64,000 nt of DNA, from the NCBI RefSeq assembly GCF_014084105.1, contig NZ_CP048289.1, positions 567,922 to 631,921 of the forward strand, in the 5' to 3' direction. This document shows positions 1 through 64,000 of this stretch, in pieces; positions within the stretch are counted from its first letter, which is position 1, and each line of letters opens with the position of its first letter. Origin of the DNA: Streptacidiphilus sp. P02-A3a. GTDB taxonomy: Bacteria; Actinomycetota; Actinomycetes; Streptomycetales; Streptomycetaceae. A program made the position numbers and the translations under genes. The notes under the pieces are model-generated. The model saw nothing but the letters and a program-made list of their open reading frames with translations, made no database searches and was not told the origin of the DNA.

Positions 1-807
1 TACCTGAGCACCAAGCTCGTGCCCATGCTGCAGCAGCGTGACCTGCCCACTCACCAGCGTCGACTGCTCTACACCTCGGCCGCGAAGTTGGCGGCGATGG
101 CTGGCTGGTGCTCGTACGACTCCGCAGACTACGGACTGGCGGAGCGCTACATGATCCAGGCGCTCAGATTGTGCGCCGAGGGCGGCGACCGAGTACTCGG
201 TGGTCAGATCCTGGCCGGCATGTCCCACCTCGCCACCAGTCTGGGGAACCCCACCGAAGGAGTCTCACTGGCACGGGCGGGTATCGCGACCGCCAGGTCG
301 GCGGGCAGCCCCCTCGGGCTCATGCGCCTGCACGCCATGGCGGCCCGCGGCTACGCGGTTCTCGGCGACTCCCGCCAGGCTACGGCCTCCCTGCACGCGG
401 CCAGCGGACGACTGGAGATCAGCAAGGGACCGGCCGAGGAATCCCCCTGGGTCCGCTTTCTGGATCACCACTATCTGGAAGCCGAGGCCGCCCTGGTCCA
501 CCGCGACCTCGGCGAGGCGGCTCAGGCCGAGCGACTCGCCATGGCGTCCGTCGAGGCGAACAGCGAACGTCGCCGTCGCCAGGCGATCAGCCGCTCGGTG
601 CTCGCGACGGCGTTCCTCCAGCAGGGCCGCTTGGACGAGGCAGTCGGAACCGCGAGTACTTCTCTGGATCTGCTCGCTGGAGTTCACAGCGAGCGCAGTG
701 TGCAGGCCCTGCGCGACTTCCGCGCGCGCCTCGCCCCGCATCGAGCCGAGCCGGTCGTCCGCGACTTCGACCGGAAGGCGCGGCCGATACTCGGCACAGC
801 CGCCTGA
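1..807 (+). CDS. TPR-type transcriptional regulator, C-terminal part (5' end outside window)
   Basis: The frame is open from base 1, so the gene begins upstream and only its C-terminal part is visible. The protein is Ala/Leu/Arg-rich and helical, with repeated 30-40 residue helix pairs of TPR type, for example around AERYMIQALRLCAEGGD and the later LDEAVGTASTSLDLLAG. This resembles the C-terminal half of large streptomycete XRE/TPR regulators, but the HTH domain would lie outside the window, so the regulator role is inference. It converges on the SDR gene with only about 10 bp between the stops. Confidence 0.6.
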   Translation, partial: YLSTKLVPMLQQRDLPTHQRRLLYTSAAKLAAMAGWCSYDSADYGLAERYMIQALRLCAEGGDRVLGGQILAGMSHLATSLGNPTEGVSLARAGIATARSAGSPLGLMRLHAMAARGYAVLGDSRQATASLHAASGRLEISKGPAEESPWVRFLDHHYLEAEAALVHRDLGEAAQAERLAMASVEANSERRRRQAISRSVLATAFLQQGRLDEAVGTASTSLDLLAGVHSERSVQALRDFRARLAPHRAEPVVRDFDRKARPILGTAA

Positions 808-817
808 TCGCTTCGGC

Positions 818-1627
818 TCAGTAACCCCCAGGCGTCGGCGCGTTCTGCCCCTTGTCGACGGGAAGGTTTACCCCAGTCACCCCTCGCGACTGATCCGAGA
901 GCAGGAAGGCGATCACGTCCGCGACCTCCTCTGGCAGCACCAGCTCCCGCCCCGGGAACTCAGCGCGGAATCGGTCGAAGGCGGGCGGGTCGTCCTGGCG
1001 CATCCGGTCCCACCGCTTGCCAGGGATGAGCATCGACCCCGGCGAGACCGCATTCACGCGGATGCCCTCCGGACCCAGCTCCCTCGCGAGGGAGGACACC
1101 ATGTGGATCTGGCCGGCCTTCGCGGCGCCGTACTGGGCCTGCGGTGACGGCTTCCACCCGGATACCGAAGCCACCACGACGATAGACCCCCCACCGCCCG
1201 TCCGCAGGTGAGGTGTACTCGTCGCCACTAGCCGGGCTACATGGCCGACGTTCATCTCCCATGTCGCCGACCAGTCCTGGGCCGTTGCCTCGGTGATTCC
1301 CTGACCACGCGCACCGCCCGCGCACGCAACAACGCCGTCGAGGCCGCCCAGTGCTGATGCGGCGTCCTCCACGAATTGCTCCAGAAGCTGCGGGACGGAG
1401 ACATCGAGAGCGCGGGTGAACAGCGCGCCGGGGGAGTCGAGCGAGCTGTGGAGCGTCTCCAACGGCTCCGCCCTCCGGGCGCACGTCGCCACATGCGCTC
1501 CTTCCGTGAGGAGTAGGCGCACGAGACGCTCGCCCAGTCCTCTGGAGCCGCCCGTCACCACAATGCGACGGCCTGCGAATCGTCCCGTCACCGCTTGCTG
1601 TCCGAGGTCATGCCCTGTGCTCATCAT
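818..1627 (-). CDS. SDR family NAD(P)-dependent oxidoreductase
   Basis: A 269-residue protein of classical short-chain dehydrogenase length. The dinucleotide-binding TGGSRGLG motif lies at residues 25-32, a CAGG sequence stands where the usual NAG motif occurs, and the catalytic YGAAK (YxxxK) follows a VVASVSG strand that supplies the Ser. These features indicate a cytoplasmic NAD(P)(H)-linked alcohol/ketone oxidoreductase. The substrate cannot be predicted. Two adjacent ATG codons mark the start. The gene is divergent from the HATPase gene across about 290 bp that would hold both promoters. Confidence 0.85.
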   Translation of the reverse strand: MMSTGHDLGQQAVTGRFAGRRIVVTGGSRGLGERLVRLLLTEGAHVATCARRAEPLETLHSSLDSPGALFTRALDVSVPQLLEQFVEDAASALGGLDGVVACAGGARGQGITEATAQDWSATWEMNVGHVARLVATSTPHLRTGGGGSIVVVASVSGWKPSPQAQYGAAKAGQIHMVSSLARELGPEGIRVNAVSPGSMLIPGKRWDRMRQDDPPAFDRFRAEFPGRELVLPEEVADVIAFLLSDQSRGVTGVNLPVDKGQNAPTPGGY

Positions 1628-1917
1628 TCGTACAACCCTCCGCCAACCGTGCCACCCCGTGTGGCCGTAGACATCCTCCCTGCACCCTTCTTAGCGGGAC
1701 GACAGCGCGGTTCTCTTATGGACGTACCCGATCCGGAGGCAACCGGTGCCGTCGGCAATCAGCCGGCACCGGTCCTGCGGATCTGGAGACGCCGTGACTC
1801 GGGATGTCCATCTGCCAATGCTCAACCGCTGAAACCGGGTCCAGCGGTACCCATCACGAAGCGAGCGAGAGCCAGCGAACGCACCCCGCGCTCCTCTCCC
1901 AACTCGGGAGGCACACC

Positions 1918-2490
1918 GTGTCCCAGGCACCACCCCCACGCAACTGTCTCACCTTGGCGGACACGCCAACTGCCGTCGGCCTGGCGCGGCTGCACGCGGC
2001 CGATGTCCTCTCCTGCTGGGGCGTGCACCCTGACACCGTCGAGACAGTGCAGCTCCTCGTGTCGGAGATGACCACCAACGCTGTGCGGCACCCGAAGGAG
2101 GGCGAGGAGCAAGCCCCCTTGTTCTCTCGGCGGAACAAGGTGCAGACCTTCCAGATCGCTCTGGAGATCCTCGGCGACGCCGTCAGGGTGTCGGTGTGGG
2201 ACCGCGACACGAGGCCGCCGGTTCTGAAGGAGGTCGGAGTCGAGGCGACCGGTGGCCGGGGAGTGTTCATCGTCGCCGTCATGAGTCGGCGTTGGGGCCA
2301 CTACCCGGCTGGCAGTCTGCCCGGCAAGGTGGTGTGGGCGGAGGTCGGGCTTGTCCCAGAAGGTCGAGCTGGTGCCGACGAGAGGCCGACGCCTTCTCCC
2401 GGTCGGCCTCCGGGGAGCGGCCAGGAGAGGGCCGTGCGGGTCAATCCGAACGTGATCGGCCGCGTTCTCGTCGGAGTCAGGGGCCTCTGA
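1918..2490 (+). CDS. HATPase-fold ATP-binding protein (anti-sigma-factor-like)
   Basis: About 190 residues. The GTG at 1918 was chosen because a GGGAGG ribosome-binding site lies just upstream; an earlier ATG at 1804 is in frame but has no such site. The N box is LLVSEMTTNAVRH and a G box follows at GGRGVFIVAVMSRRWG, typical of the GHKL ATP-binding fold in streptomycete SpoIIAB/RsbW-like proteins. Such proteins bind and hold sigma factors or act as stand-alone kinases. The Arg/Pro-rich C-terminal tail looks disordered. No partner sigma or anti-anti-sigma gene is adjacent. Confidence 0.75.
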   Translation: MSQAPPPRNCLTLADTPTAVGLARLHAADVLSCWGVHPDTVETVQLLVSEMTTNAVRHPKEGEEQAPLFSRRNKVQTFQIALEILGDAVRVSVWDRDTRPPVLKEVGVEATGGRGVFIVAVMSRRWGHYPAGSLPGKVVWAEVGLVPEGRAGADERPTPSPGRPPGSGQERAVRVNPNVIGRVLVGVRGL

Positions 2491-2852
2491 GGCGTGGACG
2501 GGACAGGGGAAGTCAGACCGCTGCCTCGGGTCGCCAGGGAGCTGTCGTCCTGGGAGCGTCGCCTGTTCGATGGCGTGCGGATGGTAGGTGCCGACGAGCA
2601 GGAAGAGATAGCCATGTCGCCCCGTCACCGCCCAGTCGTCATCCGAGGCCCGTCGAACGGTGAGTCGCAGTGATCTGGCTCGGCTAAGAGGTAACTCCGG
2701 CGCTCGGGGAGACGAGAAGCAGTGGCCCGCCGAGCACCACGCACCATCATCACCCACCAAAAGCGGCACCCTTGCCGTCGTCTACGGACCTCTCCCGCGG
2801 GTCCTGAGCTTGGCTCCGACGGCGAGGGTGCCTGTAGGAGAAGGACTTGACG
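2491..2852. other. 362-bp stretch without a convincing gene
   Basis: The stretch lies between the HATPase stop and the DUF5999 start. Open frames exist on both strands, but none has a good ribosome-binding site or consistent third-position G/C. The only clear signal is the AGGAG near 2836-2841 that serves the next gene. No repeat or RNA gene was recognised. Confidence 0.5.
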
Positions 2853-3056
2853 ATGTGCCAGCACAGGCCGGAGTGTCCCGGCGCGTGTTGCCCGGATGGC
2901 CAGGCCGCTCGCTCGATCGCAGGCTACCCGGAGCAAGGGTGGTCGTTGCTGTGCAACGGCATCGTCCTCTTCGAGGACACCGGACAGATCCTGCCGGACG
3001 GCAGGGTCATCGGCCCGCAGCGTCCCGCCGGCGCCGTCTCGGAGGTGGCGAGGTGA
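2853..3056 (+). CDS. DUF5999-family small protein
   Basis: A 67-residue protein with an N-terminal Cys/His cluster (CQHRPECPGACCP) and the conserved block GWSLLCNGIVLFEDTG followed by LLPDG-like residues. This matches the streptomycete DUF5999 family, whose function is unknown. The ATG at 2853 follows AGGAGAAGG at good spacing; a TTG six bases earlier is less likely. Its stop overlaps the GTG of the next gene, so the small genes 2853-3486 are probably one operon. Confidence 0.8.
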   Translation: MCQHRPECPGACCPDGQAARSIAGYPEQGWSLLCNGIVLFEDTGQILPDGRVIGPQRPAGAVSEVAR

Positions 3057-3295
3057 GCCAGTTGCCTGTGCGGCCCACCACCATCCCGAACATCACCGCA
3101 CAACGAGACAGGGGCAGTCCGATGGCGGACGCGGAGTTCTACGCGGTGATCGCCGTACACGGCTTCGTCCCCGAAACGCGCAGGTGCTCAGCTGGCTGCG
3201 ACTACTGGCCCTGCGACACCCTCCAGCGCGCCGCCCGGTCCGGAACCACGGCCCCGCCCAGCACCCGGCCGAACAGCCCCTACCGAGAGAAGTAG
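3053..3295 (+). CDS. small Cys-containing hypothetical protein
   Basis: About 80 residues from a GTG that overlaps the preceding stop (GTGA arrangement), which implies translational coupling. An internal ATG at 3122 would give a 57-residue form starting MADAEFYAVIAVHG. The sequence RRCSAGCDYWPCDTL holds three Cys residues that could bind a metal. No family was recognised. The G/C-ending codon pattern supports coding. Confidence 0.55.
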   Translation: MSQLPVRPTTIPNITAQRDRGSPMADAEFYAVIAVHGFVPETRRCSAGCDYWPCDTLQRAARSGTTAPPSTRPNSPYREK

Positions 3296-3300
3296 ACGAC

Positions 3301-3486
3301 GTGTCGACCGACCAGCCCTTACCTCCGGTAGCCCCCGTGTCTCCGGTGAGGCCCCCGGTCAGCACCAACCGGGTCATGGCCTACCCCGACCGGCAGCCCG
3401 CGACGCTGTACCGCAACGCCTACGCCACCAGCGACGACCTGAAGCTGCTCCTAGGCCGCGCGCCCGACCCCAGATTTGCCCCCTGA
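3301..3486 (+). CDS. small hypothetical protein
   Basis: A 61-residue Pro-rich frame starting at GTG 3301, preceded by GAGAGAAG. It lies five bases after the previous stop in the same orientation, so it fits as third gene of the small operon. The second half (YPDRQPATLYRNAYATSDD) looks more ordered than the Pro/Val-rich start. No family was recognised. Confidence 0.45.
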   Translation: MSTDQPLPPVAPVSPVRPPVSTNRVMAYPDRQPATLYRNAYATSDDLKLLLGRAPDPRFAP

Positions 3487-3711
3487 CCAGGCGGCGCGCC
3501 GCTCGGGCCGGACCGGAATCTGGGGAGTCCAGCCTGAGCGACGGGCACGGGAGCGGATCGCGCTGCCGCTCCCGTGCCACCCGCACCCCGTGCCACCCGG
3601 GCCTCGCTCTGGTTGGGCACTCCAAGACCCGCGGCCCGGCTCAGCCAGGTACCCCCCAACCGGGCCGGGCAGCGGCAGCACCCAGCTCCCCGCCTTCTGC
3701 CAGGAGAAGCG

Positions 3712-3789
3712 ATGACCCATCCCCGCAGCACCACCACCGGCTCCACCTCTACGGCCCCCGCCCGCACGCCCCTGCGGCCGGACCTGTGA
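3712..3789 (+). CDS. possible 25-residue leader peptide
   Basis: An ATG with a strong CAGGAG upstream opens a Thr/Ser/Pro-rich frame of 25 codons. Its TGA overlaps the GTG (3786) of the downstream Nudix gene. The codons end mostly in G or C. It could be a coupling leader or simply an upstream start region. No function is claimed. Confidence 0.35.
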   Translation: MTHPRSTTTGSTSTAPARTPLRPDL

Positions 3790-5252
3790 CCCCCGAACCG
3801 CCCCCCCGGAACCTGGAGCACGCCATGGACCCGACCGTCGCCGACAGCCAACCAGACGACACCTCCGCTGCGGCCCGAGAGCTCGACGCGGCCCTGCGGA
3901 CGACCGGCAGTAACAGCTACCTCCACATGAGGGACACGATGTCGGCCGTCGCGATCCTCGTCTACGGGGACGAGCGCACGCGCGAGTCGTACGTGGGGCC
4001 GTGGACGGTGCCGCTGACCGTGGCCCCCGACGAGGCCAAGGCCCTCGAACGCGCCCTCGCCTCGTTCGGAGTCAACGCCGAGGTGACGATCGCGGGGGTC
4101 GAGAACCTTTCACAAGGCACCGTCAGGGCGTTCCGCATCGGCTTCGCCGCGGCGGCCGACGTGCGGCGCTTCGCCCGGCGGCTCGTCGAGAACCTGCCCG
4201 AGCCCGCGGCGACAGCCCGCCGCCTGCACCGGGCGCTGGCAAAGGCCGGCATCAACCAGTGGGTCGGCTGGTCGAACGGCGCGGTGGTGCTGGACACCGT
4301 CGCGGCTGTGGACGCAGCCGCGCTGTGCGGCATCCTCGGCGAACGCGTGGGCGAGTCCATCGAGCAGGACCTGGACACCGCGGACGGGCCCTGGGTGGAG
4401 CAGCTCGCCGCCGAGATCGACGCCGTACTGTCCGCAATCCTCGGCGAACGGATCGGGGTCGACCCGGTCCCCGTCTGTCGCACATGCGCGATCTCGCGCG
4501 ACAACTGGGTGGACTTCGGCAGTATCTCGCTGGCCGTGGCGCAGCGTCTCGTCCTGGCGCTCGAAGCGGCCACCCCGCCGAGTACCGACCCCTCGGTCCC
4601 GACTGGGCCGCCCGCACCGGTGGACGACTCCCCAAAGGAGCAGCCCGTGTCCCCGAACGAACCGCGCCCGTACACCGACCCCCTGTCCCCGGAGGTCTAC
4701 GCCGCCGGCCGCGCAGCGTTGTGGGTGTCCGCCGCCGTGCTGTTCACCCACCAGGACGGCCGGGTCCTGCTCCTGGAGCCGACTTACCGGCCGACGCTGG
4801 TCCTGGTGGGCGGCGGGGTGGAGCGCGGCGAGTACCCGAGCCACGCCGCGGCGCGTGAGACCGCCGAGGAGACCGGCCTGCAGCGCGCCTTCGACACCGT
4901 CCTCGTGGTCGACACCGTCCTGCACAGCACCGCCGAGGCCGACCCCCGCTGGAACTTCCCCGGCGCGATCCACTACGTCTTCGACGGCGGCACCCTCACC
5001 GACGACGAGATCACCGGCATGCGCATGAGCGCCGAGTCCCACCGAACCCGTCTCCTGCTACCCGGCGCACTGCCGGACTACATGACCGCCGGGGAAGCAC
5101 GCCGGACCCAGGCCGCCCTCCAGGCCCGCGCCTCCGGGACGACCGTGATCCTCAACAACGGCCACCCCCTCACCGGGCACCCGCCGCGCGAATCGGCGGC
5201 GACGCCCGCGACTGACCCCACCACGCTACCGACCCCCCGGAGCCAGAAGTGA
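3786..5252 (+). CDS. two-domain protein: unknown N-terminal domain plus Nudix hydrolase
   Basis: A 488-residue frame; ATG 3825 is an alternative start. Residues from about 30 to 265 form an unrecognised alpha/beta region, and residues 265-290 are a Pro-rich linker. A Nudix domain follows with a complete Nudix box (G-x5-E-x7-RETAEETGL) near residues 343-365. Nudix enzymes cleave nucleoside diphosphates linked to another group, using metal bound by the box glutamates. A GTG at 4647 with AAAGGAG seven bases upstream lies in the linker and would yield the Nudix domain alone (201 residues). The stop overlaps the GTG of the VanX-like gene. Confidence 0.8.
   Translation: MTPEPPPRNLEHAMDPTVADSQPDDTSAAARELDAALRTTGSNSYLHMRDTMSAVAILVYGDERTRESYVGPWTVPLTVAPDEAKALERALASFGVNAEVTIAGVENLSQGTVRAFRIGFAAAADVRRFARRLVENLPEPAATARRLHRALAKAGINQWVGWSNGAVVLDTVAAVDAAALCGILGERVGESIEQDLDTADGPWVEQLAAEIDAVLSAILGERIGVDPVPVCRTCAISRDNWVDFGSISLAVAQRLVLALEAATPPSTDPSVPTGPPAPVDDSPKEQPVSPNEPRPYTDPLSPEVYAAGRAALWVSAAVLFTHQDGRVLLLEPTYRPTLVLVGGGVERGEYPSHAAARETAEETGLQRAFDTVLVVDTVLHSTAEADPRWNFPGAIHYVFDGGTLTDDEITGMRMSAESHRTRLLLPGALPDYMTAGEARRTQAALQARASGTTVILNNGHPLTGHPPRESAATPATDPTTLPTPRSQK
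4634..4640 (+). promoter_or_regulatory. internal Shine-Dalgarno before in-frame GTG 4647
   Basis: AAAGGAG sits inside the Nudix fusion gene, correctly spaced from the in-frame GTG at 4647 and exactly at the linker between the two domains. It could allow separate translation of the Nudix domain. Confidence 0.4.
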
Positions 5253-6269
5253 GCACAGCACCGGCCATCGGCCGCACCAGGGCCGTCCTGATGTCCGACC
5301 CGCGGGTCTGATGAGGATGGTCGATTCCGACCAGGGCTGCTGCTCGCCCCAGATGGTTGAAGAAGTTCCTGGGGAAGCCGGGGCCGCCCGTCTCCTCAGT
5401 GTCCGGCCGGGACTCCCCGTCAAGGGCGCCTTCGGCGTCGCTGCGCGATGGGCTTCGCCCACCCTGGACGGCGCTTCCCGGCCTTCAAGGCGGCTGTCCA
5501 ACGGGCGGCCCCGGGGGTCTGACGCTCCGTCGCAGCTCAGCGGGCCGGCACCTGGGGAACCAATTCCAGCAGGTCTGTCCCATCCCCCAGTACCCCCCCG
5601 GGGAAATTCAAACAGCGCCATCAGGTCGGCGCGATCCCCGTCCAGGAATGCGGGGAGCGCCTGGTAGACCTGCGGCTTGAGGACTCCATCACCGTAGACC
5701 CGCGCAGGCAGGACCCGGCTGGCGCTTACGCGCACGTCCGCTCCAGCGTCGCGGGCCTGCTCCTCGCGGCACAAGCCGCGTTGCCGTCGGGCATCCGGCT
5801 GCTGGTCATCGAGGGCTACCGGCCGCCCGACCTCCAGGACCGGCACTTCCGCGAGTACGCCGACGTACTGTGCGCCCGCAACCCGCACTGGGACGACGCC
5901 CAGCTCCACGCCGCTGCCAGCCGCTTCGTCAGCCCGTCCGAGATCGAACCCCACACAGCCGGCGCCGCCGTCGACGTGACCCTGGTGACGGCCAACGGCC
6001 GCGAACTGGACCTCGGAAGCAGGGTCGGAGCCACCCCTGAGGAGAGCGAAGGGGACTGCTTCACCCGCGCGACGGACCTGACCGAGCGGGCCCGCAGCAA
6101 CCGGGTGTTGCTGTGCCGGGTCATGGAGGGCGCGGGGTTGGTCAACAACGGCCTCCAGTGGTGGCAGTGGAGCTACGGAGACCCCTACTGGGCCATGGCC
6201 ACCGACCGGCGCGCAGCGATCTACGCCTCCATCCCGAGCCTTCACGTCAGCACCGGCCGGCGGCGCTAA
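5249..6269 (+). pseudogene. VanX/M15-type D-Ala-D-Ala dipeptidase-like gene, interrupted by a 319-bp insertion
   Basis: The N-terminal codons (GTG 5249 or ATG 5291, ...MSDPRV) stop at 5309. The continuation starts at 5628 in another frame (GAIPVQECGERLVDLRLED...), then IEGYRPPDLQ and PHTAGAAVDVTL. Removing 5309-5627 rejoins the frames into about 233 residues, the usual length of streptomycete VanX-like enzymes. The H-x6-D metal-site motif is present (H codon 5952), but the family's E-W-W-H near the end reads Q-W-W-Q (6156-6167). Both the catalytic Glu and the zinc-ligand His are therefore missing. Family members cleave D-Ala-D-Ala or related dipeptides; this one is probably inactive. An internal start at 5781 could give a fragment. 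Confidence 0.8.
5309..5627. mobile_element. 319-bp MITE-like insertion in the VanX-like gene
   Basis: The segment lies between two copies of GGTC (5305-5308 and 5624-5627), a likely 4-bp target duplication. Its ends are imperfect inverted repeats (TGATG at the left, CATCA at the right). It has no transposase-sized frame and is rich in short hairpins, for example GGTCGATTCCGACC at 5319-5332 and GATGGGCTTCGCCCACCC further in. These are the traits of a non-autonomous miniature element. A structured intron-like RNA is the alternative. Confidence 0.65.
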
Positions 6270-6386
6270 CGGCCAGGACCGGACCGCTCACCGGACCTGT
6301 TCGCACCCCCGAATTCCCCCGCACACCAACGAACGAGACGGAGACAGGGTGGACCTTGACCTGCCGCCATAAAGCCCGGCACCAAG

Positions 6387-6560
6387 ATGAAGGGCGAGGC
6401 GCGCGAGAAATTCGAGGCGGAAATTTGCTCGGCCTACAAGCAGAACCTGAAGGTCGGCGTCCGCGACATCAGTGACGCCACCAACCGCTCGTACGGAGCG
6501 ATCTACGACGCGCTGAAGCGCAATGGCGTACTACGTCCTCGCGGCGGAACTCGCCGTTGA
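6387..6560 (+). CDS. small helix-turn-helix protein
   Basis: A 57-residue protein containing VGVRDISDATNRSYGAIYDAL followed by KRNGVLRPRGGTRR. This matches the short actinomycete HTH family with the pattern 'SIRxLAxxTGRSYGxxHxxL...LRxRGG'. Family members usually start with Met before KPGTK; here those residues are encoded just upstream, but the codon where Met is expected is ATA (6369). I therefore start at ATG 6387. It precedes the 7-deazaguanine genes and could regulate them, which is inference. Confidence 0.65.
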   Translation: MKGEAREKFEAEICSAYKQNLKVGVRDISDATNRSYGAIYDALKRNGVLRPRGGTRR

Positions 6561-6680
6561 CAACCAAGACCCAGCGTCACTGCGGCTTCCCCACCCGGCC
6601 CCTGCTCCATGCAGGCCCTCGCGCTGGGACCGGTTCATGGCCGCTGCGCATCGCCGTTCACCCAACCTCAAGGAGGATCA

Positions 6681-7091
6681 ATGGACTTCAGTGAAATACA
6701 GCTCCCGTCCGGCACGCACGCCATCGCCAAGGTGTTCGACTTCGAAGCAGGGCACCGGTTGACCGGTCTGCCGCCCCAGCACAAGTGCTCGCAGCAGCAC
6801 GGCCACAGCTACCAGGTCGAGCTTCAACTCACCGCGCCCTTCCTTGACGGTCCGGGTTTCGTCACTGATTTCGGGGCCCTGACGCCGTTCAAGAGGTTCC
6901 TGGACGAGCAGTTCGACCACCGCAATTTGCACGAGATCCTGCCGTTCGAGCCGACGTCGGAGCTGTTGGCCCAGTTCCTGGCTGGCTGGTTCATCCGCTA
7001 CGTCCAGCCGGACATCCCCGGTCGGCTGTTGGCTGTTCGCGTCCGGGAGACCCAGCGCAGCTGGGCCCGGTTTGATGTGGCGCAGCGGTGA
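6681..7091 (+). CDS. queD: 6-carboxy-5,6,7,8-tetrahydropterin synthase (QueD/PTPS family)
   Basis: 136 residues, starting at ATG 6681 with a near-perfect AAGGAGG upstream. The zinc ligands H25, H40 and H42 (FEAGHRL and HGHSY) and the catalytic C36 are all present, as is the DFGALTPF region. QueD converts dihydroneopterin triphosphate to 6-carboxytetrahydropterin, the second step towards 7-deazaguanines. Its stop overlaps the GTG of queE, showing a translationally coupled pathway operon. Confidence 0.9.
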   Translation: MDFSEIQLPSGTHAIAKVFDFEAGHRLTGLPPQHKCSQQHGHSYQVELQLTAPFLDGPGFVTDFGALTPFKRFLDEQFDHRNLHEILPFEPTSELLAQFLAGWFIRYVQPDIPGRLLAVRVRETQRSWARFDVAQR

Positions 7092-7834
7092 GCGGCGCGG
7101 GCGGCGTGCCTGCGCCGCGCACGGGGACCGGCGGCGAGTTCCGGCTGATCGTTGCTGAGTGCTTCGGCCTGGAAAAGCCGACGTTCCAGGGCGAGGGCCC
7201 GAGCTGCGGCATTCCGGCGCTCTTCATCCGCCTGTCCCGGTGCAACCTGACCTGCGGATGGTGCGACACCAAATACACCTGGGACTGGGCGCATTTCAAC
7301 CCCGTTGAGGAGTCGCAGAGGCGCACGGCGGCGGAGGTGCTTGCCTGGGCGCTCTCTTCCCCGGTCGAACTGGTGGTCATCACCGGCGGTGAGCCCCTGA
7401 TCCAGCAGAGGCCACTGATCCCCCTGGTGCAGGGACTGCTCGCAGCCGGAAAGCGGGTGGAGTTCGAGACGAACGGCACCCTGGTCCCGGATTCGGACCT
7501 GCTAGTCGACGGGGTGCGGTTCAACGTCAGCCCGAAGCTCGCCAACTCAGGCGTCGCCGAGGACAGGCGGATCGTCGAGACGGCCCTGACCACCTTCGCC
7601 CGGTCCGGCCGTGCGGTCTTCAAGTTCGTCACGCGCAATGCGGACGAGCTGGACGAGATCCATGAACTCGTCAGCGCCTTCGGCATGCACCCGGTGTACG
7701 TGATGCCGGAAGGCACCACGGCCGAGGGCCTCATCGAGTCCACGCGGGCGCTCGCGGACGCTGTTGCGGCCCGCCGATGGCGGCTCACTACCCGGCTGCA
7801 CGTCCTGGCGTTCGCCGACGCCCGTGGCCGCTGA
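7088..7834 (+). CDS. queE: 7-carboxy-7-deazaguanine synthase (radical SAM, QueE)
   Basis: 248 residues. The radical-SAM cluster Cys residues are C52, C56 and C59 in CNLTCGWC, the CxxxCxxC spacing used by many QueE proteins. A VITGGEPL motif contacts SAM, and FQGEGP near residue 34 is the typical QueE entry motif. QueE contracts 6-carboxytetrahydropterin to 7-carboxy-7-deazaguanine (CDG). The GTG start overlaps the queD stop. Confidence 0.9.
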   Translation: MSGAGGVPAPRTGTGGEFRLIVAECFGLEKPTFQGEGPSCGIPALFIRLSRCNLTCGWCDTKYTWDWAHFNPVEESQRRTAAEVLAWALSSPVELVVITGGEPLIQQRPLIPLVQGLLAAGKRVEFETNGTLVPDSDLLVDGVRFNVSPKLANSGVAEDRRIVETALTTFARSGRAVFKFVTRNADELDEIHELVSAFGMHPVYVMPEGTTAEGLIESTRALADAVAARRWRLTTRLHVLAFADARGR

Positions 7835-7886
7835 CCCGTTCCTCCCGACCCGTTTCTCCCCAGCCCTTGGAAGCGAGGCGATTTCC

Positions 7887-8528
7887 GTGACGTCCGTCTA
7901 CCGTCAGGCAGTCGGTGAGAGTCCGGCCCAGCCGAAGCAGACCAGCTGTGCCGCGCCCGGTCCGGTCGATACCGACCGCGTTACTGACCTGATAGGCCAG
8001 CTCCTGGCCGCACTCGGCGAAGACCCCGAGAGGTCGGGCCTGGTGGGCACCCCGGCCCGGGTCGCGGCCTGGTACCGCGACTTCCTGTCCCCGGACCCGT
8101 CGGCCACCGCGACGTGCTTTGCCGAGGACGCGCTGAGTGGCCAGCTGGTTGTGGTCGGCGGCATGAGCGTGTGGTCGCTGTGCGAGCACCACCTGCTGCC
8201 CATGAACCTGCAGGTCGCTGTCGGATACGTGCCCGTCGGCGAGGTCGTGGGCCTGTCAAAGTTCGGCCGGATCGCGCAGCGGCACGCCGGCCGCCTACAG
8301 GTCCAGGAGCGCTTCACCCGGCAGGTTGCCGAGGAGATCACTGGCCTGGTCGGCAGCAAGGACGTGGCCGTAGCCGTGCGTGGGACGCACCTGTGCATGA
8401 GCATGCGGGGTGTGCGCATGGAGCAGGCCCGTACCAACTCGGTGCAGGCCGGCGGCCGGTTCGAGAGCGACCCCGTGATCGCCCAGCAGTTCCTCACCCT
8501 CACCACCGCCCAGTGGAGGGTCGCTTGA
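7887..8528 (+). CDS. folE: GTP cyclohydrolase I (FolE)
   Basis: 213 residues from GTG 7887, which has GCGAGG upstream; the in-frame region before it overlaps queE and reads poorly. The zinc and active-site residues are C99, H101 and H102 (SLCEHHLLP), then H168 and C170 (THLCMSMRG). The VGYVPVGEVVGLSKFGRI block is typical of the family. The enzyme forms dihydroneopterin triphosphate from GTP, so it supplies QueD. Clustering with queD and queE points to 7-deazaguanine rather than folate synthesis. Confidence 0.9.
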   Translation: MTSVYRQAVGESPAQPKQTSCAAPGPVDTDRVTDLIGQLLAALGEDPERSGLVGTPARVAAWYRDFLSPDPSATATCFAEDALSGQLVVVGGMSVWSLCEHHLLPMNLQVAVGYVPVGEVVGLSKFGRIAQRHAGRLQVQERFTRQVAEEITGLVGSKDVAVAVRGTHLCMSMRGVRMEQARTNSVQAGGRFESDPVIAQQFLTLTTAQWRVA

Positions 8529-9346
8529 TGGCCACGGGCATTGACGTCTCTGTGATCGCCCCGGCCGCCTACCTGGACGCCTTCGTCGCACACGATCCCG
8601 CCGGCGTCCACCATGTAGCCGCCCAAAGGGTCCTGGCCGATCCCGCCTACCGGGCTTTCTTCCGCCGCGAGGCCGAGCGCGGCGCCGAGATCATCGTCGA
8701 CAACGGCGTCTTCGATCTCGGACACGCCCTGTCGGCCGCCGACCTGATCGCGGCGGCCCTGGCGGTCGACGCCCGCGAGATCATCCTCCCGGACGTCATG
8801 CGTGACGGGCCCGCCACCATGAAGGCCAGCGACGTGGCCGCCCGCGAGATCCTCGACCTGAGCGACGGCTTCCGCCTGTGTGCCGTGGTGCATGCAGCAG
8901 ACGATGACGAGTGGCTCCGCTGCTACGACCACTTCGCCTCCAGCGACTTTGTCGGCGCCATCGCCCTGCCCGCCTCCCGACGCCCCGCCCCGCAGGAACA
9001 GCTGTGCCGCACCCGCTGGACGGCCACCCGCCACCTGGAAGACCACGGCATGGTCAACGACCGGATCGTGTACCGGCTGCTGGGGCTGGGCCGGACCGGG
9101 CATTTGGAGCTGGTCGAGCAGCGCGAGCACGACTGGATCGCCTCCGTGGACGGCGCGGCCCCAGTCATCCTCGGTGCCATGGGCATCGAGATGCTGCCCG
9201 GCGGCCCGTACGACAAGCCCAGAACCCCTCGTGTGGAGGAACTCGGCACCATCCCGGAGAGCAGATTCGACCTGATCCGGCGCAACATCGCAGTCGTGCG
9301 GGACGCAGCCGGCACCGGAGCGCCGATGCCGGAGGCCCGCCCATGA
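8528..9346 (+). CDS. TGT/DpdA-like TIM-barrel protein (putative base-exchange transglycosylase)
   Basis: 272 residues; the ATG overlaps the folE stop. In order, the sequence shows IIVDNGVFDLG, EIILPDVMRDG, a helix starting DDDEWLRCYDHFAS, FVGAIALPASR, IVYRLLGLG and IASVDGAAPVILGAMG. These match strand-by-strand the landmarks of phage-type tRNA-guanine transglycosylase relatives (DNG.., LPDV.., GIP.., HLLG.., S.D.S.P). The Asp in SVDGAAP is the plausible nucleophile. Such enzymes swap guanine for a 7-deazaguanine in tRNA or, for DpdA, in DNA. The position next to folE, queD and queE supports this. The family call is made by eye and is moderate. Confidence 0.5.
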   Translation: MATGIDVSVIAPAAYLDAFVAHDPAGVHHVAAQRVLADPAYRAFFRREAERGAEIIVDNGVFDLGHALSAADLIAAALAVDAREIILPDVMRDGPATMKASDVAAREILDLSDGFRLCAVVHAADDDEWLRCYDHFASSDFVGAIALPASRRPAPQEQLCRTRWTATRHLEDHGMVNDRIVYRLLGLGRTGHLELVEQREHDWIASVDGAAPVILGAMGIEMLPGGPYDKPRTPRVEELGTIPESRFDLIRRNIAVVRDAAGTGAPMPEARP

Positions 9347-10404
9347 GCCCGCGAGCCGAACCGCCGCTCACAGCGGGAGCGGTCATGCGGGCGAAGCCGA
9401 TCGCGGTCAACGGTCACACGATGGGCGCGGACAGCCTGCTGCGCTACCTGGAGATCAAGGTCCATCACCTCATCCGCGAGCAGCCCTGGGACAGCATCCG
9501 TGTGGTCGGCGCCCACGACCGCCAGGCCGTCGTCTCCCGGCACGAGAAGACCGGCAAGCTGTTCAACGTGCAGCGTCCGACCGCCTCGATCCACGGCCGG
9601 GACCTGACGTTGATGGCGTTCCCCGGCACCGACTACGTCCACCACTACGCGCTGATCATCGCCACCTACCTGGCGATGACCGGCCGCAGTGCCGACACGG
9701 TCACCTACCAGCTGCCCGACCCGGCCCAGTGCTGCACCGCGATTCAGCAGCTCGACCTGGACCTCGACGGCGACCTGGTGATCGTGGGCTGGGGGCTGTC
9801 ACAGCTCGCCCCGTGCGACGGTGCGTGGAACCAGGCGCGGGGCTACGCCTGGAAGCGCGCCCGCGTCCACGGCCGCGCAGTGCTCTACCTCGGCTTCCTG
9901 CACAGCATCTGGGGCGATGTCGCCGGCCGGGTGGTCCGGCGACTGGCTGAACTCGGCGCCCGAGACGTCGTCTACGTGGGAAAGGTCGGCTCCCTGACCC
10001 CCGAGGTTGAGCCGAACACGATGCTCGCCACCGGCAGCGAAAGCCTCCTCGACGGCTCGCTCGTGCAGTGGGACGACTTCTTTGGCGACCTCGCCGCCGC
10101 GCGGCCGGGGGTACGTTCCGGGGTCCACGTCACCTCGCCCTCGATCCTGCTGGAAGACCGGGACTGGCTGACCAAGCACGCCGATTACGCCTTCGTCGAT
10201 CCGGAGATCGGCCCGATGGGCGCTGCCGCGAACCGGGCGGGGATCAGGTTCGGCTACCTCCACGTGATTTCCAACAATCTCGCCCGCTGCTACCCCGCGG
10301 ACCTGTCGAATGAGCGCCACCGCGACGTGGTCCGGCGACGCGCCGTCCTGGTCGGCCGGATCCGCGACACGATCGCAGACCGCCTGGCCACCCGCACGAC
10401 CTGA
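9343..10404 (+). CDS. nucleoside phosphorylase-like protein (PNP/UDP superfamily)
   Basis: 353 residues; the ATG overlaps the previous stop. The second half has DVVYVGKVGSLTPEVEPNTM, which resembles the phosphate-binding G-x-x-G strand of purine and uridine phosphorylases, and VDPEIGPMGAAANRAGIRFGYLHVISNN, which resembles their nucleoside-binding Asp/Glu and late strand. The N-terminal 120 residues are additional. Members remove or exchange bases on (deoxy)ribose. Placed after the TGT-like gene, it could release or attach a deazapurine base; that is inference. Confidence 0.5.
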   Translation: MSPRAEPPLTAGAVMRAKPIAVNGHTMGADSLLRYLEIKVHHLIREQPWDSIRVVGAHDRQAVVSRHEKTGKLFNVQRPTASIHGRDLTLMAFPGTDYVHHYALIIATYLAMTGRSADTVTYQLPDPAQCCTAIQQLDLDLDGDLVIVGWGLSQLAPCDGAWNQARGYAWKRARVHGRAVLYLGFLHSIWGDVAGRVVRRLAELGARDVVYVGKVGSLTPEVEPNTMLATGSESLLDGSLVQWDDFFGDLAAARPGVRSGVHVTSPSILLEDRDWLTKHADYAFVDPEIGPMGAAANRAGIRFGYLHVISNNLARCYPADLSNERHRDVVRRRAVLVGRIRDTIADRLATRTT

Positions 10405-10425
10405 CACCCATGGAGGAAAACGATT

Positions 10426-11124
10426 ATGACGCTCGGGATACCGCCCGCCACGCCTGCGCGTGGACGGGAGATCACGGTCACCGGCATCGACGGAGCCGGC
10501 AAGTCCACCCTGTCCGCCCGACTGCACCGGGCCCTGAACGCCGCTGGCCACACCGCGATCCTGGTCGGCAAGAACAGCACCGAGGTCCCCACAGACCCGC
10601 AGCTGTCCGCCTACGTTGACCAGCTCAACGAACTCGTTTACCGCCGAGACCCCCGTGTTGCCCAGGCATGCGGCGACCAGTACTGGCTGCTGGCCCTCGC
10701 CGCCTGGTACACCCTCCAGGACCGGCTCGTGATCCAGCCCGCGCTTGCCGCAGGCACCCATGTTGTCCTCGACAACGCCCACCACAAGATCCTCGCGCGC
10801 TACGCCGTCAATCCGGACGTCCCCCTCCGGCTCTCGGAACAGGTATTCGCCCACCTCACCCAGCCCGACCTGGTGATCTTCCTGCGGATCGGGGCCCGCG
10901 AAGCTCTCGCCCGCAGGAAGGGTGAGTTCACCTCCTTGGAGACGGGCCACTCCGGCAGCGGGGACGCGGACTTCATCCATTACCAGGACGCCGTCCTGGC
11001 CCAACTCCGCGACCAGGAGCAGCGCGGCGGCTGGCTCTCACTGGACGTTGCCGGCATGGACCGAGACGCGGTCTTCAAGACCGCCGCCGGGGCCATGGCC
11101 GACCGACTCCAGCTCACCATCTGA
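10426..11124 (+). CDS. thymidylate kinase-like P-loop kinase
   Basis: 232 residues, with GGAGG nine bases before ATG 10426. Walker A is GIDGAGKST (residues 20-28), typical of dTMP kinases. LVIFLRIGAREALARRK matches the strand and Arg-rich lid region, and a DNAHH segment stands where dTMP kinases have a D-R-Y-type sequence, so the substrate may differ. It may phosphorylate an unusual nucleoside monophosphate made by the neighbouring genes; that is inference. Confidence 0.7.
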   Translation: MTLGIPPATPARGREITVTGIDGAGKSTLSARLHRALNAAGHTAILVGKNSTEVPTDPQLSAYVDQLNELVYRRDPRVAQACGDQYWLLALAAWYTLQDRLVIQPALAAGTHVVLDNAHHKILARYAVNPDVPLRLSEQVFAHLTQPDLVIFLRIGAREALARRKGEFTSLETGHSGSGDADFIHYQDAVLAQLRDQEQRGGWLSLDVAGMDRDAVFKTAAGAMADRLQLTI

Positions 11125-11149
11125 AATCGACCCCAAGGAGGACCAAGCC

Positions 11150-12070
11150 GTGATCCGACCTGCCGACGGCGCGTACGTGTGCCACGGCGTCACCTGGGCG
11201 ACCGGAGACCCCCGACTGCTGCTCGCCCCACTGCCCGCCGGGCCGCTGGTCTACGCCCAGGTCATGAACCGGCGTCTCGGCTTCCGGACGGGTACCGGCC
11301 GGTGGTGCACCGGCCGGTACGGGTTCACCGGCACGGTCCGCGTTGAGGCCCTCGCCTGCCCCGACCGGGCCCGGGTGGAGCACGGCGGCCAGTGCGACCG
11401 GTGCGCAGGCCAGGACGAGTTCCGCCTCGCCCACCAGTTCCACCAGGGCGGAGCGAGCACTCCCGAGGCCCTCGGCCGCTACATGGCGCAGCCACACTGG
11501 CTGTACCTGGCTACCTTCGCCGACAGCACCACCAAGGTCGGCACCGCAGCTGAGCCCAGGCGCCGTTCCCGCCTCGACGAGCAGGGCGCACTATTCGCCA
11601 CCTACCTGGCCAAGAGCCCCGACGGTCGAGCAGTGCGCTACCTCGAAGACGCCCTCGGCCAGCGCCTGGAGCTGCCCCAGAGCGTCAGGGCGGCGGCCAA
11701 GCTCCAGGCCCTGGCCCGCCTGCGCGACCTCTCCTCGGCCCGCACCGCCCACGAGCAGCACGTCGTCCGCGCAGCCGCGGTGCTCGCCGATCTGGAGACA
11801 CCCGTCGTGCTGGAGGCATGGACCCCACCGGAGGTAGGGGACCGGCTTCGCACCGGCAGCGCGGAACGGGTTCTGTACCCGCACGATCTGCGAGAGGGGG
11901 AGCACGGCTTCACCGTCCGGTCCTGCATCGGCTCCCAGGGCCTCGTCGTCCTGGGGGAGGACAACGACGAACCTGGGTACCTGCTCGACCTCGGCGCGCT
12001 CAAGGGCCGCCACATCACCCTCGGCACCTTCGCCTCCCCCGACACCGCCGTTCAGACCTCCCTGTTCTGA
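11150..12070 (+). CDS. DUF2797 protein with GIY-YIG-like core
   Basis: 306 residues from GTG 11150 with AAGGAGG upstream. Residues 40-90 hold Cys pairs (GRWCTGRYG, ACPD, CDRCAGQ) that could bind zinc. The core LYLATFADSTTKVGTAAEPRR followed by RLDEQGA is diagnostic of DUF2797 and resembles the GIY-YIG nuclease strand pair with its Arg. The biochemical role of DUF2797 is unknown. In this operon it could cut or bind nucleic acid carrying a modified base, but nothing proves it. Confidence 0.7.
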   Translation: MIRPADGAYVCHGVTWATGDPRLLLAPLPAGPLVYAQVMNRRLGFRTGTGRWCTGRYGFTGTVRVEALACPDRARVEHGGQCDRCAGQDEFRLAHQFHQGGASTPEALGRYMAQPHWLYLATFADSTTKVGTAAEPRRRSRLDEQGALFATYLAKSPDGRAVRYLEDALGQRLELPQSVRAAAKLQALARLRDLSSARTAHEQHVVRAAAVLADLETPVVLEAWTPPEVGDRLRTGSAERVLYPHDLREGEHGFTVRSCIGSQGLVVLGEDNDEPGYLLDLGALKGRHITLGTFASPDTAVQTSLF

Positions 12071-12140
12071 CGCACCGACTCTCCCCAGGCCCCTGGTCCG
12101 GGCTGCGAACCGGCCCCTCACCGCGAAGCGAGGCACCACG

Positions 12141-12983
12141 ATGGCCCCCCTGGACGCCGTCCTCGGCTGGGACGAGGACTCCAACGCCGAGGCGTACAGC
12201 GCCTTCACCCGCGACTTCCCTATGTACAGCGCCACCAGCCGCGACCTCGCCCACCGAGCCCGGCTCGCCGACAGCCGGTTGGTGGTCGACCTGTGCGGGG
12301 GTGCCGGAGCCACCGCCGAGGCGATCCTCGCGCTCGCACCGGCCACGGCCCGGGTCCTGTCCCTGGACGCGGCAGCGGCCATGCAGCGTGTGGGCCGCCG
12401 CACCGTGAGCGACCCGCGCCTGACCTGGGTCACGGCACCGGCCGAGGACCTGGCTGCCCACATCGACATGGGTAGCGCGGACGCCGTGGTGTGCAATTCG
12501 GCGATCTGGAAGACCGACGTGCCGCGGGTGTTCGCCGCCGTGCGGCGGGTACTGCGCCCAGGCGGACGGCTCGTGTTCAACATCGGCGGCGGATTCGCCG
12601 GCGTACGACACCCCGAGGAGGAGGCCGCACGCGGAACGCTCTCGCTGAACAGCCTGATCCATCAGATCGCCACCCGTGACCACGGCTACGCCCCGCCCGT
12701 GGCCGAACCGGTGCCTCCCAAACTGTCGCTGGCCGCGCTCACTGCCCACCTGGCCGTCGCGGGGATGAACGTCCTCGACACCGAAGTCGTCGCCCAGCAC
12801 GGCACGATGGCGGAGAAGAGGGCGTGGCTGTCGATCCCTTTGTTCGCGCGACCCGAAGGCGACTTCACCCATGCCCAGCGGATGAGGATCCTCGCCGACG
12901 CGTACGCCCTGACCACACCCCAGACCCCCACCGTGACGAGCTGGCTCGTGGTGACGGCCCAACGGCCCGGGGAGGAACGATGA
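12141..12983 (+). CDS. class I SAM-dependent methyltransferase
   Basis: 280 residues. The SAM-binding loop is VVDLCGGAGATAEAI. An acidic strand end follows at VLSLDAAAAM, then APAEDL, ADAVVCNSAIWK, and VLRPGGRLVFNIGGGF as the post-motif III region. This is a small-molecule-type methyltransferase layout; no DNA methylase N/D-PP-Y/F motif is visible. The stop overlaps the ATG of the Nudix gene. The target could be a 7-deazaguanine product, which is inference from position. Confidence 0.75.
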   Translation: MAPLDAVLGWDEDSNAEAYSAFTRDFPMYSATSRDLAHRARLADSRLVVDLCGGAGATAEAILALAPATARVLSLDAAAAMQRVGRRTVSDPRLTWVTAPAEDLAAHIDMGSADAVVCNSAIWKTDVPRVFAAVRRVLRPGGRLVFNIGGGFAGVRHPEEEAARGTLSLNSLIHQIATRDHGYAPPVAEPVPPKLSLAALTAHLAVAGMNVLDTEVVAQHGTMAEKRAWLSIPLFARPEGDFTHAQRMRILADAYALTTPQTPTVTSWLVVTAQRPGEER

Positions 12984-13531
12984 CCTCCCCGGGCCCCGCC
13001 GCGAACACCGTCGGCAACACGCCCTGCTGCGACCACACCAGTGTCGGAGTCCTCATCTCCTCACCGGCTGGCCTTCTGGTCTTCGAACGGGCGACGCCCC
13101 CGGCCGGGATCGCGCCCGTAGCCGGCCACATCGACCAGCACGGAAGCCCCGAGCAGGCCGCCCGTGCGGAGGCCGCCGAGGAAGTCGGCCTGACCCTCAC
13201 GCACCTCCACCTGCTGCTGGAGGAGAGGCGGTCCAACAGATGCAGGCGACCGCCCTCCGGCCCGGTGGGCCACCGCTGGTGGGTCTACCAGGCCCAGGCA
13301 TCGGGGACGATAAGGCCCGCTGTCCGCGAAGTCCGCAGCCCCCGATGGATCCACCCCGAGCAGCTCCAAGAGCACGCAGACCGCACGGTGGCCTACGCCG
13401 AAGGACAGTTGAGCGACGCGGAGTTCACCGCACGGCCCGGACTAGCACCGGTCTGGCTCCGCTTCCTGAGTCAGCTGCACCTAGTGACCCTGCCCGGGAC
13501 CACCCTGGACCTGATCGACAAGGTCATCTGA
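12980..13531 (+). CDS. Nudix hydrolase with a variant Nudix box
   Basis: 183 residues, coupled to the methyltransferase by an ATGA overlap and preceded by GGAGGAACG. The box reads G-HIDQHG-SPEQAARAEAAEEVGL. The EE-x-GL end is intact, but the first Glu and the Arg of the G-x5-E-x7-RE pattern are changed (G and A). Some streptomycete Nudix proteins share this form. It probably sanitises or trims a nucleotide in the same pathway. It converges on the next Nudix gene. Confidence 0.75.
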   Translation: MTSPGPAANTVGNTPCCDHTSVGVLISSPAGLLVFERATPPAGIAPVAGHIDQHGSPEQAARAEAAEEVGLTLTHLHLLLEERRSNRCRRPPSGPVGHRWWVYQAQASGTIRPAVREVRSPRWIHPEQLQEHADRTVAYAEGQLSDAEFTARPGLAPVWLRFLSQLHLVTLPGTTLDLIDKVI

Positions 13532-13551
13532 TGACACGGCGTACACCGGGC

Positions 13552-14070
13552 TCAGCGAGCGCCGACCGCTTCTCCAGCGGCCAGGCGATTTACGTAGGCG
13601 CGGATGCGGTCGCGGTCGTCAGGGAAGGCGCTCTCCCAGACTTGGCCCAGTTCGATCCACGCCGGAGGCTGGCCGGACTCCCCGCCGAGTGGGACGTCCC
13701 GGCCGATGACGGCGGCGTAGGACAGGCCCAGAGTGGGGGCCCAGTCGGCCCGGTAGGAGCGCACGGCCACGGCCGCCGGCACCGGCAGCAGGTCGCTGTG
13801 CAGGCCGGTCTCCTCCGCGAGTTCTCGAACAGCGGCAGCCCGCGGGGTCTCGCCCGGCTCCACCTTGCCGCCCGGCGGCACCCACCCCCGCACCCGGTGC
13901 TTCACGAGCAGGACATGGGTGAAGAACGGATCGGTGACCCATACCTCGGCCGCCAGCGGCTCCATCGGCTTGCGCCGCGCCCGCTCCAGCCATGCCCGCG
14001 CGTCGTCGAACTCCAACGCAGCCATCTCGGTGTCGGCGACCGCCGCTTCCAAAACCATCGGGTCAATCAC
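13552..14070 (-). CDS. Nudix hydrolase
   Basis: About 170 residues. The complete Nudix box is G-KVEPGETPRAAAVRELAEETGL, preceded by a WVPPGG strand, so metal binding should be intact. The start is uncertain: GTG 14079, GTG 14070 and ATG 14058 are all in frame, and 14070 gives IDPMVLEA at the N-terminus. Longer in-frame extension towards 14277 overlaps the CYTH-like gene start region and reads poorly. It is the only minus-strand gene between the deazaguanine cluster and the CYTH-like gene. Confidence 0.75.
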   Translation of the reverse strand: MIDPMVLEAAVADTEMAALEFDDARAWLERARRKPMEPLAAEVWVTDPFFTHVLLVKHRVRGWVPPGGKVEPGETPRAAAVRELAEETGLHSDLLPVPAAVAVRSYRADWAPTLGLSYAAVIGRDVPLGGESGQPPAWIELGQVWESAFPDDRDRIRAYVNRLAAGEAVGAR

Positions 14071-14263
14071 CTGGCACACCCTATGCCGCCGCCCCAGTGG
14101 TTCGGCGGAGGCAGCCCGCGCGTCCCACCCGGCAGCGCCGATGGCGACCGCTGCGGCAGGCAGGCCCCGACCGGCAACGGCCTCGGGGCACGACGGCACA
14201 GCGCCGAGAACTCCACAACCGAGGACACCGACGCCGTGTCCCAACTCAGAAGGGAAGCCCGCC

Positions 14264-15472
14264 ATGCGCGGTGACACCGTACCCGGTGCCTGGATCGTCC
14301 TGGGCGGAGTCCATCACCTCAATCAGACGGCGCCCCGCCGCGACGACGACGCCGTCGTGTTGGTCCGGGTCCTCCCACAAGAGGTCTGCGTGCCGAGCAC
14401 CACCGTGATCGTCCGGTGGGACACCCTCGGGATCTGCCCAGTCAGTGCCCTCACCTCAACCGGACGTCCGCTGGGGACCGACCTGGTCGACGGCAGCGCC
14501 CTCTACCCGGACGCCATCGCAGGCTCCGCTCTGCGTGCCCTGGTCGGCGAAGCCGCCGCCCCCGGCCTCGTGCCCCTGTGCTACCTGTCCGAACACCCCG
14601 GCGGCGGATATCACGCATATGCCCAGATCCGATTCCATCATGAGGACGCCTGCTTCGTCCGCACCACCCGCGAACCCGTGGGTGCAGGGCCGGTCGAATC
14701 GCTGCGGTGGCTGAAGCCCACGCTCGACGAACACGCGAATTTGGAGCCTCGACTCAACAACCACCAGCGCTATTACCGCACCCACTTCGCCGGCACCGAA
14801 CTGGAGTACAAGTACAACCTGGAACAGCACCCGAATATTTGGGCTAGCTCCATGGAACTACTGAAAGCGCTCCGCCACGGCGAGCTGCCCGACTGCCTGC
14901 CCGAGTACCGGCAGGAGTTCGAGATCAACGCCTTCGACAACCACATGTACGAGGTCCTCGGCCCTGAGCAGGAGCGCGGCTATGCCTCGTTCATCCCTAT
15001 GGTCGACGGCCGCCACCTCTTGAAGCGCAAGTGGTTCACAGAGGACGCCTTCGCCCGCCGCGAAGAACTGTTCAGCGACATCGAGGTAGCACCCCACGAA
15101 TTCGCGCAGTTCCTGCGCTCCGAACACAACTTACGCGTGCAGGCACTGCCGGCCTTCCGACGCGTACGCTATGACATCCAGTGCGAGTCCATGCGCACCG
15201 GCCACGTCTATGGCATCTTCTTCGACCGCTGCTCGCTCCTGGCAGCACCGGAAATTCTGCTGTCACAGTGCGAAATCGAGTACCGACGGTCGCGCAGCGT
15301 CCTGGATCAAGATAAGGAGGAGTTGCTGACGGAGATGGATCGAATCGACCACTGGCTCTCGCGCTACCTGGCCGGGCGCAGCCTCGCCAAGCAGCGAACG
15401 CTCCACTCCAAACTTTCCTTCCTGCGCGAGGTCGTCGCCGCCAGACCTGATCTTGTTCCTGATGAGGAGTGA
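14264..15472 (+). CDS. large protein with CYTH-like signature
   Basis: 402 residues from ATG 14264, with AGAAGGGA upstream. Residues 179-183 are ELEYK, the E-x-E-x-K signature of CYTH/triphosphate tunnel enzymes. Further acidic and basic strands follow, such as EFEINAFDN, RHLLKRKWF, VRYDIQCESM and CEIEYRRSRS. The N-terminal 170 residues are of unknown type. CYTH enzymes act on triphosphates (thiamine-TP, polyphosphate, cAMP formation). An in-frame TTA leucine codon at 15131-15133 suggests dependence on the bldA tRNA. The family call is moderate. Confidence 0.5.
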   Translation: MRGDTVPGAWIVLGGVHHLNQTAPRRDDDAVVLVRVLPQEVCVPSTTVIVRWDTLGICPVSALTSTGRPLGTDLVDGSALYPDAIAGSALRALVGEAAAPGLVPLCYLSEHPGGGYHAYAQIRFHHEDACFVRTTREPVGAGPVESLRWLKPTLDEHANLEPRLNNHQRYYRTHFAGTELEYKYNLEQHPNIWASSMELLKALRHGELPDCLPEYRQEFEINAFDNHMYEVLGPEQERGYASFIPMVDGRHLLKRKWFTEDAFARREELFSDIEVAPHEFAQFLRSEHNLRVQALPAFRRVRYDIQCESMRTGHVYGIFFDRCSLLAAPEILLSQCEIEYRRSRSVLDQDKEELLTEMDRIDHWLSRYLAGRSLAKQRTLHSKLSFLREVVAARPDLVPDEE

Positions 15473-15490
15473 CAACGTGGTTTACGGCGT

Positions 15491-16108
15491 CTATCGCAGC
15501 AGGGCGAAGGTGAGTGCCGCGACGCCTCCCAGCGCGGTACCGGCGAGGATCTGCGCGATCGTGTGAGCTTTGAGGACTATGCGGGACCAGCCGATGGCGG
15601 CTGCGCCCAGGGCCGCGGGGAGCATCCAGGGGCCGAAGACCAGTAGAAGGATCATGACGGTTCCGCCGGCCACGGAGTTGTGGATCGAGATCTGCCACTT
15701 GACTGTGACGAGCAGGGAGGAAACGAGGCCGACGAGCATGGCGACCACCAGCGCGGAGACGTCCGTCGGCGCGCCGAGTACGTAGAGCAGGGTGATGCCG
15801 ACTACGACAGAAACCAGGCTGAGGGCCATAGGGACGACCCGTTGGCGACGGACCCGGATGTGCTTGTCGGTGAGCCCACCGCGCTTGACCCCGAGCAGCA
15901 CGATGCTGATGGGGATGATGCCGCAGAAGAGGGCGGCCAGAAGGCCCCAGCCGAGTCCGGCCCATGAGCGAGTGCTGTGCCATCCGACGAGGAGCAGGAG
16001 TGCGATGACCAGGTTGGCCGGGGCGAGGATATCCGTGATGATCTTGGCCGACTTCTGCGCCGGGGTGCAGTCCGAGAAGGCAGGCGGCGGTGGCGGTGCG
16101 AAGGTCAC
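15491..16108 (-). CDS. PAP2-like integral membrane protein
   Basis: 205 residues with about five or six hydrophobic helices. The C-terminal part has ISIHNSVAGG and WSRIVLKAHTIAQILAGTALG, which resemble the S-x-H and R-x5-H-x3-D motifs of PAP2-type lipid phosphatases; the final Asp is Q here (HTIAQ). If active it would hydrolyse a lipid phosphate or pyrophosphate at the membrane. The start overlaps the stop of the upstream MAB_1171c gene. It is the last gene of the XRE/ImmA cassette. Confidence 0.65.
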   Translation of the reverse strand: MTFAPPPPPAFSDCTPAQKSAKIITDILAPANLVIALLLLVGWHSTRSWAGLGWGLLAALFCGIIPISIVLLGVKRGGLTDKHIRVRRQRVVPMALSLVSVVVGITLLYVLGAPTDVSALVVAMLVGLVSSLLVTVKWQISIHNSVAGGTVMILLLVFGPWMLPAALGAAAIGWSRIVLKAHTIAQILAGTALGGVAALTFALLR

Positions 16109-17337
16109 GGGGTGGCTCCAGAGACGGTAGAACGGGTGGCGCTGAGGCGCTCGACATGGTTTCGGGCGAAGGTGATGGCGAGGTCGGAGAAGTAGGCGTC
16201 GGACAGTTCCAGCATCAAACGAGCCTCGCTGTCGAGATCGTCTCCAGCCAGTGACGGTGCCTCGGGACTACCTGCTCGGGAGAGACCCGCGGAGTGCGCC
16301 TCGCGGGTGGCCCGGAGCCAGCATGCGTCGGCGGCTGTGGCGGCTGCCTTGCCAACCAGTCCCGCTTCCTCGACGTGGTCCGCCGCCCGCAACCGCACGG
16401 AGACGGGCGCGTTGCCGTTCAGGATGAGCATGGCGTCACGGATCTCAATGGTGCGCCGGTACAGGCGGTCGCGGACTCCGCGGAGGTCCATGGCGTCGTG
16501 CAGTCGATGCCGCCTGGGCCTGTAGCGGATCTGCGGAGCAGCCTCGCTGAGGTGGTCCCACAACGAGTAGAGCTTGACCAGGGACTGGTATTGAAGTACC
16601 GCGGTCCTGGCCTTGGGATAGGCCGGCATGCTGCTCCCGACGGAGATCAGGAGCAGGGGAACCAGAGCGAGGAGGCCGTTCAACGCGGTGTCCGCCTTCG
16701 CGGGCACCGGGTGGACGTCGAGCCTTGCGAAGATCAGCATGGACGCCCGGTGCGCCGCGTAGACGATGCCGATGCTTGTGCCGAGGCAGATGAGCCGCAG
16801 TCCCCGGCGCAGCAGCGCGGGCCCTGGCCTGCGTGACCACTGCCACGAGAGCCGTGAAGCGGTCAGCATGGCCCAGCCGAAGTACGTCGTCCAAGCGAGG
16901 ACGTATGCCAGCAGCGCGGAGTCGTGCGGATAGGTCGTCAACAGGTCGACGGCTTCGTGCGGCCGGTCGGCTAGAGCGAACAGTGTGACCATCACCGCGA
17001 GCGTGACTGTCGGGACGACGACGCCGATACGCATCATCCGTCGGCGGACCGCTGTGGTGGACGGTCGTGAACTCGCCGCTGCGACAGCCAGAAAATCCAC
17101 CACGAAAGCGGCAGCAGCAACCGCAGCCGCCTGCTTAAGAAGCGCAGAGAAGCTGTTGACACCGACGGTTCTGTCGAGCCACCGCGAAGCGGGATCCGTA
17201 GCAAAGCACATTTCTAGGGCAAGTACGAAGAAGGCTGCCCACAAAGACCGCTTCTCCTTGCTCCGCCAAGCCCCCGGCGCTCGCCAGATCGTGATCGCCC
17301 ACAGGGCGATTCCCACACTCAGATCGATTACGTTCAT
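16105..17337 (-). CDS. MAB_1171c-family membrane protein (DUF6545-type)
   Basis: 410 residues. The first 220 carry about seven hydrophobic helices, starting MNVIDLSVGIALWAITIW. The remaining half is soluble, with LVKLYSLWDHLSEAAP and RGVRDRLYRRTIEIRDAML, the conserved cytoplasmic block of the MAB_1171c 'putative transporter' family. The transport label is only a database convention and no transport motif is evident. It lies six bases after the ImmA-like stop and is coupled to the PAP2-like gene. Confidence 0.75.
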   Translation of the reverse strand: MNVIDLSVGIALWAITIWRAPGAWRSKEKRSLWAAFFVLALEMCFATDPASRWLDRTVGVNSFSALLKQAAAVAAAAFVVDFLAVAAASSRPSTTAVRRRMMRIGVVVPTVTLAVMVTLFALADRPHEAVDLLTTYPHDSALLAYVLAWTTYFGWAMLTASRLSWQWSRRPGPALLRRGLRLICLGTSIGIVYAAHRASMLIFARLDVHPVPAKADTALNGLLALVPLLLISVGSSMPAYPKARTAVLQYQSLVKLYSLWDHLSEAAPQIRYRPRRHRLHDAMDLRGVRDRLYRRTIEIRDAMLILNGNAPVSVRLRAADHVEEAGLVGKAAATAADACWLRATREAHSAGLSRAGSPEAPSLAGDDLDSEARLMLELSDAYFSDLAITFARNHVERLSATRSTVSGATP

Positions 17338-17343
17338 GTTCGT

Positions 17344-17919
17344 CTACTCGATCAGGGCGTTCAGAAGATGATTTGACAGTGGGTCAGCCGGTCCCCGGGC
17401 TGCCTCCTCTGCCTGGCGAATCCGGCGGGCGATTACTCCTGCGAGTCCTTCGGCGGCTTGCTCGTCGACATGCGTGTAACTCGTGCGGCCGAGAAGACTG
17501 ACGATCCGATTGATCGGGAACCCGGCCCACTCCTCGACTGAGAGGACTTCTGCGAGGCTGCGATGCTGGGCGCTCACAGCTGGGGCCTCATGCTCATCAG
17601 TCGGAAGGCAGGAGTGCCCGAGCAGCATGTGACACAGCTCGTGAAGGATGATGTGGGAGCGATGAAGCGGACTCGTCGCGTTCTCCACGAAGATGTGATC
17701 CGCTTTATCCAGCGCGATCCACGCGCCGCACGGCGCCTTATTCGATGAGCCCTCGTGTTCTATTGCATGGATATGGATAGGTCGGCCGCGCCCCGAAGCG
17801 ATACTCTCACACAGCTTCTCGGCAGTGAACGGGACCGGTATATCCAGGGTTGCCGCAATGGCGGAGAAGTCGTTGCTCGCTCCGCTAGCCTGGCCACCCT
17901 TCCTCTGCCAGCTCCGCAT
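17344..17919 (-). CDS. ImmA/IrrE-type zinc metallopeptidase
   Basis: 191 residues, with GGGGAG before the ATG. The zinc motif H93-E94-L-C-H97 is followed by MLLGH, and a downstream helix supplies acidic residues. Proteins of this type in phages and mobile elements cleave XRE repressors, which couples stress to gene induction. The XRE gene upstream on the same strand is the natural partner. A Leu/Ala-rich C-terminal helix follows the catalytic domain. Confidence 0.8.
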   Translation of the reverse strand: MRSWQRKGGQASGASNDFSAIAATLDIPVPFTAEKLCESIASGRGRPIHIHAIEHEGSSNKAPCGAWIALDKADHIFVENATSPLHRSHIILHELCHMLLGHSCLPTDEHEAPAVSAQHRSLAEVLSVEEWAGFPINRIVSLLGRTSYTHVDEQAAEGLAGVIARRIRQAEEAARGPADPLSNHLLNALIE

Positions 17920-18163
17920 GAATCTACTCCCCGCTCCAAATTCCTTCCGCGCCCCTTCGGTTCGGATTCCAAAGCATAGGTGAGCGAGACATCACCTGCT
18001 GTAACTGGTCCATTACTCGTGGTCGTTCGACTGCGGAGCGTTAGGGAGTGAAGCACAGGGATTCGAAGGGGTCTATCGCGGTGACGCCGATAGATCACTT
18101 ACGGTGATGAATCGTGTTATCGAAACTTGATCTGATAGCGAATTAGATGATCGCGGCCGAGGG

Positions 18164-18619
18164 TCAGGACCCTGGCGGCCTCTCCGCCTGTCCATCTTCG
18201 AGCCCCTCCAGGGATCGGGCTCGCTCGATGAAGCCGGCGAGAGCCGAGAGAGTCGCCTTGGATAGGCCGTCGGCGCGGAGGGCAAGGTTTCGGACATCCT
18301 CGTCCTTGATCAGCTGCTCCAGGTCTTGCCGGGTGGCTGGCGAATCGCCCTCGGGTTCGGCGGCCTCGTCGTCGATGAAGTAGCTCGCCCGCACCTGGAA
18401 AGCCGCCGCCAGGGCCTTGAGCGTGCCTGCGGTCGGATTCCCCTTGGCGCCGCTGCGCAGCTTCTGGATCAAGCTTGCGCTGACGCCCGACGACGGGTCG
18501 CCAGTCTCGGTCGTGAGGTCGGCCACCTCCTGGTTCGTGAACTGCCGACCGCTCGGGTGCTGACGGGTCTCGAACAGGCGGTTCAGTCTGGACTTGATCT
18601 CTCCCAAGGCATGCTCCAA
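18164..18619 (-). CDS. XRE-family transcriptional regulator
   Basis: 151 residues. The block EIKSRLNRLFETRQHPSGR, then FTNQEVADL, ASLIQKLRSGAKGNPT and LKALAAAFQVRASYF is the streptomycete XRE family often found with ImmA and MAB_1171c genes. The start used is TTG 18619, which is uncertain; another TTG is nearby. It probably binds the repeated ACTTTGGTGT-like sites upstream and represses its own cassette. About 245 bp separates it from the ImmA gene. Confidence 0.75.
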   Translation of the reverse strand: MEHALGEIKSRLNRLFETRQHPSGRQFTNQEVADLTTETGDPSSGVSASLIQKLRSGAKGNPTAGTLKALAAAFQVRASYFIDDEAAEPEGDSPATRQDLEQLIKDEDVRNLALRADGLSKATLSALAGFIERARSLEGLEDGQAERPPGS

Positions 18620-19008
18620 CGGGGTGCGGCGATATGCACACTCTAGTGCGTCTGTGATGCGCTCGTGGACCCCGGGCGCACTTTAGTCTCCCCGCGTGGC
18701 GTACTTTGGTGTACGTTGATCACGGCTGACATGCACACCAAAGTCCGTCTCTGCTGGTCAGCTGGGGTAAACGGGGTGGATGTATGCCCCCGAGCGGCCC
18801 TATGGTTCTGGTCCCACCGCGAAGGCCGGCGGGGCGCGAGAGGGGGATCGATGACGTAGCCGCGACCGGAAAAGAGACCGGCGCCCGGGAGCTACCAACT
18901 CCTGGACGCCGGGCCAGCGCCCCCAAGGGCACCGATTCACATCTCGCGGGCGGCGTGCCTTTTGCACGAGAACGCCGCACCGCACTCCTACGAACAACGG
19001 AGTATCGC
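18620..19008. promoter_or_regulatory. 389-bp divergent control region with four operator-like repeats
   Basis: Between XRE (minus) and 19009 (plus) lie four related sites near 18635, 18678, 18703 and 18735. The clearest pair is ACTTTGGTGT at 18703-18712 and its exact inverse ACACCAAAGT at 18735-18744; CTCTAGTG at 18641 and ACTTTAGTCT at 18680 are degenerate copies. An open frame from 18784 into the next gene has poor codon pattern and was not accepted. The sites suit a dimeric XRE repressor. Confidence 0.55.
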
Positions 19009-19335
19009 ATGCTCGCCATGCCGAGCGGAACCCTGGCCTGCCCGGACGCGGCCCGCCAGCAGCGCCTCGCGGCCCAGCTCGCCGACATGATCCCCGGCGC
19101 GGCCACCATCCGGGTCAGCCTGAACGACCCGACGCAGCAGTGGCCCCACCCGCACGCGATCGCCAAGGATGCGGCCGGGGAGACGATCGACCTGAACCGG
19201 ACGACCAGCCGGGTCGCGGCTCGGTGGATCCTGCGGGTCTGGCCGGGCCTGGACTGGAACCGGGCCCACACCTTCGACCTCGCCACCGCAACCCTCACCC
19301 GCAGCGACCTCGCCGCTGCCGGTCGGGGCCGCTGA
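19009..19335 (+). CDS. hypothetical protein upstream of replication genes
   Basis: 108 residues. ATG 19009 is preceded by CGGAG six bases away; 19018 is a second option. The in-frame extension back to 18784 lacks G/C-ending codons. The segment IRVSLNDPTQQWPHPHAIAKD and a C-terminal WPGLDWNRAHTFDLATATL look like a compact fold, but no family was recognised. One base separates its stop from the replisome organiser gene, so it belongs to that operon. Confidence 0.6.
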   Translation: MLAMPSGTLACPDAARQQRLAAQLADMIPGAATIRVSLNDPTQQWPHPHAIAKDAAGETIDLNRTTSRVAARWILRVWPGLDWNRAHTFDLATATLTRSDLAAAGRGR

Positions 19336-19336
19336 C

Positions 19337-20356
19337 ATGGCGCGGATCCGCACCATCAAGCCGGAGGCGTTCATCTCCGAATCGCTCGCCGAGGTGAGCA
19401 TCGCGGCCGAGCGGACCTTCTTCGGCCTCCTCACCCAGTCCGACGACCACGGCCGCCACCGCGACAACGCCGCGATCATCGCCGGGCTGCTCTGGCCCCT
19501 GCGCGCCGAGCACACCTCGGTCCACGTCGAGGACGACCTCCAGCAGCTCGCCGACGCTGGTCTCATCTGCCGGTACACCGGCTGCGACGGCCGTCGCTAC
19601 CTGCACATCGTGACCTGGTCCGAGCACCAGAAGATCGACAAGCCGAGCCAGTCCCGCTTGCCTGCCTGCACCCGGCACCGCGCGCCCGAGCGGTGCGCCC
19701 CCTGCAAGGGCACCTGCACTCAGCCCGGCGAGGAGTCGCCCACCCCTATCCGAGGGCTCGTCGAGGCTTCGCCGAACACTCCCCTAGCTCTCGATCGGTC
19801 CGCTCCGCCCGCCGCGACGCCTCGCGACCCCCGAGGCGAGGCTCTGACCGTCCAGCAGGACGCCCTCGTGAGCATCGTTGGCACCCCTGACCGGCCCGGC
19901 AGGAAAACCGCAGGTCAAACGGCATTCGCCGAGGCTTACCCGAAGCCTCCCCGAAGCCTCCCCGAGGGCTCGGCGCCTGGATCTAGGATCTTGGATCCTG
20001 GATCTTCTTTCCCTACGGGGCGCACGGCGCCCCCATCCACCGTCACAGCGAACCAACTCGTCGGCGAGTACGTCGCCGCCTGCGAGGAGCGCCCGCCCAG
20101 CGACGTGATCGGTCACCTGGGGCGGATCACCAAGAAGCTCCTGGGCGAGGGCATCACCCCGGAGCACATCCGGGCCGGGCTGGCGAACTTCGCCGGGAAC
20201 CCCAAGCACCCGAGCGTGCTGACCAGCATGGTCAACGAGGCCATGAACGCACGATCGGCCGGTTTGGCGCGGCCGGGAATCCGCCCTAACGTGCCTCCTC
20301 ACCAGGCGTGGACCAACCCGGTCGACGCAGTCTCCGCCTACGCCGAGGAGCTGTGA
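19337..20356 (+). CDS. phage-like replisome organiser / replication initiator
   Basis: 339 residues. The N-terminal 110 (MARIRTIKPEAF, then SLAEVSIAAERTFFGLLTQ, DDHGRHRDN, LWPLRAEH) match the actinophage winged-helix replisome-organiser family. A Pro/Ser-rich linker (about 130-240) is followed by a C-terminal helical domain (NQLVGEYVAACEERPPSD...). The DnaC-like gene starts inside its stop codon. This gene order copies phage lambda O and P, where O binds iterons located inside its own gene; repeat clusters lie in the linker here too. It probably initiates replication of the excised element. Confidence 0.7.
   Translation: MARIRTIKPEAFISESLAEVSIAAERTFFGLLTQSDDHGRHRDNAAIIAGLLWPLRAEHTSVHVEDDLQQLADAGLICRYTGCDGRRYLHIVTWSEHQKIDKPSQSRLPACTRHRAPERCAPCKGTCTQPGEESPTPIRGLVEASPNTPLALDRSAPPAATPRDPRGEALTVQQDALVSIVGTPDRPGRKTAGQTAFAEAYPKPPRSLPEGSAPGSRILDPGSSFPTGRTAPPSTVTANQLVGEYVAACEERPPSDVIGHLGRITKKLLGEGITPEHIRAGLANFAGNPKHPSVLTSMVNEAMNARSAGLARPGIRPNVPPHQAWTNPVDAVSAYAEEL
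19740..20015 (+). other. candidate replication origin inside the initiator gene
   Basis: The linker-coding DNA holds CGAGGGCTCG twice (19751, 19963), CGAGGCTTCG at 19762, GAGGCTT at 19931 and CGAAGCCTCC twice in tandem (19941, 19952). Four units of GGATCNN with a 7-bp period and lower GC follow at 19979-20006. Repeats plus an easily melted stretch resemble iterons and an unwinding element. Confidence 0.4.
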
Positions 20357-21063
20357 TGCGCACCCGTACCCGCGAACCGCAGACCCTCGGCAGCGAGGGC
20401 ACCCTGGACCGGATGGCCCGCATCCTGGCCGCCCGCAACATCGACCCGGCGACTGTCGCAGCGCTGGCCGAGGAGCACGAGCCCTTCTCGCTGCTGGACC
20501 TCCTGTCCGCCGGGATGCCCCCGCGCTACCAGGGCGCGGTCGCCGACCACCCGACGGTCCTGGCCTGGGCCCGGGACGTCGCCGAGGCAGCGGTCGCCCC
20601 CAGCGTGGGAGCCCGGCGACAGGTCACCACCGGGCCGAGCCTGCTGATGGCCGGGGTCGTCGGCGCGGGCAAGACGTACCAGGCGTACGGCGCGGTCCGG
20701 CACCTGGTGCAGAGCGGGCTCGGGGTGCGCTGGCGCGCGACCACGGCCGCCGACCTGTACGCCGAGCTGCGCCCGCGCCCCGGCACGGACAGCGAGCGGG
20801 AGCTGGCAGCCGTGGCCCGGTGCCCGCTGCTGATCCTGGACGACCTGGGCGCGGCCAAGGCCAGCGACTGGACCGAGGAGATCACCTACCGGCTGATCAA
20901 CCGCCGGTACACCCACATGCTCCCCACGCTGATCACCACCAACCTGCGCATCAGCGACCTACGCGCCTACCTCGGCGACCGCGTCGCCTCCCGCCTGGTG
21001 GAGATGACCACCCGGGTCGAGTTCGAGCCGGTCGACCGCAGACGCCACCGCACCGCTGCCTGA
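20356..21063 (+). CDS. DnaC/IstB-like AAA+ ATPase (helicase loader)
   Basis: 235 residues, starting in the stop of the organiser gene. Walker A is MAGVVGAGKTYQAY and Walker B is LLILDDLGA. A sensor-like LITTNL and the box VASRLVEMT, carrying the arginine finger, follow as in DnaC-type loaders. Such proteins load the replicative helicase onto melted origin DNA. It acts with the preceding initiator. Confidence 0.8.
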   Translation: MRTRTREPQTLGSEGTLDRMARILAARNIDPATVAALAEEHEPFSLLDLLSAGMPPRYQGAVADHPTVLAWARDVAEAAVAPSVGARRQVTTGPSLLMAGVVGAGKTYQAYGAVRHLVQSGLGVRWRATTAADLYAELRPRPGTDSERELAAVARCPLLILDDLGAAKASDWTEEITYRLINRRYTHMLPTLITTNLRISDLRAYLGDRVASRLVEMTTRVEFEPVDRRRHRTAA

Positions 21064-21180
21064 CCCACCGCAGGCCGCCATGCCGGGCCGCGCCCCCAGC
21101 GCGCCGCCCCACGCACTCCCGACCCAGCACACCTCCCCGCCGACGCCCCTGCGCGCGGAGAGCGATCGGAGCCACCTCGC

Positions 21181-21717
21181 ATGACCACCACGACGATCAG
21201 CCCTGCCCACCACCGGTCGCTCGGCGACCACACCTGGCAGGACGACGCCGTCTGCCACCCCACCGAGTACAACCCGGTGGACCCCGAAATCTTCTTCCCC
21301 GAGCCGGACGAGACCGACAAGATCACCGCCGCGAAGGCACTGTGCGCCCAGTGCCCGGTCCGCCAGAACTGCCTGGACTCCGCCCTCGAAGGCAGTGACA
21401 CCCACGGCATCCGGGGTGGGATGACCCAGGAGGAGCGCGAACCGCTGCACGAGAACCTCGCCAACCGTCTGGACTACAGCCGCGTCAGCGCCATCGTTGC
21501 CGGGCGCGACATTCACCTCACCAAGGCCGAGCGCCGCGCGGTCGTCCACGCCGCCTACCGCCACGGCGTCAGCGAGCAGCGCCTGGCCTGGCTCCTGAAG
21601 ATCACCGAGGAGCACGCCCAGAAGCTCTATCGCGAGACCCGCCGCGCCCTGCGCAACCGACACCTGGAACAGACCACGACGACCACACCACCCCCGAGAC
21701 CGACGGCGGACCCCTGA
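21181..21717 (+). CDS. WhiB-family iron-sulfur transcription factor
   Basis: 178 residues. The four cluster ligands are C25, C55, C58 and C64 (CAQCPVRQNC), followed by the GIRGGM turn typical of Wbl proteins. The C-terminal third is an unusual extension with a helix-turn-helix-like stretch (YRHGVSEQRLAWLLKITEEHAQKLY). Wbl proteins bind a 4Fe-4S cluster and act with sigma factors. Copies on actinomycete mobile elements and phages are common, and this one probably regulates the element's genes. Confidence 0.9.
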   Translation: MTTTTISPAHHRSLGDHTWQDDAVCHPTEYNPVDPEIFFPEPDETDKITAAKALCAQCPVRQNCLDSALEGSDTHGIRGGMTQEEREPLHENLANRLDYSRVSAIVAGRDIHLTKAERRAVVHAAYRHGVSEQRLAWLLKITEEHAQKLYRETRRALRNRHLEQTTTTTPPPRPTADP

Positions 21718-21742
21718 ACCGCGCCGACTTCGGGACGGCGGC

Positions 21743-22786
21743 ATGAGCACGCCCGAAGCAGCTCCCGTCACCGGCTGGGACCGCGCGGTCGTCATCGCCC
21801 TGGGCGGCGCAGGCTGCGCCCTGTCCTACGACGCCCTGCAGCAGATGGCCGTGGCCATCCACGTCCGGGGCTTCCTGACCTACCTCTTCCCGGTGGTGAT
21901 CGACGGCTTCATCGCCTACGGCATCCGGGCCCTGATGGTCTTGCGCGACGCGCCCCTGCGCGCCCGGCTCTACGTTTGGGCGCTCTTCGGCACGGCCACC
22001 GCCGCCAGCATCTGGGCTAACGCCCTGCACGCGGTCAGGCTCAACCAGGAGGCCGCCGCGACCGCTGGTCTCCGGCTGGGCAACACGGTGGTCGCGGTGC
22101 TGTCCACCATCGCTCCGCTCGCCCTGGCCGGAGCGGTCCACCTCTACATCCTCATCGCCCGCGGACCGGTCAAGGACAGTGACCGAGGCGACCTCGGCCA
22201 GGCCGGTCACCTCGGTCAGGCTGACCGACCCGAGAGCGTCGCGGTCACCCGCACTGACCGGTCCGGTCAGCAGCAGCCCCCGGCCGGTCAGGTCAGCCCC
22301 GGTCACCCGGCCACCGCCCTGACCGACCTGCCCCGACCGTCCGTGGACAGGCAGACCTCCACGCCTCGGTCACTGACCGGGGACAGCGACCCGACCAGTA
22401 CCAGTGGCCCGGGCACCGGTCACCACGAGCTGCCGCGACAGGCCGCTGACCTGCCCGGACAGCCGGACACCGCACGGCCGGTCACTGACCACCCGGTCGG
22501 CATCGACCCGGTCACCGACCACCAGGACAGCCCCCGGCCGATCACTCCGCAGCCGGTCAGCGGCCCCGGCACGCCGGTCACCGGTGACCGGCGGGCTGAC
22601 CCGGACACCGACGAGCTGCTGGAAATCGCCCGGTCAGCGGTCAGGGCCGAGGACAAGCTCACCCGCAAGGTGGTCGCCCAGGCGATCCGAGGTCAGCAGA
22701 TCCCGCTGTCCAGCGACACGCTGACCGCCCTGATGGTCCAGCTCCGCGAGCAGCACGGACAGCCGGTCACCACCGCCCGGAACTGA
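21743..22786 (+). CDS. DUF2637 membrane protein with repeat-encoded C-terminal tail
   Basis: 347 residues. Residues 12-150 carry four hydrophobic helices with WANALHAVRLNQ, the DUF2637 pattern found on actinomycete plasmids and integrative elements. Residues 155-290 are a low-complexity tail rich in P, T, D, G and V, built by repeated codons containing GGTCA or TGACC. A short ordered helical end follows (LEIARSAVRAEDKLTRKVVAQAI). The tail probably exists because the DNA repeats are useful. The membrane topology and gene position suggest a transfer-associated role. Confidence 0.75.
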   Translation: MSTPEAAPVTGWDRAVVIALGGAGCALSYDALQQMAVAIHVRGFLTYLFPVVIDGFIAYGIRALMVLRDAPLRARLYVWALFGTATAASIWANALHAVRLNQEAAATAGLRLGNTVVAVLSTIAPLALAGAVHLYILIARGPVKDSDRGDLGQAGHLGQADRPESVAVTRTDRSGQQQPPAGQVSPGHPATALTDLPRPSVDRQTSTPRSLTGDSDPTSTSGPGTGHHELPRQAADLPGQPDTARPVTDHPVGIDPVTDHQDSPRPITPQPVSGPGTPVTGDRRADPDTDELLEIARSAVRAEDKLTRKVVAQAIRGQQIPLSSDTLTALMVQLREQHGQPVTTARN

Positions 22787-22838
22787 CCGGGCAGCACGAA
22801 GCGGGTGACCGAGCCGGACACCTCGGCCGGTCACCCGC
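22163..22838. repeat. dense field of GGTCA/TGACC motifs (consensus CCGGTCA[CG])
   Basis: By hand count about 19 GGTCA and 12 TGACC occur within roughly 670 bp, most in the longer form CCGGTCAC or CCGGTCAG. Chance would give one or two. The field covers the DUF2637 tail and runs past its stop, so protein constraint does not explain it. It lies just upstream of the MobC/relaxase genes. Confidence 0.75.
22801..22838. repeat. 10-bp inverted repeat after the DUF2637 gene
   Basis: GCGGGTGACC (22801-22810) and GGTCACCCGC (22829-22838) are perfect inverted copies around 18 bases that contain further CCGAG/CTCGG pairing. The arms carry the GGTCA motif. It could be a terminator or a protein-binding hairpin of the transfer origin. 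Confidence 0.55.
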
Positions 22839-22887
22839 CCTCGACCCCCTCACTCCACGCCTCCCGAGAGAACCGGAGAACATCCCG

Positions 22888-23112
22888 ATGCGCACCCGCC
22901 CCGCAACACCAGCCGAGGTCGACTCCTGGCTGGCCGTCCTGCACCAGCGCGGTCACCTCTACTGGGCCGAATCCGGGCCCGATGACACCTGGACCGTGCA
23001 ACGACGCCGACACAGCCGCCCCTGGACCCTGCACCACCCGGTCCTGGCCATGGACTGGATCGAGGACGTCGTCCGCGAAGTCCACCAGCACGACCCGGAA
23101 GCGAGCCGGTGA
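22888..23112 (+). CDS. small hypothetical protein upstream of MobC
   Basis: 74 residues from ATG 22888 with CCGGAG upstream. The sequence starts MRTRPATPAEVDSWLAVL and contains HLYWAESGPDDTWTV, a compact alpha/beta pattern. No family was recognised. Its stop overlaps the GTG used for the MobC frame. Confidence 0.55.
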   Translation: MRTRPATPAEVDSWLAVLHQRGHLYWAESGPDDTWTVQRRRHSRPWTLHHPVLAMDWIEDVVREVHQHDPEASR

Positions 23113-23768
23113 CCGCCAACGACCAGGGGGTCACCACGTCTGGACAGCAGTGTGACCCCACGACGGCTCCTGGCGGAGCAAGTTGTCGCGTACGACGGTC
23201 CTACGGCCCGTCGTACGCACTTGCCCCCGCCCCAGAGGCCGGGGGAGGTCCTGCTGGTCCCCGAGCGAGGGCGCCCGGGGACCAGCAGGACTCGCGGCAC
23301 CAGGGGGCGCCACTCGCAGGAGGAGCAGCAGTAGTCGAGCCCGAACAGCCGAGCCCGAGCGCTCCAGCCTTCCCTGACCGCAAGCCGCGCCGACGTACCC
23401 GCAACCCCAGCGAGCGCACCCACAAGACCACCACCCGCCTGTCCGACATCGAGCAAGCCGAGATCACCGTCGCTGCCCAGCAGCGCGCCGTCACCGTCGC
23501 CCGCTTCCTCGCCGCCGCCGGCCTCGCCGCCGCCCGCGGTTCGACCACCGCGCACACCAACGAGCAGCTCGACGCCGCCATCGACGAGCTGGCCGCCCTA
23601 CGAACCGCCCTGGCCAGGGTCGGCAACAACATCAACCAGATCGCCTTCATCTACAACGCCGGAGGCCAGCCCCGCCCTGGCGAACTCGACACCGCAATCA
23701 CGTCCTTGACCACCCTCCTGTCCCGCATCGACAACACCTCCGACACCCTTGTTAGGAAGCGACTCTGA
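23109..23768 (+). CDS. mobC: MobC-family relaxosome accessory protein
   Basis: The conserved part begins near residue 90 (RKPRRRTRNPSERTHKTTTRL), continues with SDIEQAEITVAAQQR and ends in LARVGNNINQIAFIYNAGG, the hallmark G-N-N-x-N-Q-I-A of MobC proteins. MobC binds oriT and helps the relaxase open it. The only in-frame ATG/GTG start is GTG 23109, which would translate the inverted repeats at 23178-23291. A strong AGGAGGAG at about 23319 is followed by GTA where a GTG would fit, so the true start is unclear. The stop overlaps the relaxase ATG. Confidence 0.8.
   Translation: MTANDQGVTTSGQQCDPTTAPGGASCRVRRSYGPSYALAPAPEAGGGPAGPRARAPGDQQDSRHQGAPLAGGAAVVEPEQPSPSAPAFPDRKPRRRTRNPSERTHKTTTRLSDIEQAEITVAAQQRAVTVARFLAAAGLAAARGSTTAHTNEQLDAAIDELAALRTALARVGNNINQIAFIYNAGGQPRPGELDTAITSLTTLLSRIDNTSDTLVRKRL
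23178..23291. other. candidate origin of transfer (two strong inverted repeats)
   Basis: First repeat: GCAAGT and GCGTACGACGG (23178-23198, with a TGTC bulge) pair with CCGTCGTACGC and ACTTGC (23208-23224). Second: GTCCTGCTGGTCCCCG (23248-23263) pairs perfectly with CGGGGACCAGCAGGAC (23276-23291), loop 12. They sit immediately before the conserved part of MobC and upstream of the relaxase, the usual oriT place. The nick site is not identified. Confidence 0.55.
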
Positions 23769-25540
23769 TGGTCCCCAAGATCCGACGCGGCTCGCGCACC
23801 CACGGTCTCCTGGTCTACCTGTACGGACCCGGCAAGCGCGACGAGCACACCGACCCCCACCTCGTCGGCAGTTGGGACGGCTTCGCCCCCGACCCCGGCC
23901 GCGACACCAGCCCCGACCCCGACCCCAAGGCCACCCTGGCCCGGCTCGCCGCCGCCCTGGACCTACGCGTCAAGCAGGCCGGCACCAAGGCCCCGGCCGA
24001 ACATGTCTGGCACTGCTCGGTCCGCACCGACCCCGGCGACCGAACCCTGACCGACGCCGAGTGGAACACCGTCGCCCGCCGCCTGGTCCACGCCGTCAGC
24101 CTCGCCCCCGAGGGCGACCCGGACGGCTGCCGCTGGATCGCCGTACGCCACGCCGAGGACCACATCCACATCCTGGCCACCATGGTCCGAGGCGACCTGC
24201 GCCGCCCCAGGATGAACTACGACTTCAAGAAGGCCCAGGCCGAATGCCGCCGCATCGAAGAAGAGATGGGCCTGCGCCACCTCAAGCCCGGCGACGGCAC
24301 CGGAGCCAAGACCCCCACCAGCGCCGAGCGCTTCAAAGCCGAGCGCACCGGACGCACCGAACCACCACGCGAAACGCTGCGCGAAGCCGTCCGCCAGGCA
24401 CTGGCCGGAGCCGCCACCGAAGAGGAGTTCTTCACCCGGCTGCGCGAGGCGGGCCTACGCGTCCGGATACGCAACGCCCCCTCCGGCGATGCCACCGGCT
24501 ACAACGTCGCCCTCCCCGGCGACCGCAACCGCGACGGCCAGCCGATCTGGTTCCCAGGCTCCAAGCTGGCCCCCGACCTGTCCCTGCCCAAGATCCGCCA
24601 ACGCCTGGCCGACGGGATAGCCGACCCTACGACACCCCCGTCCGGCACCAGCGGCCGACCGGACTGGTCGCCGCCCGCCCGGGAGCGACGCAGCGCCACC
24701 GCAGTCGCCGAGCACGCCGCCAGTGTGCTCGACAGCGACGACGACGAAGCCGCAGCCCACCTCGTCGGCTTCGGCGAACTCCTGGACGCGGTCGCCCAGA
24801 CCTCCCCGGCCGCCACCCGCACCGAGCTGGGCGCAGCCGCCCGCGCCTTCGAACGCGCCACCCGCAGCCACGTCCGAGCCGAACGCGCCGACACCCGGGC
24901 GATCCGCTCGGCGGCCCGCGGCATCATCCAGGCCGGCAGTGCACTGGGCCGAGGCGAAGACGGCGGCACCACCGCCATGCTCCTGTCCACCCTGGTCCTG
25001 GTCGCCCTCGCCGCCGCCCGCTGGCACTCCGCACGTGGCCACGCCCAGCAGGCCGCCGCCTCCCAGCAGACCGCCCAGCACCTGCGAGCCGCCTACCGCC
25101 AGGCCGCCGCCACACCCATGCAGGCCCTGCGCGACCAAGGCCGCGCCCTGCCCGCAGCCGAACGCCGGACCTACGAGGCCACCATCCGTGCGGCCCTGCC
25201 GGAAGCCATGCCGCAGGCGGAGGGCTCGCCCAGGACCGAGGCTCTGGCCGCCACCCTCGCCCAGGTGGAGCAGGCAGGCCACGACCCCAAGGCCCTCCTG
25301 CAGCAGGCCATCGACCTGCGCGAACTCGACACCGCCGACAACGTCAACGACGTCCTGGTCTGGCGACTGATCCGCCTCGCCCAACTCCCCACCCAGCCCA
25401 GCGAAGCGACCCGCCGCCCGCTGACCGCCACCCGACAGCCCAACCCTGCGACCAACCGCACCACCACCACCCGAACGGCACCCCCGACCCCGGCCCGCCC
25501 CACCGGTGCCGACCCGCACAACCGCCCACCGCGCCGCTGA
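23768..25540 (+). CDS. mobA: MobA/VirD2-type HUH relaxase
   Basis: 590 residues; the ATG overlaps the MobC stop. The N-terminus (HGLLVYLYGPGKRDEHT) and WIAVRHAEDHIHILATMVR, with metal-binding His at about 128, 132 and 134, define the relaxase family seen on actinomycete integrative elements. The likely catalytic Tyr is in the first 25 residues. Beyond residue 300 the protein is Ala-rich and helical with a short hydrophobic stretch (AMLLSTLVLVALAAARW). It nicks oriT and pilots the strand. No coupling protein or pore gene follows, so the element is mobilisable rather than self-transmissible on this evidence. Confidence 0.85.
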   Translation: MVPKIRRGSRTHGLLVYLYGPGKRDEHTDPHLVGSWDGFAPDPGRDTSPDPDPKATLARLAAALDLRVKQAGTKAPAEHVWHCSVRTDPGDRTLTDAEWNTVARRLVHAVSLAPEGDPDGCRWIAVRHAEDHIHILATMVRGDLRRPRMNYDFKKAQAECRRIEEEMGLRHLKPGDGTGAKTPTSAERFKAERTGRTEPPRETLREAVRQALAGAATEEEFFTRLREAGLRVRIRNAPSGDATGYNVALPGDRNRDGQPIWFPGSKLAPDLSLPKIRQRLADGIADPTTPPSGTSGRPDWSPPARERRSATAVAEHAASVLDSDDDEAAAHLVGFGELLDAVAQTSPAATRTELGAAARAFERATRSHVRAERADTRAIRSAARGIIQAGSALGRGEDGGTTAMLLSTLVLVALAAARWHSARGHAQQAAASQQTAQHLRAAYRQAAATPMQALRDQGRALPAAERRTYEATIRAALPEAMPQAEGSPRTEALAATLAQVEQAGHDPKALLQQAIDLRELDTADNVNDVLVWRLIRLAQLPTQPSEATRRPLTATRQPNPATNRTTTTRTAPPTPARPTGADPHNRPPRR

Positions 25541-25546
25541 CCGGCA

Positions 25547-25577
25547 GTCCGGCAGGCTGGCCCCCAGCCTGCCGGAC
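25547..25577 (+). terminator. hairpin terminator after the relaxase gene
   Basis: GTCCGGCAGGCTGG (25547-25560) and its exact inverse CCAGCCTGCCGGAC (25564-25577) flank a 3-base loop, six bases after the relaxase stop. There is no U tract, as is usual for actinomycete terminators. Confidence 0.75.
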
Positions 25578-25654
25578 CCCGCGAACCCCCTGGACAACCG
25601 GTTCCACCGGCTGTTACGGATAGAAGCAGAAGCCCCGACCGGGAGAAGAAGCTC

Positions 25655-26050
25655 GTGCACAGAACCACCAACCGCCCCACAGAGCCGACACCCGTGCTGC
25701 CCGCCCTCCCCGCCGGAACTGACCCCCTGCTCCAACTCGAGTACCAGACCGAACTGCCCAGCGGACCCGGAGCAACACGCTGTCTCCGCCACCCAGCCGA
25801 GCTCTCGCTACGCGGCGTCCCCGCGATGTGCACGGCCTGCCGCGCCCGACGCGACTGGCTGCTCATCAACCACAGCCGCAACGTCTGGATCGTCTGCCGG
25901 TGCAGCAACCAGTGGCTCGAACCCGAGATCAGCCGCGCCGACTTCGACGCCCTGATCGACATCCCAGACGGGACGATCTACCCCAGCGTCGAGCACGGAC
26001 TCGCTGCTCTCGGCTTCGACGGTGCCTTCGCCGGCATCTATCTGGGGTAA
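25655..26050 (+). CDS. hypothetical protein with a possible zinc site
   Basis: 131 residues from GTG 25655 after GGGAGAAGAAG. The middle part has TRCLRHPAELSLRG, AMCTACRARRDW and IVCRCSNQWLEP, which give a C-x-H/CxxC/CxC pattern that could bind zinc. The C-terminus (YPSVEHGLAALGFDGAFAGIYLG) is hydrophobic. It stands alone between the relaxase terminator and the integrase control region. No family was recognised. Confidence 0.6.
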   Translation: MHRTTNRPTEPTPVLPALPAGTDPLLQLEYQTELPSGPGATRCLRHPAELSLRGVPAMCTACRARRDWLLINHSRNVWIVCRCSNQWLEPEISRADFDALIDIPDGTIYPSVEHGLAALGFDGAFAGIYLG

Positions 26051-26052
26051 TG

Positions 26053-26206
26053 CGCGGTATTGCATTGGGTGCAACATACCGCGTATCCGGAGAAGGGCTC
26101 TGGCCTGCGGTTTTCTGAGGGGATCAGCGTCAGGCTGATCCCCTCAGGCGGGTTCCCCCTTGGGGTGCCGTAACCAGATGCAACGATGTTGCGTTGGATG
26201 CAACAT
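26053..26206 (+). promoter_or_regulatory. integrase control region with repeated TTGC-N5/6-TGCAACAT dyads
   Basis: TTGCATTGGGTGCAACAT (26060-26077) recurs as TTGCGTTGGATGCAACAT (26189-26206), 16 of 18 bases equal. The first is nested in the larger inverted pair CGCGGTAT...ATACCGCG (26053-26083). The second ends on the first bases of the integrase ATG at 26205, so a bound protein would block expression. GCAACGATGTTGC at 26180-26192 is a further dyad. Confidence 0.6.
26115..26147 (+). terminator. 14-bp perfect hairpin
   Basis: CTGAGGGGATCAGC (26115-26128) and GCTGATCCCCTCAG (26134-26147) flank a 5-base loop and follow TTTT. It lies 65 bases after the zinc-site gene and before the integrase, so it insulates the two. 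Confidence 0.75.
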
Positions 26207-27329
26207 GAGTCGAGCGGTCGATCTACCGGGTGCTGCCCACCTGGTGCTGGCTGATGGCGTCGTGCATCTGGACCCCGAACCAGCGGTCTTCGAGGCGATG
26301 CTTGACGGCTGGACGTTGCAGCAAAGAGCCCGCTTCCTGGACTGGGAACAGACGATCAAGCCCCGGCTGAGGTTGATCCGTCGGTTCGCGGAGTTCACCA
26401 ATGAGTACCCGTGGCAGTGGACTCCGATGGAGGCGGAGGCGTTCATCGATCACCTCCGTTCGCGGCGCGAGCGCTTCGCTGTCTCGACGGGCCGCAGCTA
26501 TCAGAATGCGCTCCGGCTGTTCTGCGACTACGTGACGGATGCCCGCTATGGGTGGCCGCTGCGCTGCCATGAGCGGTTCGGGGCGGTGCCCGCGCAGATC
26601 CTGCACGAGTGGAACACGATCACGCATTCAAGCGACTACGAGGGACGGCCGGAGCGGCGGCCGTTGACGTACGACGAGGTCCAGGCGTTGTTCGACGCGG
26701 CCGACGGTCGGGTGGAGGAGATCCGGGCTCGACGCCGCAAGGGCTCGATGGCGGCGCTTCGGGACTCGGTCACGTTGAAGACGGTCTACGCCTTCGGGCT
26801 GCGCCGACAGGAGGCGTGCTGGCTGGACCTGCCGGATCTGCGGCGCAATCCGAAAGCGGCAGAGTACGGGCGGATCGGTGCGCTGTTCGTGCGCTACGGC
26901 AAGGCGTCGAAGGGCGGGCCGCCCAAGCGGCGCACCGTCCTGACCGTGCCGGAGTTCGACTGGATCGTAGAGGTGCTGGAGCGCTACCTGGAGGAGGTCC
27001 GCCCGGCGTTCGCACCCGCGCAGCATCCGGCACTTTGGGTGACGGACCGGCGCGGGCGGCTGTCGTTGCGTCGCCTCGACGAGGCGTTCGAGACCGCCCG
27101 GGTGCTGGCGGGCTTACCGGAGGAACTGGACCTGCACTGCCTGAGGCATTCGTATGTCACGCATCTGGTGGAGTTCGACTACCCCGAGAGGTTCGTCCAG
27201 GAGCAGGTCGGCCATCTCTACGCCTCGACGACCGCACTGTATACCGGCGTGTCCGACGACTACCGCACTCGTTTGGTGCAGAGGGCGCTCCAAGCGCGGC
27301 ACGCCGGATTGTGGGAGGCCAAGGCGTGA
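26205..27329 (+). CDS. tyrosine recombinase/integrase
   Basis: About 374 residues from ATG 26205; the in-frame ATG at 26160 would translate the operator repeats. The N-terminal SAM-like core-binding domain is followed by the catalytic domain, with Arg in YAFGLRRQEACWL, the H-x-x-R box LHCLRHSYVTHL and the nucleophile in GHLYASTTALYTGV. It catalyses site-specific integration or excision. There is no strong ribosome-binding site, which fits leaderless or repressed translation. An in-frame TTA codon at 27114-27116 suggests bldA control. Its stop overlaps the next GTG. Confidence 0.9.
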   Translation: MSRAVDLPGAAHLVLADGVVHLDPEPAVFEAMLDGWTLQQRARFLDWEQTIKPRLRLIRRFAEFTNEYPWQWTPMEAEAFIDHLRSRRERFAVSTGRSYQNALRLFCDYVTDARYGWPLRCHERFGAVPAQILHEWNTITHSSDYEGRPERRPLTYDEVQALFDAADGRVEEIRARRRKGSMAALRDSVTLKTVYAFGLRRQEACWLDLPDLRRNPKAAEYGRIGALFVRYGKASKGGPPKRRTVLTVPEFDWIVEVLERYLEEVRPAFAPAQHPALWVTDRRGRLSLRRLDEAFETARVLAGLPEELDLHCLRHSYVTHLVEFDYPERFVQEQVGHLYASTTALYTGVSDDYRTRLVQRALQARHAGLWEAKA

Positions 27330-27655
27330 TCAGGAAGACCGGATTCCATTGGAATCTAAGGAAGTTGATGGCCCAGCAGGAGATGTTCCAGACAGCTGAC
27401 CTGGTTCCCCTGCTGGCGGAGCGCGGGGTCCGGCTGTCACGCGAACAGGTGTTCCGACTGGTGACCCAGCCGCCGCAGCGGCTGTCCATGGACACGCTGG
27501 TCGCGCTGTGCGACGTGCTGGGGTGCGGCGTCGAGGAACTGATCGAGGTGGTCGCTGTCGAGGAGAAGGTCCGCAAGACCGGCACCGGACCCGACCGGGC
27601 CGGGCCCGCCCCGGAGCCGCGCCGCACCACGATCCGCCGGCCAGGACCCGCATGA
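27326..27655 (+). CDS. XRE-type helix-turn-helix protein coupled to the integrase
   Basis: 109 residues; the GTG overlaps the integrase stop. The block WNLRKLMAQQEMFQTADLVPLL, then VRLSREQVFRLVTQPPQ and LSMDTLVALCDVLGCGVEEL is a Cro/C1-like HTH. The C-terminal 35 residues are basic and disordered. The stop overlaps the ATG of the next gene. It may act as directionality factor or regulator for the recombinases, possibly on the dyads upstream. Confidence 0.75.
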   Translation: MIRKTGFHWNLRKLMAQQEMFQTADLVPLLAERGVRLSREQVFRLVTQPPQRLSMDTLVALCDVLGCGVEELIEVVAVEEKVRKTGTGPDRAGPAPEPRRTTIRRPGPA

Positions 27656-29898
27656 ACGCCGACCAGGCCCGGAAGGAGGCCACCGAGCTGCTGGCCCACC
27701 AACTCCCGGGCGTCGATGCCGCAGTGCTCGCGCAAGCCGTGCACCAGGCGGCACCCGGCCAAGCAGTCCACGCGCTGGTCAGACATCTGCGTGAGCACGG
27801 CATCCAGGGGTCGGCGACTGAGGCCACGATGCCGGCTTCGGCCTTCCGGCTGCTGACCGCACTGGAAGCCGCAGGGGTCCCGCGGGTGGTGGCGCCGTCC
27901 TGCGCCGACTGCGGCGAGCACAAGGCTCTGCCGCGGCGCCGACCGGACAGATCCCGGATCTGCGAACGCTGCGCAAACACACGCTCCGCCTCCACCTGCT
28001 GTCGCTGCGGGGAGGTGGGCCGAGCCCACTCGCGCACCGAGGACGGAACCGTATGCCCACGCTGTGCCCGCCGAGACCCGGCCAGCTGGGAGGAGTGCGC
28101 CCGCTGCCGCCAAGCCAGACCGGTCACTTCCCGTCAAGCCGACGGCTCCGCACTGTGCATCAACTGCTACGAACGCCCCAGCAGAACCTGCTCAAGCTGC
28201 GGCGAGGAGCGACCGGTCAAGGCCCATGGCGAGGCAGGGCCGCTCTGCAAGGACTGCTACGAACGCCGCCCCAGGAACTGCGGCGGCTGCAACCAGGTCC
28301 GGAAGATCGTGATCCGCGCCGCTGACGGACGCCCTGACCTCTGCAGTAGCTGCTACAACGGACCCCTCAAACCCTGCTCCAAGTGCGGCAAAGTCCGATC
28401 CTGCCGAGGCGTCCGAACCGGCCGCTATCTGTGCCTGTCCTGCACCCCGCGCCCCCAGGCCGCCTGCGCACGCTGCGAGCGCATCCGGGACGTGAAGACC
28501 CGCTGGCCCATTGGCCCGGTCTGCCCCTCCTGCTACAGCTACATCCGAGCCAACCCCAAGGAATGCCCCGGCTGCGGTCAGCACCAGCCGATGATCGGAC
28601 ACAGCGCCCAGAGCCAACCCTGTTGCGGCCCCTGCGCCGGAGTGAACCGGCGCTACATCTGCCCACAGTGCGGAGGCGGCGACATCGGCCGCCAGGGCTC
28701 CTGCGCCCGCTGCCTGTTCGGAACCGAACTGCACCGACACTTCGGCGACACCGAGCTGCTGGCCCCGCTGGTCGCCGACCTGGAACGCTCCGAGCACCCC
28801 GAGGCGGTGCTCTACTGGCTACGCCGAGAAGACAGCGGTGCCGCACTTCTGCGCCAGCTGCTGGCCGGCGGATCCGAGCTGAGCCACGAACTTCTCGACA
28901 CCTTCCCCGGCCGCACCGCAGCCGTCCACCTGCGCCAACTCCTGGTCAGCCACGGCATCCTGCCCGAGCGCGACGAACTGATCGCCCGCACCGAAGCCTG
29001 GATGCACCGACTCCTGGAGGAAATGGACCCCCGACACCGGGCCGTCCTGCAGCCCTACGCGACCTGGGTGGTGCTACGGCGAATCCGCCAGAACGCCCGC
29101 ACCCGCGCGCTGACCGACTCCAGCGTCACCTTCGCCCGCGAGCGAGTGCGCTGCGCGGTCGCCTTCCTGCGCTGGCTCGACGAACACGACGTCGCTCTGG
29201 AGCAGGCAACACAGCATGATGTCGACCGCTGGCTGACTGCCGGGACGACCACGCGATTGCGACTGATCGACTTCCTGCGATGGACCCGGCGCTGCGGCCT
29301 CAGCCAGGAACTGACCGTCCCCGCGATGCCAGAAGGCGAGCCGGTCAACTTCCTCGACGAGGACCACCACGTCGCACTGCTCTACCGGTGCGTCCACGAC
29401 ACCACCATGCCCACCGACGTACGGGCCGCCGGAGCGCTCCTGCTGCTGTATGGCGCCAAACTCACCCGCATCGCCCGCCTGACCCACGGTGACGTCCTCC
29501 GCAGCGGCGACCAAGCATCTGTCGCCCTCGGAGAAGACCCCGTCGTCCTGCCACCCGCCGTCGAGCAGCTCCTTGCTGCTCAATCTCAGAGACGACCAAG
29601 GTCCCTGTCCCAGCACACCACCACCCCAGTCGAACAGGCATGGATGTTCCCCGGCGCGCTCCCGGGACGTCCCACCTCCGCGCACAGGCTCCGCCAGCGC
29701 CTGTCGGACCACGGCATCGATGTCCGCCCCTCACGCAACAGTGCCGTGCTCGCCCTGGCCCAGGACCTCCCCGCCCCGATTGTCAGCTCGCTACTGGACC
29801 TGCACATCAACACCGCAGTCCACTGGGCGAAGCGCGGAAAACGGGACTGGGCCGACTTTCTGGCCATGCGCCGCGCCGACCCGATCTGGAGGCCGTAG
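27652..29898 (+). CDS. multi-zinc-ribbon protein with recombinase-like C-terminal half
   Basis: 748 residues, coupled to the XRE gene. Residues 84-354 contain 18 CxxC knuckles at regular spacing (such as CADC, CERC, CCRC, CSSC, CKDC, CPGC, CARC), enough for about nine zinc ribbons. The part beyond about 480 (FARERVRCAVAFLRWLDEHDV, then GALLLLYGAKLTRIARLTHGDV) resembles the core-binding and catalytic N-lobe of tyrosine recombinases, but no complete R-H-R-Y set is obvious. It may be an accessory recombinase or targeting subunit of the trio. Confidence 0.65.
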   Translation: MNADQARKEATELLAHQLPGVDAAVLAQAVHQAAPGQAVHALVRHLREHGIQGSATEATMPASAFRLLTALEAAGVPRVVAPSCADCGEHKALPRRRPDRSRICERCANTRSASTCCRCGEVGRAHSRTEDGTVCPRCARRDPASWEECARCRQARPVTSRQADGSALCINCYERPSRTCSSCGEERPVKAHGEAGPLCKDCYERRPRNCGGCNQVRKIVIRAADGRPDLCSSCYNGPLKPCSKCGKVRSCRGVRTGRYLCLSCTPRPQAACARCERIRDVKTRWPIGPVCPSCYSYIRANPKECPGCGQHQPMIGHSAQSQPCCGPCAGVNRRYICPQCGGGDIGRQGSCARCLFGTELHRHFGDTELLAPLVADLERSEHPEAVLYWLRREDSGAALLRQLLAGGSELSHELLDTFPGRTAAVHLRQLLVSHGILPERDELIARTEAWMHRLLEEMDPRHRAVLQPYATWVVLRRIRQNARTRALTDSSVTFARERVRCAVAFLRWLDEHDVALEQATQHDVDRWLTAGTTTRLRLIDFLRWTRRCGLSQELTVPAMPEGEPVNFLDEDHHVALLYRCVHDTTMPTDVRAAGALLLLYGAKLTRIARLTHGDVLRSGDQASVALGEDPVVLPPAVEQLLAAQSQRRPRSLSQHTTTPVEQAWMFPGALPGRPTSAHRLRQRLSDHGIDVRPSRNSAVLALAQDLPAPIVSSLLDLHINTAVHWAKRGKRDWADFLAMRRADPIWRP

Positions 29899-29964
29899 TC
29901 GATGCAACACCGTCAGCGAGTTCTGACGTGTGGTCCAGCGGCTCAGTTGCACGATGGCGCAGAC

Positions 29965-30078
29965 AGCCGCCACGTCGCGGCCTGGACCGAGGCCCGGCTG
30001 AAGATCGCTACCTGGATCACGGGCTTCTACAACCCACGCCGTCGGCATAGCGGAGCCGCCGGGGATCAGGCCGCATAA
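29965..30078 (+). pseudogene. IS3-type transposase C-terminal remnant
   Basis: The frame ending at TAA 30076-30078 reads ARLKIATWITGFYNPRRRHSG, the well known C-terminal end of IS3-family DDE transposases (Y-N-x-R-R-x-H-S). Only the last 35-40 codons remain and no start or upstream catalytic domain is present. Confidence 0.75.
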
Positions 30079-30094
30079 GGAAGGCATCTACGCT

Positions 30095-30126
30095 TCGAGG
30101 GGATTGACACGCGGCTAATCCCTCGA
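30095..30126. terminator. possible terminator of the minus-strand gene at 30115
   Basis: TCGAGGGGATT (30095-30105) pairs with AATCCCTCGA (30117-30126) with one bulged G. It overlaps the stop of the minus-strand gene and faces the IS remnant. Confidence 0.4.
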
Positions 30127-31989
30127 GATCACCAGCAGCGGGAGGATCGCGGCCCACGCCTCGGCCAGGTTCTTCTCTGTCCGTACTGGTCGGCGAAGCG
30201 CCTGCCCGCCGTAGTTCTTCCACACGTAGGGCGAGAACGACCCCTTGCCGAAGTCGCCGCCGTGCCAGTCGGCCAGGACCTCCGGCAGCAGGTCGCCCGC
30301 GCGAGCCAGTGACCCGAACACCTCCAGTTCGTCCAAGTCGACGATGGACAGCCGCTGGACCTGCTGCTGCTGCAGCATGCCCAGGCGGTTCAGCTCATCC
30401 TGGATGTAGGTCCAGGTGACCGGGTTGAGCGGGAAGTGGTTGCCGGCGACCACGATCGGGAACACCTTCGTGGCTGGCGCGGACAGCGGCGACCCGACCG
30501 GCTGTGGGTCCCACAGCATGAACGCGGCGACCGTGTCCAGTTGGCTGGCCTTCTTGATGACCGCCGCCTCCACGTCCTTCTTGAATGTGCCGACGTTGCC
30601 CTCCCTGGTCGGCAGACTCATCGGCTTCTTGACGATCTCGAACAGCACGGTGGCATCGGGGAACTCGACACCGGCATCGGTGTTCGGAGGGGTCACACCC
30701 TTCTTCACCGTATAGGCGGACTTGATGTCCTCTTCGGTGAAGTACGGGCGCGGGCCGCCGATGATGACCGGCGCGATCTCCTGTACGAGTTCCTCAGCGA
30801 ACGGCTCGATCACATGCTTCCCGTACTCGCCTGCCCACTGATCGCGCACCGCCTTGCTGACCATGTCGAGGTGGTCGAACACCCGCCAGTACAGGCCGTC
30901 GGTGATCGCCTCCAGCAGGAACGGCTCGTCGAGGACGATGATCTCATCCCCGAGCCGCAGCAGCGGACGGCGCTGCAGCGGCAGCATCTGCCACGGCGCC
31001 GGGTTCGCCGCCAGCCCCGCCCGGAGCTCGGCGACGTCGGTCGCGAACCGGTCCAGAAACAGCTCCACCTTCTCCCGAGCCAGCTTGACCATGGCGAACG
31101 CGTTGATCCGGACGGGCCCGTCGACGCGGTCCGACACCGTGGCTACCCAGTAGGCGAAGCCCACCGCGAGCACCTCCGCCAGCGTCAACCCGTCGGTGGC
31201 CTCTGTGAGCAAGTCCACCGCGCTCTTGCCCAATGGGGTGTTGACCAGTTCAGCGCCGTGCCGGGTCCACATTGCCCAAGCCCGGGCGAACATCGCTCCG
31301 GCGTCATGCGGCTCGTTGAAGATGTGGTTGCAGACCATCTCCATGGCGAAGGACTCGTCGGTGCCGCCGAGCTGCGGTTCGTTGGCGGGGCGCGACTCGC
31401 TCAAGGTGTCCGCTGCCAGGTGGACCAGCACGATCGCCGCAGACTCCGGGTCGATGCCTTGAAGGTAGTGCGCGACTCGGGGATCCGGGTCCTGATTGGG
31501 AATCGGAGTGGTCAGCGCCAAATGCATCGCACGCAGCACCGGCTGGCGTGCGAGGAACCAACGCGTCGGTCCGCCCGTAATGCCGCCGAGCACCGTCTCG
31601 ACAGTGAGGCGCAGGCCGGGCTGCAGCCGCTGCAGGAAGCGCTGCTGAAGCACCGAGACATGTTCAGCCGAGCGTGCGGTGCGGTTCAGCCTCGCGAGGT
31701 GGAAGAGATACGACTCCGCCGGATACATGCGAAGCAGCGTCTCGATCCACACCTGCGGCTCGAAGTCGAAGCCCTTCGCCTGTGCCACTACACCGAAGTA
31801 CTCGCTGGCCGACAAGTACGCGCTGACGGCGGTCTTCAACCAATCGTCGCCGGCCCACACCAGCCCCAAGCGCATCGCAGCCCAGGACAGATCGGGAAGC
31901 ACAAGCCCCGACGGCAACGTCCTCGGGGGCGGCACCATGGCCGGCGCGACGGGGACGAAGAACAGGCCGGGGGGCATCTCATCGGTCAC
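30115..31989 (-). CDS. hypothetical protein of about 624 residues
   Basis: No family was recognised. The start is GTG 31989 or ATG 31977; neither has a strong ribosome-binding site. The N-terminal 450 residues are helical, with ESAAIVLVHLAADTL and FARAWAMWTRHGAEL. From about 430 on there is alternating alpha/beta sequence, DAGVEFPDATVLFEIVKKPM then FKKDVEAAVIKKASQL, which superficially resembles a nuclease-like E-x-K strand, and WDPQPVGSP. It stands alone on the minus strand between the recombinase trio and the DUF3223 gene. Association with mobile DNA makes a defence or cargo role possible but unproven. Confidence 0.65.
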   Translation of the reverse strand: MTDEMPPGLFFVPVAPAMVPPPRTLPSGLVLPDLSWAAMRLGLVWAGDDWLKTAVSAYLSASEYFGVVAQAKGFDFEPQVWIETLLRMYPAESYLFHLARLNRTARSAEHVSVLQQRFLQRLQPGLRLTVETVLGGITGGPTRWFLARQPVLRAMHLALTTPIPNQDPDPRVAHYLQGIDPESAAIVLVHLAADTLSESRPANEPQLGGTDESFAMEMVCNHIFNEPHDAGAMFARAWAMWTRHGAELVNTPLGKSAVDLLTEATDGLTLAEVLAVGFAYWVATVSDRVDGPVRINAFAMVKLAREKVELFLDRFATDVAELRAGLAANPAPWQMLPLQRRPLLRLGDEIIVLDEPFLLEAITDGLYWRVFDHLDMVSKAVRDQWAGEYGKHVIEPFAEELVQEIAPVIIGGPRPYFTEEDIKSAYTVKKGVTPPNTDAGVEFPDATVLFEIVKKPMSLPTREGNVGTFKKDVEAAVIKKASQLDTVAAFMLWDPQPVGSPLSAPATKVFPIVVAGNHFPLNPVTWTYIQDELNRLGMLQQQQVQRLSIVDLDELEVFGSLARAGDLLPEVLADWHGGDFGKGSFSPYVWKNYGGQALRRPVRTEKNLAEAWAAILPLLVISRD

Positions 31990-32076
31990 CAAAGGAGGTT
32001 ACTGGCCACGCAGCCTTTGAGAGGCAGGTTTCGGGGGATCAGCATCGGGCTCGCCAAGGGCGCGGTCTCTCCTGGT

Positions 32077-32748
32077 TCACGGACGAGAGGTTCTGCGCCC
32101 CGAGCCGAGTTGCTTGTGTTCGTCCTCGGCGAGCAGCGCGAGTACCTTGCGCCCGCTGTAGTGTTCTCGCCACCGCTGACGTACCTCGGGGTCAGCGAGG
32201 AGGGCGACGCCCTCCTCATCTGAGGACGTGATCGCGACTGACTCCCAGTTGCCATCTGGGCCGATGAACTCGGCCGCGATTTCGACAAAGCGCGGGCCGC
32301 GAAAGTGGTGGCTGACCCGGCAGTGCTCAGGGTCGAGGGCGTCGCCCGACTTGTCCGAGATGAGAGTGCCCTCCTGCCTACGGCTCTCAAAGTAACTGCT
32401 GGTGATGTCGTTGATCTCGGCACGCAGTGCGCCCAAGACCTCCGTGCGGGCCTTCTTCGGGTAGATGATATGACGGAAGGAGAAGTCCATATCCGAGCCG
32501 TCAGTGCGGATGATGCGGAAGCCCGACGACTTTCCCAGGTAGGGGTCATCGATGATGAAGTGGTCCACTCCGCAGCCGATCTTGGCAGCGGCAAAATCGT
32601 GCAGATCGAGCAGATCTCGAAGAAACGCGTCGTCCTCCGGCCGGTTGACCCTCCCGCCCACGGTGTAGCGGTTCCGCAGGGCCTGGACGGCCTCAAGTGC
32701 TTCACCCTTGGTGCGGAAGACGCGGTCGCCGATCCGAAACTCAGCCAT
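32077..32748 (-). CDS. DUF3223/DCL-family protein
   Basis: 223 residues. FRTKGEALEAVQALRNRYTVG, FLRDLLDLHDFAAAKIGCGVD and FRIIRTDGSDMDFSFRHIIYP form the DCL (DUF3223) fold known from plant chloroplast proteins and bacterial mobile regions. In plants the family is linked to rRNA processing; the bacterial role is unknown. The C-terminal 100 residues are an extension (CRVSHHFRGPRFVEIAAEFIG) present in similar bacterial proteins. Confidence 0.75.
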   Translation of the reverse strand: MAEFRIGDRVFRTKGEALEAVQALRNRYTVGGRVNRPEDDAFLRDLLDLHDFAAAKIGCGVDHFIIDDPYLGKSSGFRIIRTDGSDMDFSFRHIIYPKKARTEVLGALRAEINDITSSYFESRRQEGTLISDKSGDALDPEHCRVSHHFRGPRFVEIAAEFIGPDGNWESVAITSSDEEGVALLADPEVRQRWREHYSGRKVLALLAEDEHKQLGSGRRTSRP

Positions 32749-32883
32749 GCATCTAATCTTCTCTCCGGGCTCTGCTAGCCGCTACTGCTGAGTGGGACGA
32801 GCAGAGGAGGCACAGGGATGCGCGAGGGATACAGCACAGCGGAATAAGGGATCTCCACCGGTATAGGGGAGTGAAGTACCAAT

Positions 32884-32948
32884 GCCGAGAGGCGGCTGCC
32901 GACTGTGACTGAGCATTCGAAATGGCGGATGAGCACTTGTTTTGGCGG
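32884..32948. repeat. left copy of a long inverted repeat flanking the surface-protein gene
   Basis: It starts with GCCGAGAGGCGGCTGCCGAC and continues TGTGACTGAGCATTCGAA, then ATGGCGGATGAGCAC and TTGTTTTGGCGG. The inverse of the same series is at 36011-36084. AAT precedes it and AAT follows the right copy, a possible 3-bp target duplication. Confidence 0.65.
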
Positions 32949-33007
32949 TACGTGTGCTCAGCACCTGGGGTCCCCAAACAGGTCGGGATGTGTGTGGCAG
33001 CAGGAGG

Positions 33008-33042
33008 CCCCGGCTCCTTCGCTGGTGGCGAAGGAACCGGGG
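33008..33042 (-). terminator. terminator of the surface-protein gene
   Basis: CCCCGGCTCCTTCGC and GCGAAGGAACCGGGG pair over 15 bases with one G-U type mismatch and a TGGTG loop, about 40 bases after the stop of the minus-strand gene. Confidence 0.75.
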
Positions 33043-33083
33043 CTGGGTTGCTGATGTAGCCCGTGTCTGGCGGGGGTGGTGGG

Positions 33084-35639
33084 TTAGAAGGCGAAGTAGG
33101 CGGTGTGGGTGCTGCGGTCGGTCAGGGTGAGGGTGAACTGCTGGCAGGTGCCGTGGTAGGTGGTGGGGGTCTTCCAGTTGTAGGTGTAGATCCCGAGCAG
33201 GGGGATGTAGGTGAGGGTGGTGGCGGTGGGGGTGCCGGTGGGGGCGTGGGTGGCGCAGTTGACGGGCTGGCTGGTGGGGGATCCGGCGGCGGTGACGCCC
33301 AGACCCTTGTTGCCGTGCAGGCTGAACGGGACCGGTACGGGCAGGCCCGCGACCCGGGGATTCAGGAAGGGCGGGTTCAGCACGGGCAGCAGGAATCCGG
33401 TGAAGGTGAAGGGGGTGACGTAGGTGTAGTGGTCGGCGCTGCTGGTGGCGCTGGTTCCGCCGACCGTGGTGACCCGCACGTCCACGGTTCCGGCGGTGCC
33501 GGGCGGGGTGGTGGCGGTGCACGTGGTGGCTGTCGCGCAGGTGAAGCTGGTGGCGTTGGTGCTGCCGAAGGTGAGCGCGGTGGCGCCGGTCAGGTTGGTG
33601 CCGGTGATCGTGACGGTGGTGCCGCCGGCGGTGGTGCCGGTGGCGGGGCTGACCGAGGTCACCGTGGGTGCGGCAACGTAGGTGTAGCGGTCGGCGCTGC
33701 TGGTGGCGCTGGTTCCGCCGACCGTGGTGACCCGCACGTCCACGGTTCCGGCGCTCTCGGCGGGGGTGGTGGCGGTGCAGGTGGTGGCGGTGCACGAGAC
33801 GGCGGTGGCCGGGTGGCCCGCGCCGAAGGTCACAGCGGTCGCGCCGGCCAGGCCGGTGCCGGTGATCGTGACGGTGGTGCCGCCCGCGAGCGGACCGGCA
33901 CCGGGACTGACGGCGATCACCACGGGTGCGGCGACGTAGGTGTACTGGTCGGCGCTGCTGGTTGCACTGGTCCCGCCCGGAGCGGTGACCTGGACATCAA
34001 CCGTCCCCGCCGAACCGGCGGGGGTGGTGGCGGTGCAGGTGGTGGCGGTGCAGGACACGGCGGTGGCCGGGTTCCCGGTCCCGAAGTTGATCGCGGTGAC
34101 GCCGGCGAGGTTGGTGCCGGTGACGGTGACCGTGGTGCCGCCGCCGGCCGGGCCGGACGAGGGGCTGACGGCGGTGACGGTGGGTGCGGCGGTGTAGGTG
34201 TACTGGTCGGCGCTGCTGGTGGCGCTGGTCCCGCCGGGGGTGGTGACCTGCACGTCCACGGTTCCGGCGCTCTCGGCAGGGGCGGTGGCGGTGCAAGTGG
34301 TGGCGGTGCAGGTCACGGCTGTGGCCGGGTTCCCGGCCCCGAAGGTCACAGCGGTCGCGCCGGCCAGGCCGGTGCCGGTGATCGTGACGGTGGTGCCGCC
34401 CGCGAGCGGACCGGCACCGGGACTGACGGCGATCACCGCGGGTGCGGCGATGTAGGTGTACTGGTCGGCGCTGCTGGTGGCGCTGGTCCCGCCGGGGGTG
34501 GTGACCTGCACGTCCACAGTGCCGGGGGTTCCGGCGGGGGCGGTGGCGGTGCAGGTGGTGTCGGTGCACGTCACGGCTGTGGCCGGGTTGCCCGCGCCGA
34601 AGGTGACCGAGGTTTCGCCGGTGAAGTTCGTGCCGGTGACAGTCACCACCGTGCCCCCGGCTGCCGGGCCGGTTGTCGGGCTGACGGCGGTGACGGTGGG
34701 CGCGTCCTGGGTGAAGGTGAACACGATGGAGCCGTCGCCCGCGTTGTAGCCGTCGGTCAGGGTCGAGGTGGCCCCGGGGTAGGTGCTGGTGGTCAGGCTG
34801 GAACCGCCGCCGCCGCTGCCGCCGCCTCCCCCGACTATGGAGCTTCCGTCGTAGTCGGCCGCGCCCCCGCCGCCGGCTCCGCCGGAGCCGTAGCCGGCGC
34901 CTCCGTACCCCCCGACCCCGGCCGGGACGTAGGTGTTGCCGGTGAGAGTGCCGCCTGCGGCGTTGGGGAAGGACCCGGCGCTGCCCGAGGCACCCGGGCC
35001 CAGGCCGCTGCCGCCCGCACCGCCCGCGCCGCCCGCGGTCGCGGTACCGGCGCCGCCCGCGCCGCCGCCACCGGCCCCGGCGGCTGCGGTGCCGGCGGTC
35101 CCCGCGCTGCCGCTGTCGCCACCGGGATTGCCGGCCTGCGGAAGCGGTCCGCCCGAGGGCTCGCTGGCGCCGCCGCCGGATCCGGCGGTCAGCAGGGCAG
35201 TGCCGGTCGACGTCGTCACATCGACCAGGCCGCCACCCTGTGCGGGGGCGATATAGCTGGCCCCGGCTACACCGTTTTGGCCCTGGGATCCGACGTTGAC
35301 GTCGAGGACCTGCCCGGCGGTGACGGCCAGGCTCGCGGTCACCAGCGCGCCCTTGCCTCCGGGCACGCTGCCCCAGGCCCCGCCGCCGGCACCTTGCAGG
35401 GTGACCGCTGCGCCGGTGACGTCGGCCGGCACGGTGACGCTGCCGGCGCCCCCTGCCGTACAGGTGATGGTGGTCGTGGCACCGGAGGCGACCGGGGCGC
35501 CGCACACCCCGGTGGACGCCTGCGCCGGGGCGGCCAGCGCCACCAGGCCGACCAGGGCCAGGGACCCGGCGGAGGCCAGCGCCACTAAGCGCGAGGCACC
35601 GCGGGCGATCGGTGGACGGGATCGGGTGGTCGAGAACAT
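33084..35639 (-). CDS. secreted Gly-rich protein with five IPT/TIG repeats
   Basis: 851 residues from ATG 35639, preceded by GGGGGGAG. A basic N-terminus and hydrophobic core ending ALAAPAQAS form a signal peptide of about 40 residues. A beta-rich, then Gly/Ala/Ser-rich segment (about 80-270) resembles PGRS-like or elastomeric repeats. Five IPT/TIG domains follow, each about 86 residues with VSP..GP..GGT.VT.TG and GTVDV.VTT.GGTSATSSAD.YTY. The C-terminal 130 residues include a CATHAPT and a CQQF Cys. There is no sortase motif. It is probably an exported cell-surface or adhesive protein. Confidence 0.85.
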   Translation of the reverse strand: MFSTTRSRPPIARGASRLVALASAGSLALVGLVALAAPAQASTGVCGAPVASGATTTITCTAGGAGSVTVPADVTGAAVTLQGAGGGAWGSVPGGKGALVTASLAVTAGQVLDVNVGSQGQNGVAGASYIAPAQGGGLVDVTTSTGTALLTAGSGGGASEPSGGPLPQAGNPGGDSGSAGTAGTAAAGAGGGGAGGAGTATAGGAGGAGGSGLGPGASGSAGSFPNAAGGTLTGNTYVPAGVGGYGGAGYGSGGAGGGGAADYDGSSIVGGGGGSGGGGSSLTTSTYPGATSTLTDGYNAGDGSIVFTFTQDAPTVTAVSPTTGPAAGGTVVTVTGTNFTGETSVTFGAGNPATAVTCTDTTCTATAPAGTPGTVDVQVTTPGGTSATSSADQYTYIAAPAVIAVSPGAGPLAGGTTVTITGTGLAGATAVTFGAGNPATAVTCTATTCTATAPAESAGTVDVQVTTPGGTSATSSADQYTYTAAPTVTAVSPSSGPAGGGTTVTVTGTNLAGVTAINFGTGNPATAVSCTATTCTATTPAGSAGTVDVQVTAPGGTSATSSADQYTYVAAPVVIAVSPGAGPLAGGTTVTITGTGLAGATAVTFGAGHPATAVSCTATTCTATTPAESAGTVDVRVTTVGGTSATSSADRYTYVAAPTVTSVSPATGTTAGGTTVTITGTNLTGATALTFGSTNATSFTCATATTCTATTPPGTAGTVDVRVTTVGGTSATSSADHYTYVTPFTFTGFLLPVLNPPFLNPRVAGLPVPVPFSLHGNKGLGVTAAGSPTSQPVNCATHAPTGTPTATTLTYIPLLGIYTYNWKTPTTYHGTCQQFTLTLTDRSTHTAYFAF
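33418..34710 (-). repeat. five tandem IPT-encoding repeats (mostly 258-bp period)
   Basis: Phrases such as GTGTACTGGTCGGCGCTGCT and GTGATCGTGACGGTGGTGCC recur at about 258-bp spacing; one spacing is 237 bp. Domains 2 and 4 are almost identical (both start VIAVSPGAGPLAGG), which indicates recent duplication or gene conversion. Confidence 0.8.
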
Positions 35640-36094
35640 GAAGGTCTCCCCCCTCATCTGCGCACCCCGGCGGCAGGGAGACCGATGGCCTCCCTGCGAC
35701 CGCCGCGGCGCGTTACTGCGACGGCCACACCCCGGGACAGCGGCAGGCAAACCGGGCATACGAGACCGGCACGTCAACTCACCTACACGACAGGGAACTT
35801 AGTGCACATGTCCGTCACGGCAACCATGGCACACACACAACCTTCACGGGTGCGAACAACCGCACCAATCCGGCGAGACGCACTCACACACCGCAAGACG
35901 ACCAAAATATGCACAGATAGCGCACTTAGTTGATCGGAAACGGTCGAGTCCGGTCGTCCTAGGCGCGGAGCCGCCAACCGAGGCGGACACCGGCCCCTCC
36001 ATCCGCGCCTCCGCCAACAAGAGTGCTCAGATCCGCCACTTCGACTGCACAGTCACACCGACATGTCGGCAGCCGCCTCTCGGCAATTCAGTGG
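35640..36094. other. 455-bp stretch upstream of the surface-protein gene
   Basis: It holds the ribosome-binding site and promoter region of the surface-protein gene, an unusually A-rich, C-rich tract near 35810-35935, and the right inverted repeat at 36011-36084. No convincing gene was seen. Confidence 0.5.
36011..36084. repeat. right copy of the long inverted repeat flanking the surface-protein gene
   Basis: Read in reverse complement it gives GCCGAGAGGCGGCTGCCGAC, then an extra ATGTCGG, then TGTGACTGTGCAGTCGAA, TGGCGGATCTGAGCAC and TTGTTGGCGG. The first 20 bases are identical to the left copy and the rest is similar with small indels. Confidence 0.65.
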
Positions 36095-36328
36095 TCAACC
36101 GCGGTTGTCGCCTTTGGGTAGTGCGCCTCGAAAGTCGCAGCCGGGGCACTGGTCCTCGCCCTGGATATGGCCCTCGTACCAGCCGTGAACGGCAGCGTGC
36201 AGGATCGCGTCCTGCACCGAGGCTTCGCCGTTCTGGACTGATGCGATGGCGTTGCCGACGATCACCCGGAGCGCGGCGTTGTCAGGCGAAGGGAACGGAG
36301 GGGACGGCATCGGCGATTCGGACGTCAT
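36095..36328 (-). CDS. small hypothetical protein
   Basis: 77 residues from ATG 36328. NAALRVIVGNAIASVQNG then AILHAAVHGWYEGHIQ looks helical, and DQCPGCDFRGALP gives one CxxC. It is the downstream-most gene of the long minus-strand region. No family was recognised. Confidence 0.55.
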   Translation of the reverse strand: MTSESPMPSPPFPSPDNAALRVIVGNAIASVQNGEASVQDAILHAAVHGWYEGHIQGEDQCPGCDFRGALPKGDNRG

Positions 36329-36360
36329 GAACGCAGAATAGGGGCGGGCATGACTGCTGG

Positions 36361-36597
36361 TCAGCCGGTCGGCTCGATCCCGCGAGCAGCGGTGCCGTGC
36401 AGGTCGCTGCGGAATCCTCGTCCGAGGGGTCGCCAGTCCTGGAAGGTGGTGGGCCTCCAGCGCGGCCGGTCCGGAACGCTGGTGTCGTCGGGGTCAGGTA
36501 TGGTGCCCCGGCTCTTGCGGCTGCGGGCGGCGCGGACGCTGATGCCCAGGTGAGCGGCGATCTCCGGATACCCCCAGAGCTGCTGGTCGTCGGCCAT
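36361..36597 (-). CDS. small HTH DNA-binding protein (AlpA/MerR-like)
   Basis: 78 residues from ATG 36597 with GAGGAGG upstream. LWGYPEIAAHLGISVRAARSRKSRGTIPDPD is a winged-helix excisionase-like pattern in which the wing reads a target motif after the RSRKSRG helix. Proteins of this kind act as excisionases or regulators on integrative elements. Confidence 0.7.
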   Translation of the reverse strand: MADDQQLWGYPEIAAHLGISVRAARSRKSRGTIPDPDDTSVPDRPRWRPTTFQDWRPLGRGFRSDLHGTAARGIEPTG

Positions 36598-36702
36598 CGT
36601 GTCCTCCTCGTTCGTCGGTGATGAGCGTACGCAACATGCGGCTGGACATGCGGCAAGGCCGCCCCTGCCTGTTCGGCGTGGGGCGGCCTTCTGCGGATTC
36701 GG

Positions 36703-37032
36703 TCAGACCTGGGCGAGGCGGTTCGACAGGTCGAGGGCGGCGGTCGCGACGGCGAGGGCGGCGCAGAGGCCGAGGACCTCGTGGACGGTCGGGCGGATCA
36801 GGCGCGGCCAGTCGTCCGGCGCGGCGGGCCAGGAGGCGAGGTGCACCTCGGTGGTGGCCAGGCCCAGGTGGGCCGTGACGTCCCAGCCTGCGATGGGGGC
36901 GGGCTCCCAGTGCAGGCGGACGCGGCCGAGTGGGAGTCTGGGGGCATCGAGGGCGAGCCAGGCGACGTCGAGCGGCCCGTCCGGCTGGGCCGAGACGCGC
37001 TGGACGAGCGCGCCGCTCACGCCGTTCGGCAT
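36703..37032 (-). CDS. hypothetical protein
   Basis: 109 residues if ATG 37032 is the start; no ribosome-binding site is evident and a longer form is possible. VRLHWEPAPIAGWDVTAHLGLATTEVHLA suggests a beta-sheet, and the C-terminus (VLGLCAALAVATAALDLSNRLAQV) is a long hydrophobic helix. No family was recognised. Confidence 0.45.
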   Translation of the reverse strand: MPNGVSGALVQRVSAQPDGPLDVAWLALDAPRLPLGRVRLHWEPAPIAGWDVTAHLGLATTEVHLASWPAAPDDWPRLIRPTVHEVLGLCAALAVATAALDLSNRLAQV

Positions 37033-37124
37033 GGGCCGGAGCGCGAGGCCCAGCAGCGGGAGAAGGGGCGAGGGAAGGGGGCGCGGTGAGATAGGGGCCT
37101 CCGGGGCAGGTCGGTGGGGCTGGG

Positions 37125-37337
37125 TCAGGCCCAGGCGAAGGCGTCGCTGACCTCCGCCGGGAGGTAGCCCTCCTGGCCGTCGTCGGCGATGAACGCCCTG
37201 CCGTCGCGGACGACGACCTCGGCTCCCACGTAGTGGGTGAACGGGAAATCGGGGTTGATGGCGAGGCGGATCGGCAGGTTGGGGTCGAGGCCCTGGAGCT
37301 GGCTGAGCAGGTGGCCGACGGTCAGGTAGTGGGGCAT
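37125..37337 (-). CDS. small hypothetical protein
   Basis: 70 residues from ATG 37337 with CCGGAGG upstream. LTVGHLLSQLQGLDPNLPIRLA and the following beta-type sequence form a compact alpha/beta protein of a kind often seen on actinomycete plasmids and phages. Function unknown. Confidence 0.6.
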   Translation of the reverse strand: MPHYLTVGHLLSQLQGLDPNLPIRLAINPDFPFTHYVGAEVVVRDGRAFIADDGQEGYLPAEVSDAFAWA

Positions 37338-37379
37338 GGGAACCTCCGGGAGGGATGAGCGGGCGGGGATGATGGTGCG

Positions 37380-37641
37380 TCAGGAGCCGTCGAGACGGAG
37401 TAGGTCGCGGAGGGCCTTGAAGTCCTTGGGGTGGCTGGCGAGGTGCCGCTTGCGGTTCTCGTTGACGTAGCCCTTGCCGTGGTCCTTTCATCTGCCAGTT
37501 GCCGCAGGAGCAGATGGCCTGGGTGTAGGCGCGGCCGGGGCAGTCGGGGTGGAGCGGCTTTCCGGAGCTGGTGTGCTTGTGCTCGGCCGGGCAGGCGGTG
37601 CCGTCGGCATGGTGGTTGGTGAGCGGGGCGCGGAATGGCAC
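37380..37641 (-). pseudogene. small Cys/His protein gene with a +1 frameshift
   Basis: From GTG 37641 the frame reads VPFRAPLTNHHADGTACPAEH and on through CPGRAYTQAICSCGNWQMK. The sensible continuation DHGKGYVNENRKRHLASHP then KDFKALRDLLRLDGS lies in the next frame. Removing one A from ATGAAAGGACC (plus-strand TTT at 37486-37488) joins them. The intact product would be a zinc-binding-type protein of about 86 residues. It could be a real mutation, recoding or an assembly error. Confidence 0.65.
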
Positions 37642-37711
37642 GGTGAATTCCCTCGTGGTCGGGGGTGGAAAAATCGGGCAACCGGGTTGGACGGCTCCCA
37701 GGTGTGCACGG

Positions 37712-37879
37712 TCATTCGATGTCGCGCTGCCACTGGCGTTGTTCGGCACGACGGGCGGCACGGCGACGGACGGACTTGGTGCGGCGGCCGTGCTGACCGG
37801 GGAAGTAGAAGCAGGTGCAGCGTCGGGCGTAGGTGCATTTGCGGCGGTAGCCGGGCCGGGTGGCCAAGAGCATGCGCAT
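37712..37879 (-). CDS. small basic protein
   Basis: 55 residues from ATG 37879 with AGGAGAG upstream. RPGYRRKCTYARRCTCFYFPG contains three Cys, and the remainder is Arg-rich (KSVRRRAARRAEQRQWQRD). It is likely to bind nucleic acid. Family unknown. Confidence 0.5.
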   Translation of the reverse strand: MRMLLATRPGYRRKCTYARRCTCFYFPGQHGRRTKSVRRRAARRAEQRQWQRDIE

Positions 37880-37938
37880 GGTCGGGCTCTCCTGGGCGGT
37901 GGGTGCAGGTTGAGGAGCAGATCGGTGCCGAGACGGAG

Positions 37939-38286
37939 TCAGCGGCTGGGGCGCGCGATGAGCGCGGCGAGGAATCCGGCGACGGCCTCGGAGGGGGTGT
38001 GGAGGCCGAACTCCTGGACCCACGGGTCGCCTTCGGTGGGCTGGACCCGGACCTGCCAGACGGTGCCGCGCTTCCAGGCGTCGGAGTCTTCGGGGAGCCA
38101 GCCGACGTAGACGCGACCGTCCGGACTCGTGATGTGGACGTTCGCCTCCGGGGTGGCGACGATCGCCCAGCCGAGGGCGTCGAGGAGGTCGAGCACGGGG
38201 CCCGCGCAGTGGTCCGAGGAGAGCCAGGAGCGCTCCTCCACGGCGGGGCGGACGAGGGCGGGCAGGAGGGCGGCGGGGGTGTTCAC
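37939..38286 (-). CDS. DUF317-domain protein
   Basis: 115 residues from GTG 38286 with GAAGGGA upstream. VHITSPDGRVYVGWLPEDSD, VWQVRVQPTEGDPWVQEFG then TPSEAVAGFLAALIA is the DUF317 core. This family is common on Streptomyces mobile elements and its function is unknown. A second DUF317-like gene lies at 39282. Confidence 0.75.
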   Translation of the reverse strand: MNTPAALLPALVRPAVEERSWLSSDHCAGPVLDLLDALGWAIVATPEANVHITSPDGRVYVGWLPEDSDAWKRGTVWQVRVQPTEGDPWVQEFGLHTPSEAVAGFLAALIARPSR

Positions 38287-38389
38287 GGTTGGACGTTCCC
38301 TTCGTTGACCTGCGGTTTTTCCCGACACCCGTACGTTGGCATGCAGTGTGCCGAAGTACGTAGTCGTTTCCCGGGGGAGGACGTCTGCC

Positions 38390-39028
38390 GTGGGCGAACC
38401 GACCGTCCGAGGTGCACGACCGGTACCCCGGGAATGGATCAGCGGACGCAGTTGTCGTACGGGGGTTGCGGCGCTGGGTCGCACTGAGCCGGAGGGGGCC
38501 AGGCGCGTGGCGGAGCCGAGCAGACATTGGGACGGAGCCGGGCTGGAGCGCAAGATCCGGGCGGCCGGGCGGCAGTGGACCGTCGGAGACATCGCGATGG
38601 TCGCCGACGGGCAGTGGGCCGTCGGTGCCCAGTCCGATGGACGGGATCACGAGGTGGCAGTGGTGGAGCGCCGGATCGCCGACGGGCGTCGCGTCGAGCT
38701 GACGTTGGAGGAGCTGGCCCGCGCGGTGGGCTCCTGTATCGGGGATGCCCACCGCGACGAGGACCTCGCCTTACCGGTCAGCGGCCTGGCCTCAGCCTGG
38801 CCCCGGACGGGCCGACAGCGGCCGATGGGGCGGGCTGGTCGGGTGCCTGGCCCAGGGCACGCGGTGCGTGCCCGGAGCGGGCGACAGCGGCCTGGGTCAG
38901 CCGGACCGCCGGGGCCGCCCGGTCTGGGGTGTCGGAGGCTGTACGCGCTTCGATCACGTGGCCGATGGCCTGCAGGGCGGTACGGCTCTCGGCCTGGGCG
39001 ACGCGCAGGTCCGCTGCCGAGCTGGTGA
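38390..39028 (+). CDS. possible plus-strand gene inside the minus-strand region
   Basis: GTG 38390 has GGGGGAGG eight bases upstream. The frame up to about 38780 (ERKIRAAGRQWTVGDIAMV, EVAVVERRIADGRRVELTLEEL) has good third-position G/C. Beyond 38780 it only shadows the opposing gene, so the natural stop may have been lost. It is the only plus-strand candidate between 36.1 and 64 kb. No family was recognised. Confidence 0.35.
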   Translation: MGEPTVRGARPVPREWISGRSCRTGVAALGRTEPEGARRVAEPSRHWDGAGLERKIRAAGRQWTVGDIAMVADGQWAVGAQSDGRDHEVAVVERRIADGRRVELTLEELARAVGSCIGDAHRDEDLALPVSGLASAWPRTGRQRPMGRAGRVPGPGHAVRARSGRQRPGSAGPPGPPGLGCRRLYALRSRGRWPAGRYGSRPGRRAGPLPSW

Positions 39029-39269
39029 TCCGCTCCAGGTCGTAGAAGACCGGCACCTGACCGGGCCGAGTGAGGGCGTGCAAACGGTCCTGGTACACGG
39101 CGACGGCGTTGTCGGTGACGACCAGCGCCGAGCGGATGTGCATCGCCGACCGCAGGAGCGCGTCCTGCACGGGCCGTTGGACTGAGGCGGCTACTAGCGT
39201 GGCTATCGGTTGGCCCCAGGTTTGCTCGATGAGCGCGTCGGCCTGTTCGAGTGCGGTGGGAGTGGACAC
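38778..39269 (-). CDS. hypothetical protein
   Basis: 163 residues from GTG 39269 with GGGAGAAG upstream. The first 120 residues are helical (ALEQADALIEQTWGQPIATL, VQDALLRSAMHIRSALVV). The last 45 are Ala/Pro/Arg-rich and end in RPGR, similar in character to other tails of this region. Confidence 0.6.
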   Translation of the reverse strand: MSTPTALEQADALIEQTWGQPIATLVAASVQRPVQDALLRSAMHIRSALVVTDNAVAVYQDRLHALTRPGQVPVFYDLERITSSAADLRVAQAESRTALQAIGHVIEARTASDTPDRAAPAVRLTQAAVARSGHAPRALGQAPDQPAPSAAVGPSGARLRPGR

Positions 39270-39281
39270 GGCTTCTCCCGA

Positions 39282-40169
39282 TCATCGGCGCGGACGCGCG
39301 GCGCCGGCCGCCGCGCCCGCAGGATGGTTGGCCGCTGCCGCCCAAGCCGTGGAGGCGGAACTGGAGGGGCGCACGGTGGAGCGGGCGCGTGCGACCGTGG
39401 CCCGCTGGAAGGCGGCGGTGACGGCTGCCTGCCGGGCGTCACGGGGAGTCGGGGCCCTAGGGACCGAGGGCTGGAGCGGCGCGACCGGGGTGAGGCGGAC
39501 CAGGTGGACGACCTCCGCGTGGATCATGTGGCGTTCACGCACGACGGGAGCGGGGTCGGCCATCGCCGCTGCGGTCGCGGCCACCAGGTGGACCGGCGTG
39601 CCGCTGGTGAAGGTCGCCTCCGCCCGGGTGCCCCACCCTGGTGGCCCGGCCCACAGGGTCCAGAGCGGATCGCGGTTGCTGCTGCGGGGATCGAGCAGCA
39701 GCCCGGCCTCCCTGTCGGGCGCCAGGAGTTCCACGGTGCCCAGCTCCGCTCCGCCGTCGCGCTGCCAACCTGCCGCCTTCAGCGTCCTTCCCACCTCCGT
39801 GTAGCCGGTCCTCGGCGCGGTCAGGAAGCGGTCGGAGTCCCACGCCCAGTCCTGCGCGAGGGCGTTGGTCAGACCGGCCACGATCTCGGGCGGGAAGTTC
39901 TGGTTGCAGACAGCGGTCCACGCGGGCGCCTCCAGGGGGCGCTCGTAGGCGGCGATGCGCCACAGGTCGTAGTCGTCGCCGAAGAACCCGATCTGGATGC
40001 GGGAGTCCGGCGAGCTGACGATGTAGCTGCCCAGGTCGTCCACCTGGTGCGGCCAGCCCAGGCGTTGGACCGGGGCGAAGCCCGCGTCGCCGGCGTAGCT
40101 GCTGCCTGCCAGGTAGCGGGGGCTGACGTGGTACTCGTCCCACTTCGGGTCGGTCCAGTCGGTTGACAT
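39282..40169 (-). CDS. DUF317-like protein with a disordered tail
   Basis: 295 residues from ATG 40169. VSPRYLAGSSYAGDAGFAPVQ, GWPHQVDDLGSYIVSSPDSR and FGDDYDLWRIAAYERPLEAP, repeated in looser form after residue 110, match the two-repeat DUF317 layout. The C-terminal 70 residues are Ala/Arg/Pro-rich and end in ARPRR. Function unknown. Confidence 0.7.
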   Translation of the reverse strand: MSTDWTDPKWDEYHVSPRYLAGSSYAGDAGFAPVQRLGWPHQVDDLGSYIVSSPDSRIQIGFFGDDYDLWRIAAYERPLEAPAWTAVCNQNFPPEIVAGLTNALAQDWAWDSDRFLTAPRTGYTEVGRTLKAAGWQRDGGAELGTVELLAPDREAGLLLDPRSSNRDPLWTLWAGPPGWGTRAEATFTSGTPVHLVAATAAAMADPAPVVRERHMIHAEVVHLVRLTPVAPLQPSVPRAPTPRDARQAAVTAAFQRATVARARSTVRPSSSASTAWAAAANHPAGAAAGAARPRR

Positions 40170-40313
40170 TTCGGGCTCCAAACAGGGGGGACGGGGCGAT
40201 GAGGGACGGCCGGGGGCGGTGTGGCCGGGCACGGGGCCAGAGGCGGTACACGGCGCCGGCAGGCAGCCGAGCGAACGGCGGGCAAGCGGATCTGGTGCTT
40301 GACGGCACGTCGG

Positions 40314-41147
40314 TCACCGGACCCGGGCGGGCGCGGACCGGGCGGTGACAGCCGCCGGCATCTGCGGCTGCGGCGAGTGGCTGAACAGGGCACTCGGGAC
40401 GGCGGCACTGCGGCGCAGGGCTGCCGCGGTTCGGATGCCGTCCGAACCCAGCGGGACACCGGTATGGGCGCGGCTGACTGTTGCGACGGGAGCCGGGGGT
40501 GAGGGATGCCGCCGCGTGGCGACGGGGTTGGTCCATTGCTTGACTGCCGCGTAGACCGGGCCGAGCGCCCGCCCGGCGTCGGTCAGGACGTAGGGGTCGC
40601 CGTGGCGCGATCCGGTCCGGGTGACCAGGCCGTCGATCTGAAGGCGGCGAAGCCGCGGTGGCGCGGTGCCTTGGTCTAGGCCGGCCTCCTCGGCGAGGTG
40701 ACTGAACCGCATGGGCCCGCCCTTGTCGAGGATCTGGACTATTGCGGTCGTATGCCGCAGGTGTAGACGGCGCACGGCGTCCTCGACGCGTTCGGCACCG
40801 GCCACCTTGCCGAGCGACAGGTGCGTCTGGGACCAGGCTGAGAGGGCGCCGTGCACCTGGGACAGCGATTCGCCGGCCGTGCTGAGTCGGTACGGAGCCC
40901 AGCGACCTTCAGCACGGGTGACCAGCCCATCAGCGTGCATCTGGGCCAGCCGCTTGCTGACGAACGGATCTCCGACGAAGGGTAGTTGGGCGCTGACCTC
41001 CCGCACGCGCATGGGGCGACCCTTCTGTGCCATGGTCTGCGCCACCCAGGTGGTCCACTTCGGGGCTATCAGGGATAGGGCGTCCTCGACGCGCTGGGCG
41101 TCGACCGAACCGATCGGGGAGGCAGTGGGCTGAACGGGGGTGGACAT
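40314..41147 (-). CDS. double winged-helix (HxlR-like) regulator
   Basis: 277 residues from ATG 41147. Two HxlR-type units follow each other: ALSLIAPKWTTWVAQTMAQKG with DPFVSKRLAQMHADGLV, and AVRRLHLRHTTAIVQIL with GTAPPRLRRLQIDGLVTR then YVLTDAGRALGPVYAAVKQW. HxlR proteins normally dimerise; here both halves are in one chain. The tail contains IRTAAALRRSA and ends ARVR. It is a likely regulator of the transfer region. Confidence 0.75.
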   Translation of the reverse strand: MSTPVQPTASPIGSVDAQRVEDALSLIAPKWTTWVAQTMAQKGRPMRVREVSAQLPFVGDPFVSKRLAQMHADGLVTRAEGRWAPYRLSTAGESLSQVHGALSAWSQTHLSLGKVAGAERVEDAVRRLHLRHTTAIVQILDKGGPMRFSHLAEEAGLDQGTAPPRLRRLQIDGLVTRTGSRHGDPYVLTDAGRALGPVYAAVKQWTNPVATRRHPSPPAPVATVSRAHTGVPLGSDGIRTAAALRRSAAVPSALFSHSPQPQMPAAVTARSAPARVR

Positions 41148-41215
41148 GGGGCGAACTCCATTGGGGGGATGGCCATTTCGAGGCGGATGGTGGGACCGAG
41201 GGTCAGTGAGTGGCG

Positions 41216-41757
41216 TCAGTGAGTGGTGCTCTCGGCGCGGAGGTTCCGGAGCACGGTGCCCAGGCGGCGGTTGCTGACGTGGATGCCCCGGTCGCGCAGG
41301 CCCGGCGCAGGGCGTCGCGGTTGAGTCGGCGTAGGTCGGCGGCGACCTCGCGGGCGACGGCCAGCAGGGCCTGATCGCCGGAATCCGGGGTCGCTCGCCG
41401 GACGGGGGGCCGCTGTGTGGAGGGCCGGTCCAGCAGGAGCCGGACGTCCAGCAGGTCCCAGACCGCCTCGGCCTCGGCCTGCTCCTGGCGTTCGAGGTCG
41501 ACCACTTCGGTCGCGTGCAGCAGCACGAGGTCGTCGAGGGCGTGGTCGGCGGAGCGGCACCGCTGCCAGGCTGCGTCGAGGTTGCGGCGGGCAGCCTGGG
41601 TCGCAGTGTCGGTCTGCGCGAGGCCGCCGAGCCGTCGCAGCACGATGGGCAGGACGGGGTCCTGGGAGCCGCCGGAGGGGTTGCCGTGCTGGAGTTCCTC
41701 CAGCGGGCGTCCGTACCGGTGCTCGACGAGGCGGCGGGTGTAGGTCGCGGTGGACAT
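41216..41757 (-). pseudogene. hypothetical protein with HTH-like end, frameshifted
   Basis: From ATG 41757 the frame reads well to DLRRLNRDALRR and then becomes an unlikely ACATGASTSATAAW run ending at 41203. In the other frame the same DNA gives GLRDRGIHVSNRRLGTVLRNL and then RAESTTH, stop 41216, a plausible DNA-binding end. Adding one C within GGGCCTG (around 41301-41304) restores it. The body has HALDDLVLLHATEVVDLERQ. It could be genuine decay or an assembly error. Confidence 0.55.
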
Positions 41758-41778
41758 GAAGGCGTCCTTTCTGAGGAA

Positions 41779-42603
41779 TCAGCGGGATCGGGTAGGTGCG
41801 GTGGTCGCACCTGCGAGGGGTGCGACGGCGGGATCGGCTGCGTCGTTGGAGATCGCGGCAGCGTTGCTGCTGCGGCTGAGGGCGGCGGACACACGCGGCG
41901 AGGCCGGTCGTGCCTCTCGCAGGGCGGCCTCGCCCTTCTCGGTGAGCGAGAGGAACTGGCCGGGTCGGTACAGGCTCTCGCTCGGGTCCTGGTCCAGTAG
42001 CCCGTCGGTGACCAGCCGCCGGACGGTTTCGGGCCAGACCGTCGGCCGCTGGCCGCGTCCGTCGGAGAGGTAGATGTAGCCGTAGACCGCGCTCTGGTGG
42101 AATCGCAGCCCGCCGGCCTCGACGGCTTCGAGGGCTCGGACCTGGCGATCCCCCGAGATGGCCCAGTCGTCGCTCCGGCCCGGGGCCTTTTCCTCTCCCA
42201 GGCTTTGGGCTGCTGCCTTCGAGGGCTGGGCGGCGTCTGCTTCGGGCAGGAGGCGGCGGTAGGCGGCTATGGCGCGGTCGAGCTGCTCGTATGCCGCTCC
42301 CCGGCGTGCGACGAGCAACTCGATCTGCGGGCCGGTGGTCCGCAGGATGCCGTCCCAGCCGCGCATGTCGGAGTGGGCGCCTTGGGCGATGGGAGCGAGC
42401 AGCTCGATGGCGGACTGGGCGGCGCGGGTGAGTTGGCCGTGCAGTTCGTCGACGTCGCGGGCGGCTTCGGCGACGATCCGGCCGACGAGGTCGAGCGGGT
42501 CGCGCAGTGGGTGGTTGTCGCTCAGTGCCCACGGGTCCTCGACGCCGAACTCCTCGGCTACCAGGTGGGCGCCGGGCTGCTTCGCCGCGTCGTGGGGGTT
42601 CAT
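41779..42603 (-). CDS. hypothetical protein with AALSRS tail motif
   Basis: 274 residues; the ATG overlaps the upstream stop. Helical sequence (VGRIVAEAARDVDELHGQLTR) precedes a winged-helix-like part at residues 160-230 (GGLRFHQSAVYGYIYLSDGRG, ETVRRLVTDGLLDQDP, FLSLTEKGEAALREA). At 237-245 comes RVSAALSRS, followed by 29 Ala/Pro-rich residues ending in TRSR. Function unknown. Confidence 0.65.
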   Translation of the reverse strand: MNPHDAAKQPGAHLVAEEFGVEDPWALSDNHPLRDPLDLVGRIVAEAARDVDELHGQLTRAAQSAIELLAPIAQGAHSDMRGWDGILRTTGPQIELLVARRGAAYEQLDRAIAAYRRLLPEADAAQPSKAAAQSLGEEKAPGRSDDWAISGDRQVRALEAVEAGGLRFHQSAVYGYIYLSDGRGQRPTVWPETVRRLVTDGLLDQDPSESLYRPGQFLSLTEKGEAALREARPASPRVSAALSRSSNAAAISNDAADPAVAPLAGATTAPTRSR

Positions 42604-43268
42604 TCGGCTGCCTCCATCCGCGCGAGCAGCGAACGGACCAGGGTGGGCAGGCTGTTGGGGCCGTCGCTGATCCAGACATGGTCGGTCGCTTCAGCGAGGA
42701 CGTATGTGGCGTCTTCGAGGAGGCCGCTGGAGATCTCCATGCAGGCGTCGGTGATCCGGGAGGCGGCGAGCAGTGACTGGGAGAGCACCTCGACGTAGTC
42801 GCCGGGCGGGAGACCGGCGGCCTCGGCGGCGATGCGGATGGCCGCCAGCTCCGGCGCGCTGAAGTCGAAGTCGAGCTCGTCGCCCTCGTGTGCGACGGCG
42901 GGTGCGGCAAGGGCTGTGTCCGGCGGGTTCGTGGGGATGCCCACGCGGGTGCAGATCTGGTCGATCGAGGTGGTCAGCTCGGCGAGCGACTCGGTGAGCC
43001 ATCCCAGCGCGGAGGCGTAGGAGGCCAGGGTGAACAGACCTGCTGGCGTGGCGGGGAGCGGCTCGTCGGCCACGAACCCTTCGAGCCGCTCGTTCAACTC
43101 GCAGACCACCTGCGGGCCGGCGGACAGTGCTCCCAGCACGGGGTGCAGGTAGGAGTGGCTGGGGGGCGTCGGGTATTCGGCGGTGAGGATCCCGGAGACG
43201 CTCTGCGCGGCGTTGGCCAGGAGGTCGGCCAGTTCGGTGCGGGGCAGGGGGGCGCGGTTGGCGTTCAT
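42600..43268 (-). CDS. hypothetical protein
   Basis: 222 residues from ATG 43268. It is Leu/Ala-rich and helical (AQSVSGILTAEYPTPPSHSYL, LTESLAELTTSIDQICTRVG, ITDACMEISSGLLEDATYVLA). No family was recognised. It is coupled to its neighbours by ATGA overlaps on both sides, so it belongs to the same transcript. Confidence 0.6.
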   Translation of the reverse strand: MNANRAPLPRTELADLLANAAQSVSGILTAEYPTPPSHSYLHPVLGALSAGPQVVCELNERLEGFVADEPLPATPAGLFTLASYASALGWLTESLAELTTSIDQICTRVGIPTNPPDTALAAPAVAHEGDELDFDFSAPELAAIRIAAEAAGLPPGDYVEVLSQSLLAASRITDACMEISSGLLEDATYVLAEATDHVWISDGPNSLPTLVRSLLARMEAAE

Positions 43269-43741
43269 CGTTGGGGAGCCTTTCGGGAAGCGGAAGCGGA
43301 GGGCTGGGGTGCTGCTGGCGCAATGGCGGGGGCGGCTGCCGTCTGGTCGGCAGTGCGGGGGGACCGGGACCGGGCGGCCTGCACGCGCGCCTCGGTGGCG
43401 GACTCCGGTTCGGTGTCCGGGTGGGGGCCGGTGCGCAGGTGGGCCGAGTTGTAGACCGCGTAGTCCTTCCGGCTGCCGGCGGCGACGAGGTAGATCTCGC
43501 GCTTGTGGGTCGAGGTGGGCGGGGCCGGGCGGAACTGGATGACCATGCGGTAGGAGACGGACGGGTCGACGTAGACCTTGTGGAACCCTGCGAGTCGGCC
43601 TTTCAGCGGTAGGCAGTCGTCGCTTCCGTGGACCAGGTTCTGCAGCTCCAACAGTGCCAAGTCACGAATCTTGTCGGGGAGTTCCCGCAGGTCCGCGATG
43701 GCGTCCGGGTGGGCGGCGAAGGCGAAACGGGCGCGGCTCAC
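43265..43741 (-). CDS. RelE/ParE-like fold protein with a C-terminal tail
   Basis: 158 residues from GTG 43741. IADLRELPDKIRDLALLELQ, CLPLKGRLAGFHKVYVDPSV and SYRMVIQF, then REIYLVAAGSRKDYAVYNSA and HLRT follow the RelE/YoeB strand order with the usual R...Y..A..R end. No antitoxin gene is adjacent, so it may be a solitary or repurposed toxin fold. Residues 119-127 are RVQAARSRS, followed by an Ala/Pro tail ending in APQR. Confidence 0.6.
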   Translation of the reverse strand: MSRARFAFAAHPDAIADLRELPDKIRDLALLELQNLVHGSDDCLPLKGRLAGFHKVYVDPSVSYRMVIQFRPAPPTSTHKREIYLVAAGSRKDYAVYNSAHLRTGPHPDTEPESATEARVQAARSRSPRTADQTAAAPAIAPAAPQPSASASRKAPQR

Positions 43742-44499
43742 ATCGACCTGCCGGGGGTCGGCCGGGCAGGGACGCTGGCGGGGGCTTCTACGCTGGGTCC
43801 GGTGCCGGGGCTTGTGGTGGAGCCGGCAGAGCGGGCGAGAGCTGCGCGGGTCCGCAGGACAGCGGGATCACCGCGGTATTCCGGCGGCTCCGGCAGGGGA
43901 GTGTCGCGGTCGTCCAGCCACTGAAGTGCTGCGTCCTCGTCGGGAAAGGCCCCTTCACGCACGGTGTAGGAGTCGGCGGCCAGGTCCGCTTCTTCCAGGA
44001 AGACGCGGATCGGGTCTTGGGAGGCGAGGGAGTCGCGGACCATCGTCCACGTCTCGTAGGGGTAGCCGTCGCTGGTCAGGGTGTCCAGGACCTTGTATCG
44101 GTCCCCTGAGTTGCGGATCTGCTGCTCGACGCGGATGGTCTGGTCGTCCGCCGGTTGCACGAAGTCGCTGCTGAGCCGTGTGATCGGACCGGGCGGGCAG
44201 CCGCGTTCTATGAGCCAGTTCTGGGCGAAGCCCAGCGCGGCGTGGTTCTCGGACTCGACGGTGAAGGTCCGGGCATCGAGGTCCCGGGCGATCTTGACGG
44301 CGACGAGCTGGGGACTACCGGGCACGCCCCAGGTCATCGAACGGTCGTGGACTACGAAGAAGCTGTGCGAGCCGTTCGGGGTGGTGTGGTGCTCGGCCAC
44401 CAGGGTCAGATCGCCGGGCCACATCATGCTCTCCGCGAATTCGGATTCCTCGTCGCCAGGCATGAGACCGTCGAGCCGGAAGTCGGGTTCGCCGTTCAT
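43738..44499 (-). CDS. hypothetical protein with AALARS tail motif
   Basis: 253 residues from ATG 44499. The ordered part (LTLVAEHHTTPNGSHSFFVVH, VAVKIARDLDARTFTVESEN, YKVLDTLTSDGYPYETWTMV) is alpha/beta. At 216-224 it has RTRAALARS, followed by 29 residues ending in PGRSM. No family was recognised. Confidence 0.65.
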   Translation of the reverse strand: MNGEPDFRLDGLMPGDEESEFAESMMWPGDLTLVAEHHTTPNGSHSFFVVHDRSMTWGVPGSPQLVAVKIARDLDARTFTVESENHAALGFAQNWLIERGCPPGPITRLSSDFVQPADDQTIRVEQQIRNSGDRYKVLDTLTSDGYPYETWTMVRDSLASQDPIRVFLEEADLAADSYTVREGAFPDEDAALQWLDDRDTPLPEPPEYRGDPAVLRTRAALARSAGSTTSPGTGPSVEAPASVPARPTPGRSM

Positions 44500-45104
44500 G
44501 CCGCCAGTCCGAACTGCTCGGGCGCGGGGGTGGCCAGCACGCGGTGGTTGGGCCGGGTCGGGCTGGTTGTGCACGCGGCGAAGGGGCCGTCGGGAGCGCG
44601 GAGGTGCACCAGGGCCTGGTCCAGGTGGTCGCGGTGCCACGTCGAGGGACCGGACAGGCCGGCCTCGGCGTCGGTGAGTTGCTGCCAGGCCAGCCAGAGG
44701 GCGTGCAGCCGGGCCACGGCTTCGGGGTGTTCGTGCCACTGGGTGCACCACGGGCGGATGGTGCTGATCTCCCGGCCGTACACGGGCAGGAAGAGGTAGC
44801 TCACCCAGTTGCTGAGCGCGGCCAGTTCGACGGCGTACGCCTCCCCGCCTAGGGCGAGGATGAACACTGAGGTGGGGCCGGCGTCCTGCTCGAGCTCTGC
44901 TTCCCCGTCGGGCGGGGAAGCAGAGCCGGTCGACTGGGGGTCTGCGGCCACGAGAGCGGGCTCGGAGCCGAGGCGGTCGAGGATGACGCCGTGCTGCCTT
45001 ACCTCGGCCATGGTCTTGGCGAGGGTGCTGACGAGGTCGTCGAGATCCCCGTCCGGAACGCGGAAGGGCTCGGTGGCGGGGGTGGTCTTGCTGGGGTCGG
45101 ACAT
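44496..45104 (-). CDS. DUF4913-family protein
   Basis: About 202 residues from ATG 45104 (GGAG upstream); ATG 45119 is also in frame. The core LSNWVSYLFLPVYGREISTIR followed by WCTQWHEHPEAVARLHALWLAW and STWHRDHLDQAL is the DUF4913 pattern, widespread on actinomycete conjugative elements and of unknown function. The end (PEQFGLAA) lacks the basic tail of its neighbours. Confidence 0.8.
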   Translation of the reverse strand: MSDPSKTTPATEPFRVPDGDLDDLVSTLAKTMAEVRQHGVILDRLGSEPALVAADPQSTGSASPPDGEAELEQDAGPTSVFILALGGEAYAVELAALSNWVSYLFLPVYGREISTIRPWCTQWHEHPEAVARLHALWLAWQQLTDAEAGLSGPSTWHRDHLDQALVHLRAPDGPFAACTTSPTRPNHRVLATPAPEQFGLAA

Positions 45105-45142
45105 GGGGGCTTGCTCCATCTGTGGGACGGCGACATAGGGAG

Positions 45143-45189
45143 AGGATCCGGAGAATCCGCGATTTGGCCGTGCCGGGAAATTCCGGTAG
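45143..45189. repeat. 47-bp intergenic repeat, copy a
   Basis: It begins AGGATCCGGAGAATCCGCG, has TTTGGCC in the middle and ends CCGGTAG. Two further copies (52158-52204, 55391-55437) align without gaps. It precedes the DUF4913 gene. Confidence 0.65.
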
Positions 45190-45196
45190 GGGAGCG

Positions 45197-46385
45197 CTAC
45201 GGCGCCGTGCAGCGAGGGCAGCGAGGGAAGGGAGGTGCCAGCAACTGCACTGCTCGGGTGGCCTGTTGGGGGACGACGCCGTTACCGAGCGCGGTGAGCT
45301 GGGCGGGTCGGCCGAGCCCGGGGGTGGCGGTCACCCAGCCGGGTTCGAGGCCCTGCATCCACTCCACGAAGTCGGCGCGCAGCCGCCCGGCCCCGTCGGT
45401 GGGCGCCGGCGCGGGGCGGGTGAGCGTCTCCCATCGGGTGATGGCGCCGGCGTAGGGCCCCCATCGCCCGTCCGTTCCTCGGTCTGCGTCCACAGCGGCA
45501 GGACCACTGCTGACAGGGGCGGTCGCCAGCCCTTGCCGGGGCGGCGGCCCGGGGTGCCGGTGTCGGAGGCTCGCGGGGTGGGCAGCAGCGATGCCGCCGC
45601 GCTGGGCAGGGTCATGTCCCCGTTGCCGTGCCGCTGGTTGGGCGAGCCCTTGGTCCCGTCCGACGCCTTCGGGGTCGGCAGCAGCAGCCACTCCACCTCG
45701 TCGGCCAGGTTCGGGCCGTGGCCCCCGCTCTTGCGCTTCGCCGGGTGCTGGGAGCCGCCGTTCCTGCCGATGTTGCTGGTCGGTGTCTTGAGCAGGGTGC
45801 CCGGCGGGCCAGGCGGTGAGGAAGGTGCGCTCGCGGCGGTGCGGGGCTCCGATGTCGGAGGCGCGAAGCACGAGCCAGCGTGTGTCGTACCCGAGGTCGG
45901 CCAGGGATCCGAGTACGGCACCGAGTGCCCGCAGAGGAGGCTGACCTGGGGCGTCTCCCAGACACCACGGGCAGGGTTCCACGTCGCCAGGGGCACCGGC
46001 GGGTGAGGTGAGGAGGCCGCGCACATTCTCGATCACAACCAAGCAGGGTCGGAGGGCCTCGACTGCACGGGCGACGTGCAGCCACAGCCCCGAGCGGGTC
46101 TGGGAGTTGAGTCCGGCGCGGCGGCCGGCGACCGAGACGTCTTTGACAGGGGAATCCGGCCGTCAGGACGCACACCCGCGGGACGAGGGACCAGTCCGTG
46201 GTGGTGATGTCGCCCAGGTTGGGCACTCCGGGCCAGTGGCGGGCCAGGATGCGGGAGGCGTCGTGATTGACCTCGGCGTGCCAGGCCAGCGTGCCGCCGA
46301 GGGCGGCTTGCACTCCGAGGTCGAGTCCGCCGTATCCCGAGCAGAGCGAGCCGATCAACGGCGGGAGGGCGATGGTGGTCTGCAT
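45197..46385 (-). pseudogene. DNA cytosine-5 methyltransferase with three frameshifts
   Basis: The start at ATG 46385 gives LIGSLCSGYGGLDLGVQAALG (SAM motif I) and reaches the catalytic FPCQ. There an extra A (CAAAGAC, plus 46141-46144) shifts the frame; DVSVAGRRAGLNSQTRSGLW and VIENVRGLL continue in the next. A second shift near 45800-45805 moves to LLKTPTSNIGRNGG and WLLLPTPKASDG, and a third near 45455-45475 returns to GRWGPYAGAITRWE and the final LTALGNGVVPQQA. All usual C5 methylase blocks are present but split, so no full product can be made as sequenced. Confidence 0.85.
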
Positions 46386-46386
46386 G

Positions 46387-47664
46387 TCACCGGCTCCGCG
46401 TCGTGCGGGCCGCAGAAGCCAGGGCACGCAGGCCCAGGGCATCGGAGATGGGGTCGTTGTTCACGGCGGATTCCAAGGGGGAGGACGGGCGATGGGCTGG
46501 GGGGTGGGGTTCAGCTGTGGCTGCGCGAAGGGGTCGCGCGGAGGCCGGAGCGGACGCGGAACCGAGCCGCTCCGAGGGCGGGGCGGAAGCGCGCGGTGTG
46601 CTGCGGGCGAGAGCGGCGTGCACCCGCGCACCGGGTGGGCCGCTCGGCGAAGACGCGGAGGGTGTGGGAGTTGGGCGGCCGTTCGCGATCTGCCAGCGGG
46701 CACGGACCTCGTCCAGTGGGCCGAGGGCGTGCAGGGCGTGGTTGATGAGCGGTCCGGGGGCCAGGGCCTCGTTCTCCGCCAGGGCCCGGATGACGCGTGC
46801 GGAGGTGGCCGCCGTGCGTGTGATCGAGGAGCGCATGACCTGCTCGCCGAGCCATTCGGCACTGCCGGGATCAAGACCGCCGCAGATGGCCATGACCTGG
46901 TCGCCCGACAGCGTGCCGTCGGCCAGCAGCCCCCGCCGCTGGGCTTCCCAGAGCACGGTGATCCGATCGAGGGGCTCGCCCCGGTGGTGCAGCGCGCCGA
47001 GGCAGCGGTAGAGCTGGCCGTGGGCCGGGTCGGCGAAGTCGTCCGGCCGCAGCCAGCCCACCACCTCGTCCATGGTCCCCGGCCGGTCGGTCAGAGCGGC
47101 CAGCAGGAACCGCTCGTCCTGGGCGACCTGCTCGGCCCGAACCGGCGGCGCGACGACCGGGGCAGTGGCCGGCGCGACCGGGCGCGGTTCGGAGCCCCAA
47201 CGCCGGGCGAGGTCGCCGAGTACGCCGGTCAGCACGTCGGCATGGTGCAGCGCCCCCTCGGCCTCGCCTTGCAGGGCGTCGGCGCGAGCGGCCTGGTGCA
47301 GGCGGATCGCGTGCTCGGTGACGCTGCGGTGGATCGCGCCCTCCAGCACCATGCGGCCGTACAACGGAGCGTGTGCGGGGCGCGGGCAGGCCGCGATCAG
47401 CGCGTGGGCGTACTCCGGGGCCAGCCCGCGCACGTGGAGGCCGGCCTCGGCGACCGCGTCGGTCACCCAGGACAGCGGTACGACCTCCTCGGTCGTCAGC
47501 GCGGGGTGCCCGTCTGCCTGGAGCTTGCGCAGAGCGGCGAACAGGGCCTGGTGGACCGGGCGGTAGAAGTGATCCGGCGCGAGCCAGTCCAGGCGCGAGA
47601 GCTGGACCGGGTCGAGCAGCACAGCGCCGAGCAGCGCCCGCTCGGCGCCCAGCAGCGGGTTCAT
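46387..47664 (-). CDS. protein with two DnaB-N-terminal-like domains
   Basis: 425 residues from ATG 47664. Two copies of the helicase N-domain pattern are present: AERALLGAVLLDPVQLSRLDW with FYRPVHQALFAAL, and DERFLLAALTDRPGTMDEVVGWL with FADPAHGQLYRCLGAL. There is no Walker motif, so it lacks the motor domain. It may recruit or hold primase or helicase for conjugative replication. The C-terminal 100 residues are disordered, include RVHAALARS and end in ARTTRSR. One base separates it from the methyltransferase. Confidence 0.7.
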   Translation of the reverse strand: MNPLLGAERALLGAVLLDPVQLSRLDWLAPDHFYRPVHQALFAALRKLQADGHPALTTEEVVPLSWVTDAVAEAGLHVRGLAPEYAHALIAACPRPAHAPLYGRMVLEGAIHRSVTEHAIRLHQAARADALQGEAEGALHHADVLTGVLGDLARRWGSEPRPVAPATAPVVAPPVRAEQVAQDERFLLAALTDRPGTMDEVVGWLRPDDFADPAHGQLYRCLGALHHRGEPLDRITVLWEAQRRGLLADGTLSGDQVMAICGGLDPGSAEWLGEQVMRSSITRTAATSARVIRALAENEALAPGPLINHALHALGPLDEVRARWQIANGRPTPTPSASSPSGPPGARVHAALARSTPRASAPPSERLGSASAPASARPLRAATAEPHPPAHRPSSPLESAVNNDPISDALGLRALASAARTTRSR

Positions 47665-47891
47665 CGCTGACCTCCGGCCTCGGCGGCGGGGGGCTCGTTC
47701 TGCCGGGTCCGCAGGTCGGCGACCGCCTGGTCGGCAGCGGCCAGCGCCGTGGCGAACTTGTCCAGCACGCTGGTGAACACGGGATCGGTGGCGAGGATCG
47801 CGCCGGCACCGCTGACCAGCCACCACTGGCCGTCGCGCAGAACGACGGGCGAGTGGACGACAGACCCCGGAGGCGGGGTGGGCGCGCTCAT
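47661..47891 (-). CDS. small hypothetical protein
   Basis: 76 residues from ATG 47891. A beta-type start (VVLRDGQWWLVSGAGAILATD) is followed by a helix (LDKFATALAAADQAVADLRTR). It overlaps both neighbours by four bases, so it is translated with the coupling protein and the DnaB-N-like protein. No family was recognised. Confidence 0.6.
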   Translation of the reverse strand: MSAPTPPPGSVVHSPVVLRDGQWWLVSGAGAILATDPVFTSVLDKFATALAAADQAVADLRTRQNEPPAAEAGGQR

Positions 47892-49676
47892 GCCGACAGC
47901 CCGAAGTCGTCGCGGCCCACGGTCTTGGCGAGGGCCCGTTCAGTGATCGCCCTCGTCGCGCGGGCCGAGGCCGGGCCCACCACCTTGGCGGACGGCTCCT
48001 TGTACCAGGGCCGCAGGTCGAGCATGGCCACCCGGATGCCGGTGGCCAGGAGCAGTGCCCGGCCCTTGGGCAGGGCGCGGATGGCGTCCGGGGGCAGGAT
48101 CCGCTCGGTGCGCATGCTCACCGAGGTGGACTTGCCGCCGTCGCTGGTGGACACCGAGGTGGTCTGGACGTCGTGGTCGCCCACCTGCCTGCTGAGGCGG
48201 TCGGCGAAGTCGGCGTCGTCGATGCCGCTTCCGATGATCTTGACGGTCGCGGCGCTCCACAGGGCGTCCATCCCGGCCTCGCCCCAGCAGCGCTGGCCCT
48301 GCCGGTATGACTGCAGGATGGTGATCGGGATGACGCCGCGTGAGCCCAGGTGCGAGTAGAGGTCGGGCAGGTCGCTGATGCGGCAGACGTTGGCGGCCTC
48401 GTCCAGGACGCACAGTGCGGGCGGGTCCAGGCGACCGCCGGAGCGTTCGGCGACGACGACGGCGGCGCGCATCACGGCGTCGGCGGCAGCCGCGATGATC
48501 GCGCTCGCGCTTCCGCCGCCGTCCTTGCTGAGCAGGTACAAGGTGTCGCGGGAGGTGGCGAAGTCGAACGGCCGGAACTGCGGCAGGGCCGGGTCGGGGG
48601 TGACCCAGGCGGCGACCTCGGGGTCCAGCAGGCAGCTCGCGTACTGCCGCGCGGTCTCATAGATGCCGTCCCTGGTCTCGGTCGCACCCGAGACGGTGCC
48701 CTGGAGCTGGGCGGCCACCGCTTCGTGGCCGGCATCGGTGAGCAGGTCCACCGGAGTGCGGTCGGCGGGGGAGGCGAGCCAGGCCAGGACGTCGGTGATC
48801 GGGCGCCGGTGGCTGGCGGCTGCCAGGAAGAGACCGCCGAGGGTGTTGCTCGCGGCGGTGGACCAGAAGTCGGAGCCGTTCGACTCGTCAACGCTGGCGG
48901 CGACGAAGTGCCCGGCGAGACGCTTCGCCCCGGCCAGGTCGTGGGCGTCGGCCAGGATGTCCCACCACATCTCGCGCGGGTGGTGCGCGATCTGCTGCGG
49001 GTCCAGCGTCCAGATCGCGCCGACCTGCGCACGGGCGTCGACCGTCGCGGTGAAGGCATCGTTGGCGGCCTTGTTCGAGGTCAGCAGCACCGGGCCGGGG
49101 GCGGCGAGGATCGCCGGGATCGCCAGCCCGCTGGTCTTGCCGCTTCGCGGGGCCATGATCGCGACGATCACGTCCTCCCAGGAGGCGCGGACTTCGGCGC
49201 GGCCCGGGGAGAGGGTGCCGAGCAGGATGCCTCGGTCGTCGGGAGCGACCTCTTTTACACTCCCGGCCGCTCAGGGACGGCCGCAGGCTCCGGGCCTTGG
49301 CGGTGATCTCCTTGTCCAGCAGCGGGGCGAGGTCGGCCTTGCGGGCGAGGCCGTTGTTCGCACCGCCGCGCAGTCGCATCCACAGGACGAGGCCGGAGAC
49401 GGTGAGGCCGACGGACAGCAGGCCGGGGATGATCCGCGCGCCGACGAGCAGGGCGGTGGGGCCCAGGTGCGGCCACAGCACGCCAGGGTGCAGCAGGGCA
49501 TCAGTGACCTTGAAGGACGCCCAAGGACCTGTGCCGACGAGGGAGTTGCTGATGTTCCCGGTCAGCCAAGCCAGGGAACCGAAGGCGAGGGCGATGCCGA
49601 GGACGCCGAAGAGGCAGGACAGGAGCGCGTCGGACCCGGTGGTGGTCGAGGGCGCGCTGGTACGCGGTGCGGGCAT
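47888..49676 (-). CDS. VirD4/TraG-type coupling protein, split by a +1 frameshift
   Basis: ATG 49676 opens a frame with two hydrophobic N-terminal segments (LLSCLFGVLGIALAFGSLAWL, LLSVGLTVSGLVLWM) up to GREC. The DNA TGTAAAAGAGG (plus-strand TTTT at 49252-49255) then shifts it. One A fewer gives KEVAPDDRGILLG and on to Walker A (IMAPRSGKTSG), CVLDEAANV (Walker B) and ILQSYRQGQ. About 595 residues in total. It would deliver DNA and proteins to the secretion channel. As sequenced only the ATPase part from GTG 49171 (427 residues, no membrane anchor) is made. Recoding or assembly error is possible. Confidence 0.8.
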
Positions 49677-49713
49677 GGTAGTTCCAGGGGACTGGCGCGG
49701 GCGGACGGTGGAA

Positions 49714-49763
49714 GCGGGGCACGCGGCGCTCTTGTGCTGGTCATCGGGGTAGCTCCTGTTCGG
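49714..49763 (-). promoter_or_regulatory. leader repeat upstream of the coupling-protein gene
   Basis: GCGGGGCACGCGGCGCTCTT followed by TG, TCATCG and CTCCTGTTCGG matches, with about 80% identity, the leader at 60388-60437. Both lie 30-90 bases upstream of transfer genes whose start regions also share CATGGT(A/G)GTTCCAG-like DNA. It may be a shared promoter or operator. Confidence 0.5.
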
Positions 49764-49784
49764 GTGGAGGGTTGGCGGACGGGA

Positions 49785-50456
49785 CTATCGAGTGCGGGGC
49801 GCGCGAGACGGCGACGAGTTGGCGGGCATTTCCGCGGTCCTGGCCGAGGGTGTTGTGCGTCGGGCAGCGGCCTGCGGTGAGGAGGTGCGGGCGGCTCGCT
49901 GCCGATTTACCTCGGGGGCCTGGTCAGCTGGCGAAGCGGTCTCGGTTTCTGGGCCGGCGCTGAGGACGTCGCTGAGCAACTCCCTGGTGCGCAGGACCCT
50001 GACCCTGTCGTGGTGGCGGGGGTCGGTGCGCTCGGCGGGACAGGAGACGAGCCTGTCCTCGGCGATCTCCAATGTCTCCTGGACGTCGCGGAGCATGTCG
50101 TGCGCGGCGGCCAGGTAGGTCCACGTCTCGAAGGTCGGATTGTGGTGCGGGTCATCGAACTGGAGACGGGCTCGGGTCCAGTCAGCGGCGGCAGCGACGA
50201 GTTCGGTCAGCTGCGGTACGGCTCCGGTGAGAGCACCGTTGACCTCTTCGATGATTGCGGCGACCTCGTTCGGTGACGCGTCCTCGGTGAGGCGGGCGAT
50301 CATTCCAGGTACGGAGTACGGGTCGGCCGACGGATGGGGGAGGAAGCGGGCCTGCAAGGGCGGCTCTGCGGGCGTTCCGCCGCCGTGGGCCAGGCGGATG
50401 TTGTGGGCCATGGCTGCGCCGACGGCCTCGCCGATACTCGTGTAGTACTCAGGCAC
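49785..50456 (-). CDS. hypothetical protein with Arg-rich tail
   Basis: 223 residues from GTG 50456 with AGGAGAG upstream. Helical sequence (TSIGEAVGAAMAHNIRLAHGG, MIARLTEDASPNEVAAIIEEV, ETWTYLAAAHDMLRDVQETL) precedes RQRAARTSS about 30 residues from the end and a terminus APRTR. It lies between the coupling protein and the relaxase-like genes. Function unknown. Confidence 0.6.
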   Translation of the reverse strand: MPEYYTSIGEAVGAAMAHNIRLAHGGGTPAEPPLQARFLPHPSADPYSVPGMIARLTEDASPNEVAAIIEEVNGALTGAVPQLTELVAAAADWTRARLQFDDPHHNPTFETWTYLAAAHDMLRDVQETLEIAEDRLVSCPAERTDPRHHDRVRVLRTRELLSDVLSAGPETETASPADQAPEVNRQRAARTSSPQAAARRTTPSARTAEMPANSSPSRAPRTR

Positions 50457-50602
50457 GGTCTCTCCTTGGTCGTGTGCTGGCTGGCGGGGCCGGTGAGGAG
50501 CAGAGCAGCGCGGGCTCCCCACCGCGTGGGTGGACTCCTGGTCCGCCGGTCTGCTGACGCAGGCAGGCGGCGCGATGGCTGCCCTTTGGCGTGGGAGGGC
50601 GG

Positions 50603-50782
50603 TCACGGCCGTGAGCTCGGGAGTGTGTGGAAGTGCCGGGCGCGCTCCTGCTGCCGTTCGGACTCGTCGCGGGCCAGCAACTGATCGGTGAGCGGCGAAG
50701 TCTCCAGCCAGACCCGGTGGCGGCCCAACCGCAGCCAGTGGCCCGAGCGCTGGAACCGCAGGGAAGAGGGGAAGTGGGGCAT
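50603..50782 (-). CDS. small hypothetical protein
   Basis: 59 residues from ATG 50782. SLRFQRSGHWLRLGRHRVWLE is a beta-hairpin-like basic stretch, followed by a helix rich in E, R and Q. It is possibly a small DNA-binding protein. No family was recognised. Confidence 0.5.
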   Translation of the reverse strand: MPHFPSSLRFQRSGHWLRLGRHRVWLETSPLTDQLLARDESERQQERARHFHTLPSSRP

Positions 50783-50821
50783 GTTCGGGCTCCAAGGAGG
50801 AAGGGGGGAGAGCATCGCCGG

Positions 50822-52096
50822 TCACCGTGTCCGAGGGCTGGGGAACTGTGTCGGCCGTACGGACGCGCCGGCATCGGCTGCCCCAGTACCGAGCGCTGAC
50901 GACGTCCTAGCCTTAGCCGCTGCGGGCGATGCGGCCAGCGCCGCGCTGTGCGGAGCGGGGAACGCCGAGGGGGGCTGGGTCCGTGTCACGATGTGGGACT
51001 GCGCTGGGCCGCCGACACCGAGCAACTCGGCCTCCGAGTCGACAAGTTCCGACTGCGCGGCGCTGACGAACTCAGCGGCGAACCCGAACCGGTCGGAGAG
51101 CTGATATGCCTCGTCGTCGAGGTCGGTGATCTGCTCGCCTGCCGCCTCCAACGCTTCCCGGACCCGTTCCAGCGCACCGTGATCGGGATGGAGTAGGTGG
51201 TCGACCGCATGCCGAAGCTCGACGCTGTTCTCGGCGGACCTGATCTGGTCGGTGAGGCGCAGCAGTTCCGCCCCGGCGGTGTAGGGCCCGAGCGGGTTCG
51301 CTGGGGTGGTGGTTCGTGCCGGGTCGAGGGCGGGGTCGAGGTCGACGCTGTAGCGGGCGGTGCGGAGCATTTCGGCTGCGTGGGTGGCGATGGCGGTCTG
51401 CTCGCCCCGGTCCATGCTGGTCGGCAGGCGGTGCCGGGGGCCGTGCCAGTCGTTGGTGAAGGCGAACCCGGCGTGGTCGAGCAGGGAGTAGGCGAAGGAG
51501 TCTCCTCCACGGGCGACGACGCTTCCGCTGGGCTCGGCGGTGATGGTGACGGTGATGGGCACGGAAGGCTCCTGGACGAGTGGCGTCGGGGGAAGGGATG
51601 GGGGGAGGTGGCCGAGGTCGGCGGCGATGCGCTGGCACTCGGTCTGCAGGCGGAAGGCGTCGCGGTACGGGTCGTGGACGCGGCCGTCCTCACGGACCCG
51701 GGTCGCGACAACGACCACCTGGCGGTCCTGGTTGCGCAGGGCGATCCATCGGCAGGCGTCCGGATCACCCGCAGGCGCGATCCCGGTTGCTGCCACCATG
51801 CGGCGGGCAACGTCGGCCCACTGGGCGTCGGTCAGGTCCGGGTGGCGGGGATCCGAGCGGACCTCGCAGAACCACACCGGCCGTTGCGGTGCCCCGGGCC
51901 CCAGTCGCTCGACGGGGGCGTCGAGCGACTGGGCCAGATACGGCAGGGCGTCGTGGCGGGCGAGCATCTCGATCGGGGCACCGTGGCAGTCGCCGTCGAT
52001 GAGACGGGGATTGGTGTACCCGCCGCGCTGGCCCGTGCTGAGTTGCTGGCCGAGCAGCCCGAGGGTGTGCTGTTGGCGCTGCAAGTACGCGATCAC
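50822..52096 (-). CDS. relaxase-like protein lacking the HUH histidines
   Basis: 424 residues from GTG 52096. The N-terminus (TLGLLGQQLSTGQRGGYTNPR) and TDAQWADVARRMVAATGIAP, then GDPDACRWIALRNQDRQVVVV and ATRVREDGR align with the relaxase at 23768, where the same place reads RHAEDHIHI. The metal-binding His residues are replaced by N-Q-D-R-Q-V. It should not nick DNA in the usual way and may instead bind oriT or partner the true relaxase. The tail has SAALAASPAAAKARTSS and ends SPRTR. Confidence 0.7.
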   Translation of the reverse strand: MIAYLQRQQHTLGLLGQQLSTGQRGGYTNPRLIDGDCHGAPIEMLARHDALPYLAQSLDAPVERLGPGAPQRPVWFCEVRSDPRHPDLTDAQWADVARRMVAATGIAPAGDPDACRWIALRNQDRQVVVVATRVREDGRVHDPYRDAFRLQTECQRIAADLGHLPPSLPPTPLVQEPSVPITVTITAEPSGSVVARGGDSFAYSLLDHAGFAFTNDWHGPRHRLPTSMDRGEQTAIATHAAEMLRTARYSVDLDPALDPARTTTPANPLGPYTAGAELLRLTDQIRSAENSVELRHAVDHLLHPDHGALERVREALEAAGEQITDLDDEAYQLSDRFGFAAEFVSAAQSELVDSEAELLGVGGPAQSHIVTRTQPPSAFPAPHSAALAASPAAAKARTSSALGTGAADAGASVRPTQFPSPRTR

Positions 52097-52157
52097 GACG
52101 TTGACCTCGAAGGAGAGTGGCGGACAGGAGCCCGGGGGCCGGGCCGTCAGGAACAGA

Positions 52158-52204
52158 AGGATCCGCGGATTCCCCGGTTTGGCCCTGCCGGAGATCGCTG
52201 GTAG
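52158..52204. repeat. 47-bp intergenic repeat, copy b
   Basis: It begins AGGATCCGCGGATTCCCCGG, continues TTTGGCCCTGCCGGA and ends TGGTAG. It lies in the gap between the two relaxase-like genes. Confidence 0.65.
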
Positions 52205-52213
52205 ACGCCCGGC

Positions 52214-52723
52214 TCATCGCGTCTGGGCGAGGCCATGGTCGTAGGCGAAGTGCATGCAGGCGGCGCGGGCGTCGTAGGCGTCGTGGTGCAGCCGGGCCCA
52301 GCGGCCGTCCTGGCGGATGACGGTGGCCACGATGTCGAGGCCGTCGGCCTGGTTGCGCATGGCGACCCAGCGGTACGCCGAGGGGTCGCCGTCCGGCTCG
52401 ATCCCGGTGACGTCGAGGACCTCGCGCGTCAGCTCGAACCAGGCGTCGTCATCGACTTCCACTCCGGTGGTGTTGCGGATGGCGCAGTGCCAGGTGAGTC
52501 GCCGCGCTGCGGCGTGCCCGGTCCGCGGCTTCCGCAAGGTGATCGGCTCGTCGAGCAGCAGTGCCAGGTACGGCAGCGCGACGGTGTCCTGAGCGGTCAG
52601 TTCCGGTGACCAGGCGGTAAGCAGGTAAGGAGCGAAGCCGGGCTCGCTGCGGTGGAGGCTGCTGAACAGGTCGGTGGTGCTCTCGGTGCGGCGCACATCG
52701 CAGAGCAGGGGATAGGTGGGCAT
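52214..52723 (-). CDS. second relaxase-like protein lacking the HUH histidines
   Basis: 169 residues from ATG 52723. RLTWHCAIRNTTGVEVDDDAW, REVLDVTGIEPDGDPSAYRWV and AMRNQADGLDIVATVIRQDGR follow the same relaxase landmarks, with N-Q-A-D-G-L in place of the His motif. It covers only the catalytic-domain region and ends at about the point where the relaxase continues. It is a neighbour and paralogue of the protein at 50822, so the loss of His is shared by both. Confidence 0.7.
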   Translation of the reverse strand: MPTYPLLCDVRRTESTTDLFSSLHRSEPGFAPYLLTAWSPELTAQDTVALPYLALLLDEPITLRKPRTGHAAARRLTWHCAIRNTTGVEVDDDAWFELTREVLDVTGIEPDGDPSAYRWVAMRNQADGLDIVATVIRQDGRWARLHHDAYDARAACMHFAYDHGLAQTR

Positions 52724-52792
52724 GGGGTATCCACATCACTGGGCGGGGAAGGAGAACCGGTGCCCCGCAACGGGGGCACCGGGAGCGGGCGG

Positions 52793-53290
52793 TCAGAAGT
52801 GGGGGTTCTCCGTGGGCCGGTCGGCCTCGGTGGCGGCCTGGAGCAGCTCGGCGAGGTCGCCGGGTTCGGAGGAACGCTGGTCGATCCACCACCCGGCGCG
52901 GGTGATGGTGCGCGCGGCGTCCTCGATCTCCTCCCACCCCGCCTCGCCGGTCTCGCCTTCGAGGACCAGAGAGGCGTAGGCGGCAGGCAGGAGCTGGTGG
53001 CGGCAGCGCACGCCCCAGGCGACGGCGCGCTCGGTCCCTTCCAGGGGCGGCATCCGGTACTGCTGCGACCAGGCGTCGGACTCGGCCTGCTCCTGGGCGC
53101 GCTTGGCCTCCAGCCAGGCGGCCTTGTCCTGCTCGTCGCCTTCCTTGGCGGCCCGCCAGCAGTCGGTGCACTCCTGCTTGGCCAGCCACTGGGCGAAGCC
53201 CGCGCGACGGTCGGCGGCCCGGTCGGACAGGTCGCGCTCGGCCTGGTGCCCGCAGGAATGGGTGATCTGCCAGATGGTCTTCACGGCCAT
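52793..53290 (-). CDS. zinc-finger-like hypothetical protein
   Basis: 165 residues from ATG 53290. ITHSCGHQAERDLSDRAADRR with KQECTDCWRAAKE gives a C-x-H...C-x-x-C zinc site, followed by long charged helices and ASLVLEGETGEAGWEEIEDAA, AGWWIDQR. This type is common on Streptomyces plasmids. Function unknown. Confidence 0.6.
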   Translation of the reverse strand: MAVKTIWQITHSCGHQAERDLSDRAADRRAGFAQWLAKQECTDCWRAAKEGDEQDKAAWLEAKRAQEQAESDAWSQQYRMPPLEGTERAVAWGVRCRHQLLPAAYASLVLEGETGEAGWEEIEDAARTITRAGWWIDQRSSEPGDLAELLQAATEADRPTENPHF

Positions 53291-53316
53291 GAGAACTTCT
53301 CCTTGAGGGAGTTGGG

Positions 53317-54093
53317 TCAGCGGTTGCGGGAGAACGCGATGCGCGGGTCCGCCGGGCCGGCAGCCGCAGCGGAGGTCGCGGGAGCCGCGACCGGCGCCCT
53401 GCCGGGCAGGCCGGCACGGGCGGGGCTGGCGGCGAGCGCGGTGACGCTGAAGCGGTGCCTGGGGTTGGTGAAGCCCTCGCTGCGCTCAAGGTCCGCAGCT
53501 GTCACCGGTGCAGGACGGCGACGGGCTGCTACGTCCTGGGCGAGGCGGGGCTGCACAGCGACCTGGAGGTCGGAACGGTGCATCGACAGCGTGGCGGCGG
53601 CGACCTTCCCGAGCGCCTTGTTGCGATCGGTGGGGATGGGCAGCGTGTAGATGTCCAGCTCGTGGTTGAAGCGCCATCCGTGCGACTCGAGGATTGCTCC
53701 GCCGTGTTCAACGGCGCCCATCGTGTCCGCGGTGGCGGCGACGACTCCGAGCTGCGGATGCTCGGCGAACGCGACGTCCGGCTCGAGGCGCGGGGGCTGG
53801 GCGCGGGCGCGAGCCGGTTCGGAGGCCAGCGAGGGGTCGAACGCGGAGTCCGCGTCGACCCGGTAGCCAGCCTTGCGCAGCAGTGCAACGGCCCGGGTGG
53901 CGCGGTCCTGCCCCTTGCGCTGCTGGTCGGCCAGCGCGTACAGGGCCGGGTGGCCCGGGACGGGGTGGAAGCTGAAGCCCTTCAACATCCAGGTGCTGGC
54001 GGCCTGTTGTCGGGGATTACTGGCGACGATGCCGTAGTCGGGATGGCGGCCGACCGCCACGTCGGGCAGTGAGTCGTGATCGGGGGTGGACAT
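53317..54093 (-). CDS. hypothetical protein with two repeated units
   Basis: 258 residues from GTG/ATG 54093. Two similar blocks occur: VAVGRHPDYGIVASNPRQQAA with HPVPGHPALYALAD, and VAFAEHPQLGVVAATADTMGA with FNHELDIYTLPIPTD. The C-terminal 60 residues are Ala/Pro-rich, contain FSVTALAASPARAG and end RIAFSRNR. No family was recognised. Confidence 0.65.
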   Translation of the reverse strand: MSTPDHDSLPDVAVGRHPDYGIVASNPRQQAASTWMLKGFSFHPVPGHPALYALADQQRKGQDRATRAVALLRKAGYRVDADSAFDPSLASEPARARAQPPRLEPDVAFAEHPQLGVVAATADTMGAVEHGGAILESHGWRFNHELDIYTLPIPTDRNKALGKVAAATLSMHRSDLQVAVQPRLAQDVAARRRPAPVTAADLERSEGFTNPRHRFSVTALAASPARAGLPGRAPVAAPATSAAAAGPADPRIAFSRNR

Positions 54094-54185
54094 GGCAGTT
54101 TCTTCCGGTACGGAGGCGAAGACGGGAGCGGGGAACAGGGCGGCGGGGTCTGCGGGAGCAGGTCATTGGCGCGACTCCTCGGTGG

Positions 54186-55292
54186 TCAGCGGCGGGGACG
54201 GGGCGAGGTCTGGGAGGCCGGTGGCTGCGCGGCGGGTGGGGTGCCGGTCGATGGCGTGTGCCGGGCCGAGGGCGACGTGGCTCGGGCAGCCTGGGCACGC
54301 GAGGAGTCGCGGCCAGGCGGAGCCGGAGCCCCGGCACGGGGGCCGGGCGGCTTGGCGGTGTGGCGGTCGGCCAGCTCGCCGCGCAGCGTGCGGACCTCCA
54401 CGGTGCGCCGGTCGATCTCGGTGGCCATCAGGTGAAGCCGGTAGAGGTGGCGTTCGGCGTCGGGGCCGCCCAGGTGCTGCCACCAGTCGGCGGCGGCGTG
54501 CAGGGCCGCGACCGCCTGGGCGAGCGTGCCGTCCAGGGGGGAGGCGATCTCGTCCAGTGCCGCGACGACGTCCCGGGTGTGCCGGGCATGGTCGCTGACG
54601 AACGCCGCGAGGTGGTCCACGCCGAAGTCCCGTGCCCGGGTCGCGTGGTGGGCGCGGGGATCCTCGGTCAGCAGCTCGGGCGGGCACTGGACCTCGAAGC
54701 CCTCGAACCGCAGCGAACCGATCGCCCGGGTGACCGCGCCGCGCTGCTCGTCGTGGTCGGTCATGCCCAGCGGCAGCCGGTGGAAGCGACCGGTCGGCAG
54801 CTCGACGGGGACGAACCCGGCCCGGTAAAGGCTCGGGTGGGCGCCGGCCTCGTTGAGGACCGGGCGCGGGTCGGGACGCGGCACGACACCGAGGCCGTCC
54901 AGGCGCCGGTCGACGGCGGCCAGCAGCGGTCCGATGCCCAGGTGGGCGTGGTCGGGGCCGGTAGTCTCCGAGTCCCACCACATCTCGCAGCCGGCATCGC
55001 TCTCCCGCAAGGCCATCGCAAGCCACGCACCCGGAGGCTGCTCCTCGGCGGGCTCCTGCGGCGGGGTGATCAGCAGGTTCCTGCCGTCGGGCAGCGGAGC
55101 GAGGATGAACGTTTCGCTGATGCCCTGTTCCAGGCCGCAGGAAAGGCCGCGCGATTCCAGCGCCGCGCTGATCCGGGGCACCCAGCCCACCTTGTACGGG
55201 GGAGGCGCCGGCACCGGCAGGCGGGGGCCGTCGATGCGGGCAGTGACCAGGCTGTCCTCACGGGCGAAGGTGACGGTGGTGCGGTCCAACAT
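54186..55292 (-). CDS. hypothetical protein with Arg-rich tail
   Basis: 368 residues from ATG 55292. An alpha/beta N-terminal half (RISAALESRGLSCGLEQGISE, TFILAPLPDGRNLLITPP) precedes a helical half (VDHLAAFVSDHARHTRDVVAA, LHLMATEIDRRTVEVRTLRG). The last 60 residues are disordered, with RAQAARATS 28 residues before the RPRR end. Function unknown. Confidence 0.65.
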   Translation of the reverse strand: MLDRTTVTFAREDSLVTARIDGPRLPVPAPPPYKVGWVPRISAALESRGLSCGLEQGISETFILAPLPDGRNLLITPPQEPAEEQPPGAWLAMALRESDAGCEMWWDSETTGPDHAHLGIGPLLAAVDRRLDGLGVVPRPDPRPVLNEAGAHPSLYRAGFVPVELPTGRFHRLPLGMTDHDEQRGAVTRAIGSLRFEGFEVQCPPELLTEDPRAHHATRARDFGVDHLAAFVSDHARHTRDVVAALDEIASPLDGTLAQAVAALHAAADWWQHLGGPDAERHLYRLHLMATEIDRRTVEVRTLRGELADRHTAKPPGPRAGAPAPPGRDSSRAQAARATSPSARHTPSTGTPPAAQPPASQTSPRPRR

Positions 55293-55390
55293 GGGTGCAG
55301 CTCCTGGTTCATGGGTACGGGGAAGGGCGGCGGTCAGCGACGGTGGGTGGACGAGGGGCGGGCCGCAGACTGCGGGGGCGGTGTTCCATG

Positions 55391-55437
55391 AGGATCCGGG
55401 GATCCGCCGGTTTGGCCTCGCCGGAAGTCGGTGCTAA
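55391..55437. repeat. 47-bp intergenic repeat, copy c
   Basis: It begins AGGATCCGGGGATCCGCCGG, continues TTTGGCCTCGCCGGAAGTCG and ends GTGCTAA. It lies in the gap upstream of the gene at 54186. Confidence 0.65.
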
Positions 55438-55442
55438 TGGCG

Positions 55443-56828
55443 TCAGCGCGGGCGACGAGGTGTCGGCGGATGCGGCGGTGCCGGGGCCGGGGGCGGAACG
55501 GCTGGTGCCCCGGGGTTGCTGGAGGCTGATCGGGCCAGGGCCGCCTGGACACGGCCGGTCGGTGCAGGCTGCTCGGCGACGATGCGGTCGGCCAGGTACT
55601 CGGCCGCGCGGACGAGCGCTGGGCCTTGGAAGGTCAGGTCGGAGGCGTAGTGCCAGACCTCGGAGTTGCGGATCTCCTGTGCCTGGCTCGCGTAGAGCGC
55701 CCGCGAGCCGGGCAGTGAGATGTCCATCAGCGCCATGACCTCGTTCCACTCATGGCGGATCCGGTCGGCGCGTTGCAGGGTGTCGTCGAGTGCGCGCAGC
55801 CGCAGCAGGTCGTCGCTGACCAGCCCCTCGACGTAGTCGGCACCGGTCGCGGCGGCCCGGACCTCGGCCAGCACCTCGGGGCCGTGGTCAAGGAACGTCT
55901 CGACGTGCTCCCACGCTGCGGCGTCCCGGGCCACCTTGCCGTCCGAGTAGCCCTCCTCATCGACCGGCCATCCCTCCAAGTCGCAGAAGGAGTCCGACAC
56001 CGCGTCCCAGGCGTCCGACGCCTGTTCGATGCCCTCGGCTGCTGCTCGCAGGGCCTGGACGCGTGCTCGCCGCACGGCCTGTTCGTAGCGGGGGAGGAAC
56101 TGCTGCCGCACGTGGGCTACGGCCTGTTCCGGGGAGAGGCCGACGGCGATGGCCGTCGGTGGTGGCGTGTTGTCGAGGTAGTGCAGATCGGTCGGGAGCG
56201 ACGACGGGTGCAGGGCGCCGACGAGGAACTGGTCGGTGACGCCGGGGCGGGGCACAGCCACGAGTCGGGCATGGTCGGGCCCGGTGAGGATGGCCACCTC
56301 GTGCATCACGTACTGCTCGAACGCGGCGTCCAGCAGGCCCAGGTCCCAGACCTGTTCGCGCAGCCTGGTCTGGTCGCTGACCTGGTGGACCCGCGCGGTC
56401 CACCCGGGCAGCAGGCCCGGCACCGAGGAGGCGAATGCGTGCAGGTCGGATGTGGCCGACCATCCGCGCGGTACCTCCTGGCGGACGGTCGGCAGCGCTC
56501 GACCCGCAGGGTCGAACTCCATGCGGACGTACGGGCCGCTTCCTGCTTCTGGACCGGCAGGGTCGGAGGAATGCCGGAAGACACCGCCAGTGGAGGCCGA
56601 CTGCCCGTCCGCGTCCGTGTGCTGGGAGACAATGATCAAGTCCCAGCCGCGATGACGGAGGTGGTTGTCGTCCGCCGGGCGGGCGGTGGAGAGGCTGCTC
56701 TGTTTGTAGCGTGCGAGCAGGGTCTCAAACGTTTCGATGTCGGTGGCGTTCAGCTCGGAGTGGTCGAGGTACGCGGGAGAGCGGCGAACTCCTTCATTCT
56801 CGGAGTAGGCTGGAGTGGGATAGCTCAT
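55443..56828 (-). CDS. hypothetical protein with AALARS tail motif
   Basis: 461 residues from ATG 56828. Beta/alpha sequence (EQYVMHEVAILTGPDHARLVA) is followed by a long helical middle (QAVRRARVQALRAAAEGIEQA, DDTLQRADRIRHEWNEVMALM). RVQAALARS occurs 27 residues before the PRRPR terminus. It lies directly downstream of the VirB4-like gene, suggesting a role with the secretion machine. No family was recognised. Confidence 0.65.
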   Translation of the reverse strand: MSYPTPAYSENEGVRRSPAYLDHSELNATDIETFETLLARYKQSSLSTARPADDNHLRHRGWDLIIVSQHTDADGQSASTGGVFRHSSDPAGPEAGSGPYVRMEFDPAGRALPTVRQEVPRGWSATSDLHAFASSVPGLLPGWTARVHQVSDQTRLREQVWDLGLLDAAFEQYVMHEVAILTGPDHARLVAVPRPGVTDQFLVGALHPSSLPTDLHYLDNTPPPTAIAVGLSPEQAVAHVRQQFLPRYEQAVRRARVQALRAAAEGIEQASDAWDAVSDSFCDLEGWPVDEEGYSDGKVARDAAAWEHVETFLDHGPEVLAEVRAAATGADYVEGLVSDDLLRLRALDDTLQRADRIRHEWNEVMALMDISLPGSRALYASQAQEIRNSEVWHYASDLTFQGPALVRAAEYLADRIVAEQPAPTGRVQAALARSASSNPGAPAVPPPAPAPPHPPTPRRPR

Positions 56829-56862
56829 CGGTCAACTCGCCTTTTAGTAAAGGGATTTGGGC

Positions 56863-58368
56863 CTAGGCGGCCATGCGGGCATCGGTGTCGAACAGTTCGC
56901 GCTCGGCGGGGTGGAGGATGTGCTGCGTGATGAAGGACCGCCCCGCGACCTTCCACAGCCCCCGGCCCTTGGTGAGCGCCGAAACGGCCTGGGTCTCGAC
57001 TCCGGTCAAGCCGAGCAGCGAGGCGGCGGCGGCGAGTTGGTCGGGTTCCTGGCGGTAGATGATGCGGGTGGAGCAGTCGGCCAGCAGGCCCTCGGCCAGC
57101 ACCCGGCCGCGCGAGCCGGCGTCACCCGCGCTGAGCAGGTCGGACAGGCGGTGGATGACCATCAGGTTGGCGATCCCCAAGCCGCGCGAGAGCTTCCACT
57201 GGCTCTGCATGCGCTCCAGGAGGCCGACGTGCCGCATCAGGCGCCATGCCTCGTCGTAGATCACCCAGCGTCGGCCGCCGTCCGGGTCGGCGAGGGCGGA
57301 CTCCATCCAGGCGCTGGCGCAGGTCATCGCGAGGACCAGGGCGGTGTCGTCGCCCGAGCCGCCGAGGCGGGACAGGTCGATGGAGAGCATCGGTGTGGTC
57401 GGGTCGAATGTGACGGAGCTGGGGGCGTCGAACATGCCGCTCAAGTCGCCGTGCACCAGACGGCGCAGGGCGTGCGCGAGGTCCTGGGCGGCGGGCCCCA
57501 TGTGGCCGCCCTGGTCGCCGAGGGCGCGGTCGAGGCGCTCGGGCGAGCCGAGGGTGTGGGCGATCTCGCCGAGCAGCGGCACCGTACCGCCGGCCTGAGC
57601 CTCGGCCACGACCTGGTCGAGCGCGAGGTCCAGCGCGGTGTGCTCCATCGGCAACAGGTCGCGCTTGAGCACGGTGCGGGCCAGGGCCGCCAGGAGCAGG
57701 AGGCGGCGCTTGCGGACTTCGGTCGACCAGTCGTCCTCGCTGACCGAGGCGGGTCGGGCCGGAGCGTCCAGGGGGTTCAGCCTGCCCGGGAGCCCCGGTC
57801 CCAGCGCGATGCTGTAGCCGCCGAGGGCCTGCGCGACGGCTGTCCACTCTCCCTTGGGATCGCAGGGGACGTAGACCCGGTAGCCGTGGGCGATCGACCT
57901 GGTGGCGATGGACTTGGCCAGCGCGGACTTGCCCATGCCGATGATCCCGGCCAGGACGGCGTTCGGATTGGTGAAGCCCTCGATCCGCCCGCTGCTGTAC
58001 AGCGTGAACGGGTCGAAGCAGAACGCCGCCTCGGCGTGGACGTCGCGGCCGACGAAGATACCCTCCGCACCCAGGCCGCCCTCGGCGAGGAAGGGATAGG
58101 CCCCGGACACGGTGGCGGTGGTCATCCGGTGGGCGGGCAGGCTGAGCTTGCCGCCGCGCGCCGAGGAGGGGCCGGGGCGTCCCGACGGCGGGTAGGTCGG
58201 CCGTAGCTCCGGGTCGAGGGTGTCCTGGTCGCGGCGCTTGGGCGGGGCCCCAGCGAGGCGTGCCTGGCGGCGGGCCTGGGCGAAGTCGGTGCGGGCGGAA
58301 CGCTGCTGGGCGCGTGATGCCTTGCGGGGGACGAACAGGGGGGAGGCGCTGGCGCGGGTGCGGGGCAT
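56863..58368 (-). CDS. VirB4/TraC-like secretion ATPase
   Basis: 501 residues from ATG 58368. Walker A is GIIGMGKSALAKS with the Lys at 147. Walker B is RRWVIYDEAW. ANLMVIHRLSDLLSAGDAGSR and STRIIYRQEPDQLAAAASLLG follow as in VirB4 proteins. It powers the type IV channel. The N-terminal domain usual in VirB4 is short here; the SCO6880-like protein encoded next (58883) may supply it. Confidence 0.85.
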   Translation of the reverse strand: MPRTRASASPLFVPRKASRAQQRSARTDFAQARRQARLAGAPPKRRDQDTLDPELRPTYPPSGRPGPSSARGGKLSLPAHRMTTATVSGAYPFLAEGGLGAEGIFVGRDVHAEAAFCFDPFTLYSSGRIEGFTNPNAVLAGIIGMGKSALAKSIATRSIAHGYRVYVPCDPKGEWTAVAQALGGYSIALGPGLPGRLNPLDAPARPASVSEDDWSTEVRKRRLLLLAALARTVLKRDLLPMEHTALDLALDQVVAEAQAGGTVPLLGEIAHTLGSPERLDRALGDQGGHMGPAAQDLAHALRRLVHGDLSGMFDAPSSVTFDPTTPMLSIDLSRLGGSGDDTALVLAMTCASAWMESALADPDGGRRWVIYDEAWRLMRHVGLLERMQSQWKLSRGLGIANLMVIHRLSDLLSAGDAGSRGRVLAEGLLADCSTRIIYRQEPDQLAAAASLLGLTGVETQAVSALTKGRGLWKVAGRSFITQHILHPAERELFDTDARMAA

Positions 58369-58395
58369 GAACGTTTCTCCGGATGGAAGGCGAGG

Positions 58396-58848
58396 TCAGC
58401 GGCGGACGAGGCCGGTGAACGGGGTGTGCAGGTCGGTCGGGGTGGTGCGGCGGCGTACCAGGTGGGCGGCCCGCTGGTGGCGCTGGCAGATGGTCAGCTC
58501 GGGTGCGCCCTCGGGCAGGCCGGCCTGGCACGCCTCGCGTTCGGGGACTTCGCCGGAGTCGGGCCGGGGTGCCGCGTGGTAGGCGGCGTGGAGGTGGTCG
58601 GCGGCCTGCCAGATCCGGGTGCGGGCGGCGCGGAGCTGGTCGCCCTCGATCGGGATGAGCTGTCCGGTGCGGGCGGTATGGGCGTCGAGCAGGCCGTGCA
58701 GCGAGACGAGGTGGGCGTGCAGGGCGTCCAGCTCGGCGCGGGTGGTGACCAGCGGGCCGCCGGGGATGTTGAGCGCGCGGTGGAAATCGAGTGCGGCGGT
58801 GGCGAAGGGCACGAAGTCCTGCGCGGTCGGGCTGGCGGTGCGGGACAT
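58396..58848 (-). CDS. small hypothetical transfer-region protein
   Basis: 150 residues from ATG 58848. FVPFATAALDFHRALNIPGG, TRAELDALHAHLVSLHGLLDA, IWQAADHLHAAYHAAP and ICQRHQRAAHLVRRR are helical with many His residues. The protein lies between the VirB4 and SCO6880 genes, a place where actinomycete transfer operons often carry one such small gene. No function is known. Confidence 0.65.
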   Translation of the reverse strand: MSRTASPTAQDFVPFATAALDFHRALNIPGGPLVTTRAELDALHAHLVSLHGLLDAHTARTGQLIPIEGDQLRAARTRIWQAADHLHAAYHAAPRPDSGEVPEREACQAGLPEGAPELTICQRHQRAAHLVRRRTTPTDLHTPFTGLVRR

Positions 58849-58882
58849 GGGGGTGCTCTTTCGGAAGGGGGGAGGGCCGGGA

Positions 58883-60355
58883 TCAGGCGGCGAGGGCGAG
58901 CGGCATGGCGGCGGCGGTGAACGCCTCGGCCTGCTGCCAGGTGAGCGGCCGAAGGTCGAGCTGGGCGCCGACGGCTGCGGTCTCCACGACCGCGCAGGCG
59001 GACCGCAGTTCCTCCTCGGAGTCGGCCGAGACGGTCAGCAGTCCGGTCAGCGCGACGTCCGCGTGGCCCGCGATGAGCTGGCGCTCGCGGGACTTGATGT
59101 CCTGGTACTCGACCGAGTCCGCCTCGGAGTCGACCTGGCCGCGCCGGGCCCGCTCGGCGGCATCGGCGATCACGCTGGCCTTCTTGCGCTGGACGTCGCG
59201 CAGGGCCGCGTCCAGCCCCTTCGGCTCGTAGGAGAGCGACAGCGTGCGGCGGACCCCGGCGGTGAACAGGAGCTGGTGCAGGAAACCCGCCGACGTCTCG
59301 GTCCTGGGCCAGTTCTCGACCCAGTACGTGCAGTGGACGGCGGAGTCGGTCGCGATGTGGTCCGACTTCTCGACGACCACGACCGGGCCGGCAGCGGCAG
59401 GCTCCGACTCGGGCCGCCCCGAGGAGGACCAGCGGTCGAGGCCGGCCAGGGCCTTGGGGTCGTAGGCCGTGCGAACGACGGCCGCGATCTCGTGGGCGGT
59501 GAGCCAGCCGGTGGGGTTGAGCCCGGCCGTCCGCGCGGCCTGGTCGAACGTCGAGGTCAGCTGCGCCAGGACGCTGAAGGCTCCGGTGAGCCCGCCGCCG
59601 GCCTGGTTGATCAGGCGTCGCGCGGCCTTCGCGTCCAGCGACACCGCGACGTACGCCTCGTGGGGAGCCGCAGCCGGGCCCGCGCTGGCGATCAGCTCGC
59701 TGTAGATCGCGCCTGCCACCGGGGCGTCGGGCTGCCCGTGCTCCTCCCAGTACCGGCGAAGGGCGTCGCCGGAGTCGGGGACGGTGCGCTCGACCACCTG
59801 GACGCGGGCGACGTGGCCGGTGCGGGCGAGCGCCGCCAGAGCGCGTCCCCAGCCGTGGACGTTGGCGTTCTGGGTGCCCGGGTCCAGCAGCGCGTAGGCG
59901 CGGGAGGAGACCTTGACGACGGCGGTCAGTGTGCCGGTGTGGGGGTTGTGGACGGCGCCGTACCGGCGGTCGGGGGCGGTGACCACGCGCAGGCTGGCTG
60001 CGGTGCCGGGCAGGTGGAGCAGGCCCTCGCGGACCGGGCGGCGGGAGGGCCGCACCAGCCAGACCAGCTGGCCCCGCATCCGGCGCAGGACGTACCGGGT
60101 GACGATCGGGGCCCAGTCGGCCAGGGCCCGGCCCCGGTAGCGGACGAAGACGAACAGGGCGATGGCGGCCCACAGCGGGATGAGTTCGAGCGCGCCGGCC
60201 ACGCCGCGGGTGAGGATCACGGCGAGCAGGAGCAGGCCGGTGAGGCTTGTGGCGATCAGCTGCGGGGCGGTCAGGCCGAGCAGGATGCCGCGCTTGCTGC
60301 GGTGGGGGAACTTGACGGTGGCCGGAGTGGCTTCGGCCTGGGGCTGGTCGGACAT
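58883..60355 (-). CDS. SCO6880-family type IV secretion protein
   Basis: 490 residues from ATG 60355. The start KFPHRSKRGILLGLTAPQLIA with two membrane helices (IATSLTGLLLLAVIL, ALELIPLWAAIALFVFVRY) resembles a PrgI/VirB3-like unit. RRYGAVHNPHTGTLTAVVKVS, VHCTYWVENWPRTETSAGFL and VEYQDIKSRERQLIAGHADVA then match the SCO6880 family, which looks like a VirB3 joined to a VirB4 N-terminal domain. It likely forms the inner-membrane base of the channel. Confidence 0.85.
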   Translation of the reverse strand: MSDQPQAEATPATVKFPHRSKRGILLGLTAPQLIATSLTGLLLLAVILTRGVAGALELIPLWAAIALFVFVRYRGRALADWAPIVTRYVLRRMRGQLVWLVRPSRRPVREGLLHLPGTAASLRVVTAPDRRYGAVHNPHTGTLTAVVKVSSRAYALLDPGTQNANVHGWGRALAALARTGHVARVQVVERTVPDSGDALRRYWEEHGQPDAPVAGAIYSELIASAGPAAAPHEAYVAVSLDAKAARRLINQAGGGLTGAFSVLAQLTSTFDQAARTAGLNPTGWLTAHEIAAVVRTAYDPKALAGLDRWSSSGRPESEPAAAGPVVVVEKSDHIATDSAVHCTYWVENWPRTETSAGFLHQLLFTAGVRRTLSLSYEPKGLDAALRDVQRKKASVIADAAERARRGQVDSEADSVEYQDIKSRERQLIAGHADVALTGLLTVSADSEEELRSACAVVETAAVGAQLDLRPLTWQQAEAFTAAAMPLALAA

Positions 60356-60387
60356 GGTGGTTCCAGAGTGTGGGAGCGGGCGAGGGG

Positions 60388-60437
60388 GGCGGGGCGCGCG
60401 GCGCTCTTCTGGAGCTCATCGCAGGACTCCGTTTCGG
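60388..60437 (-). promoter_or_regulatory. leader repeat upstream of the SCO6880 gene
   Basis: GGCGGGGCGCGCGGCGCTCT followed by TCTGGAG, CTCATCG and CTCCGTTTCGG is the partner of the leader at 49714-49763. Confidence 0.5.
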
Positions 60438-60508
60438 CTGGTCAGTGGCATGGTGGAAGGGGGGCGGGCTGCCGACCTCGGGAGGCAGCCCGCCCCGGTG
60501 GTGGTGGG

Positions 60509-61924
60509 TCAGGACCCCGATGGCGGCTGGTGGGGGAACACCCACCTCGTCGCAGGCGCAGAGCCGGTCGCCGACGGGCCGGTGGTCGGCGGCGGAGGTG
60601 CGGCAGGGCCGCTGCCTGCCGGGGCGGGTGTGGCAGGCGGCGTGGAACCGGCGTCGGCCATGTTGTTGCCGGGAGCCGACACGCTGGCGGCCTGGGCGGA
60701 ACCGCCGTCGCTCCCAGGAGCACTCCCTTCGGAGTTGCTGCCGCGCCGGGTGATGAGCGCCGGGATGCCCGGTCGCTGGATCAGGGCCCTTCCCTTGTCG
60801 CCCGAGGCGTTCGGGTCCTCCCCGAAGCGGAAGCTGGTCTGCGGGCGCTCGGGACCGGGGTCGATCCCCTCCTTGCTGAGCCGGCCTCCGGAGGGGTCGA
60901 TGCCGGAGGCAACCCCGTCGGCACCCATGCCCGGGACCTTGCTCGGCCCCTGGGGCGCGGGCGAGCCCGACCCCGCCTGCATCGCCAGGCTCCCCGCGGT
61001 CTTCGCAGCCCCGGTGGCGACCGCCACCCCGGCCACACCGGTACGGTGCAGGTCGTCCTGGCTGCCACCCTCGGTCGCCCAGTGGACGAACTTGTAGGTC
61101 GCGTAAGGGCACAACAAGATCAACACCATGATGGTCAGGCCCGCCAGCGCGTCGGAGAGCGCGGACATGCCGTCCTTGGAGTCGCTCTGCCCCATGGCCG
61201 AGACGCCGAGCAGGAACACGATCGTCATCAGCAGCTTGCTGACGACCAGGGTGGCGGTGGCCTCGATCCAGCCCCGGCGCCAGCGCTTGGCGACCTCCCA
61301 GCCGCCCCCGGCTCCGGCGAAGATCGCCAGGGTGACCAGGACGAGCACGCCGACCTTGCGGGCGACCATCACGCCCCAGTACATGAACGCGCCGATCGCG
61401 CAGCCCAGGGCCACCAGCGCCGGTATGGCCCAGCCGAGTTGGAACATTGGCCCCAGCTCGCTGACCTTGACGATCCGGCGCACGGCATCGCCGACTGAGG
61501 TGTTCGCGGCCTGGAACAAGCCGTTTGACAGCGCGTCCACCACGGTCACCGCCACGGCCGTGAAGCTGACCGCGCAGAACGAGAACAGCACGCCGGTCAT
61601 CGTGCCCACCGCCGCCTGCGCCAGGGCGCGCTCATCGCGACGCCAGGCAGCGAGGATGAGCTGGAGGCAGAACGTGCCCACGGTCAGGACCAGGCCGATG
61701 GGCAGGATCAACTCGTAGTTGCTCCGGAACCAGGCGGCGTTCAGGTCGATGGTTGTGGTGGCGTTGACGGCCTTGGCAGCCAGGTCGGCGCCGCTGGACG
61801 CGAGGTCGCCCATCGACTCGGCGATCCACGCGCCGATCCCGTTGGTGACCGCTCCGGCCGGATTGTTGGCGAAGTCGACAGCGTCGCAGACACTGTTCAT
61901 CAGGGGGAGGTCGCAGACTCCCAT
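60509..61924 (-). CDS. VirB6/TrbL-like polytopic membrane protein (SCO6881-type)
   Basis: 471 residues from ATG 61924 with AAAGGAGG upstream. Residues 60-290 carry about seven membrane helices (LILPIGLVLTVGTFCLQLILA, ALVALGCAIGAFMYWGVMVAR, LLMTIVFLLGVSAM). ATATLVVSKLLM and CPYATYKFVHW are typical of SCO6881-like VirB6 proteins. The last 170 residues are Gly/Pro/Ser-rich and disordered. It forms the inner-membrane channel. Confidence 0.8.
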   Translation of the reverse strand: MGVCDLPLMNSVCDAVDFANNPAGAVTNGIGAWIAESMGDLASSGADLAAKAVNATTTIDLNAAWFRSNYELILPIGLVLTVGTFCLQLILAAWRRDERALAQAAVGTMTGVLFSFCAVSFTAVAVTVVDALSNGLFQAANTSVGDAVRRIVKVSELGPMFQLGWAIPALVALGCAIGAFMYWGVMVARKVGVLVLVTLAIFAGAGGGWEVAKRWRRGWIEATATLVVSKLLMTIVFLLGVSAMGQSDSKDGMSALSDALAGLTIMVLILLCPYATYKFVHWATEGGSQDDLHRTGVAGVAVATGAAKTAGSLAMQAGSGSPAPQGPSKVPGMGADGVASGIDPSGGRLSKEGIDPGPERPQTSFRFGEDPNASGDKGRALIQRPGIPALITRRGSNSEGSAPGSDGGSAQAASVSAPGNNMADAGSTPPATPAPAGSGPAAPPPPTTGPSATGSAPATRWVFPHQPPSGS

Positions 61925-61951
61925 GAGGGGGCCTCCTTTCTGGAGCGGTGG

Positions 61952-62668
61952 TCAGGGCGCGACGGCCGGAAGGACTCCGGCCAGCGCGCAGGAATGGGAG
62001 GGCCGGCACTGGACGGCCAGGGTCATCGACATGCCCTGCTCGCCGCCCTTGGGCGCGCCGTTCCAGGCGATGGTCTGGTTGCCGGTCACGGTCACGGCGT
62101 AGACGTAGGCGTTGGTGATCGCGCCGGGGTCCGCCTGCAGGGCCTGGGTGAAGGACTGCGGGAAGTACGCCCCGGAGACCGTGGCGGTGGCGAACTGGCC
62201 CTGCTGGGCCATCTCGCGCCACACCTGGACCGAGGGAACCAGGGTGTCCACCGAGGCGGCGTCGGCGTACTGGGACTGAGGGGTGAGCCAGCGCCCGAGC
62301 GCGGTCAGCAACTGCGGCTGGGTGTAGGCCCGGGTGTCGTAGGACCACAGCGCCGCTGCCGCCGCCTTCGCGTAGGCGACCGGGTCACCGGTCGAAGGCG
62401 GTACGGGCAACGAGCCCTCGCCCCGGGACGAGGGCGAAGCCGAAGGAGGAGACGATGCTGCGGCGGAGGGAGACGGTGCGGGCGAACTCGACTGCGGGCT
62501 GGGAGCCTTGACTGCAGCGTGGGGGGCGCGGGTGAGGTAGGCGGCCAGGCCGGCGACAGCCAGCAGGATGGCCAGGACAGCGGTGCCGAGCAGCGCCCGG
62601 TGGCGCACGCGGGATGCGCCACCGGGGTTGCCGCTGCGGGACGCAGAGGCGAGGGAACGGTTCTGCAT
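61952..62668 (-). CDS. VirB8/TcpC-like single-pass membrane protein
   Basis: 238 residues from ATG 62668. One N-terminal membrane helix (LLGTAVLAILLAVAGLAAYLT) is followed by a Pro/Ser linker and an outside domain (DPVAYAKAAAAALWSYDTRAY, WREMAQQGQFATATVSGAYF) of alpha+beta NTF2 type, as in VirB8/TcpC. It is coupled to the DUF6112 gene two bases upstream and would assemble the channel periphery. Confidence 0.7.
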   Translation of the reverse strand: MQNRSLASASRSGNPGGASRVRHRALLGTAVLAILLAVAGLAAYLTRAPHAAVKAPSPQSSSPAPSPSAAASSPPSASPSSRGEGSLPVPPSTGDPVAYAKAAAAALWSYDTRAYTQPQLLTALGRWLTPQSQYADAASVDTLVPSVQVWREMAQQGQFATATVSGAYFPQSFTQALQADPGAITNAYVYAVTVTGNQTIAWNGAPKGGEQGMSMTLAVQCRPSHSCALAGVLPAVAP

Positions 62669-62670
62669 GA

Positions 62671-62979
62671 TCAGTGGACCTGCGTCCCCAGTGCCGAGAA
62701 GAACTCGACCACGCCGTTGGCCGCACCGAGCAGCAGGGCCGCGCCGGCGGCGACCAGGACGCCCTTCTTGCCGTTGGCCTCGGCCTGGTGGCCGCCGGAG
62801 TGGTGGCCCCAGGCCCACACGCCTGCGCTGACCGCGAGTGCCCCGACCACGAGGATGATCGCGAAGAGGTTGATGCTGCCCATCACCTCCTTGAGGACCG
62901 CCAGGCCGGGAAGCCCGCCGTCGGACGGGGTGATGCCGGGGTTGTAGGCGAGCTGAACTGCCTGCTTGGCGAGAGACAT
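62671..62979 (-). CDS. DUF6112 protein (VirB2-like small membrane subunit)
   Basis: 102 residues from ATG 62979. Two hydrophobic helices (SINLFAIILVVGALAVSAGVW and KGVLVAAGAALLLGAANGVVE) separated by a basic HHSGGHQAEANGKK loop match DUF6112, the small two-helix protein that occurs with SCO6880/6881 genes. Size and topology suggest a pilin-like or channel subunit. Confidence 0.8.
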   Translation of the reverse strand: MSLAKQAVQLAYNPGITPSDGGLPGLAVLKEVMGSINLFAIILVVGALAVSAGVWAWGHHSGGHQAEANGKKGVLVAAGAALLLGAANGVVEFFSALGTQVH

Positions 62980-63064
62980 TGAGAACTCCAGTTCGATTAT
63001 GGGGTCGCAAAAGCGAGCCCGGGGGCATAGCGGGGATGGGAGGGAGAGGAGTGGGGAGCGCCGG

Positions 63065-64000
63065 TCAGACGACTCGGCGGGCCGCGACAAGCTGGGACTT
63101 CCAGGAGGCCAGGGTGTCGATCGAGACCACGGCACCCGTGTGCGGCGCGTTGATGATCAAGCCGGAGCCCATGTAGATACCGACGTGGCCGGGATTGGCG
63201 GCGGTCCCGTCCGAGCCGGCGGTGAAGACCAGGTCACCAGGCTGCAAGGCGTTCAGGGGAACCGCCGTCCCCTGGTCGACCTGGGTGAAGGTGGTGCGGG
63301 TCAGGCTCACCCCGGCGGCCCGGTAAGCCTGTTGCACCAGGGACGAGCAGTCGCACCGGCCCATCGGGTCCGCCCCGTGCGGGTCCGTGCAGGACCCGCC
63401 CCACTGGTACTGCGTGCCGAGTTGGCCCATTGCCCACCGGATCGCCGTCTGGATCTGCGGCGGCGCGCTGGTGGGGATGGTGTAGCCGTCCGGGACGCTG
63501 CCGGGAGGGATCGGCCCGAACCCGGAGCCATCACCGTCTGCTGAGCACCCTCCTGTGCCATCCGTCGGCGATGCGCCGGTTGACGGGGCGGGTGAACCGG
63601 ATGCAGCGGGGCTCGGCGTCGCGCCGGCACCGGGCGACAGCAGCGGGGCGATGGCCTGCTGCAGAGCAGTCGCCAGCGGTTCCCACTTGGCGTAGGCACC
63701 CGGGTAACCCGACTTCTGGACCGCTTGGGCCGCCTGGGTGACGGTCATGGACTGCCACCCCGAGACCTGCAAAAGTGCCTGGTAGAACCGCGTACTGGCG
63801 TAGACCGGTTGCATGATCTGCTCGGCCGTCCCCCACCCCTGCGAGGGCCGCTGCTGGAACAACCCCAGGCTGTCACGGTCCCCGGAGTCCAGGTTGCGAA
63901 GCCCGCTCTCCTGCAGGGCGGTTGCCAGCGCCACCACCTGACCCCGGGCGGGGACGTGCATGGCGATGCCGGTGGCGGTGATGGTCTCGGCATTCGGGAC
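63065..64000 (-). CDS. NlpC/P60 cell-wall hydrolase with lytic-transglycosylase-like part (5' end outside window)
   Basis: The frame is open to the window end, so the N-terminus is missing. The visible part starts with a lysozyme-like domain (ALATALQESGLRNLDSGDRD, SLGLFQQRPSQGWGT), then a Pro/Ser linker. An NlpC/P60 domain follows with catalytic Cys in GRCDCSSLVQQAYRAAG, His in NPGHVGIYMG and the third residue in APHTGAVV. In transfer operons such proteins locally open the peptidoglycan for the channel. Confidence 0.85.
   Translation of the reverse strand, partial: VPNAETITATGIAMHVPARGQVVALATALQESGLRNLDSGDRDSLGLFQQRPSQGWGTAEQIMQPVYASTRFYQALLQVSGWQSMTVTQAAQAVQKSGYPGAYAKWEPLATALQQAIAPLLSPGAGATPSPAASGSPAPSTGASPTDGTGGCSADGDGSGFGPIPPGSVPDGYTIPTSAPPQIQTAIRWAMGQLGTQYQWGGSCTDPHGADPMGRCDCSSLVQQAYRAAGVSLTRTTFTQVDQGTAVPLNALQPGDLVFTAGSDGTAANPGHVGIYMGSGLIINAPHTGAVVSIDTLASWKSQLVAARRVV

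Follow-up and report, generated by a model that had tools for sequence, protein, structure and literature searches.

Introduction

Cadeguomycin, 7-carboxy-7-deazaguanosine, is the simplest product to be expected when 7-carboxy-7-deazaguanine (CDG) is combined with ribose. It is among the compounds listed without an identified gene cluster in an excerpt of one source (PMC12648386), and its producer is Streptomyces hygroscopicus according to an excerpt of another (PMC6112128). In the latter excerpt the tubercidin (tub) cluster holds FolE, QueD and QueE without QueC, with a Nudix step and both Nudix and MFS genes (PMC6112128), and FolE, QueD and QueE are also given for the toyocamycin/sangivamycin (toy) cluster in the former (PMC12648386). 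The bacterial dpd island, as far as the excerpted source goes, uses a DpdA-type enzyme (PMC11888242), and the DpdA enzymes described in the source portions consulted act on DNA.

Here we describe a run of genes in a window of 64,000 nucleotides (the whole stretch of DNA analysed) from Streptacidiphilus sp. P02-A3a, which shares FolE, QueD and QueE with tub and toy, the Nudix genes and lack of QueC with tub, and a DpdA-type enzyme with the dpd island. The cluster, which is scattered among soil actinobacteria, seems to produce a modified guanine and to join it to a sugar by means of an enzyme type known elsewhere from phage DNA modification; because the neighbouring genes encode nucleotide-handling enzymes, an altered nucleotide or a new DNA mark is the probable outcome.

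A single gene run predicted to supply CDG

The run (6681-15472) comprises QueD, QueE, FolE, a TGT/DpdA-like protein, a PNP-like protein, a TMPK-like kinase, DUF2797, a methyltransferase and Nudix proteins (Table 1), all on the + strand with the sole exception of one Nudix gene (13552-14277). The original prediction had placed QueD, QueE and FolE in one same-strand run as CDG supply genes, and had called dTMP-kinase-like, methyltransferase and Nudix genes beyond them; Pfam agreed on both counts (PTPS, Radical_SAM and GTP_cyclohydroI for the former; Thymidylate_kin, Methyltransf_25 and, twice, NUDIX for the latter). Both the QueD-like protein (74.5 bits, cut-off 89.25) and the QueE-like protein (1.1e-23) fell under the cut-offs of the NCBIfam equivalogs. 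The QueD start was set at ATG 6681, with AGGAGG upstream, replacing 6387 or 6609.

Table 1. Genes of the run, with positions in the window.
Feature	Position	Strand	Basis
QueD-like 6-carboxytetrahydropterin synthase	6681..7091	+	PTPS 9.4e-25 (Pfam)
QueE-like CDG synthase (radical SAM)	7088..7834	+	PHROG QueE (phage family) 5.4e-54; Pfam Radical_SAM 1e-9
FolE (GTP cyclohydrolase I)	7887..8528	+	GTP_cyclohydroI 6.3e-48 (Pfam); start uncertain, open frame from 7764
DpdA-like TGT-fold protein, phage DpdA kin	8528..9346	+	AlphaFold and PDB structure matches
PNP-superfamily protein, extra N-terminal part	9343..10404	+	AlphaFold and PDB matches; PNP_UDP_1 1.7e-5
Thymidylate-kinase-like NMP kinase	10426..11124	+	Thymidylate_kin 5.5e-10 (Pfam); PDB thymidylate kinase 4.4e-12 (profile)
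DUF2797 protein	11150..12070	+	DUF2797 3e-8 (Pfam); GTG 11150 preceded by AAGGAGG
Class I SAM methyltransferase	12141..12983	+	Methyltransf_25 8.6e-13 (Pfam)
Nudix protein 1, accessory (24/32 loci)	12980..13531	+	NUDIX 3.1e-14 (Pfam)
Nudix protein 2 (29/32 loci)	13552..14277	-	NUDIX 8.9e-15 (Pfam)
Conserved protein, 402 aa, CYTH-like motif pattern only (16/32 loci)	14264..15472	+	ExExK pattern

QueC had been reported as missing from the window, and we likewise found no match to it in these 64 kb. As the run holds no QueC it is predicted, by homology, to end at CDG. Searching elsewhere in the host genome located one queC (C1:5058809-5059408; 131.5 bits, below the curated cut-off), which sits in a separate, second 7-deazaguanine locus. 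No tRNA-TGT was found in the host genome (controls 14/14), which makes the usual route to queuosine unlikely; with no TGT in the genome and no QueC in the run, queuosine use was rejected.

Unlike the tub cluster, the run gave no Pfam match for the PRPP transferase TubE, the GMP reductase TubD or the UbiD protein TubF, and unlike the toy cluster it had neither QueC/ToyM nor a Pfam match fitting ToyE, ToyH or nitrile hydratase. A toy/tub-type cluster was rejected on the missing PRPP transferase and GMP reductase matches. A dpd island was rejected as well, since neither Pfam (11 genes) nor PADLOC (10 genes; PADLOC-DB may hold no Dpd models) gave a match of dpdB type, DUF6884 (dpdC) or dpdD-K type, or to a restriction gene. 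The earlier view that the content fits no toyocamycin, queuosine or dpd gene set was therefore upheld, and the same applies to tubercidin. In the open-licence literature searched, going by titles and abstract openings, we found no account of the gene set.

Conservation of the run among actinobacteria

The run recurs at 32 loci of named actinobacteria, these being the genome loci retrieved by the DpdA-like protein (two partial), and on four Streptomyces plasmids. QueD, QueE and FolE are each present at 31 of the 32 loci, the PNP-like gene at all 32 (as fragments in L008 and L032) and the kinase, DUF2797 and methyltransferase genes at 30 each; this co-occurrence exceeds chance. The order of QueD, QueE and FolE differs, with three arrangements (26, 3 and 2 loci). 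The stretches searched around the actinobacterial loci contained no QueC, with one weak match in one plasmid. Among the matches listed, flanking genes were common only inside subgroups and no transporter conserved with the full run was seen, few flanking genes having been scanned.

In the stretches read, halves of the run were also found singly, the CDG half at L037 and the kinase half at L070, L116 and L117, as might be expected of two independent cassettes that travel together, one for a CDG nucleoside and the other (kinase, PNP-like, DUF2797) unrelated or protective through salvage or self-resistance. We consider this improbable, however, because the DpdA, PNP, kinase, DUF2797 and methyltransferase genes keep the same order and strand at 30/30 loci having all five, across four families (Streptomycetaceae, Streptosporangiaceae, Pseudonocardiaceae and Frankiaceae).

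L037, on a Streptomyces chartreusis plasmid, reads QueD-QueE-FolE-DpdA relative-Nudix, followed by MFS (opposite strand) and LacI genes, a new observation of what we read as an export-type layout. Its Nudix gene was considered as an ortholog of the - strand Nudix gene on tblastn likeness, and rejected, as blastp covered only 27 residues (the Nudix box).

The DpdA-like protein and its phage relatives

The AlphaFold model of the DpdA-like protein (pLDDT 91.4), when searched with Foldseek, fell within TGT folds as originally predicted, with 50/50 PDB matches listed being TGT (best 7.4e-8); no Pfam family matched its sequence. Residues D58, D89 and D208 were invariant in 26 aligned rows, and hhalign set D89 and D208 opposite the aspartates of TGT LDEC and MFDCVLP, which we take to be the catalytic residues, in a weak alignment (Prob 15.5, E 0.0017; eight other pairings, Prob 0.1-0.7, E 0.08-0.6) that gave no clear counterpart for D58. 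Base exchange on nucleic acid is the property expected of the TGT/DpdA superfamily. The TGT fold, in a host genome without another TGT, would suit the placing of CDG into tRNA or other RNA, but the DpdA-like sequence is phage-type and the CxCxxC motif, presumably the zinc site of TGT, was not seen on reading the DpdA-like alignments, making RNA a very improbable target.

Judged by sequence, similarity to the DpdA of 9g and CAjan, presumably of the DpdA1 subfamily, is at most remote: blastp of the Streptacidiphilus protein against these two alone gave E 0.2 or worse, the best values for all rows were 3.6e-4 (L048-CAjan), 0.002 (L025-9g) and 0.003 (L036-CAjan), and profile comparison gave 0.003 and 0.11. 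In the tree, 11 actinobacterial DpdA rows formed one clade (100/100) with the L037 row outside. The charge of the proteins was no guide to whether a DpdA came from actinobacteria or from phages.

The closest relatives outside the run were phage DpdA proteins, often adjoining FolE/QueE/QueC genes and in one case annotated 'DNA guanine transglycosylase'. Cellulophaga phiST, the best structural match among named phages, and Flavobacterium immuto share the DpdA family with the run and have adjacent CDG genes and a kinase-like neighbour (no QueC was seen in 12.7 kb of phiST). Campylobacter CP220 also has a family member, followed by a 'thymidylate kinase', with no CDG genes within 5 kb flanks. Unlike the run, the viral loci had QueC in 13/19 (three, L059-L061, being near-copies), and searches with the PNP-like, kinase and DUF2797 proteins had no match in any of the 19.

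By unblinded reading of the neighbours of 22 loci, a small P-loop kinase-like gene lay near the phage DpdA relative in 9/24 loci (17 viral contigs and 7 phage records, with L060 and L061 left out as near-copies of L059), and L056 was a tenth by motif. A test by motif and distance gave no significant enrichment (8/133 near against 5/167 far ORFs, p=0.16). DNA_pol_A (family A DNA polymerase) matched 18/80 ORFs near viral DpdA relatives (80/92 ORFs, 12 having been removed by hand, several on the - strand), although long families such as DNA polymerase are not comparable with the far set (80 of 140 ORFs drawn from 185), because the far set had a ceiling of 300 aa, a length that 23/80 near ORFs exceed. 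A DNA polymerase adjoins DpdA in 9g and CAjan too.

The PNP-like, kinase and DUF2797 genes

The PNP-like fold proposed for the 9343 product was recovered in its AlphaFold model (pLDDT 85.4), for which Foldseek returned PNP/MTAP/MTAN/UP structures from the PDB (best 5.9e-11); the PNP_UDP_1 score of 24.8 bits was slightly below the Pfam cut-off of 25.1. The next protein but one had been called DUF2797 and GIY-YIG-like, of which the DUF2797 assignment stood and the GIY-YIG one was not confirmed, no profile match being found with shallow profiles. An excerpt of PMC12804078 reports that, in generated sequence, DUF2797 is associated with domains of the rhomboid and peptidase types. At L070, L116 and L117, which include another genus, relatives of the kinase, PNP-like and DUF2797 genes were grouped without CDG genes and adjoined HIT and PPDK_N-type genes, and these three genes together are, as a new observation, a putative nucleotide-handling module.

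The phage relatives, with their adjoining FolE and QueE genes and their 'DNA guanine transglycosylase' annotation, would fit DNA modification, in which the DpdA-like enzyme would place CDG (perhaps later methylated) into chromosomal or plasmid DNA, while the nucleotide enzymes would tune pools and DUF2797 would be a partner or nuclease. The patchy presence of the cluster (3/100 genomes, Streptacidiphilus sp. P02-A3a counted in, and the four Streptomyces plasmids) is likewise that of mobile modification systems. However, no match in the run pointed to dpdB-K, restriction or helicase genes, the GIY-YIG profile match was missing, and small-molecule chemistry would suit both the PNP fold and the HIT and PPDK_N-type genes beside the second module; we regard DNA modification as the main alternative, somewhat less likely than the nucleotide pathway described below.

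A possible CDG-consuming nucleotide pathway

The reading that we tentatively prefer is a self-contained pathway that consumes CDG: the DpdA-like enzyme may swap guanine for CDG on a nucleotide to give a nucleoside or nucleotide product. By homology, FolE, QueD and QueE would convert GTP to CDG and halt there without QueC, and the DpdA-like enzyme would put CDG in place of guanine on a guanine (deoxy)nucleotide, not on tRNA. The PNP-like protein may handle the glycosidic bond and the TMPK-like kinase may phosphorylate, with phosphate removal by the Nudix proteins and methylation by the methyltransferase. What results would be a nucleoside or nucleotide derived from CDG, of cadeguomycin-like chemistry or beyond.

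This pathway is favoured because CDG genes and the DpdA-like gene occur together at 31/32 loci with no QueC found in those stretches, because of the TGT fold (with the weak alignment of D89 and D208), PNP fold and NMP-kinase homology, because the genome has no tRNA-TGT, and because neither Pfam nor PADLOC gave the run a match suggestive of dpdB-K. The export-type layout of L037, which resembles the Nudix and MFS genes of tubercidin, the occurrence of the kinase-PNP-DUF2797 module apart from CDG genes and the kinase-like gene near some phage DpdA relatives also argue for it, and a weak hint comes from L019, a Streptomyces hygroscopicus strain with the run, of the same species as the cadeguomycin source but not known as the cadeguomycin-producing strain. 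It is disfavoured by the action of described DpdA enzymes on DNA, by the family A DNA polymerase that viral relatives often adjoin, by the lack of a conserved transporter seen with the full run and by the failure of the phage kinase link in its only test.

A bolder proposal, which we think unlikely, is that DpdA of this type, in the actinobacterial clade and in its phage relatives alike, acts as a guanine transglycosylase on free nucleotides, exchanging CDG or a related base into (d)GMP, with a partner NMP kinase leading to the modified (d)NTP. Were it true, the enzyme would feed a novel CDG nucleotide in actinobacteria, and the very high guanine replacement in phages like Campylobacter CP220 would be a pre-replication event.

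If the preferred CDG-consuming pathway is right, 7-deazaguanine chemistry gains a branch uniting phage-type base exchange with nucleotide enzymes, DUF2797 gains a pathway context, and genome mining gains a target for new deazapurine nucleosides, which may be cadeguomycin-like. The run would also allow the use of free nucleotides by some DpdA enzymes to be tested directly.

Other features of the run and its relatives

The bounds of the last gene were revised to 14264-15472, and a shorter reading (14393-15469) had no Pfam match. It had been called CYTH-like, a call that profile comparison did not support (no CYTH match, with shallow profiles); its ExExK pattern, presumably the CYTH motif, was invariant in 8 rows.

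QueD and QueE of Pseudonocardiaceae were far more diverged than the DpdA of the same loci and have perhaps been replaced, although the trees are not proof and the L039 rows are doubtful. On Klebsiella plasmids, a relative of the PNP-like protein (25%) was found in the company of genes for a DMT transporter, a Nudix protein and DegT.

Conservation and distribution of the run

The host genome of the window is 9.33 Mb in a single contig, and the run in it (see the table) comprises genes for QueD, QueE, FolE, the DpdA-like protein, the PNP-like protein, a TMPK-like kinase, DUF2797, a methyltransferase and a Nudix protein, ending with a second Nudix gene, which lies on the opposite strand, and the gene of a conserved 402-aa protein that the original prediction had called CYTH-like. 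Searching by six short peptide patterns, which recovers close relatives only, we found the DpdA-like protein at 32 loci in the genome contigs; those that were placed belonged to the Streptomycetaceae, Streptosporangiaceae, Pseudonocardiaceae and Frankiaceae. QueD, QueE and FolE were each present in 31 of these loci, and the DpdA-like and PNP-like proteins in all 32 (counting L032, which has nothing of the run but fragments of these two, and L008, where the PNP-like gene is a fragment and the later genes are all missing). Kinase, DUF2797 and methyltransferase genes were each found in 30, the minus-strand Nudix gene in 29, the other Nudix gene in 24 and the 402-aa protein in 16. Order and strand from DpdA through PNP, kinase and DUF2797 to methyltransferase were identical in 30/30 loci having all five, and the order QueD-QueE-FolE held in 26/31, with two alternative orders in 3 and 2.

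The run was also present on four Streptomyces plasmids (one plasmid locus, L039, is unannotated). Its distribution was patchy, with the window's own genome counted among 3 of 100 genomes and among 4 of 394 class-wide (at most 6 candidates scored per genome), and it was found in 0 of 13 other genomes of the window's genus. Among the matches listed for 25 loci compared, flanking genes were common to subgroups only. No description of this gene set was found in the open-licence literature searched, and as far as that literature goes the run is new within 7-deazaguanine pathways.

Locations of features in the window and at related loci
Feature	Coordinates	Strand
Window in its genome	C1:567922-631921	
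488-aa protein	window 3786-5252	
The run	window 6681-15472	
DpdA-like gene	window 8528-9346	+
PNP-like gene	window 9343-10404	+
402-aa protein gene	window 14264-15472	
Phage-type families	window 19337-22783	
Second 7-deazaguanine locus (L072)	G000:C1:5054000-5063000	
787-aa frame with a QueD domain	L011 5459-7822	
Compact set, S. chartreusis plasmid	L037 12045-18148	
Module without CDG genes	L070 6400-12250	
Klebsiella plasmid genes	L076 11986-15496	
Klebsiella plasmid genes	L077 10010-13496	

One locus (L011) has a 787-aa frame with a long N-terminal part of no recognised family ahead of a QueD domain, and a separate 549-aa gene stands at the same place in L001. The 488-aa protein of the window carries a C-terminal Nudix domain and has a relative in 3/32 loci. 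Replication-initiation-like, DnaC-like and excisionase-like phage families adjoin the cluster and suggest an integrated mobile element. Searches of the window found no tRNA and no Rfam family reaching its gathering score.

Predicted folds of the DpdA-like and PNP-like proteins

The AlphaFold model of the DpdA-like protein (pLDDT 91.4) matched TGT in all 50 PDB matches listed (best E 7.4e-8), and its top named-phage match among viral models was Cellulophaga phiST (E 9.1e-15). Residues D58, N59, D89 and D208 were invariant in 26 sequences (10 actinobacterial, 16 viral). A sequence profile found no TGT in the PDB; a profile comparison with ten TGT sequences gave a weak match (Prob 15.5, E 0.0017, against Prob 0.1-0.7 for eight other profile pairings) that placed D89 on LDEC and D208 on MFDCVLP of TGT. 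As lone tblastn query the window protein retrieved no phage at E 1e-3, 33 phage records were found with a viral-contig relative as query, and similarity to the DpdA of 9g and CAjan was remote at most. In the tree 11 actinobacterial rows formed a single clade (100/100), with the row of the S. chartreusis plasmid falling outside it and many phage rows on long branches.

The PNP-like model (pLDDT 85.4) matched MTAP, PNP, MTAN, futalosine hydrolase and uridine phosphorylase among the PDB matches listed (best E 5.9e-11). Most of these alignments cover about 220-285 columns, and the model has 353 residues, so the protein includes an extra portion. Conjugative Klebsiella plasmids carry distant relatives (25%), accompanied there by genes for a DMT transporter, a Nudix protein and a DegT aminotransferase.

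Proposed CDG end point and pathway

With the QueC of the window's own genome as query, no match was found at E 0.01 in the window, in the 32 genome loci (flanks of up to 10 kb each side) or in plasmid loci L035, L036 and L038 (flanks of up to 14 kb, as for the other plasmid loci), nor at E 0.1 in the L037 stretch; L039 gave a single weak match (28% over 78 residues, E 0.005). TGT (PF01702) had no match anywhere in the window's genome, and 14/14 control genomes were positive. Among the 19 viral loci in which a DpdA relative was found, some of them short or near-copies, QueC was present in 13, QueE in 13, FolE in 12 and QueD in 9. QueC, QueD, QueE and FolE do occur together at a second locus of the window's genome, near C1:5.058 Mb, beside frames that, named by reading translations, are aminotransferase-, ATP-grasp-, MFS-, methyltransferase- and Fe/2OG dioxygenase-like; this is possibly a separate deazapurine natural product locus.

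From this gene content the run would produce CDG, the DpdA-like enzyme would exchange guanine for CDG on a nucleotide, and the kinase, PNP-like, Nudix and methyltransferase proteins may act subsequently, giving on this reading a nucleoside or nucleotide derived from CDG. We hold this nucleotide pathway tentatively, as a possibility somewhat short of probable. Modification of DNA is the main rival, since DNA is the substrate of the DpdA enzymes described in the literature consulted, and we consider it somewhat less probable than the nucleotide reading.

Phage neighbours of DpdA relatives

In phiST the DpdA relative is adjoined by QueD, QueE, FolE, a MazG-type gene and a P-loop gene, and QueC was not seen in the 12.7 kb read. 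A 'thymidylate kinase' lies beside the relative in CP220 and slightly downstream of it in immuto, which has an NTP pyrophosphohydrolase upstream. Hutinet et al. 2019 (PMC6884629) mention, as a proposal, that Campylobacter phages synthesise a modified dGTP. Reading identified a small kinase-like neighbour gene at 9/24 loci, with a tenth (L056) by motif, and the motif test for kinases near phage DpdA was not significant (p=0.16). When the Pfam matches of 80 ORFs near DpdA relatives were set against those of 80 lying farther away, AAA_18 matched 5 near ORFs and was absent from the 25 of 38 families listed for the far set, with near versus far counts of 4 and 2 for MazG, 3 and 1 for DUF3310, and 3 and 1 for AAA_28. 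DNA_pol_A matched 18/80 near ORFs, for which the far set is no control because it holds no ORF >300 aa. Of the same 80 near ORFs, which come from viral loci L043-L059 and phage loci L078-L084, 12 matched the uracil-DNA-glycosylase family.

Two modules

In one genome (G265) relatives of the kinase, PNP-like and DUF2797 proteins (32, 33 and 36% respectively) were adjacent to each other, neighboured by PPDK_N-type, unknown, HIT and APH genes, and neither CDG genes nor DpdA had a match in the 19.9 kb stretch. A PNP-like match was found in 13/250 genomes of its family. Five of these, all of one genus, were close to G265, and three of the five (L070, L116, L117) agreed in module content, the APH gene being sought in L070 only; in each, consecutive genes encode a PPDK_N-type, an unknown, a kinase, a PNP-like, a DUF2797 and a HIT protein, with CDG genes absent from the stretch read. 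The remaining eight carried the full-run core (8/8), and they are not independent of the 32 loci, as at least some of their contigs are equal in length to contigs of those loci (e.g. L111 and L006, L109 and L010, L112 and L012).

The S. chartreusis plasmid carries QueD, QueE, FolE and a DpdA relative (27%), after which come a Nudix gene and then MFS (opposite strand) and LacI genes; this compact set is a candidate for an exported CDG nucleoside.
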